Assembly (NCBI GenBank): GCA_002690655.1
Contig: NZFL01000025.1
Span: forward strand, 19,989-83,988
Source of the DNA: Pedosphaera sp.
Lineage (GTDB): Bacteria > Verrucomicrobiota > Verrucomicrobiia > Limisphaerales > AAA164-E04
Length of the DNA: 64,000 nt
Direction of reading: 5' to 3'
Part shown: piece after piece, positions 1 to 64,000 of the stretch
Numbering within the stretch: position 1 is the stretch's first letter
Layout: every line of letters begins with the position of its first letter
Program-made: the position numbers and the translations under genes
Notes under the pieces: generated by a model
The model's input: only the letters and a program-made list of their open reading frames with translations
Told to the model about the DNA's origin: nothing
Database searches by the model: none

Positions 1-602
1 TGTAACTCTGCCAATACACTGCGAATGAAACGATGCACCTCCTGAGCTTGTGCCGAGGAAGCCGTCTTTCCTGTGCCAATGGCCCAAATGGGTTCGTAAG
101 CAATGACAGTTTCCAACATCTGCTCAGACGTTAAACCTGCAAGGCTTCCCTTGATTTGGCTTTCGATCACGTCTTTCGTGACGTCAGACTCTCGCTGTTC
201 CAAGGTTTCGCCGACGCAAATGATAGGCTTGATGGAGGCAGCGTGTGCAGTCAAAGCTTTCTTGGAGATCAATGAATCCGATTCCTCCTGGTATTGGCGG
301 CGTTCGGAGTGACCCAGGATGACGTAGCGAACAAGAAATTCCTTCAACATTTCCGCGGCGATTTCTCCAGTGTAGGCTCCACCAGTGTGCTCGCTCATGT
401 TTTGAGCGCCCAGACGAATGTTGGACTCGATGATTTTTTTGGAGACTTCACTTAATGCTGTGAAAGGAGGGCAAACGACGATGTCAATTTCTTTGACTTG
501 ATTGACCTCGCGAACGAGTTCCTGAACGAGATCCAGTCCCTCTGCGACTGTCTTGTTCATCTTCCAATTGCCTGCGATGAGGAGTTTGCGGTCTTTATCC
601 AT
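1..602 (-). CDS. tpiA: Triosephosphate isomerase, partial (C-terminus runs off the left edge)
   Basis: Minus-strand translation from CAT at 600-602: MDKDRKLLIAGNWKMNKTVAEGLDLVQEL...VILGHSERRQYQEESD...VIAYEPIWAIGTGKTASSAQAQEVH. Contains the GNWKMN, GHSERR and YEPIWAIGTG signatures. Lies directly downstream of pgk. Confidence 0.97.
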   Translation of the reverse strand, partial: MDKDRKLLIAGNWKMNKTVAEGLDLVQELVREVNQVKEIDIVVCPPFTALSEVSKKIIESNIRLGAQNMSEHTGGAYTGEIAAEMLKEFLVRYVILGHSERRQYQEESDSLISKKALTAHAASIKPIICVGETLEQRESDVTKDVIESQIKGSLAGLTSEQMLETVIAYEPIWAIGTGKTASSAQAQEVHRFIRSVLAEL

Positions 603-659
603 AACGATTTTTTGAGTAACTTGAGTAATGCAACTTATGGTTGCGGGAAAGATTAATTC

Positions 660-1916
660 TTAACGATCTGATAGTGCTGCTACGCCGGGAAGTTCTTTGC
701 CTTCCAGAAATTCCAGGCTGGCACCACCACCTGTGCTCATGAAGGTGACCTTGTCTCCCAGGCCTGATTGATTCAGGGCTTTGACACTGTCTCCGCCGCC
801 AATGATGCTCTTGGCGTTTCCCTGACTCGTCGCATTGGCCACCGCCTCTGCAACAGCAAAAGTGCCTTTTGAGAATCGAGGATCTTCAAATATACCCATA
901 GGACCATTCCACAAGATTGTCTTGGCCTGAGCAATTTTTTCCGAATAAGTCGTGGCAGTTTTTTCGCCGATATCGACACCCTCCTCGGTTTCCGGGATGT
1001 CAGGATCTGTGTTATGGCGAGGGTTCTGGAATTCCAGAATCGGTTTGCCTTTTTTGTTCAGTTTGTCAGTGACAACGGGGGTCACCACGGTGTTGTCAGT
1101 TGGCAGGAGTAGCTCCACCCCGCGCTCCGCAGCCTTTTGCATTGCTGCTTTGGCCACATTGACCTTGTCGGGTTCCACAAGTGATTTCCCAACCGAAAGC
1201 CCCTTGGCAAGCTTGAACGTGTAAGCCATGGCGCCACCGATGAGTAAGCTGTCAGCTTTTTCCAGCAAGCGATCAATGACTGCAATTTTATCGGAAACCT
1301 TGGCCCCTCCCAGAATGACCACGAATGGGCTTTCCGGGTTTTCCAGCTCATCCCCAAGGAACGTCAGTTCGCGCTCCATGAGAAGCCCTGCCACACAGGG
1401 GCCGCCCCTGCTGGATACAACTTGGGCAATACCCGACGTGGATGCATGTGCTCTGTGCGCGGCTCCAAAAGCGTCATTGACGTAGGCGTCTGCGTTAGCG
1501 GCAAGTTGCTCTGCAAATGCGTTATCGTTGGCTTCCTCTTCGCTGTAAAAGCGAACGTTTTCCAAAAGTAAAATATCTCCGGCCTTCAGCGCGCTGACTG
1601 TTTGCGAAACTTTTTGACCAATACAGTCATCCACAAATGCTACAGGGCGTCCGAGCAAATCACTCAGTTTTTGGGCTACCGGACGCAATGACATGCTGGG
1701 TTCTTTTTTGCCCTTGGGTCTTCCAAGATGCGCAGCCAGAATGATTTTAGCACCCTGCGAGACCAATTGATCCAGGGTAGGGATGGTCGCGCGAATACGC
1801 GTGTCATCGTTAATTGTCATCCCTTCATCGCTTTCAGCCATGGGGACATTATAATCAACTCGGACGAAAACTCGCTTGCCGCTCAAGTCGACATCTTTGA
1901 TGGTTAGCTTTGCCAT
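660..1916 (-). CDS. pgk: Phosphoglycerate kinase
   Basis: 418 aa; [42 protein letters not shown] and IGGGDS motifs. Confidence 0.98.
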
Positions 1917-1976
1917 AATCCAAAATTCAGACCGGCAAAGATAGCAAACGCCTACTAAGCGTCAAAGAGTTTCGGG

Positions 1977-2006
1977 AAAAAAATCACATGCCCACTATTG
2001 CGGGCA
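1977..2006 (-). terminator. Probable intrinsic terminator of the Sua5/YrdC-type gene
   Basis: Minus strand: TGCCC-gcaatagt-GGGCA hairpin, then TGTGATTTTTTT, immediately after the stop of the 2008-3030 gene. Confidence 0.5.
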
Positions 2007-2007
2007 C

Positions 2008-3030
2008 TTAATTACTGGAAGCACGCGTAATGCGGTCCCTGATCCCTTGCCAGGCTGAGGTGTCAGGGACTGATTCAATGAGTATCAGGTCCGGCTTCTC
2101 TTGGTCTGCAACAAACAATTCTGCATAGAGAGCTCTGGCATATGCTTCGGGGTCGTGAGGGATTACCGATACTCGTGAAAATGTTTCAGCGGATGGAATC
2201 TGCTCGTGGCATATGATGCAGGTCCTAGATTGAGTTGCACCAAATGCTTCCACTGCCTTTAAAAGATTGCTTGTGCTATCCCAATGGTGAATTTTCAAAC
2301 GGGCTCTTGGTGCATAATGCTTTTTATGAAGACCCGGACTCAATTGTGGTTGTTTTGAGTTTTTTCGTTTTGAGAGGGCGTCCAGGTTTCTGGTTGAAGG
2401 ATCAATGGCCTGTAGTGCTTCCAAGTGTATAACGCCGGGTCGAAGGACTGTGGGGGCCGCACCGCACAAACTCAGGACCGTTGATTCAATGCCGACATTC
2501 GAGAGGCCACCGTCAACGATCAACGGGATTCGTTTGTCTAGCTGGTTCAACACATGTTCAGCTGAGGTGGGAGACAGTTGATTGGCCAAATTGGCACTCG
2601 GTGCAGCAAGCGGGCGGCCCAGTCTGCGGATCACGGCTTGCATCAATGGGTGAGCAGGCCAGCGAATAGCCACTGAATCCAGTCCTGCCGTAATAGCATG
2701 TGTGATGCATTTCGCCTTGGGTAGCACTAGGGTAAGGGGACCTGGCCAGAAGGCATTGGCGAATTTTTCAGCAACATCGGACCATTCTCTAACGCAGGTT
2801 TGAAGCATCTTTCGACTGGCAATGTGAACAATCAACGGATTATTGGCAGGACGTTGTTTGACCTCGTAAATGCATCGCACAGCGCTTGTATTCAACGCGT
2901 CTGCGGCAAGCCCATAAACCGTTTCGCTTGGCAGAGCGACGATCTCGCCGCAGTCGAGCAGGGTTGCAGCCTTCTCGGTAGCTGCCTCGAACAAGACACT
3001 GCTATGAATGGGTAAAACTTCCGTCTTCAC
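2008..3030 (-). CDS. L-threonylcarbamoyladenylate synthase (Sua5/YciO/YrdC family, long Sua5 type)
   Basis: 340 aa; ALPSETVYGLAADA, KQRPANNPLIVHI, PSANLANQLSPTSAEHV and STVLSL...LRPGVI, plus a Sua5-type C-terminal domain (SPGLHKKHYAPRARL). Confidence 0.93.
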   Translation of the reverse strand: MKTEVLPIHSSVLFEAATEKAATLLDCGEIVALPSETVYGLAADALNTSAVRCIYEVKQRPANNPLIVHIASRKMLQTCVREWSDVAEKFANAFWPGPLTLVLPKAKCITHAITAGLDSVAIRWPAHPLMQAVIRRLGRPLAAPSANLANQLSPTSAEHVLNQLDKRIPLIVDGGLSNVGIESTVLSLCGAAPTVLRPGVIHLEALQAIDPSTRNLDALSKRKNSKQPQLSPGLHKKHYAPRARLKIHHWDSTSNLLKAVEAFGATQSRTCIICHEQIPSAETFSRVSVIPHDPEAYARALYAELFVADQEKPDLILIESVPDTSAWQGIRDRITRASSN

Positions 3031-3275
3031 GTGAGAGGTGATTTAAATTGCACCCCAGTTTCTACCATGATTTGAAAACATTAAAAGTGCCATACTCTAG
3101 GGGTCGGTCCTAACTATTAAAACTCAATGCAAATACCAGGCATAACCAGGGATTGCGCAAAACAAACGATGTGCCGGCCGGAAGATAACAATAGCAGGGG
3201 CTGCCCCTTAGCGCTCCGGGTGGTAATTCACGTTTAATTTCTAATAAATCGCGACCTTCCAGCGTTCATAATGTT

Positions 3276-6200
3276 ATGATTAAGGTCATGAATCGGTGCT
3301 TTGGAATTTTCCTTTTTTGTTTTTGCCTGCTTGTTGGGGGGCAGGAACACCCCGGAAGTCTGCCTGCATTTGCTGAAGGTGAGCGATTATTTGCTGAAGG
3401 TTCCTATCAGCTTGCTCTAAAGGCCTATAATTCACTTTCATCCAATGAGGGAGCCGCGGAAATTTCGTTTTGGATCGATTATCGTCGTCTGGATTGCGAG
3501 TGGCGATCTTTGGCAGGATCGGGGCGGATGGAGGCCAAGTTGTCGAAAAAGATAGGAAACGCACTTGAACGGCTATTAGAGGATTTTGAATCATTGGATG
3601 TGGAAGTTGATTTTCTTCAAATGCAGGCAACCATGCACGAGTCTGCAGGCGATTTCTGGTGGAGGACTCGACAAAGGGGGTATTGGTCCAAGGCATGGAA
3701 ACACTATGAAAAAGCATTGAACCTTTGGGCTTCTTCCTCTGACGTGAATCTTGCGCGGGAGCGCTATCTTGCCATCGTGTGGAAAGCGACCTACTCTTCA
3801 GGCGGGAGTTATCAGTTCTCGTCAGCGTTTCACGGAAATGCAATACCAGTCAAGGTCTTTGAGAATGCCGTAAAAATTGCGAGTGCTTCCGAAGATAAAT
3901 CCCATGCTAATTTTCTCTTGGCCGTTGCACTTCAAAATCGACTGAATCAGTCTCCTTACATCCATGAAAGAGTCACGCGTGCATTTGAAATAGCCATTTC
4001 AGGGCAAACGAAACATGACTGGATGGAGAATGCGCTGGCTCAATATGGCAATTGGCTGGCAAGCAGTGGAAAACCCGTCAAAGAGACAGATGGCGCTTGG
4101 GGGTTTCGTCCCGACTATCCCGCAGCTGTCAAGATCTGGCGTCGTTTTATCGGTCTCTATGATCGTGAGGAATCGCGCCATTATCGGCAAATTGAGTCAC
4201 GATTAAAAGATACCACCAGCCAAGAACTTGACGTGATCGTTGGTCATGCCTTCGTTCCAGGGTCCAAAATTCGTTTCAACACGAGATGGCGCAACATTCC
4301 CCGTTACGAGTTGAAATTATTCAAATTAAATCTGGGTTCAGACCTTCATATGGATGAAGGCGGGCATCGTCCCTCAGAGTGGATCAAAACTATAAAGACT
4401 CGAAAGCTTGAATCGGTTTACAGCAAAACATTCGATACTGGAGACAAAGGGAACCATGAACGTGGATCGCAAGAAATTGTATTGGACTCGACACCTCAAG
4501 ACGGAGCTTATCTCGCGGTTGGCTTGGTCGATGGGAAGGAACAAGGTCGTGAGTTTGTATTGATCAGTCGCCTCACTGTGATGGCGCGGGCATCGAGTAA
4601 TCGCATGCTTGTATGGGTCTGTGACTCTGTGGATGGACATCCCTTGCCCGGTGCAGAGGTAAGGCTCTGGCAGCGTGTAAGGTCCGGAAAGCAATGGCGC
4701 TGGAGTAATTTCAAGCGCAAAGCCAATGATGAAGGTTTGGTTGTGTTTGACGATATAGGAGATTTTTCATCCATGGAATGGTTGGCAACCGCTCGTCATG
4801 AAGAGCAGCAAAATCTCTCGTTTTTTTCGAACCCTCGAAGTAATGCCTACATACAACCATGGAAAATTTATGCAATTTCAGATCGACCTGCTTATCGGCC
4901 TGAAGATGAGATTCGCTGGAAAGTGATCATCAGAAAGCAATCGTCACAAGGGTATGCCACTCCCGCCTCAAAAAAAGTTGAAATCAAGATACGCGACCCG
5001 AAAGGCAGTGTGGTGATGGAGGATGATGTCGCCTTGAATTCCTTTGGCACTGCGGCAGGTCTCTGGCAACCCGCTTTAGATTCTCCTCTGGGGATCTATG
5101 ACATCGAATGCACGGATGCGGATGATAAGCTCATTGGGAAGGCTCAATTGTTCCGCTTGGAAGAATACAAACGTCCGGAAATGAAACTTTCGGTCGATCT
5201 ACCCAAAAAAGAAGGGGATCGAATTCAGCCTCCCAGACCCGGAGATAAGATTGTGCTGAAAGCTCATGCCGAATATTACTTTGGTGGTTTTGTTGCTGGA
5301 GCTGATGCTGAAGTCAGGGTCTATCGAAAGCCTTTTGATTTTGAGTTCCCTCGCCCCAAACCTTATTCCTGGTTATCTGATTCGAAACCACCACGTTTTT
5401 CATCCCGCCAATTTTCACCAGAAATATTGGCACATGAATTCAAGCTTAAGACCGATGCTGCCGGTAACGTGTCCATTGAGTTCGATGCAGAGCCGGATTT
5501 ATCGACCGACATGAGCTATCGAGTCGAGGTGCGGGTCACGGATGCCTCGAGGCGAGAAATCATTGGGGAGCGTGTGGTGAGGGTCTCCAGGCAAGGGCAC
5601 TTCGCATTGATTGAGGCAGATCATCGGCTCGTTCGGTCCGGCGAAAAATTAAGTTTTGATGTGCGCGTGATGGATGTCAACGAGCAACCAGTGAAGTTGC
5701 AAGGGAAGGTCAAGGTGTTGCAAAAGACATGGAATGAAGTGTGGTGGACGCCTGAGGGTGCAGAAATTCAGGGGGCCCCTTTACTTGAAATCATGGAGCG
5801 ACATGCGGTTTTTCCCCCTCCCCCTGAGCGATCTGATCAACGGCCTTGGCGATTTAAGAAACGAGGATACCAAGAGAAGGTGATTCACGAGCAAACTTTG
5901 CGAACGGATGTTGAAGGTCATGCTCAAATGACATTTACCCCGGGCACTCAAGGATACTATACGGTGGTCTGGATCAGTCGTGATGATCGAAAGGGAGAGC
6001 TGAAGGGACCTGGAAATGAGGTGCGTTCTGAAAAAGAATTCTGGGTGAGTAATCCGGATGCCAAAGGGTTGGGGTATCATTCCAGTGGCGTGGAAATTAT
6101 TGTCGATAAAGACACTTTTCAATCAGGTCAAACGACTCCCGTCATGATCAGTGTGCCAGCCAGTGGTCGCTGGGTGCTCCTGACCATTGGTTCGAATCAT

Positions 6201-9200
6201 ATGATTGAGCACCGGGTGGTTCATGTTGAAGGTACGGTGCGCATGGTCCCGATTGACATCAGTCCTGCTCACATTCCCAATTTTTATATTCAGGCGATGA
6301 TGGTGAGTGATCATGAAATACACATGGACACGGAACGTATTATGGTGCCTCCGGTGCAGGAATTTTTGAATGTCGAGATGGTCGCTGATAAGCCGCAGTA
6401 TGCCCCCGGAGAGAGAGTCGGTTTAAAAGTCAAGGTAACCAATCACTCAGGTGAACCCGTCGAAGGGGAGGTTGCGGTTGCGGTTTATGACGAATCCATC
6501 ACCTACATTCAGCAAGACCTGGCCGGCGATCCTCGTGAAGTGTTTTACGGAGATACCAGACCGTTGATAGCTCATCAGGGTGGACACTGGCGGTCTTTTC
6601 TGAAGTTGGTCGAGCTTGAGGATGGAGCGATCGTTACAGAATCCCAGTATCGATCTTGGCTCGAGTTGGGTATCGATCCTCAGCGATACAAGGAGGAAGT
6701 TTCATTTTTCCAGCAGCGACTTCAAATTTTTGACAGGCGAGCAAGCGGAGTTGAACCTCTCAAAAGACGGTCTTTTGGGCTTCTTGGCGAGAGTGAAGGG
6801 CTGGTGGCCGAGACGGCTCCAAGCTCAATGAGGATGCACAAAACGACGGCCTACGGAGTCGATTCACTGGGTGCTCAAGCCGACATGGCAGTAGATGCTG
6901 AGTTCGCTGGCAGCGCAGAAGCAGCAGTGGTCGTGCGCCATGATTTCGATGCAACAGCCTTTTGGAAATCATCTCTTCTTACCGACATGAATGGTCAAGG
7001 GGTGGCCAGTTTCGAATTGCCGGATTCCTTGACGAGCTGGAAAATTGTCGCCCGTGCCATTAACAACAATACCAAGGTGGGCAGCGGCTCAGCGGGTTTT
7101 GAGACACGGCGTCCATTATTGATTCGTCTGCAGACACCAAGATTTCTGATGATGGGCGATAAGGTGGTTCTTTCAGCAATCGTTAACAATCAAACAGACG
7201 CACCTGTTCGAGCACAGGTATCGATCGCTTCCGATCAGCTCCGCTGGCATGCGTCCAGCGATCTCAAGCAAACGGTTAATATTCCAGCGTATGGTGAACA
7301 TCGCATTGATTGGGCCAATGTCATGGCCCTCAGTCCAGGGGAGATCAAGCTCAAGGCTGTTGTCCTGACTCCAGATGATTCCGACGCGGTTGAGGTCAAA
7401 CTGAATGCATTTGAACGTGGATTGGAGCAATTCCTTGCCTGGTCTGGTAAGTCATATCAAAAGGAAATCACCATCCCCCTTGAAATTTCCGAACAGCGTA
7501 AAGCTGGAACAACACAATTAACGGTTCAGGTTACTCCAAGTCTGGCTGTAACCATGTTGGATGCGCTGCCCTACTTGATCGACTATCCTTACGGGTGCAC
7601 CGAACAAACCATGAGTCGCTTCCTGCCTGCTGCGATTGTAAAGCGAACACTGCAAGAACTTGGGCTTTCGATAGAGGCTCTGCAACCAGGTAAGTTCGGC
7701 GCAGTCGACCCGTCCCTTGTCGAATCTACTCATCGGACCGGATTTGAAGCATTAAGCGAAACTGAAAATGTCACTCAGAAAGGTATCAGGCGCTTGAGCG
7801 ATATGCAGCATGCAGATGGTGGATGGGGGTGGTGGCAAGATGGTTCATCGGATCCATTCATGTCGGCGTATGTTGTCTGGGGATTAAGTCTCTCCCGGGA
7901 GGCGGGCGTGGCATTTGATGGAGCGATCTCGAAAAGAGGGAGCGCTTACCTGGCGTCCACCTTGGTCGATTACGAAAATCAATTGGACCTGCAATCATGG
8001 ATGTTACATGCCCTGCATGTTTCGGGCGTCGAAGCATTGAATGAAAAACAAACCAAAGCAGTCCATGTTGCCTGGGAAAACTTGTGGTTGCGCCGTGATG
8101 CATTGAATGCGTACAGTCGATCCTTACTTGCTTTGAGCGCGCATCATGCGGGTAAAGCTGATGCCGCTATGACACTGGTTCGTAATCTTGAAAATGGAGT
8201 CATTCGAACTGCAGCTTCCACACCATCGCGGTTACAGCCTGGAACCTTGTCCGGTAGCGCACCTGCGACGGCTCATTGGGGGGAAGATGGGATTTATTAC
8301 CGCTGGTCTGAAGGAGGCGTCGAAGCAACCTCGACAGCCCTCAGGGCCTTCTTGGCCATCGACCCTGATCATGCCCTGATCGAACCAGTGGTTCGGTGGC
8401 TGATCAACAATCGCCGCGGGGCTCATTGGTCCAATACGCGGGATACGTCGATGGCCATCCTGGCGTTTACCGATTATCTGAAAGTGAGTGGTGAACTGGA
8501 TGCAGTATTGCAATATGAGATTCATGCAGGTCAAAAACTTGTCGCCACTGAGCGGGTGACGAAGCAGAACCTTCTGAAGGCGCCCAGTCGATTTATCATT
8601 CCTCATGCATTGATTGAAGATACCACTGACATTCGAATTACCAGGACAGGCGGGAAGTCTCCGTTTTATTACAGTGTCGAGGCCGAATGGTATAGTCTTG
8701 AAGAACCCATTCCTGCTGCAGGCAATGAACTTTTTGTTCGCAGAGATTACTTCCTCTTGAAAGAAGTTTCGACACTGCTCAAAGGAACTGTGCTACAGCG
8801 CACGCCCATCCATGAAGGTGCTGCGCTGCAAAGTGGTGATCGAGTGGAAGTCGTGCTGACGTTCGATTCCAGAAATCAATACGAATATTTATTGTTTGAA
8901 GATTTAAAGCCAGCAGGATGGGAATCTGTTGAAGTTCGCAGCGGGGGGCGTGCGTATGCCCGGCAATTGTCGCAAAAAAGTATTGAACTTCTGGAGGCTG
9001 AGGGAATCCCTTCAGTGAATCCTGCTGGGGCGTGGCGTTTTACCGGGAAGACTCGTTTTGTTCATCGGGAATGGAGAGATCGCAGGGTTGCCTTGTTCCT
9101 GGATGAACTCCCCGAGGGTGTTTGGGAAATCCGTTATATCATGAGGGCGGAAGTTCCCGGGGAATTCAGTGCGATGCCTGCGGTGGGACATGCCATGTAC

Positions 9201-9269
9201 ATTCCTGAAATCCGTGGGAATACTCGTGAAAACAAAGTGGAGGTCCTGGATCGTCCCGAGTTTCAATGA
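3276..9269 (+). CDS. Bacterial alpha-2-macroglobulin family protein (MG2/A2M, thioester type)
   Basis: 1997 aa; N-terminal signal-like segment (CFGIFLFCFCLLVGG), RPAYRPEDEIRWKVIIR (MG2-like), ATAFWKSSLLTDMNGQGVASFELPDSLTSWKIVARA (A2M core), thioester motif YPYGCTEQTMSRFLPA at ~7590-7632, and HADGGWGWW alpha-alpha barrel repeat. Confidence 0.92.
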   Translation: MIKVMNRCFGIFLFCFCLLVGGQEHPGSLPAFAEGERLFAEGSYQLALKAYNSLSSNEGAAEISFWIDYRRLDCEWRSLAGSGRMEAKLSKKIGNALERLLEDFESLDVEVDFLQMQATMHESAGDFWWRTRQRGYWSKAWKHYEKALNLWASSSDVNLARERYLAIVWKATYSSGGSYQFSSAFHGNAIPVKVFENAVKIASASEDKSHANFLLAVALQNRLNQSPYIHERVTRAFEIAISGQTKHDWMENALAQYGNWLASSGKPVKETDGAWGFRPDYPAAVKIWRRFIGLYDREESRHYRQIESRLKDTTSQELDVIVGHAFVPGSKIRFNTRWRNIPRYELKLFKLNLGSDLHMDEGGHRPSEWIKTIKTRKLESVYSKTFDTGDKGNHERGSQEIVLDSTPQDGAYLAVGLVDGKEQGREFVLISRLTVMARASSNRMLVWVCDSVDGHPLPGAEVRLWQRVRSGKQWRWSNFKRKANDEGLVVFDDIGDFSSMEWLATARHEEQQNLSFFSNPRSNAYIQPWKIYAISDRPAYRPEDEIRWKVIIRKQSSQGYATPASKKVEIKIRDPKGSVVMEDDVALNSFGTAAGLWQPALDSPLGIYDIECTDADDKLIGKAQLFRLEEYKRPEMKLSVDLPKKEGDRIQPPRPGDKIVLKAHAEYYFGGFVAGADAEVRVYRKPFDFEFPRPKPYSWLSDSKPPRFSSRQFSPEILAHEFKLKTDAAGNVSIEFDAEPDLSTDMSYRVEVRVTDASRREIIGERVVRVSRQGHFALIEADHRLVRSGEKLSFDVRVMDVNEQPVKLQGKVKVLQKTWNEVWWTPEGAEIQGAPLLEIMERHAVFPPPPERSDQRPWRFKKRGYQEKVIHEQTLRTDVEGHAQMTFTPGTQGYYTVVWISRDDRKGELKGPGNEVRSEKEFWVSNPDAKGLGYHSSGVEIIVDKDTFQSGQTTPVMISVPASGRWVLLTIGSNHMIEHRVVHVEGTVRMVPIDISPAHIPNFYIQAMMVSDHEIHMDTERIMVPPVQEFLNVEMVADKPQYAPGERVGLKVKVTNHSGEPVEGEVAVAVYDESITYIQQDLAGDPREVFYGDTRPLIAHQGGHWRSFLKLVELEDGAIVTESQYRSWLELGIDPQRYKEEVSFFQQRLQIFDRRASGVEPLKRRSFGLLGESEGLVAETAPSSMRMHKTTAYGVDSLGAQADMAVDAEFAGSAEAAVVVRHDFDATAFWKSSLLTDMNGQGVASFELPDSLTSWKIVARAINNNTKVGSGSAGFETRRPLLIRLQTPRFLMMGDKVVLSAIVNNQTDAPVRAQVSIASDQLRWHASSDLKQTVNIPAYGEHRIDWANVMALSPGEIKLKAVVLTPDDSDAVEVKLNAFERGLEQFLAWSGKSYQKEITIPLEISEQRKAGTTQLTVQVTPSLAVTMLDALPYLIDYPYGCTEQTMSRFLPAAIVKRTLQELGLSIEALQPGKFGAVDPSLVESTHRTGFEALSETENVTQKGIRRLSDMQHADGGWGWWQDGSSDPFMSAYVVWGLSLSREAGVAFDGAISKRGSAYLASTLVDYENQLDLQSWMLHALHVSGVEALNEKQTKAVHVAWENLWLRRDALNAYSRSLLALSAHHAGKADAAMTLVRNLENGVIRTAASTPSRLQPGTLSGSAPATAHWGEDGIYYRWSEGGVEATSTALRAFLAIDPDHALIEPVVRWLINNRRGAHWSNTRDTSMAILAFTDYLKVSGELDAVLQYEIHAGQKLVATERVTKQNLLKAPSRFIIPHALIEDTTDIRITRTGGKSPFYYSVEAEWYSLEEPIPAAGNELFVRRDYFLLKEVSTLLKGTVLQRTPIHEGAALQSGDRVEVVLTFDSRNQYEYLLFEDLKPAGWESVEVRSGGRAYARQLSQKSIELLEAEGIPSVNPAGAWRFTGKTRFVHREWRDRRVALFLDELPEGVWEIRYIMRAEVPGEFSAMPAVGHAMYIPEIRGNTRENKVEVLDRPEFQ

Positions 9270-9433
9270 AAAATGATCCCAGGTCTTACCGGTGGTCTGT
9301 TGCAGGATGTCTCAATCTTCACTCCACCAAATGACCCCGATGCAGAATAGTAAGATGTGGCAGAATAATAGGAAACGCGGCGGATCAATAAAACCCTGGT
9401 GTCATGTGGACCATATGTTTTATTCCCTCGTAA

Positions 9434-10330
9434 TCATTTGTTCCACCCTGCGCGAATTTGTTCAGGAGTTTTCTCTGACTCCCTGAGCGCTCGAAGGCTG
9501 AGGGATTGGTGTCGTTTGGCGAGTCGTTGCCCTTTTTCATCCAGCACCAAAGGGCAGTGGTAAAAGGAAGGCGGCTCCCATTCTAGTGCCTCATACAACA
9601 ATAGCTGGCGTGCTGTGGAAATAATGAGATCCTCGCCTCTCACGACCTCGCTGATGTTCATTAAATGATCGTCAACCGTCACTGCGAGTTGGTAGGAGGG
9701 GATACTATCTGCCCGCCATACTACGAAATCACCGAAATGTTCTTCTGCCTTGAATTCGCACATGCCAAGCCGGCCGTCTTGGAAACAAATGCTTATTCCC
9801 TTCGGTACTTTGAACCTCCAGCAGTATTGATTGCGAGAAGAGGATTTTTTTTTCTGATCATGGTTGCTGCGACATGTCCCCGGGTAAATGAGTTCATCTT
9901 CAGCCGCATGAGGGGCTCTTGCTGCTTGTTCAATATCTTTGCGTGAACAGTGACATCGATAAACGTGACCCTTTTCGATCAGTGTCTCAAGAGTGGATCG
10001 GTAAATGCCCGTTCTTTTACTCTGATAATAAGGGGCATGCTGCCCAACCTTGTCCGGTCCTTCATGCCAATCGAAACCGAACCAGATCAGGTCTTCAATG
10101 CATCCCTCCACAAACTCAGGTTTACATCTGGGCAGATCAAGGTCTTCAATGCGCAGGATCAAACGACCTTCGGCAGCTATGACTCTTTCGCGGGCCGTCC
10201 AAAATGTTTTTGCATGCCCCTCATGCAGGCGGCCTGTGGGGGTGGGGGCAATCCTTCCGCGATATGAATTCGAGGCTGCGTTTTTCACCGGGGATTTCAG
10301 AAAGGTGCTGTTGGATTTTCCTGCAACCAT
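9434..10330 (-). CDS. gluQ: Glutamyl-Q tRNA(Asp) synthetase / GluRS-like protein
   Basis: 298 aa; RIAPTPTGRLHEGHAKTFW, LRIEDLDLPRC, YRCHCSRKDIEQ, YPGTCR, DDHLMNISEVVRGEDLIISTARQLLL and RLAKRHQSLSLRALRE. Short GluRS lacking an anticodon-binding domain. Confidence 0.92.
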   Translation of the reverse strand: MVAGKSNSTFLKSPVKNAASNSYRGRIAPTPTGRLHEGHAKTFWTARERVIAAEGRLILRIEDLDLPRCKPEFVEGCIEDLIWFGFDWHEGPDKVGQHAPYYQSKRTGIYRSTLETLIEKGHVYRCHCSRKDIEQAARAPHAAEDELIYPGTCRSNHDQKKKSSSRNQYCWRFKVPKGISICFQDGRLGMCEFKAEEHFGDFVVWRADSIPSYQLAVTVDDHLMNISEVVRGEDLIISTARQLLLYEALEWEPPSFYHCPLVLDEKGQRLAKRHQSLSLRALRESEKTPEQIRAGWNK

Positions 10331-11163
10331 TGGCTGAAGCGAGGGAGAGGAAATCTTAAATTAGTTTGAAGTTTCTCGCAGCAAAGAGAAGTATCTGCTG
10401 CTCTTGGAGGTCCTTTGTAATCGTTCAGGGAACCGGCAAGGATCTGATCTCTGCCTTCCTTCCAGTGATCGGCCAGTAATCGGCCAATCTTGAATCTGGA
10501 CAAACGTTCCGCCCCAGCAAGGTGTAGGATGCCTGTCAGGTTCTGGTTCAGGATTTCCCACAGAGTGCGAGCGGTTTCTTTGGCAGAGATGGGACTTCGG
10601 TATTCATCGGTGAACAAGGTCATCGTCTTTCCGGCTCTGATGGTTTGTTGCAGATGTTCATTGAATCCCCGGTTGCGGGTGGGGGACTTTCCTCCATTGA
10701 GCGAAGTGCGTATGATGGTGTGTCGACTGTTTTTCATCACATGCATTTCCGCCTCAGCCTTGGTCTCTCCGTATTTACTTAACGGATTCGGTGAATCGGA
10801 TTCAACATAGGCTCCTTTTTTACCATCAAACACTAAGTCCGATGAAATAAAGATAAAGGGAATCGATTCAGCAAAAGATGAAAGAATTTGAGTGGTTTCG
10901 ACATTGGTCCTTTGCGCCAATTGTGGATGTTCCTGACAAAAGGGATTACTGCTGATAGCGGCGCAATGAATGATCGCGTCTGGGTTTTCCCTGCGAAATC
11001 GGTTCTCAACCACTGACAGATCCAGTAAATCCAGATCCTGACGGGTTAATCCAATCGGGCTGCAACCAGTGGGGGCCGTTTGCACGACGTAGTTTCCGAT
11101 GAGCCCTCCGGCACCGGTGACCCATACACGCTTAGAGGCTTTCACAAGATGGATAGGGGGCAA
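10297..11163 (-). CDS. NAD-dependent epimerase / dTDP-4-dehydrorhamnose reductase-like (RmlD family) protein
   Basis: 288 aa; VWVTGAGGLIGNYVV Rossmann motif, IIHCAAIS, SSDLVFDGKKGAYVESDSPNPLSKYGETKAEAE (YxxxK). Overlaps the gluQ start by 34 bp. Confidence 0.88.
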   Translation of the reverse strand: MPPIHLVKASKRVWVTGAGGLIGNYVVQTAPTGCSPIGLTRQDLDLLDLSVVENRFRRENPDAIIHCAAISSNPFCQEHPQLAQRTNVETTQILSSFAESIPFIFISSDLVFDGKKGAYVESDSPNPLSKYGETKAEAEMHVMKNSRHTIIRTSLNGGKSPTRNRGFNEHLQQTIRAGKTMTLFTDEYRSPISAKETARTLWEILNQNLTGILHLAGAERLSRFKIGRLLADHWKEGRDQILAGSLNDYKGPPRAADTSLCCEKLQTNLRFPLPRFSQWLQENPTAPF

Positions 11164-12103
11164 TGTTACCTTTCAAACTACGAACAAATTTCCCCAGTGT
11201 TTCGTTTGTTGGGCCGTATCCATGGCGGTAAATATGATATTCGAGATCATGGAGCAGTGACTCAGCCGATCCGTAACGCTTGGTGATGTTTCTTTGCAGT
11301 AGCTTTTGCAGGATACCGTTCAGTTCATCGGTAATGATCGTTGATTCCTTATGGAAATCGGGAATGGGTTTTTTCAGTATGTTTTGCCTGGAATCCGCGG
11401 CATTCTCTCCTGTAAAAGGGTTGCGTCCGAGTAGTAGGCAAGCAAGTACGATTCCTGTTGAAAATAGATCTGATCGCGCATCGGTTTTCTCAAATCCGGC
11501 TTGTTCCGGGCTCATGAAATCAGCTTTGCCAGCGGCCACCTCGCCCTCCCTGTCGATCAAATAACCTCCAGCTTTCGCAATTCCGAAGTCTGTTATCTTA
11601 ACATCTCCTTCGTAGGCAACCATGACATTCTTCAAACTGACATCGCGGTGCACAAGATCTAAGGGTGTCCCATCCGAACTTGCCTTTTGGTGCGCGTAGG
11701 CAAGTCCCCTCGAAATTCGGCTAGCGATAAAGACCGCCAATTCAGGTGGGAGAGAGCGACCGTTTGCGTCGATTAATTGAAGAAACTGATCCAGATTCAT
11801 TCCATGGATATATTCCATGGCGATGTAACATTTACCATTAGCCTCTCCTAAATGATAAGTCTGGACGATGTTGGTATGTATCAAATTGGCAACTAGCTTT
11901 GCTTCTCCAATGAAATTCTTGAGAAACATGGGCTGATCAAGAAAGCCTTCCTTGATGAGTTTGATAGCAACTGTTTTCGTGAAATCACGGGCTCCATATT
12001 GTCGTGCCTCATAGACCACCCCCATACCGCCTTCAGCGATTTTGCGGATTAATTCATAACGGAAAGAGTCATGAATAGTGATGTTATCCTTCATATGGTC
12101 CAA
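11132..12103 (-). CDS. Serine/threonine protein kinase (kinase domain only, no obvious TM or sensor domain)
   Basis: 323 aa; IAEGGMGVVYEARQ glycine loop, AIKLI, LVHRDVSLKNVMV (HRD), ITDFGIAKAGG (DFG), FMSPEQAG. Confidence 0.93.
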   Translation of the reverse strand: MDHMKDNITIHDSFRYELIRKIAEGGMGVVYEARQYGARDFTKTVAIKLIKEGFLDQPMFLKNFIGEAKLVANLIHTNIVQTYHLGEANGKCYIAMEYIHGMNLDQFLQLIDANGRSLPPELAVFIASRISRGLAYAHQKASSDGTPLDLVHRDVSLKNVMVAYEGDVKITDFGIAKAGGYLIDREGEVAAGKADFMSPEQAGFEKTDARSDLFSTGIVLACLLLGRNPFTGENAADSRQNILKKPIPDFHKESTIITDELNGILQKLLQRNITKRYGSAESLLHDLEYHIYRHGYGPTNETLGKFVRSLKGNIAPYPSCESL

Positions 12104-12238
12104 TTTTCATCAGTTAGGCAAAGCATGGTTTAGTCTGTTGAAGTTGCTCGGTCAAACTACCAGCTGGCTCTCAATGTTCATCCGTCGATGGAAACCGATC
12201 CTCAGAAATTGGAATGAATGCAACCCATACAGGAGGGA

Positions 12239-13819
12239 TTATTTAGCAAATTCAATACAGCGGGTTTCACGAATTACGGTAATGCGGATCTGTCCTGGGT
12301 ATTGAAGTTCATCTTCAATTTTTCTAGCCAATTTGCGTGAAAGGTCGAAAGCTTGGTCATCAGTGATAGAATCAGGCGAAACCACCACTCGCATTTCACG
12401 CCCTGCCTGTACTGCAAAGCATTTTTCGACACCATCAAAAGATTTTCCAATATCTTCAAGGTTTTGAAGTCGCTGAATGTAGGTGGTCATGCTTTCCGAT
12501 CTTGCGCCAGGTCTGGAGGCGCTGATCGCATCTGCGGCACTCACGAGAATTCCATATACCGATGTGTGTGGGACTTCATCATGGTGGGCTGCGACAGCAT
12601 TAGCCACAGGATCTTTTTCTCCGTGGTTACGGATATAATCGGCTCCAATGATGGCATGTGAGCCTTCCATCTCATGGTTGATGGCTTTGCCAATGTCGTG
12701 CAATAAACCTGATTTTTTGGCATCCGTGACGTCGACACCCAGCTCGATAGCCATCAGACCGGTAAGGTGTGCGACTTCGACTGAGTGATTGAGCACATTT
12801 TGTGAAAAACTATTACGGAAGTGGAGTCTCCCCAATGTTTTGGTGATCTCAGGATGCAATGGCGGAACCCCAGTTCGATACGTGGCTTCCTCACCGAGTC
12901 GAACGACGGTTTCTTCAATTTCTTCCTGAACCTTGTGAACCACCTCTTCGATTCTGGAAGGATGGATGCGACCGTCGGCAATCAAGCGACTCATGGCTTC
13001 CCTGGCGATTTCCCTGCGAACGGGATCAAATGCTGATAAAACCACCGCGTTGGGAGTGTCATCAATTAGGACTGTGACGCCCGTAGCCGCTTCGAAGGCA
13101 CGTATGTTTCGTCCTTCCCGCCCAATAATCCTGCCTTTCAATTCATCCCCGGTCAGAGCCACCGTCGATGTGGTGCAATCAAATGTGTGTTCGCCTGCGT
13201 ATCTTTGAATTGCCAAGCTGATTATTTTGCGAGCTTCCGTTTCTGCATCTCGCTTGGCGTCCTCCATGATATGCCGACTCAGTTCTTGAGCATCTTTCAG
13301 ACTTGTCTGTTCAACTTCTTTCAGAAGGATCTCGCGTGCTTCGGTCTCGCTGAGTCTCGCGATCGCCTCCAGTTTTTCCCTGCCCCGGGTCATCTGATCC
13401 TTGAGCGTGGATTCCTGGTCTCTCAGGCGCTCCTGTTGGTCGATGATGCTGGAATGCTGACTTTGGAGCATTTGCTCCTGTTTCACCAGGCCTTCAAGTT
13501 GACGATTGATCAATGATTCACGTTCATTGAGCCGGGTTTCTTTTTGAGTGGCTTCGAAGCGCAGACTTTTGATCTCATCTTCGGCTTTTGATCTCATTGC
13601 CAGAGTCTTGGATTCGGCGCTTTCTTTCGCGCTGGAAAGCAAATCATCAGCATCGACCTTTGCTTGCTGCAAAAGTGATAGCCTGTCTTGCTGACATATC
13701 CGCTGCTGGCGTTGAGTCCAGAAGTAGCAGCATATGCAACCCAAGAGTGAACCTACCGCAAGCCCAAGCGGTGATCCCGAATTCCAAACGGCAAATAACA
13801 TGACACGGTCACCCTTCAA
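12239..13819 (-). CDS. rny: Ribonuclease Y
   Basis: 526 aa; N-terminal TM, long coiled coil, KH domain (LKGRIIGREGRNIRAFEAATGVTVLIDDTP), HD domain (LLHDIGKAINHEMEGSHAIIGADYIRNHGE) and C-terminal IRITVIRETRCIEFAK. Confidence 0.97.
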   Translation of the reverse strand: MKGDRVMLFAVWNSGSPLGLAVGSLLGCICCYFWTQRQQRICQQDRLSLLQQAKVDADDLLSSAKESAESKTLAMRSKAEDEIKSLRFEATQKETRLNERESLINRQLEGLVKQEQMLQSQHSSIIDQQERLRDQESTLKDQMTRGREKLEAIARLSETEAREILLKEVEQTSLKDAQELSRHIMEDAKRDAETEARKIISLAIQRYAGEHTFDCTTSTVALTGDELKGRIIGREGRNIRAFEAATGVTVLIDDTPNAVVLSAFDPVRREIAREAMSRLIADGRIHPSRIEEVVHKVQEEIEETVVRLGEEATYRTGVPPLHPEITKTLGRLHFRNSFSQNVLNHSVEVAHLTGLMAIELGVDVTDAKKSGLLHDIGKAINHEMEGSHAIIGADYIRNHGEKDPVANAVAAHHDEVPHTSVYGILVSAADAISASRPGARSESMTTYIQRLQNLEDIGKSFDGVEKCFAVQAGREMRVVVSPDSITDDQAFDLSRKLARKIEDELQYPGQIRITVIRETRCIEFAK

Positions 13820-14430
13820 TCAAAGGCTTTCGCCACGATCGATGGAGTGATGATCCAATCCATTTTCTGATCCAAAGTTTCGTGAGGAACCGACTCCAAC
13901 CATTGGTGATTGAAGGCGACCCCAAAACGGACACCATCCAGCTTCGCCAGCAACCGGTCATAAAAACCTTTTCCCCTGCCCAGACGCCATCCGCGACTAT
14001 CAAACGCCAAACCCGGTATTAAGGTCAAGTCCATGTGTGACGTATTCACGATTGAGCATCTGGGATTCGGTTCAAGAATTCCGAATTTTCCTGGAATTAA
14101 ATCGTATTTTAAATCCCGGATTAGCACAGGGCTGTAGGTTTTGGATTCCGACTGATATTGTGGCAGATAGAGATTTTTTCCACGCTCCACAATATCTTGA
14201 AGCAATGGAAAGATGTCCGGCTCATCTCTCATCGGCATGAACCCAAGTAAAGACTGTGACTCATTCCAACATGGATGATGTCTTATTTTCTGGACGATTT
14301 CTCTTGATTGCTGCAGCTTTTTTGTATCCGAAAGCCCTTTACTTTCAGTGATTTGAGATAATCTAAGCAGTTCTTTTCTTTGGGGGATATGCTCGCCTTT
14401 TTCGACAGATTCGTTTGAGTTTTTGAACAT
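13816..14430 (-). CDS. 5-formyltetrahydrofolate cyclo-ligase family protein
   Basis: 204 aa; MDLTLIPGLAFDSRGWRLGRGKGFYDRLLAKL signature and GILEPNP. Overlaps the rny start by 4 bp. Confidence 0.93.
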   Translation of the reverse strand: MFKNSNESVEKGEHIPQRKELLRLSQITESKGLSDTKKLQQSREIVQKIRHHPCWNESQSLLGFMPMRDEPDIFPLLQDIVERGKNLYLPQYQSESKTYSPVLIRDLKYDLIPGKFGILEPNPRCSIVNTSHMDLTLIPGLAFDSRGWRLGRGKGFYDRLLAKLDGVRFGVAFNHQWLESVPHETLDQKMDWIITPSIVAKAFD

Positions 14431-14545
14431 ATCCTAAAAAATTTCCTTCCTTTTTGAACGCGCCGTAGAGCATCGCAGCCGGAGATTAAGCTGACATAAT
14501 CTCAGACAGCAAAAAAACATGAATAACTTGTAAAAATCCACTCCA

Positions 14546-15211
14546 ATGGCCGCCTACCTCTTGTTTAACGGTTCGAATCTCGCTCTACAAGCCAATGAGT
14601 ATGACGAAAAATCGAACCGAAAAGCGCATCTGCACGAAATGAAAAAGAAAGTTGCTGATTTACGTGCGAAAGCGGCAGATCTCAAATCTCACGGTAAACA
14701 TCAAGCAGCCGAGGCGGTGATTCATGAATCCAATGAACTTTATCAGCAATTTAAGAGTCAATCCAAAGTATTTGAACGTCGCATGAATCGCGATCAACAT
14801 GCAATGGAAGAACGAATGGGTTAGCTACATGCATGAGGGAAAAGTTAAAGAAGCTGAAGAATTACACCGTCATATCCGGAACTTACCGCCGAATTGGATG
14901 CACATCGAGAAAGAACAGAACCTGAGCGCGAAGACCAGATTCACAGCGCCATCGAGCATGTGCATGCCGCTGGCTGGCATGACATGGCAGAGCATCTCGA
15001 ACAAGAATGACACCAGCGCACGGAGGAGCACAGGCAACATGATGATCATTCGTTCAATAGTCAAATGTGCCAACTGATGCAAGGTCTCGAACACCGGTTC
15101 AATGCGGTCCGGGAGCAGCTGGAACGTATGGAGCATGCCCTTGAAGAATCGGCCCATCGAATGGAATTATTGGAAAAACGAGTGTTTTACTCTCACTCAC
15201 GACGCAATTAA
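14546..15211 (+). pseudogene. Disrupted helical-repeat (coiled-coil, His/Glu-rich) protein gene: two compensating frameshifts plus an in-frame stop
   Basis: Frame A 14546-~14820 (..HAMEERMG), frame B ~14823-14878 (SYMHEGKVKEAEELHRHIR), then back to frame A (ELTAELDAHRERTEPEREDQIHSAIEHVHAAGWHDMAEHLEQE), TGA at 15008-15010, then continued open frame HQRTEEHRQHDDHSF...LERMEHALEESAHRMELLEKRVFYSHSRRN* ending at 15211. Confidence 0.7.
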
Positions 15212-15614
15212 TTTCCAGTCCTCGAATCAGGCCTCATTTTTGCCGATCGTTTTCATTTTCGCGTTCAGACGCGCGCATAGCGTTTGTGTCTGGCCCTGCC
15301 TGATTTCATTGCCTAGGAATCCCTTTGAATTCGGAAGATACTTCAGGCAGCAATTTATTGAGGATCATGGCTTTGTCGGCCATTTTCACTTCACCTTTCC
15401 TGCGTCTGCCGAATGTCCAGATCAGGCCTGCTGCGCCCATCCCGAGTAAGGGCATGCAACGGGAATGGCTTGGTGTATTGACGAGATCACGTTCTGTGGC
15501 TGTTCAAATTTCTTAAATGCTTTGACGCAAACTTGTCTATCACCTACTTTTGATCGCTTGCCGCCAGTTCCTCGAGCTAGGCGCAATTGATGCAAATACG
15601 CTTTATTCAACCCA

Positions 15615-18600
15615 ATGATTGGAACGGTAAAATCACTTTTTAAGAAAATTTTTGGAACATCTAATGACCGCGAAGTTCGCAGGTTTAGTCAGCTTGTCCC
15701 AAAAATTAATGAGATCGAAACGTCCCTTGAGAATGCGTCCGATGACGAGCTCAGGCAGAAGACCGCAGATTGGAAGGCAAAGCTCTCCAAGATTCAGGAC
15801 AATGATCAGCTCGCGAAGGAGCTTGAGGAGATAATGCCTGAGGCCTTTGCTGTGGTGAAGAGCGCCTGTCGCCGTCTTTGTGGTCAAGATGTTATCGTTC
15901 GCGGTCACCCTATTCGCTGGGATATGATTCCTTTCGACGTGCAGCTTATTGGCGGCATGGCCCTGCACACAGGCAAAATTGCTGAAATGGCCACAGGTGA
16001 GGGCAAAACACTCGTCGGAACCTTGCCTGTGTATCTGAATGCGCTCACCTGTCGAGGAGTGCATGTGGTGACTGTAAATGATTACCTTGCTGCGCGTGAC
16101 AGCGACTGGATGGGAGCAGTTTACAAGTTCCTTGGCCTGAGTGTCGGTTGTATCGTGCATGACCAACCACCTGCCCTGCGTCGTGAGCAATACAACTGCG
16201 ACATCACCTACGGGACCAACTCTGAATTTGGTTTTGACTATCTGCGTGACAACGGAATGGCGACCAGTGTGGATGAACAGGTTCAACGGAGTCATTACTT
16301 TGCAATTGTTGATGAAGTTGATTCCATTCTGGTGGATGAAGCTAGAACACCTCTGATTATCAGTGGTCCTGCAGTGGTCAACAATGATCATAGCTACGAT
16401 CAGATCAAACCGGTGATCCAATCATTGGTGACCCGTCAGCAGAAACTTTGCGATCAGTTCCTGAAGGGTGCCGAGGATGTGCTCGAGAAGTTGAATTCAG
16501 AAGAGGGTGCTGCCGCAGAAATTAAGGAAGAGCTCCAAGATGAACTGGGGCTGCTCCTTTACAAATCCAAGCTTGGGCAACCGAGATCAGATCGACTCTT
16601 AAGGATTCTGGAAAATCCGGATAATATCCGTTTGATGAACAAGGCTGAGTCGATCCTGCACACCGACCAGACCAAAAAACAACTTTACGCGCAGAAAGAG
16701 GAGTTGTTTTTTGCGATGGATGAAAAAAGTCACGACGCTGATTTGACCGAAAAAGGCCGTGGCTTTCTGAGTCCAGATGACAAGGATGCCTTTGTGTTGC
16801 CCGATTTGACCGAGATTTATCACGAAATAGATTCCGATCAAGCGCGTGATGTCAAGCAGCGCATGGATGCTAAGACAAAAGCGCAGGGAGACTTTGAAAA
16901 GAAAGCGCAACGCATCCATACCATCTCTCAGTTGCTCAAGGCGTATTGTCTCTACCAAAAGGATGTTCAATACGTTGTGCAAAACAACGAAGTTGTTATC
17001 GTCGACGAAAATACGGGGCGTATGATGACCGGACGCCGCTGGAGCGATGGGTTGCATCAGGCGGTGGAAGCCAAAGAGGGGGTTGAAATCAAGCGTGAAA
17101 CTCAGACTTACGCCACCATCACCATCCAGAATTACTTCCGCATGTATACTAAACTTGCTGGTATGACGGGTACTGCGGAGACCGAAGCAAGTGAATTTCT
17201 TGATATCTACAAATTAGGCGTATTGGTGATCCCGACCAACCGGCCCGTTGCTCGAAAGGATTCGAACGATTCCGTCTACAAAACCCGTCGTGAAAAATAC
17301 CGGGCGGCAGCCTTGGAAATTAAAGAAATCCACCAGAAAGGCCGTCCTATTCTGGTTGGAACCATATCCGTTGAAGTAAGTGAATTGATTTCAAAGCAGC
17401 TCAAAAAAGAGGGAATTATTCACGCTGTTCTAAACGCCAAATACCACCAGCAAGAAGCAGAAATCATCACGCGTGCGGGGCAGCGAGGCGGAGTCACGAT
17501 TGCCACCAACATGGCAGGTCGCGGTACAGACATTAAACTTGGTCAGGGAGTTGCAGATCTTGGGGGGTTGCATGTTATTGGTACGGAAAGGCATGAATCA
17601 CGTCGTATTGACCGGCAGTTGCGAGGTCGTTGTGCGCGTCAGGGTGATCCGGGTTCATCTCACTTCTTCATTTCGCTGGAGGATGACCTCATGCGTTTGT
17701 TTGGTTCTGACCGAATCGTGAAAGTCATGGAGCGAGTAGGGCTTGAAGAAGGTCAGGAGTTGGAACATCCGCTGTTGAATCGATCAATCGAGACTGCTCA
17801 GAAGCGAGTCGAGCAGCACAATTTCCAAATTCGAAAACGCACATTGGAATACGATGATGTGATGAACAAGCAGCGTGAAGTCATTTACGGTTTCCGCAAT
17901 GAAGTGCTTGAATCGAGCAATGTTCAGGATCAGTTGATGGATATCATGGAAGAGGTCACTGTTCAAAAAGTGCACCAATTCTCATCTTCCAACGAAGACA
18001 TTCGTGATTGGAACCTACGTGCCTTTCTCGATTGGGTAAATCTTAATTTCCCTCTGGGAATGCCCGAGGAAGAACTTATTCAGGCCGGTGAAACAGGCAA
18101 AGATGAACCTGTCTCTGGTAGTTTATATGATGGCATGAGTCCATCGCAATTTGCTGTCGCTGCCTTTGTTTCAGACAACGTACGCAAGGCCTACGAATTA
18201 AAAATCAGCGTTGAAAATGAAGATGCTCTGAAATCGATGGAACGCTTCACCATCCTGGGTGCGATCGACAAGCTCTGGCAGGAGCATCTCTACAGCATGG
18301 ATGGTTTGCGCAACAGCATTGGTCTCCGTGCCTATGGTCAAAGAGATCCTTTGATCGAATACAAGAGTGAAGCATTCAAGATCTTTGATGAACTCATGGT
18401 GAATATCAAAACCGAGATTTGCCACAACATTTTCAGAAGCGCATCCAGCCTGATGGCTTTTCAGCAATTCCTGGGTAAGTTGCCCCAGCGAACGCACCAT
18501 CAGGAAACGACAGCATTTGAAAAGCAGGAAATTAAAGATAAAAAGGGCAGCGAAGTCGTAAGTGAGGTCAACGAGGCCATAGCCAAGGCAACTCCGGTTC

Positions 18601-18683
18601 GTAGTGGGCCTAAAGTGGGACGTAATGATCCATGCCCCTGCGGTAGCGGAAAAAAATACAAGCTATGTTGCGGTAAGTTGTAA
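15615..18683 (+). CDS. secA: Preprotein translocase subunit SecA
   Basis: 1022 aa; GEGKTLVGTLPVYLNAL, VNDYLAARDSDWMG, TYGTNSEFGFDYLRDNG, DEVDSILVDEARTPLIISGP, TNMAGRGTDIKLG and C-terminal zinc motif VGRNDPCPCGSGKKYKLCCG. Confidence 0.99.
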   Translation: MIGTVKSLFKKIFGTSNDREVRRFSQLVPKINEIETSLENASDDELRQKTADWKAKLSKIQDNDQLAKELEEIMPEAFAVVKSACRRLCGQDVIVRGHPIRWDMIPFDVQLIGGMALHTGKIAEMATGEGKTLVGTLPVYLNALTCRGVHVVTVNDYLAARDSDWMGAVYKFLGLSVGCIVHDQPPALRREQYNCDITYGTNSEFGFDYLRDNGMATSVDEQVQRSHYFAIVDEVDSILVDEARTPLIISGPAVVNNDHSYDQIKPVIQSLVTRQQKLCDQFLKGAEDVLEKLNSEEGAAAEIKEELQDELGLLLYKSKLGQPRSDRLLRILENPDNIRLMNKAESILHTDQTKKQLYAQKEELFFAMDEKSHDADLTEKGRGFLSPDDKDAFVLPDLTEIYHEIDSDQARDVKQRMDAKTKAQGDFEKKAQRIHTISQLLKAYCLYQKDVQYVVQNNEVVIVDENTGRMMTGRRWSDGLHQAVEAKEGVEIKRETQTYATITIQNYFRMYTKLAGMTGTAETEASEFLDIYKLGVLVIPTNRPVARKDSNDSVYKTRREKYRAAALEIKEIHQKGRPILVGTISVEVSELISKQLKKEGIIHAVLNAKYHQQEAEIITRAGQRGGVTIATNMAGRGTDIKLGQGVADLGGLHVIGTERHESRRIDRQLRGRCARQGDPGSSHFFISLEDDLMRLFGSDRIVKVMERVGLEEGQELEHPLLNRSIETAQKRVEQHNFQIRKRTLEYDDVMNKQREVIYGFRNEVLESSNVQDQLMDIMEEVTVQKVHQFSSSNEDIRDWNLRAFLDWVNLNFPLGMPEEELIQAGETGKDEPVSGSLYDGMSPSQFAVAAFVSDNVRKAYELKISVENEDALKSMERFTILGAIDKLWQEHLYSMDGLRNSIGLRAYGQRDPLIEYKSEAFKIFDELMVNIKTEICHNIFRSASSLMAFQQFLGKLPQRTHHQETTAFEKQEIKDKKGSEVVSEVNEAIAKATPVRSGPKVGRNDPCPCGSGKKYKLCCGKL

Positions 18684-19042
18684 ATTTCCTTGAGGTTCAC
18701 AAAGGAACAAGCCCTTGGTTTCGTTCAACTGAATGGTATTTGTCCAATCTTTCTATCTCATTTTGGAGTGGATCAATGAAAATGATAAAAAAAGACTCAA
18801 TTCGCGGGTTTTAGCTATATCGTTAACGTTCCTGTGTTACCTGTTTTTATCTAGCTTTTTGGGTGACTTTACCCTTAAACAGAGTGATTGCCACACTGAG
18901 CGATGCGCTTCATATGGTAAGTGGGTTTAAAATCCGCTTGCAGAGGTAGAATGAATGCTTGAAAATGTAGATCTTTGAGCGATCTTAAAGGTAACTTGGT
19001 GCGAGCACAAAGGCCGAATTACCCTTTTCCCGAATTTTAATT

Positions 19043-22000
19043 ATGGCAAATCAAACAACCGTGTCTAACACAAATGCCGCCAGTGGCGGGTCTTCCCCCG
19101 AAAGCGGCGAGGGAAGCAAGCCAAAATATCCCGGCATCCGACTGACTTGCAACGGTAATCAACTTGTTACCCAACACGTTGAAACCCGTATTACCGAAGG
19201 CGGAATTTACTACCCCATCACCCCTTCCACAGAGGGAGGCGAACTCTATCAGCAGTCATTTGCTCAGGGCGAACTGAATGTATTCGGCCAACAGAAAATC
19301 GCCATCGAAACCGAAGGCGAACATGCGGCTCAAGGCGGAGCCACTGCATTCTCTGTGACAGGCAAGCGTGCTGTCAACTTTACCTCCGGCCAAGGCATCG
19401 CTTATGCCATGGAGCAGTATTATCATGCTCCAGGCAAGGGTTCCACGATGGTGCTCGAAGTTGGCGCGCGTGCTTTGACTAAGCATGCCCTCAACGTTCA
19501 CTGTGGTCACGATGATTTCTACGGAGCCCTGGACACAGGCTGGATCATGCTGATGGGTAAAACGGCTCAGCAGGCTGCAGATCAGGCCGTCATCCTTCGC
19601 AAAGTGTGTGAGCTATCTCTCAATCCTGGAATGAACATTCAGGATGGTATGTTGACCACTCACTCAGAGAGAACCTACTATGCTCCTGAAGCAGATTTCC
19701 TGCGGGAGTTCCTAGGTGCTCCTTGGGATATGATTGACAGCCCTACTCCCGCGCAGAATGAGTTGTTTGGCCCCAAACGTCGTCGCGTGCCCGAGATGAT
19801 GGATTTAAAACATCCTGTCCTTCTTGGCCCAGTCCAAAACCAGGAGCATCACATGAATGGTGTTGTTTCTCGGCGTGACAACTTCAATGAACCTATTCTT
19901 GGATTCCTTGAGGATGCTTACAAAGAGTTTGGAGAATTAACAGGTCGACACTACGGTTTGGTATCTACCTACAAAACCGAGGACGCGGATACTGTTTATG
20001 TGACGCTTGGCTGCGCTGCAGAAAATATCGAAGAAGCGGTTGATTACCTGCGAGATAATGAGGGAGCCAAGGTTGGTTCCATGCATGTCAATGTGATTCG
20101 ACCTTTCCCAGAAGCTGCTGTGATCAACGCACTCCGCGGCAAAAAGAATATCATCGTTCTCGAAAGAACAGATGAAGGCCTCTCCGGTGATAACCCACTC
20201 GCACGCGACATCCGTTGCGCCCTGAGCAAGGGTGTTGAGGCGCATCGTCACAAAGGGACATTGCCTCCCATAAAACCTGAGGAAAGACCTCTCATTTTTC
20301 GTGGTTCCTACGGGATTGGTAGTCGTGATTTTCGTCCGGAGCACGTGCTTGGCGCATACGAGTATACTCAAGGCAAGACCCATCGCAAGGATGGCAAGGG
20401 CGCGGATGATGGGGAGACCTTTTTCGTCCTAGGTGTGAATCATCCATATGCCGTCATATCCAAAGCTACTCCATCGCTTCTGCCTGAAAAGGCCATTGCA
20501 GTGCGTTTTCACTCCATAGGTGGCTGGGGAATGATCACTACCGGTAAAAACTTGGGCTCAATCATTGGTGAATTCGGTGATGTGATCTCCAAGAAAGATC
20601 CTTCCTACGATGCTTTTGGGGCACTTGAAGATAAATTGTTCGTCAGTGCCAATCCGAAATATGGTTCAGAGAAAAAGGGTGCTCCAACGAATTATTACCT
20701 CGTCGTTGCCCCCAAACCTATTCGAGTCAATTGCGAGTTGAACCATGTGGACGTTGTGCTTTGTTGCGATCCAAAAGCATTTACACACACCAACCCTCTT
20801 GAAGGTTTGAATCCTGGTGGTTGCCTGGTCTGGGAATCCAGTGATTCCCCTGAAACCGCCTGGCAGAGAATTCCCCAAAAGCACCGTCAATTCGTCAAAG
20901 ACAACAACATTCGTATCTTCATCCTACCTGGGTTTCAGATTGCCCGTAACGCAACCTCAAGACAGGATCTTCAGCTACGTATGCAAGGGAATTCCTTCTT
21001 GGGAGCGTTTTTCCGTGTTTCTTCCTTCCTTGATGACAATAGCATCAACGAAGATCAGTTTCGGGATGTTGTTGAGAAGCAATATCAGAAAAAATTCGGT
21101 CGATTCGGCGAAGCTGTTGTCTCCTCCAACATGGAAGTGATGACTCAGGGATTCAATCTAACGCAGGAAATCACATATGGAGAAGTTGAAGATGCTGATA
21201 CCTCCAGCATGAGGCAGTCACCATTGGCGCCTCTCGGAGACCATGAAATAGCTCCTACTGCAGGTTGTGCGGAATCAGGCTGTAGTTCCTGCGAACCACC
21301 TGAGGAGCAACCTGAAAGGGCTCCGGTCCAAACTCTGGCAAAGTTCGATTCCGAGTTCAGAAATGGTCTTGGTTACCACCAGCCAGCTGGTCCTTTGTCG
21401 GCAATGGGGGTGATGGCCTCGGGGACCGGTGCTACACAATCCAAGTATGTGGCCAGACGTGAAACTCCGGTTTATATCGCCGAAAACTGTACCCAATGCA
21501 TGGAATGTATCACGGCTTGTCCGGACACTGCGTTACCAAACACTTCACAAGATGTTGAAACTATCCTGAGCACAGCCGCCCGGAATTATATCAACAATCC
21601 TGAGGAGCGTGTTACCCTTCTGCAGGCCATTCCCGAGATTGAGAAGCAGTCTAGAGAACAGATGGTAGAAAGTGTTCAGGCCAAAAGTGACAAACCGTTC
21701 AGTGATATCGTAAGTGAGCTTGTAAGTGGTCTCGAGAATATATCCGATGAAACCAAAAAAGAATTCTCCGGCATCATCGCCCAACTCCCATTGGCATACA
21801 GCAACGTCACAGCAATATTCCGAGCTGTAGAAAAGAAAAGTCCCGGTAATGGTGGCTTGTTTTCTATTTTCGTATCGGATCTTTGCAAGGGATGTGGCGA
21901 ATGTGTGCAGGTCTGCGGTGATCATGATGCTCTTCGGATGACTGTTGAAACAGAGGAGTTGAATGCACAGCTGACAACAGCTCAAATATTCTCTCGCCTC

Positions 22001-23791
22001 TTACCCGATACACCTCAAAAGTTCCTCGGGCTTTATCAGGATGATGCGCCGCAGGACTCACGGGAGGCAGCCCTACGCAACCACATGATGGTGCGTCGGA
22101 ATTATGAAGCACTCGTATCCGGTGATGGCGCTTGCGCAGGTTGCGGTGAAAAATCAGTACTCCATGCTGTGGCGTCTGTCACCGAAGCTTACATGCGCCC
22201 TCTCTATCATCAAAAAGCGGACCGACTGCGGGAAAAAGCAGATGTGCTCGAAGCCAGCGGATTGGATCGATTGCAAAAACTGAAAGATTCTGATCCTGAA
22301 ACCTACGTTTTGTACACCCGCTGCATTGCACACATCATCATGGGATTGGGAGGCGAAACGGAGGAAGATACCACCCATCGTATGGAGCAGCACGGGCCCA
22401 TTTCTGATGAAGAGATTATCAATGCACTGGTTGCTGTCTTGCGCCAGGACGCTTTCAATCACAAAGATCTCCAGTCATTGGATGGTCGAGACGCACGTGG
22501 TCAATCTGTGATGTTCATGGGAGCAAGTACTGGCTGTAACACGGTCTATGGTTCAACACCTCCGGGCAATCCTCATCCATATCCGTGGATGAACTCATTG
22601 TTTCAGGATGGCGCCACAATCAGTTGGCTTATGGGTGAGTCGCTCATCGTGAATCATGCCCGCAGGTCCGTGGTTCCTGAGCGTTTGAGTGATTGTCTTA
22701 TGCAGCGCGATGAATCGGTCCTTACTGACAAGGAATACTTCAACCTTGCTCGACTGGATGATGCTTTGATGACCGAGCAGGAATTGCGTGAATTGCCCAA
22801 AGTATGGGTTATCGGTGGTGATGGTGCTCTTGGAGATATTGGATTCCAGAACGTTTCTAAAGTCATCCTTCAAAATCGTCCCAATGTCAAAATCCTCATG
22901 CTGGACACACAGGTGTACTCCAACACCGGTGGTCAGAATTCCGACTCTTCAACCATGTTGGGTGGATATGACATGAATCAATTCGGTGCTGCCTCTCAAG
23001 GTAAATTGACTGAGAAGAAAAATGTTGCTGAGGCCTTCACTTCTGGGCATGGATCTCCATTCGTGGCGCAGGTTTCCATGGCAAATGCAGCAAAGATGTA
23101 CAAAGCCATGTTGGATGGTATTGAGTACCGAGGCACTGCTTTTTTCCAATCTTACACAACTTGTCAGCCAGAACACGGTGTCGCGGATCATATGTCGGCT
23201 GATCAGGCGAAACTTGCACGTGATTCACGAGCAATGCCTGAATTTGTGTTCAATCCCAGAGGAGGCGAAACTTCACAGGAGACCTTCAATCTTAAAGGTA
23301 ATCCGACTCTGAACCGTGACTGGTGGGAAACCAAGTATGCTTCCACTGGCGAGAAATATCGATACACCGTTGCGCACTGGGCATTGACCGAGGCTCGATT
23401 CCGCAAGCATGTCAAAGAAATCAAGGAAGAGGAAGCCATGGAATTCATCCATTTTGATGACGTTTTATTGTGTGTTACGCAGGATGATGTCACTCACCGC
23501 AGGGTGTTTGATGCAAGCCACCGATCGCACGTGCCAAACTTCGGTGCCTACATCAAAGCTGAAATCAGTGGTAAAATGCGTTTCTTCTCTGTTTCGCGTC
23601 AAATGGTATTATTTGCCGTTGAAAGGCGTAAAGCGTGGCGCATGCTTCAGAGTAAGGCAGGTGTGGACAACAAGGATTATCGAGCGCAGCGTGAACTGAT
23701 CAAGAAGGTTGACTCCGGAAAGATTGAGATCTCGAGTCTGCTCGGCCGAACGCGAGAGCTTTTTGATGCTGAGTTGGAAGCTCTGAAATAA
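19043..23791 (+). CDS. nifJ: Pyruvate:ferredoxin (flavodoxin) oxidoreductase, unusually long
   Basis: 1582 aa; AYAMEQYYHAP-type domain I, two 4Fe-4S motifs (CTQCMECITACP, CKGCGECVQVCG), TPP domain GDGACAGCGEKSVLHAV, WVIGGDGALGDIGFQNVSKVILQ and LDTQVYSNTGGQ. Confidence 0.95.
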   Translation: MANQTTVSNTNAASGGSSPESGEGSKPKYPGIRLTCNGNQLVTQHVETRITEGGIYYPITPSTEGGELYQQSFAQGELNVFGQQKIAIETEGEHAAQGGATAFSVTGKRAVNFTSGQGIAYAMEQYYHAPGKGSTMVLEVGARALTKHALNVHCGHDDFYGALDTGWIMLMGKTAQQAADQAVILRKVCELSLNPGMNIQDGMLTTHSERTYYAPEADFLREFLGAPWDMIDSPTPAQNELFGPKRRRVPEMMDLKHPVLLGPVQNQEHHMNGVVSRRDNFNEPILGFLEDAYKEFGELTGRHYGLVSTYKTEDADTVYVTLGCAAENIEEAVDYLRDNEGAKVGSMHVNVIRPFPEAAVINALRGKKNIIVLERTDEGLSGDNPLARDIRCALSKGVEAHRHKGTLPPIKPEERPLIFRGSYGIGSRDFRPEHVLGAYEYTQGKTHRKDGKGADDGETFFVLGVNHPYAVISKATPSLLPEKAIAVRFHSIGGWGMITTGKNLGSIIGEFGDVISKKDPSYDAFGALEDKLFVSANPKYGSEKKGAPTNYYLVVAPKPIRVNCELNHVDVVLCCDPKAFTHTNPLEGLNPGGCLVWESSDSPETAWQRIPQKHRQFVKDNNIRIFILPGFQIARNATSRQDLQLRMQGNSFLGAFFRVSSFLDDNSINEDQFRDVVEKQYQKKFGRFGEAVVSSNMEVMTQGFNLTQEITYGEVEDADTSSMRQSPLAPLGDHEIAPTAGCAESGCSSCEPPEEQPERAPVQTLAKFDSEFRNGLGYHQPAGPLSAMGVMASGTGATQSKYVARRETPVYIAENCTQCMECITACPDTALPNTSQDVETILSTAARNYINNPEERVTLLQAIPEIEKQSREQMVESVQAKSDKPFSDIVSELVSGLENISDETKKEFSGIIAQLPLAYSNVTAIFRAVEKKSPGNGGLFSIFVSDLCKGCGECVQVCGDHDALRMTVETEELNAQLTTAQIFSRLLPDTPQKFLGLYQDDAPQDSREAALRNHMMVRRNYEALVSGDGACAGCGEKSVLHAVASVTEAYMRPLYHQKADRLREKADVLEASGLDRLQKLKDSDPETYVLYTRCIAHIIMGLGGETEEDTTHRMEQHGPISDEEIINALVAVLRQDAFNHKDLQSLDGRDARGQSVMFMGASTGCNTVYGSTPPGNPHPYPWMNSLFQDGATISWLMGESLIVNHARRSVVPERLSDCLMQRDESVLTDKEYFNLARLDDALMTEQELRELPKVWVIGGDGALGDIGFQNVSKVILQNRPNVKILMLDTQVYSNTGGQNSDSSTMLGGYDMNQFGAASQGKLTEKKNVAEAFTSGHGSPFVAQVSMANAAKMYKAMLDGIEYRGTAFFQSYTTCQPEHGVADHMSADQAKLARDSRAMPEFVFNPRGGETSQETFNLKGNPTLNRDWWETKYASTGEKYRYTVAHWALTEARFRKHVKEIKEEEAMEFIHFDDVLLCVTQDDVTHRRVFDASHRSHVPNFGAYIKAEISGKMRFFSVSRQMVLFAVERRKAWRMLQSKAGVDNKDYRAQRELIKKVDSGKIEISSLLGRTRELFDAELEALK

Positions 23792-23831
23792 ACACAGGGA
23801 TCTCTACGTCATCTTAGATAACTCAATGACA

Positions 23832-23870
23832 AGATCTGTTCGGCATTCTTCGCCGAACAGATCTTTTTTA
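23832..23870 (+). terminator. Intrinsic terminator downstream of the PFOR gene
   Basis: Perfect 13-bp inverted repeat AGATCTGTTCGGC-attcttc-GCCGAACAGATCT running into a T tract. Confidence 0.9.
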
Positions 23871-23909
23871 TTTTACTGATGGAATCCTTGGACCTAAGCC
23901 AATCATCAA

Positions 23910-25115
23910 TTGCACAATGACTCAATGAACCACGACCCAATGATACGAGTTAAAAAGTGCCTCAACACTTTGAAAGGACGATTATTCTCCTCTTTGCTTG
24001 CGCTGGCCTTTCACTGCCTTGGGGTCACCCAAAATCTAGCGGATATCCAATGGGATATCCAATCACCTCTGGATTACCAGGTATTCCAGCGAGACTCTCT
24101 TGAATCAGGTCGGATAACCATCAAAGGGAAAATAGAGGGATTGGACGCTGCAGCATCGATCCTGCAATTTCGGCTTGGCGACTATCCGAACAAGGATTGG
24201 ATCGATGCGGAAGAAACTCTTAAAAATGGATCTATCGATTGCAGCGTCGCAGTGCCCGCCGGAGAGTGGCATCAAGTGGAATTACGAATCATCAATGGAG
24301 GTGTTTCCATGGGGGAATACGTCATTCCCCATGTTGGCGTGGGTGAATTGTTTGTCGTCGCCGGGCAATCCAATTCTGCCAACCATGGAGAGGAACGGCA
24401 GAGAGTTCTTTCCGGAAAGGTTTCAGCTTTTGACGGAATTCATTGGCGTATTGCGGATGATCCGCAACCAGGTGCCAGTGGCAAAGGTGGAAGTTTCATT
24501 CCAGTTTTTGGTGATGCCATGGCCCGGCATTTTCAGGTCCCGATTGGTATCGTGGCGTGCGGAATAGGGGCGACAAGTGTGCGTGAATGGTTGCCCGCCG
24601 GGAGTCGGTTTCCCAACCCTCCAACACTGACTGGACGAGTAAAGTTGCTGGCTAATGGTGAATGGACCAGTAAGGGGGAAGCCTATGACATGTTCATAGG
24701 CAGAATGAGATCGCTGCAGGCTCAGCGATTTCGGGCAGTGCTATGGCACCAGGGTGAAAGTGATGCGAATCAGAGAGATCCTGCGTGCACGCTTCCCGGA
24801 AAGCTTTATCGCGAATATCTTGAAAAGCTCATAGTCTCCTCGAGGAAAGCGATTTCAAGGGATGTTCCATGGTTTGTGGCTCTTGTGAGTTATCACATTC
24901 CCGGAGATGAAAGCTCGGTAGAAATACGTGAAGCTCAGGCCTCACTTTGGCGAGACGGAATTGTTTTAAAGGGGCCCGATTCTGATGCAATCAAGGGGCA
25001 TTTCAGAGAGCGAAATGGTCGGGGAGTCCATTTCAGTGCAGAAGGTCTGAAGGAGCATGGGCTTCGGTGGTTTGATGCGGTGGCACCTTGGCTAGAGTCC
25101 GTTTTGAGTCAATAA
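23910..25115 (+). CDS. Secreted SGNH-type carbohydrate esterase (sialate O-acetylesterase / CE6-like)
   Basis: 401 aa; N-terminal hydrophobic segment, GELFVVAGQSNSANHGEE (GQSN block), GIVACGIGATSVREWLP, LWHQGESDAN and GVHFSAEGLKEHGLRW. Confidence 0.85.
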   Translation: MHNDSMNHDPMIRVKKCLNTLKGRLFSSLLALAFHCLGVTQNLADIQWDIQSPLDYQVFQRDSLESGRITIKGKIEGLDAAASILQFRLGDYPNKDWIDAEETLKNGSIDCSVAVPAGEWHQVELRIINGGVSMGEYVIPHVGVGELFVVAGQSNSANHGEERQRVLSGKVSAFDGIHWRIADDPQPGASGKGGSFIPVFGDAMARHFQVPIGIVACGIGATSVREWLPAGSRFPNPPTLTGRVKLLANGEWTSKGEAYDMFIGRMRSLQAQRFRAVLWHQGESDANQRDPACTLPGKLYREYLEKLIVSSRKAISRDVPWFVALVSYHIPGDESSVEIREAQASLWRDGIVLKGPDSDAIKGHFRERNGRGVHFSAEGLKEHGLRWFDAVAPWLESVLSQ

Positions 25116-25154
25116 TTTTCTTTTAAGGCAGGGCTCATTTCATAGCATGCAACC

Positions 25155-26510
25155 ATGCCTAAACAAGTTTGCTCACCTTTGAATCGTCGTCAATTCCTTC
25201 GACAAAGTATTGCGCTTTCTGCCGCAGGTCTTGTGGTTCCTTTGATTGCGAAAGGGCAATCGGGAAATACCTCTCCATCGAATCGATTGAACATCGGAGT
25301 GATTGGTATGGGGGGTAGGGGGATTACTCTCATGCAATCCTTTTTGAGGCAAGCAGACGTTCAGGTTACCGCTGTCTGTGATGTGGATCTGGAGCACTAC
25401 CGATCCAATGCCTGGGGTAAAGGCCGGGTATTTGGTCTGAATGCGGCCAGACGTGCTGTGGATCAATACTACGGAGACAAACAGAAATCCGGGAATTTCA
25501 AGGGCTGTCATGCGGACAAGGATTTTCGTGTTCTATGTGCTCGTCAGGATGTGGATGCCATTGTGGTCGCTTCGCCTGATCATTGGCATTACCACCAGGT
25601 CATGGAAGCACTCAAGCACGGGAAAGACGTTTATTGCGAAAAGCCGGTTACTCATACTTTCATGGAAGGAAAAATGATTTACCGCGAAGTGTTGAGACGA
25701 AAGGCCATTTTTCAAACCGGATCACAACAGAGATCAACAGGAAATTTTCATCGTGCCGTTGAGCTGGTCCGTAACGGGCACTTAGGTTCGATCAAACGTG
25801 TTGAGGTCGGGCTGCCTGCGGGCTACAAAGAAGCAAGTATTCCCGCTGTGACCGAACCCATCCCTGAGAGTTTGGATTACGATTTCTGGTCTGGCCCAGC
25901 GCCATTGCTTCCTTACATGCGGGCACGTCATCATCAATTATGGCGAGGACATCTGGCTTATGGTGGCGGCAACATCATGGACTGGATTGGTCATCATAAC
26001 GATATTGCACATTGGGGTGCAGGAATGGATGATTCAGGCCCTATTGAAGTTGAAGCGGTCGGATGGACCGAATCCAGTACTCCGGCCTATGACGCACCTG
26101 TGGAATTCGAGATACAATGCCTTTACCCAGGCCAGATAGAGTGGTTGATCGGCTCAAGATTTCAAATGGGAACCAAGTGGATTGGCGAGAACGGATGGAT
26201 TTATGTCAATCGAGGCAAGTTAGAGGCATCTGATTCACGGTGGGTGGCCAAGGATTTTAATCCCGGCCCCGCAAAGGTATATCAATCAAGTAATCACATC
26301 CGTAATTTCATTGAAGGTGTGGCGCAGCGCAAGGCATGCATCGCCCCGGCGGAGACGGGTCATCGATCCATTTCGCCCGGTCATTTGGGATATGCATCTC
26401 ACCAGCTGGGGCGTAAACTAAAATACGATGCGCGCGTCGAGAGGGTCTTGGATGATCCTGAGGCGAATGCCTTGTTGGATAGGAGTTACCGGAAACCCTG
26501 GAAAATCTAG
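25155..26510 (+). CDS. Gfo/Idh/MocA family oxidoreductase with Tat-like signal
   Basis: 451 aa; NRRQFLRQSIALSAAGLVVP twin-Arg signal, NIGVIGMGGRGI Rossmann, DAIVVASPDHWHYHQVMEALKHGKDVYCEKPVTHTFMEG, GGGNIMDWIGHHNDIAHW. Confidence 0.95.
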   Translation: MPKQVCSPLNRRQFLRQSIALSAAGLVVPLIAKGQSGNTSPSNRLNIGVIGMGGRGITLMQSFLRQADVQVTAVCDVDLEHYRSNAWGKGRVFGLNAARRAVDQYYGDKQKSGNFKGCHADKDFRVLCARQDVDAIVVASPDHWHYHQVMEALKHGKDVYCEKPVTHTFMEGKMIYREVLRRKAIFQTGSQQRSTGNFHRAVELVRNGHLGSIKRVEVGLPAGYKEASIPAVTEPIPESLDYDFWSGPAPLLPYMRARHHQLWRGHLAYGGGNIMDWIGHHNDIAHWGAGMDDSGPIEVEAVGWTESSTPAYDAPVEFEIQCLYPGQIEWLIGSRFQMGTKWIGENGWIYVNRGKLEASDSRWVAKDFNPGPAKVYQSSNHIRNFIEGVAQRKACIAPAETGHRSISPGHLGYASHQLGRKLKYDARVERVLDDPEANALLDRSYRKPWKI

Positions 26511-26571
26511 CTCCTTGACTGCGAAACGTGGATAGCCCCCCCTGTGCCAAGAACAGTTTTGATATACAGTT

Positions 26572-27738
26572 TTGTCTGATTCCGTGACATCTTTTCAAAG
26601 ATCGATTGCCAGCTACGAGGCACAATTCGGATCGAAACCCAAGTGGGTAGCTCATGCTCCGGGCCGGGTTAATCTCATTGGAGAGCATATTGATTATAAC
26701 GATGGATTCGTATTGCCTGCTGCCATTGATCGTCGCTTGAGTATCGCGGCCTCTCCGGTGAATCATCCGGAAATCCTGATCTATTCTGAGCAGGAAAAGC
26801 AACAGGTGCATTTTTCTTTGGATGCTCCGCTCCTTCCTTCCGGAAAATGGACGGATTATGTGATAGGTGTCGTAGAATACTGGAGACGCCTTGAAACGAG
26901 ACCAGTAGGACTGAAATTGGCGATTGCATCAGATGTTCCATATGGCAGCGGATTGAGCAGCAGCGCTGCTTTGGAAATGGCGTTTGCCACGTTAATTGGG
27001 GAAGTTTGGGGCCTTGAATTGGATCCTGTGGCGAAAGCCTTGAAGTGTCAGCAAGTTGAAAGTGATTTTGTAGGGATGCCTTGCGGCATCATGGATCAGT
27101 TTGTCGTCGGCCTGGCCAGGAAAGATTATTTTCTGAAAATCGACTGCCAATCAAATACGCATGAATTCATCAAAGCAGGCGAGCAATTTCCGGCGCTATT
27201 GATCATCAATTCCAACGTGAAACATGCGCTGACGGATGGAGGATATGCATCTCGCAGGGCACAATGTGAATCTGCACTTTTCAAGCTGGGCAGCGCATCC
27301 TGGAGATCTGTTTCCATGGAGCAATTATCGGGATCCGCAGGCAAGTTAGATGAAGTGGAATTACGGCGTGGAAGACACGTGATTTCTGAAATGCATCGGA
27401 CACTGGAAGCATGCGAGCGAATTCAGGCAAGTGACTATCAGTCATTGGGGGAATTACTTTATCAAAGTCATTTCTCACTGCGCGATGATTTCGAAGTTTC
27501 CTGCCCTGAATTGGATTGGATTGTCAATCGGATGCAAAGTCTAGGAGGTCGTGAAGGTGTTTATGGTTGTCGTATCACAGGTGGGGGTTTCGGTGGTTGT
27601 GCCGTGAGTTTGGTCGACCCTGAAGCAGTGAAAAGGGTCATCCAAATCATTGCCCATGATTATCTTGAGGCATTTGGTGTTTCTGCAGGCTTTTTTCTCA
27701 CGCAACCTTCTGCTGGTTGTGCATTGAGTAAATTGTAG
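26572..27738 (+). CDS. galK: Galactokinase (TTG start in the supplied ORF)
   Basis: 388 aa; APGRVNLIGEHIDYNDGFVLPAAIDR signature, SDVPYGSGLSSSAALEMA ATP motif, GCRITGGGFGGCAVSLV. Confidence 0.95.
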   Translation: MSDSVTSFQRSIASYEAQFGSKPKWVAHAPGRVNLIGEHIDYNDGFVLPAAIDRRLSIAASPVNHPEILIYSEQEKQQVHFSLDAPLLPSGKWTDYVIGVVEYWRRLETRPVGLKLAIASDVPYGSGLSSSAALEMAFATLIGEVWGLELDPVAKALKCQQVESDFVGMPCGIMDQFVVGLARKDYFLKIDCQSNTHEFIKAGEQFPALLIINSNVKHALTDGGYASRRAQCESALFKLGSASWRSVSMEQLSGSAGKLDEVELRRGRHVISEMHRTLEACERIQASDYQSLGELLYQSHFSLRDDFEVSCPELDWIVNRMQSLGGREGVYGCRITGGGFGGCAVSLVDPEAVKRVIQIIAHDYLEAFGVSAGFFLTQPSAGCALSKL

Positions 27739-27740
27739 TC

Positions 27741-29735
27741 TTATTCACCCAGTAACTGCAGAAGAGCGGCATCTTTTTCCGGGCCTTCCAAAAAATCCAA
27801 TGCTCTGCGGTAGCGAGTTTTTTCTGACGCATCGATTGACGGGTCCTTGATGAATAGAACCAGTTTTGCTGGTGTGAACTTGCTTCGGCTTCTCCATATA
27901 ATATCTCGTCCTGCTGGGGTATCCCAATCATCGTTCACCAGGTTCATCCAAGCCTCAAAAAAGACGTCTTCATTGCCTTGAGCCCCGATACCCAGAGCTT
28001 CCAGATAGAACCGGTCCTTGCCGTCGTATTGCATGGCGATTGTTGCCCATAATTCAGGAGCAAGAGTGGATTTTGAGTGATTCAGTGCAATGGCGCACTC
28101 TCGCCGCACCGCAGGAGATGAGTCTCTGACCGCGCGTTTAATTAAATCAATAACACGCATTTTTTGCTCGCGAGCTATTCTTATGGCAGTGGCTCGAACG
28201 GACGCATTTTCATCGCTCATTGCTTCGATCAAATAAGGATTTGACTCATATTTGAGGCGCCCCAGTAAGTGAAGTGCCCGCGCTCTGAAATGAGGTGTGG
28301 TGCTGCGCCAAAGTGCGAGTAGTTCTGGTATGGCTTTATTACCCATTTCCTTCAAGCGCCTCCAAGCGGAATATCTCGTTGAAGCATTTGGAGATTTCAA
28401 CGCCTGAACGGCCCTTTTTCCTGAATCTAGGGATGCTTGCAGGATGGTATAATTTGTTTTCTCAAGAGGTGCGATGCGATAGATGCGTCCACTCATTGAA
28501 TCCAGTTGCTGGTCTGTCATCAGGTTTTCCGCGCTTGTGGCATCGTTCCAATCAGCAATCATCAGCGATCCGTCTGGTGCAGTGCCTACATCACAGGGGC
28601 GAAACCATGGATGCTTGGACGATAAGATATTCTGAATGACAGTTTTTTCTGCATCGCCGATCTTTTCTGTTAATAATCCGTGGACCGCTTGCTCCTGTGA
28701 GTCGCAATAGATGATTTGGTTCTGGAATTGAGAGGGTAACAAAGTTCCCTCATAGACAGTGATGCCTTTTGGTGCTCCTTCGCCGATCTTCCAAAGAGCT
28801 GGTATCACACCGGGGTCATGCTCGTGCCAATGCCTCAGAGGGATTTCCTTCGCCATCTTAAGACGGTTCTCAATCCAGCTGGCTCCTGTCAGCTCATCCA
28901 GATACCCAAAATTACCACATTCAAAAACCTCGTTGATCCTAGCTGCCGGGGCTCCCTGGTCAGCTTGATCCGATTGCCATACCGCTCCAAAAGAATCCAC
29001 CGTCAGCTCGAATGGATTTCTGAAATTATGCCCGATAACTTCAAACTTGCTTCCGTCCATGCGGCAGCGGAATGCCATTCCTCCCCAGTATGGGTTTCCA
29101 TCGGCCCTGACGGTGCGCCCCATCAGGTCGGTTACCGGGCTTCCGTTGGCATGAGAAATTTGTGAACCCTGGTTTCCAAAGTTGAAATAGAGATTACCAC
29201 CCGGACCAATGACAGGTCCATGCACGCCCTGGTCATGGTCAACGCCTCCAATGCCCGTGAATAAAACCTCCTTCTTGTCAGCCTTATCGTCGCCATCCGT
29301 ATCAGTTAAAACGATTATATCAGGTGAGCATGCCACGAAAATTCGATTCTCAAGCACGCAAATACCCTGAGCAGAATTAATGTCATTGCCTTGATAAAAA
29401 ACCGTGCTTTTATCGGCTTCACCATTCTGATCGTTATCTTCGAGGATCAGGATTCGGTCCCCGTCGGAACGCAATTTACCCCATGCCTGCCATTGGCGGT
29501 AATTGACTCCCTCCGTCACCCAGACTCTTCCCCTGGGGTCGATATCCAGGCTGGTTGGATTCAACACCATGGGCTCAGAGGCAAATAATTGAACCTCCAA
29601 ACCTTCAGCAGTTTGCATACGTTTTAATTGCGCTTTCGCAGATTCGGAGCCCACTCCAGCTGGACTTTGTGCCCATGCAGAAACGAGGGTCATCCAAGCC
29701 AGTGACGATATTAAGAAATGAGAAGTGACATACAT
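27741..29735 (-). CDS. PVC-type 'membrane-bound dehydrogenase' beta-propeller with HEAT-like repeats
   Basis: 664 aa; N-terminal signal, EGLEVQLFASEPMVLNPTSLDIDPRGRVWVTEGVNYR, ILILEDNDQNGEADKSTVFYQG, DGSLMIADWNDA, then HEAT-like helices. No CxxCH seen. Confidence 0.85.
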   Translation of the reverse strand: MYVTSHFLISSLAWMTLVSAWAQSPAGVGSESAKAQLKRMQTAEGLEVQLFASEPMVLNPTSLDIDPRGRVWVTEGVNYRQWQAWGKLRSDGDRILILEDNDQNGEADKSTVFYQGNDINSAQGICVLENRIFVACSPDIIVLTDTDGDDKADKKEVLFTGIGGVDHDQGVHGPVIGPGGNLYFNFGNQGSQISHANGSPVTDLMGRTVRADGNPYWGGMAFRCRMDGSKFEVIGHNFRNPFELTVDSFGAVWQSDQADQGAPAARINEVFECGNFGYLDELTGASWIENRLKMAKEIPLRHWHEHDPGVIPALWKIGEGAPKGITVYEGTLLPSQFQNQIIYCDSQEQAVHGLLTEKIGDAEKTVIQNILSSKHPWFRPCDVGTAPDGSLMIADWNDATSAENLMTDQQLDSMSGRIYRIAPLEKTNYTILQASLDSGKRAVQALKSPNASTRYSAWRRLKEMGNKAIPELLALWRSTTPHFRARALHLLGRLKYESNPYLIEAMSDENASVRATAIRIAREQKMRVIDLIKRAVRDSSPAVRRECAIALNHSKSTLAPELWATIAMQYDGKDRFYLEALGIGAQGNEDVFFEAWMNLVNDDWDTPAGRDIIWRSRSKFTPAKLVLFIKDPSIDASEKTRYRRALDFLEGPEKDAALLQLLGE

Positions 29736-29799
29736 ACAAAAGAATGGGGCTCACGTTTGACATGAGCCCTCACAATCTTTTCCTGATAACAGGAACCAG

Positions 29800-30678
29800 T
29801 TATTTACGTTTGCCTTTAGGATCCAGATTCTTGCTCAGATCTTCCTCAGAAATAAAAGAAACGACACCTTGAGGAGGGACTTCGACCTTGGCGATCCACA
29901 GCAAGGCATTAAGCACCACTTTTCGGAAATCATCGTTGCCCCAATTCACGTGATGATGTCCACCAGTGAATCCAAAGCCTCTCCCCCCATCCGGACGCTC
30001 GCGTACCCACATCATGGTTTCTTTGCGTCCCTTGTCTTCTTTTATGTGCGGGTAGGGTCCCTTGGGCCAGACGTAGGGACCATCACGCACATCATCTGCC
30101 GGTGAGGCGGTCAAAATAGGAGTAATCCCGTCCATATCGGAGCGCCATCGCATGTTGAAATACCACTCATCTTTTACTTTGAAAGGTTTCACACCTCGAG
30201 TGACTGGGTGCTGTGGGAAAGACAGGAAATCCGGAGACCACATTGGATTGACGCTGAACTGATGTTCGTAATACCCGCCGATCCATCGATGCATGGCTTC
30301 TCCAGGGTCACCTTTTGGGACTTCCACCCCATAATGGGCGCATCCAATTCCCACACCTTTTTCTGCAAGGCGGTCGATCAATTTCATGCGATCCTCCTGT
30401 ATAGCGGGGTGTCCATTCCCTCCGTCTGCGTAAATCAGAATGGCGTCAGCAGAGTCCAGCGTTGAAATGTCTTTCGGCCACCCCATCTTGTGAACTTCCA
30501 CTTGGACACCTGGCATGTTTTCAAGACATTTCTGAAGTAGCATGCAGCCTGCATTAAATTCGTGATCTCCCGGGCCGTGACTTGGCCTGCCGGCCAGCAG
30601 AACGATTTTTTTATCCTCGAGTGCAAGCAGGTTTGCTGACAAAAGGACAGTGAATACGAGTGTCAATAATCGTTTCAT
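29800..30678 (-). CDS. ThuA domain-containing secreted protein (paralogue 1)
   Basis: 292 aa; signal peptide, KIVLLAGRPSHGPGDHEFNAGCMLL, GIGCAHYGVEVPKG, HPVTRGVKPFKVKDEWYFNMRW and GFGFTGGHHHVNWGNDDFRKVVLNALLWIAK. Confidence 0.9.
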   Translation of the reverse strand: MKRLLTLVFTVLLSANLLALEDKKIVLLAGRPSHGPGDHEFNAGCMLLQKCLENMPGVQVEVHKMGWPKDISTLDSADAILIYADGGNGHPAIQEDRMKLIDRLAEKGVGIGCAHYGVEVPKGDPGEAMHRWIGGYYEHQFSVNPMWSPDFLSFPQHPVTRGVKPFKVKDEWYFNMRWRSDMDGITPILTASPADDVRDGPYVWPKGPYPHIKEDKGRKETMMWVRERPDGGRGFGFTGGHHHVNWGNDDFRKVVLNALLWIAKVEVPPQGVVSFISEEDLSKNLDPKGKRK

Positions 30679-30684
30679 AGGGAC

Positions 30685-31650
30685 TTACTTTGCGCCTTTG
30701 ACAGGGCTGATGAAAGATTGGTTTTGGCGGGCATCACGAAGGATTTCCAGCGGGTTTCTTCCACGCTTTTGATCAAGATTGGTGAGTATTTGCTCGTCGC
30801 TCAATGGGCAATCGATCCCATTTTCAGGAACCTCAGCCTTTGCCAGCCACAGCATGGCGTTCAAGATCACTTTTCTGAAATCAGGATTCCGCCAGTTGAG
30901 ATGGTTGTGAAGGCCGGTGAACCCGAAGCCTCGTCCACCATTGGAGCGTTCGTATGCCCAGGCGACATGCTGCGGAAGGCCTGCGGCCACCGCCTTGCGT
31001 ACCTCTGGGTTCCCACTGTGCGGGCCATCTTTTCGCTCCATCGTTTTTTCAGGAGCCACAGCCGAAAGAATAGGCGTAACGCCCTTCATGTTATCTGGGA
31101 ATCGCATATGGAAATACCACTCATCATTGACCGCAAACGGTTGGACGCCGTTGGTAATCGGATGATCCGGAAAGCTTGTGAATTCAGCAGTCCAGTGAGG
31201 GTTGACCGACCAGTTTGTTTCAAAATATCCGCCCATCCATTCCAGGAACTCAGATCCTCCCCTATCCTTGGGAACTTCGACGCCATAATGAAGACACCCA
31301 AATCCTGCACCGCCACCCATCACCTTGCTTAATTGTGCTAATCTGCCTTCCTGAATGGCTAAATGGTTCCCCCCGCCCGTGCAGAAAACAACAACGGCAT
31401 CCGCACCTTCCAGCGCATTGGGATCCTCAGGCCAGCCACCTGTGTAAACATCAACTTCAACGCCGGAGACGTCTTGCAGGCAGCGTTCTATGAGCATACA
31501 GCCTGCCTTGTGTTCATGCTGAAGAACACCATGACTTGGCGGGCCTGCTATCAAGACAATGCGTTTGGTATCCGCCTTGAGATTTGTCGTTAAACTACAA
31601 ACCCAAAGTAGGGCAAGAATGCATGGTTTTATCAATTGATTGCATTTCAT
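30685..31650 (-). CDS. ThuA domain-containing secreted protein (paralogue 2)
   Basis: 321 aa; RIVLIAGPPSHGVLQHEHKAGCMLIERCL, GFGCLHYGVEVPK, HPITNGVQPFAVNDEWYFHMRF and GFGFTGLHNHLNWRNPDFRKVILNAMLWLAKAEVP. Confidence 0.9.
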   Translation of the reverse strand: MKCNQLIKPCILALLWVCSLTTNLKADTKRIVLIAGPPSHGVLQHEHKAGCMLIERCLQDVSGVEVDVYTGGWPEDPNALEGADAVVVFCTGGGNHLAIQEGRLAQLSKVMGGGAGFGCLHYGVEVPKDRGGSEFLEWMGGYFETNWSVNPHWTAEFTSFPDHPITNGVQPFAVNDEWYFHMRFPDNMKGVTPILSAVAPEKTMERKDGPHSGNPEVRKAVAAGLPQHVAWAYERSNGGRGFGFTGLHNHLNWRNPDFRKVILNAMLWLAKAEVPENGIDCPLSDEQILTNLDQKRGRNPLEILRDARQNQSFISPVKGAK

Positions 31651-31667
31651 GATTCAATTCAGGGTGC

Positions 31668-32675
31668 TTAGTTCTTGCGTGTAGCTGACCAGTTGAGAAG
31701 CATCTCATCATTTAATGTGACTTCTCCCGCAAGGGCACCATTCGGCTTCATTTTTCCTCTATAGCTAGCGGTGACTGTTTGCCCTTCGTATTCACCGGAT
31801 ATGTTAAACTCAACAACATCTCCAGATACGGTCCCTTTCACAGGGCTTTTACCCAGTAGCCCTTCATATTGACCTAGGAGCTGGTTGCCCTGTTGTTGAA
31901 GGTGAAACACAGGAGTACCGACCCCCTGGTCAGAGAAAACTTCCATATTCCAAACGCCACCGATCTGGATGGGTTTTAGTTTCTTGATTTTGATATCGCG
32001 AAACTGGACTGTCATTGGAGGTCCTGCGTGCAGTTGCAGTGCCAGGATCCCTGAGTCAACTTGCTTCTCTTTATCTTCATCGAGAACAATAGCTGTGACG
32101 CGACCGTTGATGACGTGGACGAAACGATTTTCTACAGCAATGATTTTGTAATCATTCCAATCCTCATTCTTGATCTGGGATTGAATATCCTCAGATGCTC
32201 CCAACGAGCCAAGAACCTCCACTTTATGTTTGTCCCCATTGCGTGCAATACTAGTCATCTGACCCCGTTGTGCCAAGATGCCCCGACCTCTCTCTTCATA
32301 TAAGATGCCTGAGAAGGTTTTGCCTGCTTCGAAATCTCCCTGATAACCTCCAACGACCCAATTGCCAAGTTCCTTGCTCCGATACTGAATGCCTGAATTG
32401 CCATTGATGATTTTATACTGCAAGCGCAATTCAAAATCATCCACCTTACCGTTACGCCAGATAATGAAGGTATTGCCTTTGGTTGGGTTTTCCTTGGTGG
32501 TCTGACCTGTAATCGCACCATCGCGAACAGACCAGAATTTTGGGTTTCCATCCCAGCCGTCCAGGTTTTTACCGTTGAAGAGCGAAGTAAAACCCTCGTT
32601 GTCTGCAGCACTTGCTTGCCAGATTAAACCCGCACACAGGGCCGTTGCCAGAATGGATCGCATGAATTGTTTCAT
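31668..32675 (-). CDS. DUF1080 (3-keto-disaccharide hydrolase-like) secreted protein
   Basis: 335 aa; GFTSLFNGKNLDGWDGNPKFWSVRDGAITGQT, NSGIQYRSKE and ILALQLHAGPPMTVQFRDIKIKKL. Extra C-terminal ~100-aa domain. Confidence 0.9.
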   Translation of the reverse strand: MKQFMRSILATALCAGLIWQASAADNEGFTSLFNGKNLDGWDGNPKFWSVRDGAITGQTTKENPTKGNTFIIWRNGKVDDFELRLQYKIINGNSGIQYRSKELGNWVVGGYQGDFEAGKTFSGILYEERGRGILAQRGQMTSIARNGDKHKVEVLGSLGASEDIQSQIKNEDWNDYKIIAVENRFVHVINGRVTAIVLDEDKEKQVDSGILALQLHAGPPMTVQFRDIKIKKLKPIQIGGVWNMEVFSDQGVGTPVFHLQQQGNQLLGQYEGLLGKSPVKGTVSGDVVEFNISGEYEGQTVTASYRGKMKPNGALAGEVTLNDEMLLNWSATRKN

Positions 32676-32732
32676 AATGGTAAAAATAAGGCCGGAAAAT
32701 CCGGCCGGTTTTTCTATTGGATGCTCTTTAAG

Positions 32733-33578
32733 TTACTTGATGTTTTTCTTCAGGAATTTGAGACCTTTCACTGCAATCTCATCCCGAGTGGGTTCCATGC
32801 GACGCCAGATAGCAGCCGCCTTTGCGATAACCTTGACGTCTGTGGTGAAGGATTCGATCACCACGTCACCCTTGTATCTGATGGATTTCAGCGCAGCAAC
32901 AATCGGTTTCCAGTCAATGTGGTCGTTGCCCGGAGTTCCACGGTCACTCCCGCAGGCATGGAAATGTCCCAGCATTTTACCGGCCTTCTTGATGGCTTTT
33001 GCTTGATTCTTCTCTTCGATGTTCATGTGGAATGTGTCGAGGTGCAATTTCAGCGCCTTGCTATCCACATCCTTGATCATTTTCAGACCTTGATCACAGG
33101 TGTTTATAAAATCTGTTTCGAAGCGATTCAAAGGTTCGAGACAGATGGTGCGGCCTCGATCCTCTGCGTATTTACTCAGGGTTTTGAGATTCTTGACCAC
33201 CGTTTTCCACTGTGCGGCATATTCCTTGGCGGGAACCGCATCGGCGCGGCCGACAGCAGAATAGACCGGGCCAATCAACGACGGGCAGTCCAGAGTGACC
33301 ATCTGGTCTATGAGAGCCTTCATGTAGGCAAGCCCTGTTTTCTGTTGTTGGGCTGTTCCTCGCAAATCGCGGTCAGGTGACATACAGGCACATACCGATC
33401 CGCAAACAAGATCGTTGCGGTCCAGTGCGGCTTTCACCCTCTCAGGATTAATGTGCGACGGATCCTCCACCGGGATTTCTATCGTATCAAAACCCCATTT
33501 TTTGAACTTGGGCAAGAGGCCAGTGCTCCGCGTGGTGAAGGGGGATGTGAACAGAAAGGTATTAATTCCAAATCTCAT
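32733..33578 (-). CDS. Sugar phosphate isomerase/epimerase (AP-endonuclease-2-like TIM barrel)
   Basis: Start proposed at MRFGINTFLFTSPFTTRS (the supplied ORF extends to 33650); FDTIEIPVEDP, LEPLNRFETDFINTCDQGLKMI, LKLHLDTFHMNIEE, HFHACGSDRGTPGNDHIDW. Confidence 0.9.
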   Translation of the reverse strand: MRFGINTFLFTSPFTTRSTGLLPKFKKWGFDTIEIPVEDPSHINPERVKAALDRNDLVCGSVCACMSPDRDLRGTAQQQKTGLAYMKALIDQMVTLDCPSLIGPVYSAVGRADAVPAKEYAAQWKTVVKNLKTLSKYAEDRGRTICLEPLNRFETDFINTCDQGLKMIKDVDSKALKLHLDTFHMNIEEKNQAKAIKKAGKMLGHFHACGSDRGTPGNDHIDWKPIVAALKSIRYKGDVVIESFTTDVKVIAKAAAIWRRMEPTRDEIAVKGLKFLKKNIK

Positions 33579-33621
33579 AGCTAAGGGTAATCTGCATTGA
33601 ATTATATTCCTGGATTGTTTC

Positions 33622-34689
33622 CTAACAAGCTTTTTGTCCAAGGGCTTCAATCATCGTTTGGATACGGTGGCTGTAGGTGTGATGCCCAAGAACGCGCTTG
33701 CGTGCCTTCATGGCGATTTCTTCGGCGCGGTATGGATCATACTTGAGGGATCGATAAACCAGTGGCACCTCATCCCAATCCCGATACACGACGAGCTCTT
33801 CGTATGGATCGAATTGGAGTTCAAGATCAGGGACCCATTTCGTGAGCATCAGGTTCTGGCAGGCTGCTACTTCAAATACCCTGAAGTTCAGTCCGTTCAG
33901 ATTCTTGGGCCTTCGAGGTAGATCCAGTACGACGGCGTATTCCTGATAAAGTCGAGTCAAGGTGTTTGAATCCAAGTTTTTGCTTTTTAACTTCGTCCAC
34001 CAATTCGTGGTTTTAGGGCCTTCCCAGATAACAGGGACTCCTCGGAGGCGTAGTCGATTGAGGGTTTTTAATCGTGACTCGGTAACGCTTCCCGCAAAGA
34101 TGATTTTACTTTCCCTTGAATCCACACCTGAAGGGGCAAACCTCCTCTCATTAACCGCGAGAGGTAAATATTTCATCTTTCTATCTTCACCTGGTCTTAC
34201 TTTCTGCAGCGATTCCTGCATGGAGGAGTCGGAATAAAAAACATGGTCAAAACATTGGATGCCCTTCCAGGAAGTTCGCCTGCAGTCACTGAACCACGCT
34301 GCCAGTGTAGCTTTTTTCTTAAGATCCCTCTGAATGGCTTTGAAGAATGCAGATGTCATTGCAAAGGGGTCAAGGAACAGAATAAGCCGTGGAGCGGCCT
34401 TGTTGACTTGATCTCGGATACGCTGGATTGCGGGCTCGTCCGGGGCAAGATTCATGTATCCATGCCGATACTCAAACCATCGTTCTTCCAGTCGTTCAGG
34501 TTCAAGTGCAGCAATGTAACATGCAGCTCCGAAGCGTTCGAACGCATCGCTCACGTCCGGAGCCCAATAATTAACCCGCGTGTCTGCAACGATAAGAACA
34601 TTCGATTCAAATCGCTTTTTTGCGACATTTTTTTTCTTGGATGGCGTGTGTTCGGAATGCATGGATGAATCGTTCAATGACTGAGACAA
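33622..34689 (-). CDS. CgeB-like glycosyltransferase family 1 protein
   Basis: 355 aa; KIIFAGSVTESRLKTLNRLRLRGVPVIWEGPK, LNGLNFRVFEVAACQNLMLTKWVPDLELQFDPYEELVVYRDWDEV, KARKRVLGHHTYSHRIQTMI. Confidence 0.75.
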   Translation of the reverse strand: MSQSLNDSSMHSEHTPSKKKNVAKKRFESNVLIVADTRVNYWAPDVSDAFERFGAACYIAALEPERLEERWFEYRHGYMNLAPDEPAIQRIRDQVNKAAPRLILFLDPFAMTSAFFKAIQRDLKKKATLAAWFSDCRRTSWKGIQCFDHVFYSDSSMQESLQKVRPGEDRKMKYLPLAVNERRFAPSGVDSRESKIIFAGSVTESRLKTLNRLRLRGVPVIWEGPKTTNWWTKLKSKNLDSNTLTRLYQEYAVVLDLPRRPKNLNGLNFRVFEVAACQNLMLTKWVPDLELQFDPYEELVVYRDWDEVPLVYRSLKYDPYRAEEIAMKARKRVLGHHTYSHRIQTMIEALGQKAC

Positions 34690-34722
34690 GCATGCGTAGA
34701 AGCCTTCTAGTTTGCAAATGCT

Positions 34723-35682
34723 TTATGCTCTGGGGTGAGCTTGGTCATAGACACGTTTCAATCGATCAGTGGTCAGGTGAGTGTAAATTTGCGTGGTGAC
34801 CAAGTGAGCATGCCCGAGAAGCTCCTGGACACTCCTCAAGTCGGCTCCCGCATTGAGCATGTGAGTGGCGAAGCTGTGTCGCAATTTGTGAGGCGTAAGG
34901 TTTGGATCCAGTCCAGCAGAGAGAAGGTAAAGTTTCAGCCTGCTTTGGATCAGCCTTGGGTAGAGTGGCTTTCCGTTGGCGAGTTTTGAATAAAATACCG
35001 GCTGTTCAGCTTTTTGAGGGTGGGCGATTCTATCCCAATAGAGACGAATTGAATCCAGAGCAGGTGCGCCAATGGGAGTCATTCTTTCCTTCTTTCCCTT
35101 GCCCTCAACAAGTATGAGCTGATCCTCCCAGAAAAGATCACTTACCTTGAGCCCGCAAAGTTCACTGATCCGCAGCCCGCACGAATAGAATGTTTCAAGC
35201 ACTGCGGAATCCCTTAGAAACGTTTCCGGCGAAGTTCTTGTTTTTTGATTGCTCCTTTTTTTTTCCCATGCTTTGGCTGGGGCTTCCAGCAGTGCATGGA
35301 TTTGCTCGGGTGTCAGGAATTGAGGTAGTCTTTTTTCTTTTTTAGGCAGCAGGATATTTCGAATAGGAGATTCTTTTACCCTGCCTTTGCGGATGAGAAA
35401 TTTATAAAAAGTCCTCAAGGCACTGAATCGAATCTGAGTCGAGGATCGACTGTATTCTTTTCTGCCGAGAAATCTCAAATATGCACGAAACGAATCACGG
35501 TCAAGCGCCTTCCAGTCAGGTGCTGATCTCAGTGTTTTCTGGTGCCATACGACAAATTCATTAAGTGTCTGTGCGTAATTGCGGCAAGTGTGGTCCGAGG
35601 CAGCACGTGCACCCTTCAATTCTTGCATGAAGGCATCAACGAGCGGATCATGATCGGCGCAATTGGAATCAGTGGCGCCCAT
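34723..35682 (-). CDS. Tyrosine recombinase XerC/XerD-like
   Basis: 319 aa; N-terminal SAM-like core-binding domain; FYSCGLRISELCGLKVSDL, VEGKGKKERMTPIG, HKLRHSFATHMLNAGADLRSVQELLGHAHLVTTQIYTHLT. Confidence 0.95.
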   Translation of the reverse strand: MGATDSNCADHDPLVDAFMQELKGARAASDHTCRNYAQTLNEFVVWHQKTLRSAPDWKALDRDSFRAYLRFLGRKEYSRSSTQIRFSALRTFYKFLIRKGRVKESPIRNILLPKKEKRLPQFLTPEQIHALLEAPAKAWEKKRSNQKTRTSPETFLRDSAVLETFYSCGLRISELCGLKVSDLFWEDQLILVEGKGKKERMTPIGAPALDSIRLYWDRIAHPQKAEQPVFYSKLANGKPLYPRLIQSRLKLYLLSAGLDPNLTPHKLRHSFATHMLNAGADLRSVQELLGHAHLVTTQIYTHLTTDRLKRVYDQAHPRA

Positions 35683-35693
35683 AATACGTTGGG

Positions 35694-38522
35694 TCAGGAC
35701 TCTGAATCTGAATCGCTTGCACCTTCCTCGCGGGGCGCAAATTCAAAACCCACTTTACCTTTGTCTTCAACCACAAGAGCGGCCTCGAACGGGAAGCCTC
35801 GTTTTGAGACGAACCCCTTCAAGAAGTCAGTGCGACCTGAGTCGAGAAGCTTTTTGATTTGATCCTCTTCAACAGCTTGTTGCAGCACCACCTTGCCCGA
35901 TTTGAATTTACACGGCTTGGTGTCCCGTTGGGAATGTTCGCAAAGGTAGTCAGATTCACTCGCAAAAACATTGCCTTCACAACGAGGGCATTTACCCAAG
36001 GGGCTCTGTCCTTCGAAGCTGATTTTTTTGGCGGGTTCGTCTGATTTTTTGGAAGACTTTTTCTTAGTCTTCCTAGGTTCAAATTCAAAGGAGACACCCC
36101 CATCCTTGATCGCCAGAAAGGCATTGAAAGCACGTCCGGTTCTATTCGAGATGAATTTGTTGATAAGTTCGGTTTTGCCGTTTTCGAGCAGCTTTCGTAT
36201 TTGTGAAGGTTCTATTTCTCTCTGCAGGATGATTTTACCAGTTTTGAAGTCGCAGCTTTTGTCAGGTCCTTTGGATTTTTGGCAGACATAATGCATGCCA
36301 TGTCCATAGACATTCGCTTTGCATTTTGGACAGGCACCCAAAGATTCTTTTTCTGAAAAATCGACTTCTTCTTCATCGTTCTCTTTATCTTTGTCTTTGT
36401 CTCCAAAATCAAACTCCAGTTTGTGTTCCTCGCCCAGTTTGATGATGGCAGCGAAAGGCCAGCCTTGTTTACTGCGGAAGCCCTGGAGCGGACCCACCGA
36501 GCCTTTGGTTAAAATAGTTTCCATCTCCTCAGGTTCAAATTGACGTCCTGACAATATCTTCCAGACTGAAAAATCACATGCTGAACACTGGTAGGTTTTG
36601 TAGGTCTCTTTAACTTGGCCTGCACACTTAGGGCAAGGAGTGGTGAGCACACCGAAGTCACCAGGCACAGTATCACTGTCAAATGATTTGGCTTGCTCAA
36701 CAATTTTACGGGTCATTTCCTGGATTTCAGACATGAAAGAATCTCGATCCAGCTGCCCTTGTTCCATGAGTTTTAGTTTATGTTCCCAATCACCTGTGAG
36801 TTCTGGAGAACAAAGCTCTGGGATTTGCAATCCGCGCAAAAGAGTAATCAGGCTGAATGCCTTGGCGGTTGGCTGTAGTTCCCGCTGATTGCGAATCACA
36901 TATTTTTCGCGGATTAAATTCTCAATGATTGACGCACGCGTTGCCGGAGTCCCTAGGCCTTTTGCCCCCATGGCTTCCCTGAGCTCCTCATCATCCACCA
37001 GTTTGCCTGCACCTTCCATGGCGGAAAGCAAAGTGGCTTCTGAATAGCGGGGAGAGGGCTTTGTTTGATTTTCTTTCAGATTGAGCTCCAGTGTGGCAAC
37101 TGTTTCGCCGTTTTCAACTGGTGTCAGGTGATCTGCCTCACCGGTTGGCAGGGCTTTGCCATACACTTCAAGCCAACCTGGATTGATCAATATTTTTCCA
37201 TCCGTTTTAAAGGCCTCCTCCATCACTCGGGTGATGCGCGTTGTGATTTGATATTCCGCGGGAGGGAAAAAGACAGCAAGAAAACGGCGGACTACCATAT
37301 CATAAATCTTTTGCTCATCATCGTTCAGCTTTTTCTTGGGGCCGAGCGAAGTGGGGATGATGGCAAAGTGATCAGATATCTTGGCATTATTGAAAATACG
37401 CTTGTTGGGTTTGACCCAGCTGTTTCTCTCAATCTTTGAGGCTGAGCTCTCGTAACTGGAACCGGTAAATGCCTTCAATGTTTCCTTTACCGTTCCCAGA
37501 TAATCTTCCGGAAGGGCGCGCGAATCTGTCCTCGGATAGGTCAGCATTTTATGGCGCTCGTACAAAGCCTGAGCCAATTGCAGTGTACGTCCAGCTGGTA
37601 ATCCGAATCGAGAATTGGCTTCTCTTTGCAAGCTGGTTAAATCGTATAGCAGGGGGGAAAGCTGTTTGCTGGGCCTTTTCTCCTCAGTAACGGTTCCCGG
37701 CTGATTCAGGCACTTTTTCTGAATTCCCTCAGCAAGTTCTTTGGACCAAATGCGCTCTGGTCTCAGATCTGGATCACTTTCTTTGTCTTTCTTTCTGAAG
37801 CCTTCGTCAAACCAGCGGCCTTCATAATGTCCGGCTTTGGCCTGGAAATTGGCATGCAATTCCCAATAGTTTCGCTCAACGAACTTCTTAATCTTCTGTT
37901 CGCGATCTACTAGAATCGTGAGTGTTGGTGTTTGCACTCGCCCGACGGTGGTCAAGAAGAAGCCGCCCGATTTCGAGTTGAAAGCGGTCATTGCTCGTGT
38001 GCCGTTGATACCTACCAGCCAGTCGGATTCCGAGCGGCAAACAGCAGCGCATGCCAATGGAAGCATTGCTTCATCCGATCTCAGTTTTTGAAATCCATCA
38101 CGGATTGCCTGCTTAGTCATGGATTGCAGCCACAGGCGTCTGATAGTTTTTTTGGTTTTGGATTCCGTGATAATGTGGCGAAAGATCAATTCTCCCTCGC
38201 GACCTGCATCACAGCCATTGATCACTTCTTCCACATCTTTCCGCTTGATGAGGCGCTTGAGTAGCTTGAGTCTCGATTCAGTTTTGCTGATCGGTTTGAG
38301 TGCGAAGTGGTCAGGAATAACGGGCAACTGGGCGAAGGTCCATTTACCTCGTTTGACTTCGGCCTCGGGGGGAACAGTGAGTTCCAATAAATGACCTACA
38401 GCCGAGGCAACCACATACTGGTCACTCTCGAAGTAGTCATTCTTTTTATCAAAACCGCCCAAGGCACGGCTGATATCCTGAGCGACGGACGGCTTTTCTG
38501 CGATGATCAATGACTTACCCAT
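35694..38522 (-). CDS. topB: DNA topoisomerase III-like type IA topoisomerase with three C-terminal Zn/topo repeats
   Basis: 942 aa; KSLIIAEKPSVAQDISRALG, NGCDAGREGELIFRHI (Toprim), LTYPRTDSRALPEDY (catalytic Tyr), GLGTPATRASIIENL, then three CxxC...C repeat modules. Confidence 0.93.
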   Translation of the reverse strand: MGKSLIIAEKPSVAQDISRALGGFDKKNDYFESDQYVVASAVGHLLELTVPPEAEVKRGKWTFAQLPVIPDHFALKPISKTESRLKLLKRLIKRKDVEEVINGCDAGREGELIFRHIITESKTKKTIRRLWLQSMTKQAIRDGFQKLRSDEAMLPLACAAVCRSESDWLVGINGTRAMTAFNSKSGGFFLTTVGRVQTPTLTILVDREQKIKKFVERNYWELHANFQAKAGHYEGRWFDEGFRKKDKESDPDLRPERIWSKELAEGIQKKCLNQPGTVTEEKRPSKQLSPLLYDLTSLQREANSRFGLPAGRTLQLAQALYERHKMLTYPRTDSRALPEDYLGTVKETLKAFTGSSYESSASKIERNSWVKPNKRIFNNAKISDHFAIIPTSLGPKKKLNDDEQKIYDMVVRRFLAVFFPPAEYQITTRITRVMEEAFKTDGKILINPGWLEVYGKALPTGEADHLTPVENGETVATLELNLKENQTKPSPRYSEATLLSAMEGAGKLVDDEELREAMGAKGLGTPATRASIIENLIREKYVIRNQRELQPTAKAFSLITLLRGLQIPELCSPELTGDWEHKLKLMEQGQLDRDSFMSEIQEMTRKIVEQAKSFDSDTVPGDFGVLTTPCPKCAGQVKETYKTYQCSACDFSVWKILSGRQFEPEEMETILTKGSVGPLQGFRSKQGWPFAAIIKLGEEHKLEFDFGDKDKDKENDEEEVDFSEKESLGACPKCKANVYGHGMHYVCQKSKGPDKSCDFKTGKIILQREIEPSQIRKLLENGKTELINKFISNRTGRAFNAFLAIKDGGVSFEFEPRKTKKKSSKKSDEPAKKISFEGQSPLGKCPRCEGNVFASESDYLCEHSQRDTKPCKFKSGKVVLQQAVEEDQIKKLLDSGRTDFLKGFVSKRGFPFEAALVVEDKGKVGFEFAPREEGASDSDSES

Positions 38523-38796
38523 GAGCTATGTTCGCAACCGTTACCAACCGTTGCCCGATACTTGCAAGTGTTTTTTAGCTGAAAGCGCATTTTTCTTTTC
38601 AGGCATATTGGCTGATTCATGTGGTATTTATGGCTTGAGATTCTTCAGGAATTCACTTGCCATGTGGAGCTGGAACTTCATGATTACGTGTCTGTTGCCT
38701 TCATTCGTAGAGGCTCCTTTGACTGAAATGATTACACTAATTTTTAAAACATTGATTGCCATAGGGTTTGGTTTGATCATGGTAGCCTTGCTGTGA
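38521..38796 (+). CDS. Small hydrophobic protein (true start may be downstream, e.g. MWSWNFMITCLL...)
   Basis: Hydrophobic C-terminus EMITLIFKTLIAIGFGLIMVALL; stop codon overlaps the GTG/ATG start of the next ORF (GTGATG). Confidence 0.4.
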   Translation: MSYVRNRYQPLPDTCKCFLAESAFFFSGILADSCGIYGLRFFRNSLAMWSWNFMITCLLPSFVEAPLTEMITLIFKTLIAIGFGLIMVALL

Positions 38797-39206
38797 TGAA
38801 AACCCATTCAGGACCTTGGAATCTCATATTGTTGAAAGATCCTTTCTGGGGCATCTCCATCGCATGCTACATCATTCACAGGTTTTGGCAGGTCTTGAGT
38901 CCTGATTCTGGTTGGATGGATCGTCATTGGAATGATCTATGGATGCTTCCTTGCGCTCTCCCGTTGATACTGAGCCTCTACGGTGCATTAGGGCTGCGTG
39001 CCCATGCATTGCGGGTTACGGGGGGTGAAATCCTCTGGCACGGCCTCTTGTGGGGCTTTATGGCTGAATTCATAGGGCCTTTGCTGTTCGATCATGCGGT
39101 TTCAGATCTCTGGGATCTGCTTGCTTATGCCTTGGGTGGTTTTCTCATGTTTTTTCGCTGGCACTGCACTGAACTTAGATTTTCTTCCATTGCACTCCGG
39201 ATTTGA
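38793..39206 (+). CDS. Small integral membrane protein of unknown function
   Basis: 137 aa with about four hydrophobic segments; HWNDLWMLPCALPLILSLYGALG and SDLWDLLAYALGGFLMFF. Confidence 0.65.
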   Translation: MMKTHSGPWNLILLKDPFWGISIACYIIHRFWQVLSPDSGWMDRHWNDLWMLPCALPLILSLYGALGLRAHALRVTGGEILWHGLLWGFMAEFIGPLLFDHAVSDLWDLLAYALGGFLMFFRWHCTELRFSSIALRI

Positions 39207-39876
39207 CAAGTTAGCTGCTTCATACCGCCTGATGGAGAGATGCCTCGCGTTCAGCAAACTTCAAGAGGCGCGCACCGCTCATCTGCACGTCTTGAAGCCT
39301 TGCTCTCAAATCCTGATGCTTGGTGAAGGGCCGGGGCGATTGTTGGAGAGGCTGATTAAAAGCATGCCTCACGCGCAGTTTGTAGTTGTCGACCAAAGTC
39401 GCCCGATGATGGAACAAGCCACGCAGGTTCTCATCGCATCAGGGTGTGATCCAGGACAATTTACCTGGTTACATGTGGATGCCCTGCATACGGATCTGGG
39501 AACGGAAACCTTCGATTTGGTGACCACTCCCTTTTTTCTGGATTGTTTCACGCAGCCACAGTTGACCTCTCTCATACCCAGAATTGCGAATGCGTGTAAG
39601 CCCGATGCCAGTTGGTTAGTGGCTGACTTCCAGGTCCCGGCAGGAAAAGGATGGCAAAAGGTTCGAGCAAGGTGGGTGCACTGGGTGATGTATCAGTTTT
39701 TTCGCAGGGTGACTTCCATCGCTGCGAACCATTGGACGGATCCAGATTGCTTTTTGAGTGCTGCAGGTTTCCACCTGTTATCCAGAAAAGAATTTAATTA
39801 TGGATTGATTCGTTCCGACTTGTGGAGGCGTGGAGATGGATCAGTGCCAGTGAGGGCAGGCTCCGCTCAGACCTGA
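39094..39876 (+). CDS. Class I SAM-dependent methyltransferase (start probably downstream, near 39190)
   Basis: FDKLAASYRLMERCLAFSKLQEARTAHLHVLKPCSQILMLGEGPGRLLERLIKSMPHAQFVVVDQSRPMMEQA motif I/II; LVTTPFFLDCFTQPQL. Confidence 0.85.
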   Translation: MRFQISGICLLMPWVVFSCFFAGTALNLDFLPLHSGFDKLAASYRLMERCLAFSKLQEARTAHLHVLKPCSQILMLGEGPGRLLERLIKSMPHAQFVVVDQSRPMMEQATQVLIASGCDPGQFTWLHVDALHTDLGTETFDLVTTPFFLDCFTQPQLTSLIPRIANACKPDASWLVADFQVPAGKGWQKVRARWVHWVMYQFFRRVTSIAANHWTDPDCFLSAAGFHLLSRKEFNYGLIRSDLWRRGDGSVPVRAGSAQT

Positions 39877-40562
39877 GAAATGTGGGCTGAGATGGGGAAT
39901 GCCAGGCTGGAGGAGGGGAACGATAGTGAGCAGGATAAATACCTGGCAATGGGGCTGATTGAATCTTCTGTATTCGAGGGGGTTGGACATCCCTTTATCG
40001 GTGTTAAAGTTTTACTTATTATCCTTCGCGCCAAAGACTTATGGCAGTTTATGCTGCATGATAAAAATAATGAAATCCCCCGTGAGCGTATGATGGCTGA
40101 AACCAGAAAAACCTTCTGCTCAATCCCAATCTCAGAATAAGTAAAAATGCCTTTGAGATAGGTTTCCAATCGTTGATTCATTTCAATCGAGTATTCAGGA
40201 AAGCAGTCGATTTACATTGTGATTGATAGGCCGTGCTTTAACTCATTATTTCCATAGCAACATCTCGGCTATCTGTAAAATTTCCTTCAATTTAAGGTGT
40301 CTCACATTCTTGTTCCACGGGGGACGTGTTGCGGAGTAAACATGAATCTCTGGTATATGGAGGCTCAGTAGAACAACAGGCCCTGATTTTGCAATGATCA
40401 GAATCTTGCCAGCAATATCGTCGAGTTTCCCCTCGCACCCTGACCCCACGTCGGCATCGAGCCTGAACCAAATCTTCAGTCTTCTTAACATGCGCTTTTG
40501 TTTCCTGCTATTGCAACAGGAGACAGGCGAGCACCACGAAACGGCTCATCAGGGACCTGATC

Positions 40563-42050
40563 TCAGCCCATGGAGGAAAAACGGTCTTTGAGATAGCTCC
40601 AGTGGTAGTCGGGTTGCGTTGGTTTTCCTGTCGCATTCTGCATGAGCTCAGCAGGGGGGTATTGTTTTCCAAATTGGTGCACATTCGTTCTGAGCCATCC
40701 CAAAAGGCCATGATAGTTACCGTTCTGGAGATCCCCAAGCCGGGGGCCAAGTGCTTTTTGAGCTGAGTCGTAAAGTTGTGCTGAATTGAGGTTCCCGAGG
40801 GAATAGGTAGGGAAATAGCCGAAGCCTCCCATGCTCCAGTGAATATCCTGAAGACATCCCTGCGTATCATCCGGTACCTCGATTCCGAACATGCCTTTGA
40901 ATTGTTCGTTCCAGACTCCGGGGATATCTTTCACATGGAGATCGCCGGCTATCAGTGCTTTTTCCAATTCATAGCGCAAGATGATGTGGAGATCATAGGT
41001 GACTTCATCAGCTTCCACCCGAATGAAGGAGGGGCTTACTCGATTCACTGCTTTTGTGAGTTGTTCAGGCGTAAATCGTTTAAGGGCGGGTAAATGTTCA
41101 CACGCGATGGAGTGCCAGTCATTCCAAAATGCAGGAGCTCGTCCAACTTTGTTTTCCCAAAGTCTGGATTGTGATTCATGGATGCCGAGAGAAACTGCTT
41201 CAGCCATGGGGGTGCCCGCATGTTCACTTTTGAAACCCTGCTCATAAAGTCCATGCCCAGCCTCGTGAAGAACGCTGTAGAGTGAAACCGTAAAGTCATC
41301 TGCTTCGTATCGCGTCGTCAATCGGACGTCATGAGGGCCCAGTTCAGTGCAGAAGGGGTGCGTGGTTGCGTCAATCCGTCCTGATTCGAAATCGAACTCA
41401 AGGGCTCTGGAAATAATTTCGTTGAGCTTTATCTGACCAGCAATGGGATAATCATCTTTTAAAAATGCTTCCGTAATGTCACCGGTTGTCTCGATGGCTT
41501 CAGGGAGCCAATCGACGATGGATTTCTTTAGATCTGCAAATACGGGGCTCAAGGACTCTGTAGTACAACCTGGCTCATAGACGTCCATCAAGGCATCGTA
41601 GGCGGTTTGCTCGTAGCCGTAGTAATCCGCTTTCTGGCGGGATAGATCGATGATTTGCTCCAGGTGATTGGAGAAAATCTCAAATTTATTTTCCCTTCGC
41701 GCTTCGGCCCAGGATGCCTTGGCAAGCGAGCAGGTTTTTTCAAAGCGTTCGACAAATTCTGTTGGGAGTTTGACTGATCGATCGTAGTCCTTTCGCCATT
41801 CACGGATATTGATCTGTTCGTGAGTGTTCAGATTTGCTTGATCCGATTCGCAGGCTTCGATCAGTTCCTTGACTTTTATGCCAACCAGCCTGTTGTGAGC
41901 CATGCCGCTCAGGAAAGCTTGTTGATCTGCCCTGTAATCAACACCTTTAGCCGGTAGATAGGTTTCATGATCCCAATCCAGCAACGCAATTGTGCGATTC
42001 AAATATCCGATTTCCCTGAATTGGGCTTTGAGTTTTTCGTAATCAGTCAT
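40563..42050 (-). CDS. Carboxypeptidase, M32 (Taq) metallopeptidase family
   Basis: 495 aa; SVLHEAGHGLYEQGF (HExxH), LGIHESQSRLWENKVGR and DIHWSMGGFGYFPTYSLGNLNSAQL. Confidence 0.95.
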   Translation of the reverse strand: MTDYEKLKAQFREIGYLNRTIALLDWDHETYLPAKGVDYRADQQAFLSGMAHNRLVGIKVKELIEACESDQANLNTHEQINIREWRKDYDRSVKLPTEFVERFEKTCSLAKASWAEARRENKFEIFSNHLEQIIDLSRQKADYYGYEQTAYDALMDVYEPGCTTESLSPVFADLKKSIVDWLPEAIETTGDITEAFLKDDYPIAGQIKLNEIISRALEFDFESGRIDATTHPFCTELGPHDVRLTTRYEADDFTVSLYSVLHEAGHGLYEQGFKSEHAGTPMAEAVSLGIHESQSRLWENKVGRAPAFWNDWHSIACEHLPALKRFTPEQLTKAVNRVSPSFIRVEADEVTYDLHIILRYELEKALIAGDLHVKDIPGVWNEQFKGMFGIEVPDDTQGCLQDIHWSMGGFGYFPTYSLGNLNSAQLYDSAQKALGPRLGDLQNGNYHGLLGWLRTNVHQFGKQYPPAELMQNATGKPTQPDYHWSYLKDRFSSMG

Positions 42051-42131
42051 GTAACAAAGCTAAGGTCTTATTCCAGTTGAAAGCGATTAAAAACTCGCGG
42101 CCCAGGCGCGTTTATCGGATACTCAGACCTG

Positions 42132-42698
42132 ATGACACAAGACGAAGCGTTAAAGATTTTCGAACAGACAGGGGCCCTGCTCAAGGGACATTTTATTCTT
42201 CGTAGCGGATTGCACAGTCGTGAGTTTTTTCAATGTGCTATGGCGCTTCAACAAATGCCCATTGTTGAACAACTAGGTGCAGGTCTGGCGGCTCAAATGA
42301 ATGAGCTCGGAGCAACGACTGTAGTCGCTCCTGCCATGGGGGGACTGGTCATCGGGCAGGAAGTGGCCCGTCAGCTGGGCTTGCGATATGTCTTTGTTGA
42401 AAAGGAGGGGGGGAAGTTGGTGCTTAGGCGTGGTTTTAAGATTGAGTCAGGAGAGTCAATACTGTTGATCGAAGACGTGGTAACCAAGGGGGGGCGCGTG
42501 GCCGAAACGCTGGAAATCATTCGGCAGCACAAAGGAGACGTCAAGGGGATAGGTGTCTTGGTTGATCGCTCCAATGGGTCCGTTGATTTTGGTGTGCCAT
42601 TTCACCCGCTCATCCGAATGAAGGTAGAGACTTTTCAACCGGATCAATTACCCGATGATCTTAAAGGCTCAGAGGCAATGAAGCCGGGTAGCAAGTAA
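42132..42698 (+). CDS. pyrE: Orotate phosphoribosyltransferase
   Basis: 188 aa; GHFILRSGLHSREFFQCAMALQ, TTVVAPAMGGLVIGQEVARQLG, ILLIEDVVTKGGRVAETLEII (PRPP motif). Confidence 0.93.
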   Translation: MTQDEALKIFEQTGALLKGHFILRSGLHSREFFQCAMALQQMPIVEQLGAGLAAQMNELGATTVVAPAMGGLVIGQEVARQLGLRYVFVEKEGGKLVLRRGFKIESGESILLIEDVVTKGGRVAETLEIIRQHKGDVKGIGVLVDRSNGSVDFGVPFHPLIRMKVETFQPDQLPDDLKGSEAMKPGSK

Positions 42699-43066
42699 GA
42701 TCACAGATGGCAAACGGGATTGAGCTGTGATTTGTCAGAATATTTAAATCTCAGCCCTGCCGCAACTGCTGGACCAAGGCGCGGAGGACGCCAAGGATGT
42801 TTGATTTTTTCATGTGATGAAATTGAGCCAATATCGCAACCAGTAGTAATGAAGTGCATTATTCGGCTTTGCCTTGTTTGATGTTGAGCCTTTTTAGGCA
42901 TGGATTCCATGCCTGCACGAACAGCTGTCCGAATAACCCATTGAAGCACTCATGACACGATCATGAACTCAGGTGTCATCAGGTTACCAAACAAAGCCAT
43001 CAATGCTTGAGTAATCATGACAGGGCTTTGAGCTTGCCAACACTTGGCGTCAAGAGGGGGTGAGTG

Positions 43067-43522
43067 TTATTTTTTATTTTTCTCTGGTTTCCCTTTTTTG
43101 GAAGGGAGTTTTTCTTTCATCCATCCTTTGAATCCGTCATTCATATGATAAACGCGCGTAAATCCGAGATCTCTGAAAATCTCCAGGGAGCGTCCGCTGC
43201 GACCACCCGAAGCGCAATGCACGAGATACGGGGTTTTGCGATCCAGTTTTTCGAGTCGGGATTTAAAATCGCTTTCATAAAAATCCACATGCTTCGCTTT
43301 CGCAATGTGACCTGCGACGTATTCCTTTTCAGTTCGGATATCCAGAACGATCAGGTCTTTATGATTCTTGAGCAATAGCCCAGCTTTTTTGGCCTTGATT
43401 TCATGATATCCAGCTTTCAGTGGCTTGGCTTCGTTTTCTGCCGGAGATGCGATTCCAATCTGAATGGAAGAGGCAAATGCAAAGGCGGTCAGTATCCAAT
43501 ATGTAAATGAGCGTTTTTTCAT
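43067..43522 (-). CDS. Exported rhodanese-domain protein
   Basis: Start proposed at MKKRSFTYWILTAFAFASS (signal peptide; supplied ORF extends to 43636); LIVLDIRTEKEYVAGHIAKAKHVDF, YLVHCASGGRSGRSLEIFRDLGF active-site loop. Confidence 0.92.
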   Translation of the reverse strand: MKKRSFTYWILTAFAFASSIQIGIASPAENEAKPLKAGYHEIKAKKAGLLLKNHKDLIVLDIRTEKEYVAGHIAKAKHVDFYESDFKSRLEKLDRKTPYLVHCASGGRSGRSLEIFRDLGFTRVYHMNDGFKGWMKEKLPSKKGKPEKNKK

Positions 43523-43595
43523 AGATCTAAGATGATTTTTATAGGTGAAGTAAAAGATGTAACTCCGATGCTGCGCATTCAATGTGAATGATCGA

Positions 43596-45998
43596 TCAAT
43601 GAATGTAGCGGAAGTCGACGCATGAAAACAGCGCATGGTAAATGCCTTCCCATGCTTTACGCTGTTGATGCTGGTTTTCGGCCTTACTCAAAAAATCCAT
43701 GGCGATCAGCTTCTCAGCTTGACTGGGTTTCCTTGAAAGCGTTGTCATGTATGCATGCAACAGTCTTTCGCCGTCTGAATAACCTTTTTTACTCAGCAAC
43801 TTGGCGGCCGCGAATTCGGCTTGGTCCATGATCCATGCGTTGTTCATGAGATACAACGATTGTGTTGGTCGAACCCCGGGTGTTCGGCGTCCTACGGTGA
43901 AACTTGGATTGGCAAAATCGAAGTTATCCAGCAATGCATTCCTCCCCTCTTCACGAAAGATCGGAATATAAACAGATCGTACGCGTGGACTGACAATGCT
44001 TTCGTAATCCAGTTTGGCATTACGAAGTGCGGAATCGGAAGACGCTGCGCCAGGCAGCATACTGGTTATGCGGCCTCCCCGGAGCTGTCCGCTTGCAATC
44101 AGTATCGAATCACGTATTGCTTCCGCAGGTAAGGTTCTTGGAATCATGCGTGAGCGCAGTGCGTTGTCAGGGTCTCTGCTCTGGTTCGCATCTGTGCCTG
44201 ATGAACTCAGACGGTAAGTGCGTGAAAGAACAAGCTCCCTCACCAGCCGTTTGGTGGACCAATTGTTCTGGATAAACTGATAGCTTAGGTAATCCAGCAA
44301 TTCCGGGTGGGTTGGGGTATCGCCTGTGGTTCCAAAATTATCCACAGACTTCACGATGCCACGACCAAAAAGGTGATGCCACACTCGATTGACATACACG
44401 CGAGGAGTGAGCGGGTTAACGGAGCTGGTTAACCATTGAGCCAGCTCGAGGCGCCCGGTTTCTCCCTCAGGGATCACTGGGCTTGACGCGTTTTTATCGA
44501 GTGCGACCTTGAGGAAACCTCGAGGTACTTTTGCTCCAAGTTGATGCACATTACCACGGACACACACTGCGTAGTCCCCTGCATCCTTCTCCACGCCGAC
44601 GGTGATTGCCTTGGGCAGGGGCGCTGGTGCGGTATCCTTTGCCTTGGCCAGTTGTTGTTCCAATGCCTTGAGTTCAGCTTTTTGATTCTCCGAAGCATCT
44701 TTGATCTTTTTTAAAACTTTGATCGAATTCCCCATTTTTTTGACCTGATTGGAGTATTCCTGATAAATCTGCTTTCGATCGAATGTTACTTCTAATTCCT
44801 GTTCCACCAACTTGGAGACATTGTCCCGGATCAGTGTGCGCGTGCTTCGGAAAATCCCCGCCAGCGCGTAGTAATCTTCTGTTGGGATCGGGTCGAATTT
44901 ATGATCATGACACCTTGCGCAACTGATGGTCATTCCCAAAAGGGAACGGCCCATCGTGTCGATCTGTTCGTCCACGGTATTCATCCGGAGTAGTTCCTTG
45001 TCCTGCAGGTCCAGATTCTTGGGGCCGATAGCGAGGTATGCGGTGGCCACTAATTGATTGTTTCGCTGCTCCCGGCTGGACCATGTCATGAGATCACCAG
45101 AGATTTGTTCGCTGATGAACAGGTCAAATGGCTTGTCCTGATTGTAAGCATCAATGACGTAGTTGCGATACCGCCAGGCGTTTGACAGAACGGAGCTGCG
45201 ACCGCCCCCGGTTGAATCGGCATATCGAGCGAGATCAAGCCAATGACGTCCCCATTTCTCTCCAAATGATTGGGATGCGAGCATTTGGTCGATAATGGAT
45301 TGATAATGTTGCTCGGATGCATCTTTCTGAAAATTTCGTATTAGGTCAGGCGAAGGGGGGAGTCCGGTAAGATCAAAACTTACCCGTCTCAGAAGTTCCG
45401 CTTCACTGGCATCCTGGGTTGGTGCCATCGAGTTTTCCTCCAGTTCAGCCATGACAAAACGATCAATCAAGTTGAAAGCCCAGCCTTCATCCGTGTTCTT
45501 GGGAGCAGGAGGGAGAGAGATTGGGCGAAAGGACCAGAATTGTCTGCCTTCATCCAGGTCAATGGCTTCGTCAGCCGATTCGGAAACATCTCCGTCTCTG
45601 GGATCCGCAGCTCCCATGCGTATCCAATGTTCGATGTGGGCTATCTTCGATGGGGGAAGCTTGCCTCTCGGCGGCATTTCCAGATCAGGATTGCTGTAAG
45701 CGATGGCTTCCAGTAGTAAGCTTTTTTCTGGCTTTCCGGGTTCGATGGCCTTTCCTGAATCGCCCCCAGATATCCAACCCTGTCTGCTATCCAATCGAAG
45801 TCCTCCCTTGATTTTTTCCGATTCTGAATGACATTCATAACAATGGTCAACAAGCAAGGGACGCACGTGCTTTTCAAAATAAGCAACGGCTTCATCTTCT
45901 CCAGCGTGAATCAAACCATAATGAGCAACCAGCATTGAGGCTGCCAGCATCCATGGCACTGGATGCGTCATTTTCATATGCCTGAGGAGTCTCATCAT
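43596..45998 (-). CDS. PSD1 / DUF1549-DUF1553 protein with N-terminal planctomycete-type cytochrome c domain
   Basis: 800 aa; VRPLLVDHCYECHSESEKIKGGLRLDSRQGWISGGDSGKAIEPGKPEKSLLLEAI (CxxCH), RRVSFDLTGLPPSPD, GRHWLDLARYADSTGG, CARCHDHKFDPIPTEDYY, RVWHHLFGRGIV. Confidence 0.95.
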   Translation of the reverse strand: MMRLLRHMKMTHPVPWMLAASMLVAHYGLIHAGEDEAVAYFEKHVRPLLVDHCYECHSESEKIKGGLRLDSRQGWISGGDSGKAIEPGKPEKSLLLEAIAYSNPDLEMPPRGKLPPSKIAHIEHWIRMGAADPRDGDVSESADEAIDLDEGRQFWSFRPISLPPAPKNTDEGWAFNLIDRFVMAELEENSMAPTQDASEAELLRRVSFDLTGLPPSPDLIRNFQKDASEQHYQSIIDQMLASQSFGEKWGRHWLDLARYADSTGGGRSSVLSNAWRYRNYVIDAYNQDKPFDLFISEQISGDLMTWSSREQRNNQLVATAYLAIGPKNLDLQDKELLRMNTVDEQIDTMGRSLLGMTISCARCHDHKFDPIPTEDYYALAGIFRSTRTLIRDNVSKLVEQELEVTFDRKQIYQEYSNQVKKMGNSIKVLKKIKDASENQKAELKALEQQLAKAKDTAPAPLPKAITVGVEKDAGDYAVCVRGNVHQLGAKVPRGFLKVALDKNASSPVIPEGETGRLELAQWLTSSVNPLTPRVYVNRVWHHLFGRGIVKSVDNFGTTGDTPTHPELLDYLSYQFIQNNWSTKRLVRELVLSRTYRLSSSGTDANQSRDPDNALRSRMIPRTLPAEAIRDSILIASGQLRGGRITSMLPGAASSDSALRNAKLDYESIVSPRVRSVYIPIFREEGRNALLDNFDFANPSFTVGRRTPGVRPTQSLYLMNNAWIMDQAEFAAAKLLSKKGYSDGERLLHAYMTTLSRKPSQAEKLIAMDFLSKAENQHQQRKAWEGIYHALFSCVDFRYIH

Positions 45999-46079
45999 GG
46001 TTCGCTATCGAATTTTACAGAATCTTTGAAGTAATCAAATAGATTTTACACGTACGATGCGTTGCTCAGCGCCGAACGA

Positions 46080-46739
46080 TCAGCTTTTTTTCTTCATGTC
46101 CAATGCCCATAGCATCTTGTGGGTGCGAAATGCCAAAGCAATAAAACCCGCAAGCATGGCACAAAAACAAACAGGGACAGTCGTGGGCCACCAGTCTGTT
46201 CCCAGGAAAATGATGCATGTGTTGAGTGTGATGATCAAGAATCTGATTTCAGTTGGCCCAATGCCGAAAAAATAAATTTCAAACGCATTGGTTGCTGCAA
46301 AGGAAAGAAAGGCGTTCACCATATAAGCGCCTGCAACGATCAGGATGCCGACAAAATACCAGGCAAGTCCTTCCGGGGCGATCATCATGTAGCCTGCTAC
46401 AATGCACGATTGAAATACGTAGTCCAGGAGATGGTCCATGTAATAACCCCATTTGATGAGCCCCGTCTTGCGGTAACGGCCCAAAGCGCCGTCAAAAAGA
46501 TCGCTGACATACTGAGCAAGGATCATGAGCGAAACCAGCCACAGCCACTCCAGGTTTTCCCGGGCTTTCCAGCTGAATACCAAAATCAAAGCTGACCAAA
46601 TCAAGGTCAGATAAGTAAGGTGCCATGTTTCAATCCACGATGGTAACTTTGGGACCCAGTGATTCCTGAAATTATTTTCCCATCGCATCAAAACGGATTT
46701 CCCAACCTTTTGGTCGCCCTTGAACTCGCGGTCGCTCAT
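46080..46739 (-). CDS. CDP-alcohol phosphatidyltransferase family protein
   Basis: 219 aa, multiple TM segments; YVSDLFDGALGRYRKTGLIKWGYYMDHLLDYVF approximates the DxxDGxxAR...GxxxDxxxD signature. Confidence 0.85.
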   Translation of the reverse strand: MSDREFKGDQKVGKSVLMRWENNFRNHWVPKLPSWIETWHLTYLTLIWSALILVFSWKARENLEWLWLVSLMILAQYVSDLFDGALGRYRKTGLIKWGYYMDHLLDYVFQSCIVAGYMMIAPEGLAWYFVGILIVAGAYMVNAFLSFAATNAFEIYFFGIGPTEIRFLIITLNTCIIFLGTDWWPTTVPVCFCAMLAGFIALAFRTHKMLWALDMKKKS

Positions 46740-46854
46740 CTTGAAACCCTAGCGATTCCGCTCATGCAGGAGTAGAAAAATTTCATTGGATATTCTTCCT
46801 CTAAAGGTAATCTTCCGAAGTGATCCATCTGATGAGAAGGTTCTTCTGCGACTT

Positions 46855-49800
46855 ATGATGACCATGATTTCTAAAATGAATGCTTTACGATTGAGCCGAT
46901 TCTTTTTTTGCCGATTCGGGGTGTTTGTCACTCTTTCATTTATGTTGCCCCTCCATGGTGCTGAACCTTTGCATGTCGTCTTCATGGTGGGTGAGCAGGA
47001 ATATGAAACCGCCCGTACACTTCCTGAATTCGCAAGGCAAGAACTGACCCCCAAGGGGATTGTCAGTTCCTTTGCACATGTCTCCAGGGATGATTCGAAC
47101 CATTTTAAAGGATTGGAAGCCTTGGCTGATGCAGACGTCCTGTTCGTCAGTGTGCGGCGAAGAACGCCCCCGGAAGCTCAGATGCAATTGATTCGCACGT
47201 TCTTGAATCGGGGCGGTTCAGTTGTTGCTATACGGACATCCAGTCATGCATTCGACCGTGACCCCCCCAGTGCGGATTACGTGCGTTGGCAGTCATTTGA
47301 TCGCGATGTGCTGGGTGGACATTATGAAGGGCACTATGGAAACAAGCCACCCACCAATCCTCCTTCGAAAATTTTTTTACAGGCATCACAGAAAACACAT
47401 CCCTTGTTGAAAGGTCTTGAGCAACAATCTTTTTTATCAACCTCGCATCTTTACAAAAACCGGGAGATGTCGGCCAAAGCGACTGTCTTGATGGATGGGG
47501 TGGTTGTGGGCATGGAGGTCAGGGAACCTGTGACCTGGACGCACGAAACGTCATCAGGTGGCAGGGTGGTATACACTTCATTGGGCAACACGGGTGATTT
47601 CGGAATCCAACCTTTTCGACGTCTGCTACTGAATGCCATCCATTGGGTGGCGGGTCGTGCAGTTCCTGAGCAACTCATTCACCCAGGGCTTAAAGGAGAT
47701 TTTGATCCGAATGCTTCCCTCAATGGCTGGGTGCCGATGAATGTGCCTTCAGCATGGGAACAGCATCCAAGTGGGGCCTTTGCCGATACGGATGGTTTTG
47801 GATGGTATCGCTCTTACGTGCATGTACCGGAATCCTGGCGTGGCAGTCGTTTGCTGCTGGTGGTTGATGAGGTAAGTGACGTGGATGAAGGTTTTTTCAA
47901 CGGTATTAAAATCGGTGCCAATGGTGCCATGCCTCCTCTGTATCAAAACCCTTCAAGCAATATACGCCGCCCTTTCGTGATTGATCCGGACTGGATCCGT
48001 TATGGTGAGGACAATCTGATTGCATGGCGTGTTTATGACAAGGAAGGGCAGGGTGGGATATTGAAGGGCCCGGTGCACCTGAGCCGTCGCGATGATGCCA
48101 TTGATCTTCAGGGAGCCTGGTTGTTTCGCCCCGGAGACGCTCCCTCCTGGAGTCAGTGGGATCACGATCCTGACAGTGCTGAAGCCAAACAAGCATCTGC
48201 GCGATTCAAACAAATCGCCGGAGTTGGGTTTGCCGGTCACGCTGGGATTGTGGACGCGGACATAGGGGGAAGACAGCGTCGCATCCAGGAGGTTTACGAA
48301 AAATTCAAAGGCAATACCAATGTGCATGCCCTGACTGAAGGAAAGGGAGCTCCGCTATCTCCCGACGCAGCGCTTGAATCTCTCGAGGTAAGCGATGGTT
48401 TGAGCATCGATCTCGTTTTGTCGGAGCCTCTGGTGAAACAGCCCCTCTACATTGATTTTGATGAGCGTGGAAGGATGTGGGTGGTTCAGTATATTCAATA
48501 CCCCAATCCGGCAGGTCTTGAAGTGCTGACATGGGATAATCATTTGAGAAAAGTCTTTGACGCCGTACCTCCGCCCCCACCATTCGATCGGCCAGAGCAT
48601 CAAAAATTTGTAGGTAAAGATAAGATCACTTTGCATGAGGACACTGACGGTGATGGTGTTTTTGAGACCCATAAAACATTTCTGGATGGTCTGAACATGT
48701 GTACTTCATTGGCTTTTGATCAAGAGGGCATATGGGTCATGCATCCACCTTACCTGTTGTTTTATGCAGACCGAAATCATGATGATCAACCCGACGGTCC
48801 TCCCGAGGTGCACCTGTCAGGATTTGGTTTGGAGGATACTCATTCGATCGCCAACAGCCTGAAGTGGGGGCCTGATGGTTGGCTTTATGGTGCCACTGGA
48901 AGCACGGTCACCGCGCGCGTCAAAGTTGAGCGAGGTGAGTCAAACAAGGTATATCCTTTCTTTGGTCAAAATATCTGGAGATACCACCCTGTCACACACC
49001 ATTTTGAATTGTTCGCCGAAGGAGGGTGGAACACTTTTGGTGTGGATTTTGACAGTAAGGGGCGACTTTATTCAGGTACCAACGGGAACCTGCAGTCGGT
49101 TTATTTTGTGCAAGGCGGTTACTATCAAAAATCTTTTGGCAAGCATGGACCTCACACCAACCCCTACACCTTTGGGCATTTTTTCGGATTGCCCATTGAA
49201 GGTGAAAAAGTGCGCCTCGTGCATCAGTGGGTGCTCTATGAAAGTGGCGCCATTCCGTCGCTGGAAAATCATTTCGTTGGAAGCAACTCGCTGGCTAACA
49301 AGGTGCACGCACTGCGCGTGATGCCCGACGGCAGTACGTTCAAAACCGCCGAAATTGAATCGCCTGTAACGACTTCGGATAAATGGTTTCGGCCAGTGCA
49401 CAACGTCATAGGGCCGGACGGAGCCATCTATCTCTCTGATTGGTATGATGCTCGCATCACGCATGTGGACCCCAGAGACAATTGGGACCGTGAGCGTGGG
49501 CGTATTTATCGCTTACGTGACACGCGTCGCTCCCCCGGCTATGCCATGGACATGCATCGCAGGACAACCGAACAGCTGGTTTCATCCTTGTCGGATCAAA
49601 ATCAATGGATTCGATCCACGGCTCGTCGTTTGCTGCGCGAGAAGAAAGACCCTGCTGCGGTCGCATTGCTTCAGGAACGATTGACCAATGCGGATGGAGC
49701 GACTGCTCTGGAGGCCTTGTGGACCTTGGAGCAAATGCAGTCTCTGGGCGAATCCACGCGCCTTCTTTCACTGAACCATGCCGATCCTCACGTGCGCTTG

Positions 49801-51276
49801 TGGGGCGTTCGCTTGAGTGCGGATGTTGTGCCGCTTTTGAGTTCTGCGGTTTTTAAATCCGTCATGCATTTGGCGAAAACGGATTCAGATCCTGAAGTGG
49901 TTTCACAAATTGCAGCAAGTGCTCAACGACTCCGTCCCTCGCAAGGTTACCCCTTGGTTCAAGCGCTTTTTCAGCGCGATGAATGGTCCAGTGATCCCTA
50001 CATACCGCAGCAGATCTGGTGGGCTTTGGAGTCTCAGATTCGCCAGCAACCAGAGGGAATGCTTGCGCTGCTGGGGACTCCGGATCAGTGGCAGTTTCTT
50101 CTGCTGCGTGAAACGCTGTTGAGCCGCCTGAGCCGCAGGTTGACCTCTGAACAAGATCCGAACAGTCTGACTCTCTGTGCCCGCCTCTTGATGAAGGCAC
50201 CGGATAAGGATGCGGTTTCGTTGCTGTTGGAGGGGATGGAATCCGCGTTGCAGGGATCTCGCCTCGAGGTTTTACCGGATGCATTGGACAAGGCCCTGAA
50301 AACAGTCACGGCAAGGTTTGGGTCGGATCCTTCCTGGGTTGGGTTTGGCCTTCGAATTGATAGCCCGTCAGCTTTTGTCTCTGCCCGTGAAATGGTGGCC
50401 CACTCCCAACAGAAAGAGGAGACGCGGATCGCCATGATCAGCCGGCTCTCGGAGCTGCGCGACCAGCCATCGGTTTTCATCATGCTGCAACTCATCGGTG
50501 ATAGCCATGCTTCTGAATCACTCAAGCTCGCCGCGATGAATGGGCTGCGTCGATTTGATGATGATGCCATTGCGGAAGCCTTGCTCGATCAATTGCCAAA
50601 GCTCGAAGGAGACCTCCTTCAAACCGCATTATCCGTGATGGCCGGACGAACGGAATGGACCGTTGCGCTGTTAACCGCAGTGGATCAGGGTGCATTGGCA
50701 AGGGAAGCCATCTCATTCGATGTCTTGATTACCATGCAGCAGAGGGGGAATGAGCGGATCGGTTCTTTGATCAAGTCCAGCTGGGGTAATCTGCGTCAAC
50801 CGAAAGCTGCCATTACCACACGCATCCATGAGGTCCAGACAACCTTGAAACGTCTGGGCGGAGATGCTCGCAAGGGTAAGGAGCTTTTTGCTCAAGTCTG
50901 TGGGGCCTGCCATGTTCTGCATGGGGAGGGTCGATCCATTGGGCCGGAACTCACCGGTTATGATCGTGGTAATCTCGATTTTCTGCTGCCGGCTGTTCTG
51001 GATCCAAATCTGGCCATCCGTGAAGAATTTGAACTTGTGACCTTGGCGCTGCGCGCAGCAGAGGGGGAGCTGGAAGGGGCTCTGTTGACTGGTTTCATTT
51101 CAGGAATGGAAGCAGGGGTTCTCACTCTGACCGATCTTGCCGGTAATCTTACCCGGATCGCGGAAACCGATGTCGTCAAACGCGAGCATTCCACTGTTTC
51201 CATCATGCCTGAAGGACTTTTGGACACGATGACGGAACAGCAGGTCGCCGATCTTTTTGCGTATTTGCAAAATTAG
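46855..51276 (+). CDS. Multidomain exported protein: ThuA-like + jelly-roll sugar-binding-like + PVC dehydrogenase beta-propeller + HEAT repeats + C-terminal cytochrome c
   Basis: ATG at 46855 proposed (the supplied ORF begins at TTG 46786). LHVVFMVGEQEYETARTLPEF (ThuA-like), NGWVPMNVPSAWEQ...GFGWYRSYVHVPESWRGSRLLLVVDEVSD (GH2-like jelly roll), GLSIDLVLSEPLVKQPLYIDFDERGRMWVVQYIQYPNP (propeller), GKELFAQVCGACHVLHGEG (CxxCH, 50899-50913). Confidence 0.88.
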   Translation: MMTMISKMNALRLSRFFFCRFGVFVTLSFMLPLHGAEPLHVVFMVGEQEYETARTLPEFARQELTPKGIVSSFAHVSRDDSNHFKGLEALADADVLFVSVRRRTPPEAQMQLIRTFLNRGGSVVAIRTSSHAFDRDPPSADYVRWQSFDRDVLGGHYEGHYGNKPPTNPPSKIFLQASQKTHPLLKGLEQQSFLSTSHLYKNREMSAKATVLMDGVVVGMEVREPVTWTHETSSGGRVVYTSLGNTGDFGIQPFRRLLLNAIHWVAGRAVPEQLIHPGLKGDFDPNASLNGWVPMNVPSAWEQHPSGAFADTDGFGWYRSYVHVPESWRGSRLLLVVDEVSDVDEGFFNGIKIGANGAMPPLYQNPSSNIRRPFVIDPDWIRYGEDNLIAWRVYDKEGQGGILKGPVHLSRRDDAIDLQGAWLFRPGDAPSWSQWDHDPDSAEAKQASARFKQIAGVGFAGHAGIVDADIGGRQRRIQEVYEKFKGNTNVHALTEGKGAPLSPDAALESLEVSDGLSIDLVLSEPLVKQPLYIDFDERGRMWVVQYIQYPNPAGLEVLTWDNHLRKVFDAVPPPPPFDRPEHQKFVGKDKITLHEDTDGDGVFETHKTFLDGLNMCTSLAFDQEGIWVMHPPYLLFYADRNHDDQPDGPPEVHLSGFGLEDTHSIANSLKWGPDGWLYGATGSTVTARVKVERGESNKVYPFFGQNIWRYHPVTHHFELFAEGGWNTFGVDFDSKGRLYSGTNGNLQSVYFVQGGYYQKSFGKHGPHTNPYTFGHFFGLPIEGEKVRLVHQWVLYESGAIPSLENHFVGSNSLANKVHALRVMPDGSTFKTAEIESPVTTSDKWFRPVHNVIGPDGAIYLSDWYDARITHVDPRDNWDRERGRIYRLRDTRRSPGYAMDMHRRTTEQLVSSLSDQNQWIRSTARRLLREKKDPAAVALLQERLTNADGATALEALWTLEQMQSLGESTRLLSLNHADPHVRLWGVRLSADVVPLLSSAVFKSVMHLAKTDSDPEVVSQIAASAQRLRPSQGYPLVQALFQRDEWSSDPYIPQQIWWALESQIRQQPEGMLALLGTPDQWQFLLLRETLLSRLSRRLTSEQDPNSLTLCARLLMKAPDKDAVSLLLEGMESALQGSRLEVLPDALDKALKTVTARFGSDPSWVGFGLRIDSPSAFVSAREMVAHSQQKEETRIAMISRLSELRDQPSVFIMLQLIGDSHASESLKLAAMNGLRRFDDDAIAEALLDQLPKLEGDLLQTALSVMAGRTEWTVALLTAVDQGALAREAISFDVLITMQQRGNERIGSLIKSSWGNLRQPKAAITTRIHEVQTTLKRLGGDARKGKELFAQVCGACHVLHGEGRSIGPELTGYDRGNLDFLLPAVLDPNLAIREEFELVTLALRAAEGELEGALLTGFISGMEAGVLTLTDLAGNLTRIAETDVVKREHSTVSIMPEGLLDTMTEQQVADLFAYLQN

Positions 51277-51331
51277 GATTTGTATTTGTCTGCCCGATTC
51301 AACAAAGCTTTCATCACGCCCCTGAAGGCAA

Positions 51332-52417
51332 TTGGGCATGCACCTGGCTAAATTAAGATTAAGAGATTTTCGGAATTATCGGCGATTGGACATGATGTTT
51401 GATCCCGGTTTTCACCTGTTGCTGGGTAACAATGCTCAAGGAAAAACTAATATACTTGAATCCATCTATCTACTTGCCACCTTGCGTTCTTTCCGTGGCG
51501 TTGGTGCCGCCCAAATGATCCGACATGAGCAAGCGGGATTCTTTGTCGGTGCTGAAATCGTGGGGGTTCAGTCTGATGTGATCAAGTATTACTGGTCTTT
51601 GCGTGATCGCCGCCTGACGCTCAATCAGGATCCGGTCAAGCGTCTTTCCGATTTCTTTGGAACACTTCGTTCTGTGGTTTTCTGCACTGAAGATTTGCAG
51701 CTCGTCAAGGGAGCGCCACGGATTCGTCGGCGGTTCATGGATCTTTTACTTTCTCAAACCCAGCCTGCTTATCTGGGTAATCTTCAGCAGTATGCCAAGG
51801 TATTGCGATCGAGGAATGCCATTCTGAAACAGCATCGACCCGATCAGGATGTGCTTGATTCCTTCACGAGAGAACTCGTTCATTACGGGCAAGCATTGAT
51901 TGAGGCGCGCAAACAGTTTGTGCCGCGCCTCTCCCCTCTTGCACGTCTCTCTTACCGTCGAATATCTGATGATGCCGAGGAATTCATGATGGTTTATCAC
52001 CCGACGGTGCAAGGAGATTTCAGGGAAGAGCTGGACAGAGTAAAGGTCAGGGAAAGGCAATATCGATCCACCCTGGTGGGGCCACATCGTGATGATCTTA
52101 AATTACTTCTGAATAATCAGTCTGCAGCTCAATTTGGCAGCGAAGGTCAAAAGCGTAGCTTGGCCATCTCCTTGAAAGTAGCTCAGGCTGAATACTTGAC
52201 CGGACTCTTCGGGCATCCACCTGTTTTATTGATTGATGATGTGATGGGGGAATTGGATCTAGCTCGCCGCGGTGGCTTGATGCCATTGCTTGAACGATCC
52301 CATCATGCCTCTGGTCAGGTCTTTATGACGTGTACTGAAGAAAACTGGCCCAAGGAACTTGGGAGGCGGTTGATCCGATGGAAAGTGGATCAAGGTTCCA
52401 TTCAGCACGCTGATTAA
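51332..52417 (+). CDS. recF: DNA replication and repair protein RecF
   Basis: 361 aa; LRLRDFRNYRRLDMMFDPGFHLLLGNNAQGKTNILESIYLLATLRSFR (Walker A), LVGPHRDDL, GSEGQKRSLAISLKVAQAEYL, PVLLIDDVMGELD. Confidence 0.97.
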   Translation: MGMHLAKLRLRDFRNYRRLDMMFDPGFHLLLGNNAQGKTNILESIYLLATLRSFRGVGAAQMIRHEQAGFFVGAEIVGVQSDVIKYYWSLRDRRLTLNQDPVKRLSDFFGTLRSVVFCTEDLQLVKGAPRIRRRFMDLLLSQTQPAYLGNLQQYAKVLRSRNAILKQHRPDQDVLDSFTRELVHYGQALIEARKQFVPRLSPLARLSYRRISDDAEEFMMVYHPTVQGDFREELDRVKVRERQYRSTLVGPHRDDLKLLLNNQSAAQFGSEGQKRSLAISLKVAQAEYLTGLFGHPPVLLIDDVMGELDLARRGGLMPLLERSHHASGQVFMTCTEENWPKELGRRLIRWKVDQGSIQHAD

Positions 52418-52568
52418 ATTGGAGATCAGTACTTAAATGTGACCTGGAAAATGACGCGGACGCGCTTTTTGGCTTTCCAATGTGCTTGATTTCCATAAAG
52501 TGTTGCCGGTTTTCGGCTCAAAAAGGCCTTAAAAACACAAAAATACAATTACAAAATAAAAGATTCCT

Positions 52569-53603
52569 ATGCCAATCGCAACTCCGAAGCAATTCGCAGC
52601 CATGTTGGACGCCGCACAAAAAGGCTCCTATGCCTATCCGGCGATCAACTGTACAAGTATCATGACCTTGAATTCTGCCTTCAAGGCATTTGCCGATATG
52701 AAATCAGACGGCATTATTCAATTCTCCACAGGTGCGGGTCAGTTTGCTTCAGGTCTGAACAACAAGGATGCCACCAAAGGCACCATCATTCTTGCTGAAG
52801 CCGCTCATCGTCTCGCGGAACAATATGACGTGCTCGTGGCACTCAATACGGATCACTGTCAGCCCAAGGCAGCTGCAACTTTCCTCAAACCTCTCATTGA
52901 AGCCACGGCTGCGCGTCGCGCCAAAGGGGAAAACAACCTCTTCCAGAACCACATGCTTGATGCATCCATTCTTCCGCTGGAAGAAAATATCGCCATTTCA
53001 AAGGAATATCTGAAACTTGCTGCTGAAAACGAGATTGTGCTGGAAGTCGAAGCTGGTGTAGTGGGTGGGGAAGAAGACGGCTCTGCAGGCACTGAAGACA
53101 CTCCTGAAGAACACCTATATACGACTCCTGAAGACATGCTGGCGGTTTACGAAGCCTTGCAGTCTATTGGTCGCTTCACCTTTGCCGCTACTTTCGGTAA
53201 CGTGCACGGGCACTACAAGCCCGGCGCTGTGAAGCTTCGCCCTGACATCCTCAAGGATGGTCAGGCAGCTGTGGTCGCCAAATATGGTGCCGAGGCAGAG
53301 ATGGACCTGGTCTTCCATGGTGGAAGCGGTAGTTTGCTTGAAGAGATCCGTGAAACACTCGACTACGGTGTGGTTAAAATGAATGTCGACACCGATACAC
53401 AATATTCTTTCACTCGTCCGATCGCTGATCATTTTTACAAGAATTATGATGGCATTCTCAAGGTCGACGGTGAAATCGGTAACAAGAAGGTATATGATCC
53501 TCGCAGTTACCTGAAAGCTGGTGAAAAAGGAATGGCAGATCGCATTGCTGAAGCGTGCTCGGATCTTCGCTCTGATGGGAAATCTATCTTTGGAGACGTC
53601 TGA
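52569..53603 (+). CDS. fba: Class II fructose-bisphosphate aldolase
   Basis: 344 aa; YAYPAINCTS, ALNTDHCQPK, LEVEAGVVGGEEDG, FAATFGNVHGHYKPGAVKLRPDIL, LVFHGGSGSLLEEIRETLDYGVVKMNVDTDTQYSF. Confidence 0.96.
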   Translation: MPIATPKQFAAMLDAAQKGSYAYPAINCTSIMTLNSAFKAFADMKSDGIIQFSTGAGQFASGLNNKDATKGTIILAEAAHRLAEQYDVLVALNTDHCQPKAAATFLKPLIEATAARRAKGENNLFQNHMLDASILPLEENIAISKEYLKLAAENEIVLEVEAGVVGGEEDGSAGTEDTPEEHLYTTPEDMLAVYEALQSIGRFTFAATFGNVHGHYKPGAVKLRPDILKDGQAAVVAKYGAEAEMDLVFHGGSGSLLEEIRETLDYGVVKMNVDTDTQYSFTRPIADHFYKNYDGILKVDGEIGNKKVYDPRSYLKAGEKGMADRIAEACSDLRSDGKSIFGDV

Positions 53604-53622
53604 GCCAATCTCATTTTCATTC

Positions 53623-53657
53623 AAAAAAGGCGGTCCATTACGGGCCGCCTTTTTTTG
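53623..53657 (+). terminator. Intrinsic terminator of fba
   Basis: AAAAAAGGCGGTCC-attac-GGGCCGCCTTTTTTT: GC-rich stem (one G-T wobble) flanked by A and T tracts. Confidence 0.9.
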
Positions 53658-53765
53658 TAATAATCAACTGGTATGATCAGCGCTGGGGTTTCTCATCATT
53701 GGCATGGTTGATTCCAATGATAGTATTCTCAGCCGATGGGGATCGGGCGTCTCGGCGGGGTGGTT

Positions 53766-54317
53766 TCAGTAATCCAGAACGCCATAGGTAGAATCGAACC
53801 ACAGTCCGTTGAAATCAAACTGCATGACAGGAGGACTGGCTTCTCCGTGAATCCAGGTGAGCGTGTTTTTACGATTCAGGTGTTCGCTGATCTCGTCCAC
53901 TAATTCCTGATCAAAATGGAGTATGCTGAATCTGCCTTGTCTGAGTTTGTTTCGCTTCAATGCTGCAAAAGCCTCTTCAGCCAGAGATTCAGATGAAACA
54001 GTGATGACCCATTTGCTTAAAGGTGTTTTGGTGGCGACTTTTTTGATCCTTTTGAAATCCTCTGGCTGACATTCACCCCATAATTCGCATTCACCTTGCA
54101 GGTTCCATTTTCCAAATGAAGGTTGGTAGGGTGTATCTTCGTTCAAGGGCTGTCCATTGATCTGGAGGTTTTCTTCAAAGAGCACCGCGTAGGATAAAAG
54201 TCGGAGTGTCAAATGAACGGCTTCTTCCCATCCATGCCGAACCATTTCAATTTGATTCGGTAGCTGACGAGTTGGATCATGACTTTTGAGATCAACGTGG
54301 TAATGAAAGCCCTTCAT
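53766..54317 (-). CDS. YaeQ-like family protein (tentative)
   Basis: 183 aa; EEAVHLTLRLLSYAVLFEENLQINGQPLNEDTPYQ...CELWGECQPEDFKRIKKVATKTPLSKWVITVSS matches remembered YaeQ architecture (RLLAFAL...LSTDDEPDLW...IELWIDLGQPDEKRIRKA). Confidence 0.55.
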   Translation of the reverse strand: MKGFHYHVDLKSHDPTRQLPNQIEMVRHGWEEAVHLTLRLLSYAVLFEENLQINGQPLNEDTPYQPSFGKWNLQGECELWGECQPEDFKRIKKVATKTPLSKWVITVSSESLAEEAFAALKRNKLRQGRFSILHFDQELVDEISEHLNRKNTLTWIHGEASPPVMQFDFNGLWFDSTYGVLDY

Positions 54318-54374
54318 TTGTTTTTAACCAGCGACTTCTGCGCAGTGCAGCAGGTTAACTGGAGTGGTACATAG

Positions 54375-54406
54375 CAAACGCCTCTCCGAAAGGGAAGAGG
54401 CGTTTG
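54375..54406. terminator. Strong hairpin, possible terminator of the sulfatase gene (no clear U tract)
   Basis: Perfect 11-bp inverted repeat CAAACGCCTCT-ccgaaaggga-AGAGGCGTTTG in the 54318-54511 gap. Confidence 0.45.
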
Positions 54407-54511
54407 TCTTAAAACGTCCAATCCCATGAATCATTGTGCTCATCCCATCCTTACTCGATAAAACTTTTGTCTGATAAGGGGAGAAGGATTCTTGTTCCAA
54501 TCATCTGAAAG

Positions 54512-55894
54512 TCACTGTATCAGTCTCATCGGCATCCGTGCACGGTTCTCCTTCAACCATGTTTGAAGCGACTGTTGAAGCGCAGCAGCCTTTGAACTGT
54601 GGATCGGGGCCAGATTGTTCTTTTCTTCCAGATCCTCTTTCAGATTGTAGAGTTCTATTGAATCATCATCGTAGAATTGGATGAGTTTGAAATCGCCACT
54701 CCGAACGGCGCTTCCCAATCGGTTGTTTTTGTGGAAAGCATAATTTGGATAGTGGAAGAACACGTTCCTGCGATTAAGCTGTTCTTTTCCTTTCAGCATG
54801 GGAATCAGACTCACACCATCACTGACCCCTCCCAGGGGTAGTCTTACATCTGCAGCCTCCAGTAAAGTGGGGAATAAGTCCGTGCTGATGACAGGCGTGT
54901 TGGATACTGCGTTGGGCTTGATGTGGCCAGGCCATCGAATCATCCACGGAACTCGGATGCCACCCTCATAGAGATAACCCTTATTGGAGCGAAGAGGTGT
55001 ATTTTCGAAGAGTGATCCGTTGTCTGATGTAAAAACAACCAGCGTATTGGATCGCTCTCCCATGGCGTCCAGGTGTTCAAGCACTCTTCCAATAGCCGTG
55101 TCCATGCCTTCTATCATGGCCATGTAATCGGGGCGTTTCACGCCTGCCCGTTTTTTATATTTTTCGATCAGGTGTTGGGGGGCTTGAATAGGGTAATGCA
55201 CGGAGTAGTTCCACCAGCAGAGAAAGAACGGTTCATCCCGTTTTTGATCCATGAATGAAATGCATTCGTCCGCCAATCTTTCAGGGAGGTAATCACCCTC
55301 CTTGCGTGGGGAAATGTTTGGAATGCGGTAAGGTTCAAAGTAACTGGGAGGTCCCCCGTAACTGCAGCCGCCGACATTCAGGTCAAACCCTTGAAACTCG
55401 GGACGTAATCTAGGCTCAAGTGGACCTTCCGAGTCTTTGTCTCTGGTGTGAGAAAGGTGCCATTTTCCAATGAATCCAGTCGCATATCCTGCCTCCTGTA
55501 AATACTCGGCCAATGTTTTGTACTGAAGTCCAAGATGTGTCGTCCATTCGGCTCCTTTCAGATTGGAGTTTTCAGGAATGTGTTCGGGATTACCCGGTGC
55601 GTGATTGGTGATGTGCAATCGGGCTGGTGAAACACCGGTCATGATGGCAGCTCGCGTTGGAGTGCAGACAGGGGCGGCTGCGTAGCCATCGGTGAAGCGA
55701 ATGCCTTCCGACGCCAATTGATCCAAATGGGGGGTATCCAATAAACCATTCCCCTGACAATGAAGATCCATCCATCCCAAATCATCGGCCATGATCAATA
55801 CAATGTTGGGACGATCATCGGTGAAACCTGAAACCGAGCCCCAAAGCAGTGTGGCGCAATAAAAAGCATGCTTGAAGCGAGTGATCAGAGACAT
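54512..55894 (-). CDS. Secreted sulfatase (arylsulfatase family)
   Basis: 460 aa; signal peptide; PNIVLIMADDLGWMDLHCQG, PVCTPTRAAIMTGVSPAR (CxPxR formylglycine motif), GFIGKWHLSH, VVFTSDNG. Confidence 0.96.
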   Translation of the reverse strand: MSLITRFKHAFYCATLLWGSVSGFTDDRPNIVLIMADDLGWMDLHCQGNGLLDTPHLDQLASEGIRFTDGYAAAPVCTPTRAAIMTGVSPARLHITNHAPGNPEHIPENSNLKGAEWTTHLGLQYKTLAEYLQEAGYATGFIGKWHLSHTRDKDSEGPLEPRLRPEFQGFDLNVGGCSYGGPPSYFEPYRIPNISPRKEGDYLPERLADECISFMDQKRDEPFFLCWWNYSVHYPIQAPQHLIEKYKKRAGVKRPDYMAMIEGMDTAIGRVLEHLDAMGERSNTLVVFTSDNGSLFENTPLRSNKGYLYEGGIRVPWMIRWPGHIKPNAVSNTPVISTDLFPTLLEAADVRLPLGGVSDGVSLIPMLKGKEQLNRRNVFFHYPNYAFHKNNRLGSAVRSGDFKLIQFYDDDSIELYNLKEDLEEKNNLAPIHSSKAAALQQSLQTWLKENRARMPMRLIQ

Positions 55895-56032
55895 GTTTAC
55901 ATGTTGATGGAAGATGGCCGGAGAAGCAATTGAAGGATCAGTAATTTTTGTTACAGCTGATGGACTGAAGTATGTCGAATGAAGTTTCAGCCCAATATGG
56001 ATAGAGGAGTGGAGTTACTTCTGATCAATCAA

Positions 56033-57451
56033 CTATGCCAGAATGCTTTTCAACACATGCCCGTGCACATCGGTGAGGCGTCTGTCCAGTCCATTGTGAC
56101 GATAAGTCAAGCGTTCGTGGTCAATGCCAAGCAAGTGCAACATAGTAGCATGCAGATCGTAGCACCAGATCGGGGATTCTGTTTTCCAACCCCATGGATC
56201 GCTTTGCCCGATACGGGTTCCAGGCCGAATGCCTCCTCCTGCCAACCAGGAAACAAAGGTGCCACCGTTGTGATCACGACCTGAAGTGCCTTGAGTAAAA
56301 GGCATGCGCCCAAATTCGGTGGTCCAGATGACAAGGGTGTCGTCGAGTAGCCCCGTTGATTTTAAATCCTTGATGAAACCTGTGATGGGTTGGTCAACCT
56401 GTCTCGCAATCCAGGGTAGCTCCGTATGAATGTTGGAGTGGTTGTCCCAATTGTTCTTTGGACCTCCAGCTCCGCTCCATATTTGTATGAAGCGTACATC
56501 GCGCTCGAGCATGCGCCTTGCAATCAGACAGCGTGTGCCGAAGTCTCGTGTTTCATCTGCCTCCAAACCGTAGAGGGATTTCACGGAGGCGCTCTCACGG
56601 TTCAGATCAAAAAGTTCAGGAGCCAGCAGCTGCAATCTTGCGGCGTCCTCGTAGGATTGCATCCTGGACTCCATCCGAAGATCTCCACCGGATGCAGCGA
56701 GATGTGAATGATTCAACTTTTTCAGTAAACTCAAACCATCCGATTCGCTTTGATCGGTGATTTCCTTGATCGTTGGAGGGGGACTCAAAAAGGGGACCGG
56801 AGTCTCGCTTGAAGGTTGAATGACGGTTCCCGTGTGTTTTGCAGGTAAAAAGCCTGAGGAGAAATTGCCCTGATTATTGTAAGGCAGCCCCCTGGGGTCC
56901 GGCATGACGACGAATTCCGGCAGATTGCGGTTCAGTTTACCCAGTGCATAACTAACCCACGAGCCTGCACATGGAAATCCCGGCAACGAAAAACCGGTGT
57001 TTTGCATGAAACTCGCAACGCCGTGCACGTTGCTGGTGGATTGCATGGACATGAGGAACGACAAGTCATCCACCATACCGCTCATGTGTGGAAAGACATC
57101 ACTTACCCATTGCCCGCATTGCCCATGCTGCTTGAATTCGAAGGGACTGTCCATGACCTTGAAACCGGGTGAATTGGTCACGGATTCCACCAATTGTCCT
57201 TCGCCTGGATTGAATCGCTGACCGTGCATAGGTTTCAACGCAGGTTTGTAGTCAAAGGTATCCATGGGGCTTACACCACCATTCATGAATAATTGAACTA
57301 CCCGCTTGATGCGGGGCCTGTGGTGAACGTAATCACCAACATGGGGTTGAGTGGCTTCCTCAGCCAAGAGGCTGTTCAGGGCCAATCCACCAAAACCTCC
57401 CCCCAGGGTATTGAGGAAATCACGTCGCTGCATGGCTTTTGAAATACTCAT
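56033..57451 (-). CDS. DUF1501 domain-containing protein
   Basis: Start at MSISKAMQRRDFLNTLGGGFGGLALNSLLA (twin-Arg-like); VVQLFMNGGVSPMDTFDYKPAL, IWTTEFGRMPFTQGTSGRDHNGGTFVSWLAGGGI. ATGA overlap with the upstream DUF1553 gene. Confidence 0.95.
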   Translation of the reverse strand: MSISKAMQRRDFLNTLGGGFGGLALNSLLAEEATQPHVGDYVHHRPRIKRVVQLFMNGGVSPMDTFDYKPALKPMHGQRFNPGEGQLVESVTNSPGFKVMDSPFEFKQHGQCGQWVSDVFPHMSGMVDDLSFLMSMQSTSNVHGVASFMQNTGFSLPGFPCAGSWVSYALGKLNRNLPEFVVMPDPRGLPYNNQGNFSSGFLPAKHTGTVIQPSSETPVPFLSPPPTIKEITDQSESDGLSLLKKLNHSHLAASGGDLRMESRMQSYEDAARLQLLAPELFDLNRESASVKSLYGLEADETRDFGTRCLIARRMLERDVRFIQIWSGAGGPKNNWDNHSNIHTELPWIARQVDQPITGFIKDLKSTGLLDDTLVIWTTEFGRMPFTQGTSGRDHNGGTFVSWLAGGGIRPGTRIGQSDPWGWKTESPIWCYDLHATMLHLLGIDHERLTYRHNGLDRRLTDVHGHVLKSILA

Positions 57452-60165
57452 TCTATAAACATGAACGCATTGCTGTTGAATAAAAAACGACATGCATTTG
57501 CCAGGCTGTGTTGGCTTGTGTATTCAGAAAAAATTAACATTTCCTCAGGGGTGGGATCCCTCAACAAAGCCTTGCGGAAAAGAGCGGTGATACTTGAGGG
57601 AACCTTCGCGTAATCTTGGTTCAGTGTCTCGGAGAGTCGTTGCCCCATATAAATCACGAATTCATCGTTCATGAGTGCCAGTGCCTGCAATGGCCCCATG
57701 GATACGGTCCGTTTTGGGGTCCAGCTGGATGCATCCGGACAATCCATCGCCTGCATGAATGGATCTGGAAGTGTGCGGAACAAAAAGCGATAGATACTGC
57801 GCCGTGTCATTGCGGATTCGCCGGGGGCAAAGCCTTTGTAGTCGACAATGGGAGTCACATGAATGCCCGGACGCATGTTGAATTGTTTGACTGAAGGGCC
57901 TCCCATCTCGGTCGCCAGATCCTGCGATAAAGCCAGGAGTGTGTCTCGAAATGATTCAGCATCCAGGCGTCTCGGTGACATGCGCCAGTAGTATTGATTA
58001 CTCGCATCGATCTCGGCTGCTGCGTCTCTGAATGTGGCACTTTGCTGATAGGTGCTGCTTTTGAGAATAAGTCGATGAAGGTGTTTCAGCGAACCATTCG
58101 AGTCACGAAGCTCGCAGGCCAACCAGTCCAGAAGCTCAGGATGAGTGGGTGCTTGCCCGCTATGGCCCAGGTCATTGGGAGTGCCCGCCAGGGGAGATCC
58201 GAAATGATGCTGCCAGATCCGGTTTGCCATGGATCGCCAGAATAATCCGTTGCGAGGATGACTGATCCATTCTGCCAGAGTGAGTCGACGTTCGCTCTCC
58301 TGACTCAGTTCTCTCTCATTTGGATTCCATGGGATATCCTTCAGCTGTGACAAGGCACCAGGAAGCATGATTTCTCTTGGGGACTGGATGTCTCCACGTA
58401 TCAGTTTGCGAACTTCGCGGGGACCCAGTGAAGGTTTGAAATTACCCGCCGAATCAAAGAATCTGGTTGCTGCATAAACCTGCGATGCAGGAGGAAGCTC
58501 ATTCAACTTTTGGTTCCAATGTTCCAGAGTGGCGTGACGTGAAAGTGTGAGTTGCTGGACTCTTGTGCGCTGATCCTCTGGCGTTGAAAATGCCTTGTCG
58601 AGTTCAGCCTCAAGGAATGGTTGGATGTCCTGCCTTGCTGCATCGGTCAATGAAACTCGGCAGCGACCGATCCAGAGGGCCTCCTTGTGATAGTGCTGCA
58701 GTTCAATTTTGATCTGGCCTCCTTTCTGAATAAGTGTCTCCGGGCTTAATTCGAAAAAGCAGCGATGAGCCGTACCGGTTTGAGGGAGGATGCCCCAGGT
58801 GGTCTCGTTGTCGTTATCGATCAAATATCGAACCGAAGTGCTATGCTCACTGAAATCGTTTTGAGGCTGCTGTAATGGGACTTGAACCCAGGGGGTCGTG
58901 GGGTCGGGGCGAGTGAATACCTTGAATTCACTCAATCTGAAATTGCCGTTGGATGCCCAGCCGGGTCCTTGATTGGGGAGACGATCGTCCGGGAGCACTT
59001 CCAGTTGAATGGCAGTAGGTTTTGTGTAAGGAGAGCTGAATGTCCAGGCAAGCAGGCCTTGATCACTCGTGGGTTTTGGGAAAAAGAGTGAGTGGTCCTT
59101 GGGCTGGAAGGAGGCTTTTGAGGCGGACTCTTCTGCGAAGTCTGGAACGCTGAAGGTCCACCGATCCAACACGCTCTGACGTGAATCATTCCAACGATCG
59201 ATACGGGCCTTCGCATGCTGATTCAATAATTCACCTTCAGGGTATCTGTTCGCAAGCAAATCGGTCTTTTGAGACAACAAGGTCTGTCGTTTTTGGTGGA
59301 TATCATTGTCGCGGTCAAACGGTCGATTGTTGCGATCCACTCCTGCAAATACCGCTTGTAAAGAGTAGTAGTCTTCAATGGATATCGGATCAAACTTGTG
59401 ATCGTGGCACCTTGCACAATGGACCGTGAGCCCGAGAAATGTGGACATCGTGGTCGTGATCATGTCGTCACGGTCGAGGTATTGCGCGACTTTTTTATCA
59501 AGTGTTCCATCCTGAATGCCCATTTGTGAACTTTCATCCCAGGGCCCCGCTGCGAGAAAACCGGTGCCAATCAATGATTCAGCATTTTCTGGGCGCATCG
59601 CATCCCCTGCAATCTGTTCACGGGCAAATTGGGCATAGGGTTTGTCGTTGTTGAAGGATTGGATCAAATAGTCACGATAAGGCCAGGCATGCTCTCTCGG
59701 TGCATCCTCGTCATGCCCGTGTGTCTCAGCAAAATGGATGACGTCCATCCAGTGTCGCGCCCAGCGTTCCCCGTAATGAGGGCTTCCAAGTAACCTGTCC
59801 ACCAGCTGTGCCCAACCTTTCTCCATGCCCGTTTCGTTCAACCACTCCAGATCTTCATACAGGGGAGGTAATCCCCATACATCATTGAAGACCCTTCTCA
59901 GGAGTTGGCGATGGCTTGCTCGGGGGGAGGACTTTAATCCTTGTTGCACTTGCCTTTGATTGACGAACCAATCGATGGGGTTATTTGATTCGTTGGTGAT
60001 CGATGGTTGTGGAAGAGCAGGGCGGACCAATGGTTTCAAGGACCACAAAGTTTCAGAGGCACTTATCTTGGACAATGCAATGGCGAGAAAAACGCTACCC
60101 GCGAACCACAGCTTTGAGCGATTCAAAATAAGGGTCCAGGTTTTCATGAGGTAATTGCATGTCAT
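57448..60165 (-). CDS. DUF1549/DUF1553 (PSD1-type) protein without the N-terminal cytochrome domain
   Basis: 905 aa; RRVFNDVWGLPPLYEDLEWL, ERWARHWMDVIHFAETHGHDEDAPREHAWPYRDYLIQSFNNDKPYAQFAREQIAGD, CARCHDHKFDPISIEDYY, RSMANRIWQHHFGSPL. Confidence 0.95.
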   Translation of the reverse strand: MTCNYLMKTWTLILNRSKLWFAGSVFLAIALSKISASETLWSLKPLVRPALPQPSITNESNNPIDWFVNQRQVQQGLKSSPRASHRQLLRRVFNDVWGLPPLYEDLEWLNETGMEKGWAQLVDRLLGSPHYGERWARHWMDVIHFAETHGHDEDAPREHAWPYRDYLIQSFNNDKPYAQFAREQIAGDAMRPENAESLIGTGFLAAGPWDESSQMGIQDGTLDKKVAQYLDRDDMITTTMSTFLGLTVHCARCHDHKFDPISIEDYYSLQAVFAGVDRNNRPFDRDNDIHQKRQTLLSQKTDLLANRYPEGELLNQHAKARIDRWNDSRQSVLDRWTFSVPDFAEESASKASFQPKDHSLFFPKPTSDQGLLAWTFSSPYTKPTAIQLEVLPDDRLPNQGPGWASNGNFRLSEFKVFTRPDPTTPWVQVPLQQPQNDFSEHSTSVRYLIDNDNETTWGILPQTGTAHRCFFELSPETLIQKGGQIKIELQHYHKEALWIGRCRVSLTDAARQDIQPFLEAELDKAFSTPEDQRTRVQQLTLSRHATLEHWNQKLNELPPASQVYAATRFFDSAGNFKPSLGPREVRKLIRGDIQSPREIMLPGALSQLKDIPWNPNERELSQESERRLTLAEWISHPRNGLFWRSMANRIWQHHFGSPLAGTPNDLGHSGQAPTHPELLDWLACELRDSNGSLKHLHRLILKSSTYQQSATFRDAAAEIDASNQYYWRMSPRRLDAESFRDTLLALSQDLATEMGGPSVKQFNMRPGIHVTPIVDYKGFAPGESAMTRRSIYRFLFRTLPDPFMQAMDCPDASSWTPKRTVSMGPLQALALMNDEFVIYMGQRLSETLNQDYAKVPSSITALFRKALLRDPTPEEMLIFSEYTSQHSLANACRFLFNSNAFMFIE

Positions 60166-60400
60166 TCTATGCCGGATACGTTTCTACGCAAGTATTCTTA
60201 GTGCTGAAAACCTGAATCTCTTTTGAATAAACCGTGGAAATGCTTTCATGGGGTGGGTTTCAAAATCTTTCGAGATTCTTCTGTGACCTATGATGAGATT
60301 TTTCATTGAACAATACGTCCTGCGAACTTGTTTATGATTATGATGGAAAGAGGGTTGTCAGCATAGCGATTGACCTTTAATCCTTGTTATCGGAAAAGCC

Positions 60401-61786
60401 ATGAAACGAATTTCAAATTTTATCGATGGGATCTGCCGACTAAATCGTGCGGTTTCCGCAGCAGCCCTTGTCTGTCTTTCCTTCACTTGCGTTGCCGATG
60501 TGCGAGTCGGCGTGTTCAAGGCCGATGTATCGCCGCCGATTGGAAGTCCACTCGCCTACAATCGATGCCAGGCCATTGGCATGCCGCTGTCAGCGCGTGG
60601 TATTGTCCTGACAGGAGCTGGGGATCCGATTGTTTTGTGCGCGGTGGATTGGATCGGGATCAGCAATGAAGGACATGACTTCTGGCGTCAGTCGCTCGCC
60701 GATGCTGCTGGAACCTCCAAATCGAGAGTGACCGTGCACACCCTGCACCAGCACGACGCCCCTCGATGTGATTTCAGTGTGGAGCGCCTGATGGAACCTT
60801 TGGGGTTGGACGGCCTGATGTTCGATCCAGCATTCGCACGTCGCGCCGTCGCACGCGTCTCTCAAGCGGCGGCGCAGGCCAAGCGAGACGCCATGGCGGT
60901 TTCCCATTTTGGTCTGGGGCAGGCGATGGTCGACCGGATCGCGTCCAATCGGCGTATTCTCGGGCCGAATGGCAAGGTCCGCGCGACGCGTTATACCGCT
61001 TGCAAAGATCCTGCTTTGCGCGCCGAACCGGAAGGCCAAATCGATCCCTTTCTGAAATCCATCAGCTTCTGGAATGGGGACTCCTTGCTGGCGGTGTTGA
61101 CCTATTACGCGACGCATCCGCAAAGTTATTATCTGACGGGTAAAGCGCATCCGGATTTTCCGGGTATGGCGCGCCAGTTGCGGGAGGCCACATTGAATGG
61201 CATCCCCCATATCCATTTCAATGGTGCTGGTGGCGACATTGGCGCCGGCAAGTATAACGACGGTGCACCTGAGAATCGTCAGACTCTGGCCACACGATTG
61301 GCCGAGGCAATGGCTTCCGCGCTCAAGGCGACGGTCAAACACCCGGCGTCTGATGATGCTTTTGGCTGGAAGACCTTGCCGGTCGTACTTCCCGCCGCTT
61401 CGCACTTGGATGAAACACGATTGTTAGCTCGTCTGGGCGATTCAGCGGAAGACCCGATTGACTTGACTTATGTCGCCAAGGATTTGACGTGGCTGCGTCG
61501 CTGCCAAAACGGCGAAGCCATTGATCTGCATTGCCTGCGTTTGGGGGAAGCTCGCGTCCTGTTCATGCCTGGAGAGCTGACCATTCCCTATCAACTTGCA
61601 GCGCAATCCATGCGCCCTGAAACATTTGTTGCCATGGCTGCCTACGGCGACTATTCGCCAGGTTATATCTGTGCAAAATCCCAGTATGGTCAGGGCGGTT
61701 ACGAAGACAGTCCCCGTGCCTCCAAGGTGGCTCCTGAAGTCGAGGATGTGCTTCTTCCCGCCATGCGGGAACTACTGGCCCGTTGA
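60401..61786 (+). CDS. Secreted neutral/alkaline ceramidase-like protein
   Basis: 461 aa; signal peptide; VGVFKADVSPPIGSPLAYN, ARGIVLTGAGDPIVLCAVDWIGIS, RVTVHTLHQHDAPRCD, TYYATHPQSYYLTGKAHPDFPGMARQ, HFNGAGGDIGAGKYN. Confidence 0.8.
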   Translation: MKRISNFIDGICRLNRAVSAAALVCLSFTCVADVRVGVFKADVSPPIGSPLAYNRCQAIGMPLSARGIVLTGAGDPIVLCAVDWIGISNEGHDFWRQSLADAAGTSKSRVTVHTLHQHDAPRCDFSVERLMEPLGLDGLMFDPAFARRAVARVSQAAAQAKRDAMAVSHFGLGQAMVDRIASNRRILGPNGKVRATRYTACKDPALRAEPEGQIDPFLKSISFWNGDSLLAVLTYYATHPQSYYLTGKAHPDFPGMARQLREATLNGIPHIHFNGAGGDIGAGKYNDGAPENRQTLATRLAEAMASALKATVKHPASDDAFGWKTLPVVLPAASHLDETRLLARLGDSAEDPIDLTYVAKDLTWLRRCQNGEAIDLHCLRLGEARVLFMPGELTIPYQLAAQSMRPETFVAMAAYGDYSPGYICAKSQYGQGGYEDSPRASKVAPEVEDVLLPAMRELLAR

Positions 61787-61907
61787 AGTGTAGGGCATGC
61801 TATTGAGCGGATGGAATTGGGTTTTGGAAAGGTAACCGGCGCCAACGGACGCGAACCAGACATGCCACTTGCAATGATTCGGGAGGGCGGCCACCACCTT
61901 CAAGGAA

Positions 61908-64000
61908 CTATTCCTGTGCGGTGAGTTTCAACCTGAAGAACCTTGCCGCACTGGATGCTGATTCCATCCAGGAATAGTGATGGCGACTTTCGCCTGCGGT
62001 GGGGGCTGGGGCAGTGATTGTTGCCCATGACTGAAGGTCCGTTGAATGTTCGAGGCTCCATTCAATACCTGGCAATTCGGCAACTTTCGAAAAGGTGATC
62101 TGCCACTTTGCGTTGCTTTCTTCCATGTCCCTGTCGATCTTCAAAGCGTGAGGAGATTGCATCGCCCTTGAGGGATCTGATCCGTGGAAGTATTCCAGCA
62201 GGTTGTTCATTCCATCGAGATCTGGGTCAGCGGTCCATCCGGTGATCAGGGGCCTATCCAATGCATCTGCCGTGAAATAGTTTTCCAGCCATTTGAGATA
62301 GGGTTGGAGAGCCCCCGCAGGAAACCTGATTCCTGACTCTGACGCTGCATTCCATGCGCTTGCCAGGCCTGATTTATCGGGGCTTGAAAGCGTGAGGAAT
62401 GAACCTTGACCGTCCGGGGCTGTGGGCCAGGGTGGCTGATCTGAGTAGGTCACATCCAGAACGATTTGACCTGCGCTGTTGATTGCCGCAATGCGTTCAC
62501 CGCCATTGTTCAGATTTGTGTCCTTGCGAAAAGTACCGGCAACGTTCCAGGTTGTTCCAAAACGAGATTCAAAGGCTTCTTGATTGGATGCAATGATCAA
62601 GGATTTCCCGGCGTTCAATTCAAGGATGAACGCGGAGGCATCGAATTCAAAATCGATACCTGAGATAAAACGCAGCCCTCTCAGGTCAACGGCCTGCCCA
62701 GACGGGTTATGAAGTTCCAGGAATTCAAAGTCTCTTCGATTTTTGAAACCGGCGTCGATTTCAGAGGTGACAGGCGCCGTGGGGTGATAGTGGATTGCGG
62801 ACAGTGATATGTTTTCTGCCGTCACGGGCATGGCATCAACAATGAAATCCGCGGACAGTAGTGCGGACCATCTACCGGCTCGATTCACGCGGGCCTTGAG
62901 GGTCGAGGATTGCGTCAATGCAAGGGGGGAGGCGTAAGTCATCACCTGATCATTCGTCGGTGCCTGTGGGTCTTCCTCGATGACACTGGCCTTGAGTATG
63001 GGCCAAATCAGGAAATCACTGCTGGTTGCCGATACATTCAATCCGTGGATTGCCAGAACATTGCTTCCTTGCTTGAGGTGTTCCAGAGAGGAAGTGACAT
63101 CAAAAGATTGGAAAATGACTGCTTCAGCGTCGGAGTGGCTCGATGCCGCGGATGCGTTCCATGCGGCAGGAGTATCCGGGGTGCCGCGGGCATTGGCCCG
63201 AGCGATTTCGAATCCATTCAGGTAGGCGATGAAACCATCGTCAAAGCGCATGCTCAATTCCATGCGGTCAAATGGAATGGGATCCTCCACCTCGAACTCA
63301 ACCCGCATGTAAATTGTTTCGGTATCGCTTTGGTTGACTGAATCCTGGAAATTCAGGGTGCTAGAAATCAAAGCTTCATAACCTGATCTGTTTTCGTATC
63401 CTGCACCTTTGTTTCCTATGGGCCAGTCCGAGTCATCAAAGTTCATCTGCATCCAATCGTCTTCAATACGGCTGTCTCCCGGCATCATCGCACGCTTTTC
63501 ATGTGAATCGGAGGCAAGATGGAACGTCGTCTGATGAGTGTTTTGAACAGCAGGCATGGGGTCTGAACCATCCAGGGTGTAGAGGATGGAACCCTGATTT
63601 GCTGCCTCAATTTCAATTTTGAAATCTCCCGGGATGTGCCCGCCGTGTTGGTTGAAGACGGGAGGTTCCATGAAGGGTAACCAGTTGCGCTGCTTGAATT
63701 GACTTAAAACGATTTCGCTTCTGCGCTTGAAGAAATCATGGGTAGGTAGTTGTCGATTGGCAGCAAGGCCAAAAAGCGAGTCACGGTTTTCAATCCAATC
63801 CAGGCGAGTGTAGGGTCGACTCTTTTGATTGTCTCCCCAGCGTGCCGATTCCAGACGAATCGGAAGGTCGATGGGGTCTGTGATTTCACGATACATCAAG
63901 GCTGTCCTCTGCGGGGTCAAGACCCCGTGACGCAACTGATCATAGGCATGGTCTGCAAATCTAAAACGGTAGCCTTCATTGCGAATGAGCTGATGCTGAA
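61908..64000 (-). CDS. CotH-like / lamin-tail domain exported protein, partial (N-terminus beyond right edge)
   Basis: The frame stays open to position 64000 (QHQLIRNEGYRFRFADHAYDQLRHGVLTPQRTALMYREITD, CotH-like end), so the supplied 63935 start is an artefact. ILYTLDGSDPMP (chitobiase C-terminal-like), LSAIHYHPTAPVTSE...FEFLELHNPSGQAVDLRGLRF (lamin tail domain). Confidence 0.85.
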   Translation of the reverse strand, partial: QHQLIRNEGYRFRFADHAYDQLRHGVLTPQRTALMYREITDPIDLPIRLESARWGDNQKSRPYTRLDWIENRDSLFGLAANRQLPTHDFFKRRSEIVLSQFKQRNWLPFMEPPVFNQHGGHIPGDFKIEIEAANQGSILYTLDGSDPMPAVQNTHQTTFHLASDSHEKRAMMPGDSRIEDDWMQMNFDDSDWPIGNKGAGYENRSGYEALISSTLNFQDSVNQSDTETIYMRVEFEVEDPIPFDRMELSMRFDDGFIAYLNGFEIARANARGTPDTPAAWNASAASSHSDAEAVIFQSFDVTSSLEHLKQGSNVLAIHGLNVSATSSDFLIWPILKASVIEEDPQAPTNDQVMTYASPLALTQSSTLKARVNRAGRWSALLSADFIVDAMPVTAENISLSAIHYHPTAPVTSEIDAGFKNRRDFEFLELHNPSGQAVDLRGLRFISGIDFEFDASAFILELNAGKSLIIASNQEAFESRFGTTWNVAGTFRKDTNLNNGGERIAAINSAGQIVLDVTYSDQPPWPTAPDGQGSFLTLSSPDKSGLASAWNAASESGIRFPAGALQPYLKWLENYFTADALDRPLITGWTADPDLDGMNNLLEYFHGSDPSRAMQSPHALKIDRDMEESNAKWQITFSKVAELPGIEWSLEHSTDLQSWATITAPAPTAGESRHHYSWMESASSAARFFRLKLTAQE

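Follow-up and report, generated by a model that had tools for sequence, protein, structure and literature searches.

The window (the whole 64,000-nucleotide stretch of DNA analysed here, from the marine, Verrucomicrobia-type bacterium Pedosphaera sp.) carries a single long gene whose product combines a ThuA domain, a jelly roll, a beta-propeller, a HEAT-like region and a C-terminal CGACH heme motif, an arrangement put forward in the preliminary description and confirmed by HMM searches and AlphaFold2/Foldseek analysis (Table 1). The true start of this fusion ORF is probably the ATG at 46876 (MNALRL...), since the split ortholog in genome G315 also begins MNAL, and the product is most likely an exported (periplasmic or surface), multi-domain protein.

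Table 1. Features of the fusion ORF and related genes in the window (residues follow P0001 numbering throughout)
Feature	Position	Residues	Strand	Basis or remark
Whole ORF	46855..51276	1473 aa	+	One uninterrupted frame
Signal-peptide-like N-terminus, MNALRLSRFFFCRFGVFVTLSFMLPLHG	46876..46959		+	Read from sequence; G315 split ortholog also MNAL
ThuA domain, variant subfamily, GExEY / RRR / RTxSHxF / HY signature	46966..47652	38-266	+	Pfam, PDB profile, conservation, AlphaFold2
GH2-N/CE20-ancillary-like beta jelly roll	47713..48144	287-430	+	Below Pfam cut-off; AlphaFold2; Foldseek
Helical linker, jelly roll to propeller	48145..48354		+	AlphaFold2 secondary structure
DUF7133/TIGR02604 beta-propeller, candidate active-site residues H663, N726, R846	48358..49521	502-889	+	Pfam, NCBIfam, AlphaFold2, Foldseek, profile alignment
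HEAT-like alpha-helical repeat region	49552..50844	900-1330	+	Pfam matched only 906-976
TIGR02603 cytochrome c-type heme domain	50860..51270	1336-1472	+	NCBIfam
CGACH heme-attachment motif	50899..50913	1349-1353	+	CxxCH in 66/66 relatives
Met1451, probable distal heme ligand	51205..51207	1451	+	Invariant 66/66
Conserved downstream neighbour, reads like RecF	51332..52417		+	Synteny; name read from sequence
Unfused counterpart run: TIM barrel (AP_endonuc_2), DUF1080 3-keto-disaccharide hydrolase, two canonical ThuA, propeller+HEAT without heme	27741..33650		-	Pfam, conservation

Joining of two genes by assembly or annotation, an explanation that the preliminary description had itself raised, would be consistent with the ThuA being a separate gene 23 nt upstream in G315 and with the gene being broken inside the ThuA in SCGC AAA164-E04. 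However, the same full-length chain recurs in independent genomes (G003, 97 % identity; G004, 68 %; G005, 56 %; Pedosphaera sp. ARS72, 58 %), many more distant fusions exist and the frame is open throughout; an artefact of this kind is ruled out for practical purposes and was assigned a vanishingly small probability.

Pfam supported both the ThuA and the propeller assignments, the check that the preliminary description had called for. The ThuA profile (PF06283) matched residues 73-265 (E value 9.4e-18; 65.7 bits vs a gathering cut-off of 33.4), and a profile comparison with solved ThuA structures returned 4e5v (E value 4.6e-22) as well as 4jqs and 1t0b; a profile was needed for this, as a PDB search with the single ThuA sequence gave chance matches only. 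The domain thus shares its fold and an over-cut-off profile match with the ThuA family, but differs from it at the canonical positions H50, H127, D197-E198 and H245, which are Y, R, S-H and N in the fusion; the H, H, E, H residues are retained in 37-39 of 41 other ThuAs. Its subfamily has a strictly conserved polar set of its own (E47, Y50, R101-R103, R127 and H131; 41/41). Judged by these residues, the domain is a ThuA fold member of a variant subfamily with a replaced conserved residue set, a change that matters for the annotation of 'trehalose utilisation' proteins.

The fusion had been thought to link the same activities that occur as separate genes at 27.7-31.7 kb. A propeller+HEAT gene and two ThuA genes are indeed present there; however, that propeller protein lacks a CxxCH motif, and the claim of identical activities fails for ThuA. 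The free canonical ThuAs at 29.8-31.7 kb retain the conserved residues that are replaced in the subfamily of the fusion, which argues against a shared activity. The DUF1080 and TIM-barrel families have been tied to 3-keto-glycoside cleavage (PMC9007349, PMC10628242), and the unfused run resembles the LacABC + DUF1080 and Gfo/TIM-barrel pathways, in which periplasmic oxidation is combined with DUF1080 or TIM-barrel cleavage, in possessing both families, here beside ThuA and a propeller. In those pathways, however, the dehydrogenase is not a propeller and no role for ThuA has been shown (PMC9007349, PMC10628242).

The GH2_N profile (PF02837) matched the second domain at an E value of only 0.02 (15.2 bits vs a gathering cut-off of 28; 21.6 bits for the ARS72 ortholog), below the level for assignment. 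The jelly roll was confirmed on the strength of its predicted fold: the AlphaFold2 model (pLDDT 90.6) retrieved CE20 enzymes with ancillary domains (9ega, E value 1.1e-10) and GH2-type glycosidases in Foldseek.

The propeller matched Pfam DUF7133 over residues 502-889 (E value 7.3e-68) and NCBIfam TIGR02604 (246.1 bits vs a cut-off of 122.2; E value 7e-73). Its model (pLDDT 91.8) has a predicted sGDH-type fold, with Foldseek matches to soluble aldose/glucose dehydrogenases (2ism, 7.6e-10; 1cru; 3das) and AA12 6i1q, and also to propeller lactonases and lyases; matches to Pizza/NHL proteins were set aside as generic propeller-blade similarity rather than kinship. The Pfam search gave no match to PF07995 at E<=0.1, and profile-profile comparison with the GSDH family returned a probability of 98.7 % (E value 4.4e-16) when a GSDH profile of 16 sequences was used, the hhalign match to YliI alone being weak. 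The propeller is a remote relative of the PQQ sugar dehydrogenases (PF07995; E. coli YliI, 2g8s; Acinetobacter calcoaceticus sGDH, 1cru), with which it shares remote profile and fold homology. N726 (conserved in 58/59) aligns with YliI N215 of the PQQ pocket, H663 (57/59) lies within one residue of the invariant H147, and R846 falls on an Arg of the RIR motif. However, two PQQ-site arginines are missing (YliI R214 is W or G here, and only one of two C-terminal arginines is retained), and, unlike the PF07995 enzymes, the propeller is joined to a cytochrome c. PqqE was below the cut-off in the genome itself (87 % complete) and in 19 of the 20 genomes searched; the single relative of 20 that exceeded it, G018, does not carry the fusion protein. 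With the ligands partly kept and PqqE below cut-off, assignment as a PQQ enzyme like sGDH was not accepted. True GSDH proteins occur without PqqE in 18/20 relatives, so scavenging of PQQ is possible.

Towards the C-terminus, Pfam HEAT_2 matched residues 906-976 (E value 7.4e-9) and NCBIfam TIGR02603 scored 105.8 bits vs a cut-off of 68.15 (Pfam Cytochrom_C, E value 3e-7). The propeller, HEAT and heme domains all exceed curated cut-offs, as in the PVC-type heme-binding CxxCH protein family (TIGR02604/TIGR02603, Pfam DUF7133); the fusion adds the N-terminal variant ThuA and the GH2-like jelly roll, whereas other members carry other modules or none. From its conserved ligands, the heme site looks real, and the domain is a putative class-I type cytochrome c (His/Met); a c-cytochrome assembly protein is also encoded in the genome. 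The earlier proposal that a PVC dehydrogenase passes electrons to heme is not borne out as worded: electron transfer from propeller to heme is unproven and something that we infer only.

The Rosetta-stone link between ThuA and the propeller, suggested from this one ORF, was strengthened by the wider survey. All 27 fetched ThuA ORFs of >=850 aa also carry the propeller, at the N- or C-terminus, and in the ThuA tree the fused members are spread over several distinct clades. ThuA and the propeller-cytochrome family have thus been joined repeatedly, and the G315 ortholog, with its ThuA directly upstream, shows that this gene occurs both fused and as two neighbouring genes. The fusion architecture is common in the order of this bacterium, and we found no description of it in the literature.

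ThuA is absent from the orthologs in sister genus g3 and in L085/L086/L089, and from related 1010-aa proteins; what lies upstream of the ThuA-less orthologs in L085 and L086 is a sigma-factor gene rather than a free ThuA. The idea that the propeller needs ThuA was rejected on these grounds, and, from the gene content of the orthologs, ThuA is an optional, dispensable module on the propeller-cytochrome scaffold. Other N-terminal or inserted modules of the propeller family are CBM_4_9 and F5/8-C. Most ThuAs elsewhere are without a propeller: ThuA was found in 32/59 phylum-wide genomes and TIGR02604 at E<=1e-20 in 1/59, the present genome, the 58 others drawn having no such match, so that a phylum-wide count correlation is uninformative. 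In the present genome, matches to TIGR02604 number 62 segments, spread over 30 or more open frames, and a search of the open literature yielded no settled function for the family.

We tentatively favour, at a little below an even chance, an exported redox protein that acts on carbohydrates and belongs to the PVC 'CxxCH' family. In this scheme a glycan would be held or prepared by the jelly roll and variant ThuA, the sugar would be oxidised or otherwise transformed in the central pocket of the sGDH-like propeller, and the electrons would pass to the cytochrome c, with the HEAT-like stretch as a spacer. ThuA is an accessory module; that it was attached to the scaffold on several occasions is an argument for shared substrates of ThuA proteins and these propellers. 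The analysis shows the domain make-up, the recurrent fusion, the fused and split pairs, the invariant heme ligands and the sGDH-type fold, while the carbohydrate substrate, the oxidation, the electron flow to heme and the role of ThuA are all points that we infer. Consistent with such a protein are the domain matches, the likeness of the propeller to sugar dehydrogenases in fold and profile, the invariant heme ligands and the c-cytochrome assembly protein, the likeness of the jelly roll to ancillary domains of carbohydrate enzymes, the CBM_4_9 and F5/8-C modules in the family, the DUF1080 and TIM-barrel genes beside the unfused counterpart, the repeated ThuA fusion and its split, adjacent versions; the partly kept PQQ ligands, PqqE in just 1/20 relatives and the lost ThuA residues speak against it, as does the sole assayed relative, Lac161_ORF7, which is reported as lactose-splitting and not as a dehydrogenase (PMC5342196).

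Purified after expression in E. coli, Lac161_ORF7, a TIGR02604+HEAT+cytochrome c protein of the same family that lacks ThuA, reportedly liberates glucose from lactose with a Km of 1.8 mM (PMC5342196). Together with the incomplete PQQ ligands and the Foldseek matches to lactonases and lyases, this would suit a propeller that acts as a glycan hydrolase, lyase or lactonase-like enzyme without redox chemistry, with the cytochrome c as a sensor, anchor or docking part. However, the protein came from BL21(DE3) induced with IPTG, and its Km lies near that of LacZ, as the authors remark (PMC5342196). The preparation may therefore have contained native LacZ, and such possible carry-over weakens the activity claim. 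LacZ is about 116 kDa, vs 109 kDa for the protein concerned. No catalytic acids have been mapped, and heme ligands invariant in 66/66 would be odd for a mere anchor; a non-redox role of this kind seems unlikely, if worth weighing.

A chain that serves chiefly as a scaffold for glycan binding seems rather improbable to us; ThuA and the jelly roll would then bind sugar, the propeller would have a structural or binding part and partner proteins would catalyse. In a Bacteroides utilisome, a ThuA-like fold acts as a levan-binding domain (PMC7618045), the canonical ThuA residues are lost and N-terminal modules (ThuA, isochorismatase-like, jelly roll, F5/8-C, CBM) are swapped freely, all of which would suit binding; however, the variant polar set is conserved beyond what binding alone would need, and the propeller retains H663 and N726. 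A bolder extension of the redox role, which we consider quite doubtful, would make an isochorismatase-ThuA-jelly roll-propeller-HEAT-cytochrome c chain a single-polypeptide, step-wise periplasmic machine for oxidative glycan cleavage, with a non-PQQ cofactor and a ThuA subfamily bearing a new residue set.

The recurrent fusions tie ThuA proteins to the little-understood PVC cytochromes and narrow the candidate function of TIGR02604 to sugar chemistry, and they make ThuA and the propeller a testable two-domain pair whose fused and split natural versions could be used for complementation. Finally, a homolog of the RecF-like gene comes after the fusion gene in L083, L085, L086 and L088.

The ORF at 46855–51276 (+) is one uninterrupted frame of 1473 aa, and its true start codon is probably the ATG at 46876. 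HMM searches and an AlphaFold2 model confirmed the preliminary description of a single chain carrying ThuA, jelly-roll, propeller, HEAT and CGACH elements, with both the ThuA and the propeller assignments recovered by HMM. The jelly roll fell under the Pfam cut-off in this ORF (E 0.02; E 2e-4 in an ortholog); by predicted structure, its identity is clear. The model of residues 31–500 (pLDDT 90.6) matched CE20 enzymes that carry ancillary domains (9ega, E 1.1e-10) and also GH2-type glycosidases and the ThuA structures 1t0b/4e5v. The CGACH motif occupies residues 1349–1353, and both CxxCH and Met1451 are invariant across 66 relatives; class-I c-type hemes with His/Met ligation show this pattern. 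A c-cytochrome assembly protein is encoded in the source genome.

Domains of the fusion protein (numbering of the 1473-aa ORF)
Feature	Residues	Basis
ThuA domain	73–265	HMM search
DUF7133/TIGR02604 propeller	502–889	HMM search
HEAT_2	906–976	HMM search
TIGR02603/Cytochrom_C domain	1336–1472	HMM search

The source genome is a draft (4.08 Mb, 87 % complete); among the named relatives found, Verrucomicrobia bacterium SCGC AAA164-E04 is the closest (~95 % protein identity). An artefactual ORF was ruled out, as the same chain was found in genomes G003 (97 %), G004 (68 %) and G005 (56 %) and in Pedosphaera sp. ARS72 (58 %). The downstream gene (recF-like by reading) has a homolog 3′ of the fusion gene in loci L083, L085, L086 and L088. 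In SCGC AAA164-E04, the ortholog (L083:9932-14423) is split inside ThuA into 171-aa and 1322-aa frames, and a piece of the fusion gene (~residues 152–736) sits inside a free ThuA gene (L087:10185-12335, L193:2563-4713), a chimeric ORF that probably represents a single-cell amplification chimera.

The core of the protein (propeller, HEAT and heme; residues 478–1472) was detected in 113/196 genomes of the order (E≤1e-100), preceded by no module, a jelly roll, ThuA, ThuA plus jelly roll, or an isochorismatase-like domain and then ThuA, in some cases also with a jelly roll. Chains of this last type, in which the isochorismatase-like (cysteine hydrolase) domain precedes ThuA-propeller-cytochrome, reach 1730 aa (L121, L122, L139, L143). 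The source genome encodes two further ThuA-propeller-cytochrome fusions, on contigs C27 (CBM_4_9 insert) and C17 (F5/8-C domain), and, on contig C30, a 567-aa single ORF with two tandem ThuA domains (L046:7236-8939). The fusion protein, a variant within a known but functionally unsettled family, is common in its order; no description of the ThuA fusion was found in the open papers searched.

The proposed Rosetta-stone link between ThuA and the propeller is well supported. All 27 ThuA ORFs of ≥850 aa fetched from those seen in 20 relatives contain the propeller, 22 of them with CxxCH and three ending at contig ends, and four further frames carry propeller and heme domain with ThuA C-terminal. 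Fused and split versions, the kind of evidence that such an argument requires, both occur: ThuA is fused C-terminally in L172 and L175, and its relative is a separate gene ~30–45 nt downstream in L171 and L174. In the G315 ortholog, ThuA is a separate gene 23 nt upstream of the jelly-roll gene, each with a signal-like start; this genome is to be read with care, as the jelly-roll/propeller gene is interrupted by an apparent frameshift. When 92 ThuA domains were placed on a tree, the fused ones formed several separate groups, and the state switched between N-fused, C-fused and free at least 12 times. The tree is quick and its deep branches weak, which leaves the exact count of independent joins uncertain.

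ThuA is nevertheless dispensable in this protein, which begins at the jelly roll in sister genus g3 and in L085, L086 and L089 (upstream of it, L085 and L086 have a sigma factor gene). In a phylum-wide draw, ThuA was present in 32/59 genomes and TIGR02604 (E≤1e-20) only in the source genome. The fusion ThuA is also divergent: H50, H127, E198 and H245, each found in 37–39 of 41 other ThuAs, are replaced by Y, R, H and N, and the D of a DE pair (30 of 41) by S, while E47, Y50, R101–R103, R127, H131 and Y157 are invariant in 41/41 members of its subfamily. The canonical type is kept by the free ThuAs at 29800–31650 and the C27 and C17 fusions, and the propeller protein of the 27.7–31.7 kb run lacks a heme motif. 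The chain is therefore no simple repeat of those genes, and the suggestion that it links the same activities goes beyond the evidence. One known domain with a ThuA-like fold binds glycans (PMC7618045), and in dimethylformamidase the fold forms the iron-hydrolase domain (PMC7686228), so either role may apply. Close free relatives of the subfamily in three related genomes (family f120; G438:C12:2275-2985, G442:C55:52390-53097, G458:C39:119340-120044) each contain one in-frame TAG, raising the question of a conserved break or TAG readthrough.

The propeller model (pLDDT 91.8) is nearest to soluble aldose/glucose dehydrogenases, and its profile matched that of 16 GSDH proteins (98.7 % probability, E 4.4e-16). 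Aligned with E. coli YliI, N726 and R846 fall on residues of the YliI pocket, and H663 is no more than one residue away from the invariant His147; YliI R214, however, is replaced by W or G and one C-terminal Arg is absent. Among 20 relatives, 18 carry true GSDH (PF07995, E≤1e-20) versus one with PqqE above cut-off (G018, itself without the fusion protein), so PQQ may come from outside; the disparity raises the question of PQQ scavenging or another cofactor. With the PQQ pocket only partly kept and PqqE this rare, the claim that ThuA proteins and these dehydrogenases pass electrons to heme overreaches.

Lactose splitting was reported for Lac161_ORF7 (TIGR02604, HEAT_2 and cytochrome c) in BL21(DE3) with IPTG (PMC5342196). 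This is the only wet-lab evidence, and it comes from a relative. BL21(DE3) makes no PQQ and little c-type heme under such conditions, and IPTG induces its LacZ, which is similar in size to Lac161_ORF7; the claim therefore neither proves nor excludes a hydrolase.

The unfused counterpart lies in one minus-strand run (27741–33650) that also encodes a DUF1080 protein and a TIM barrel of the AP_endonuc_2 type, families linked to the cleavage of 3-keto-glycosides (PMC9007349, PMC10628242). These neighbouring genes suggest that oxidation-assisted sugar cleavage may be what the proteins have in common. End to end with this run, 23910–27738 (+) encodes a SASA esterase, a Gfo/Idh/MocA oxidoreductase and a galactokinase. 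Adjoining the fusion gene on the opposite strand, 43596–45998 (−) encodes a PSCyt1-PSCyt2(DUF1549)-PSD1(DUF1553) protein of another PVC cytochrome family.
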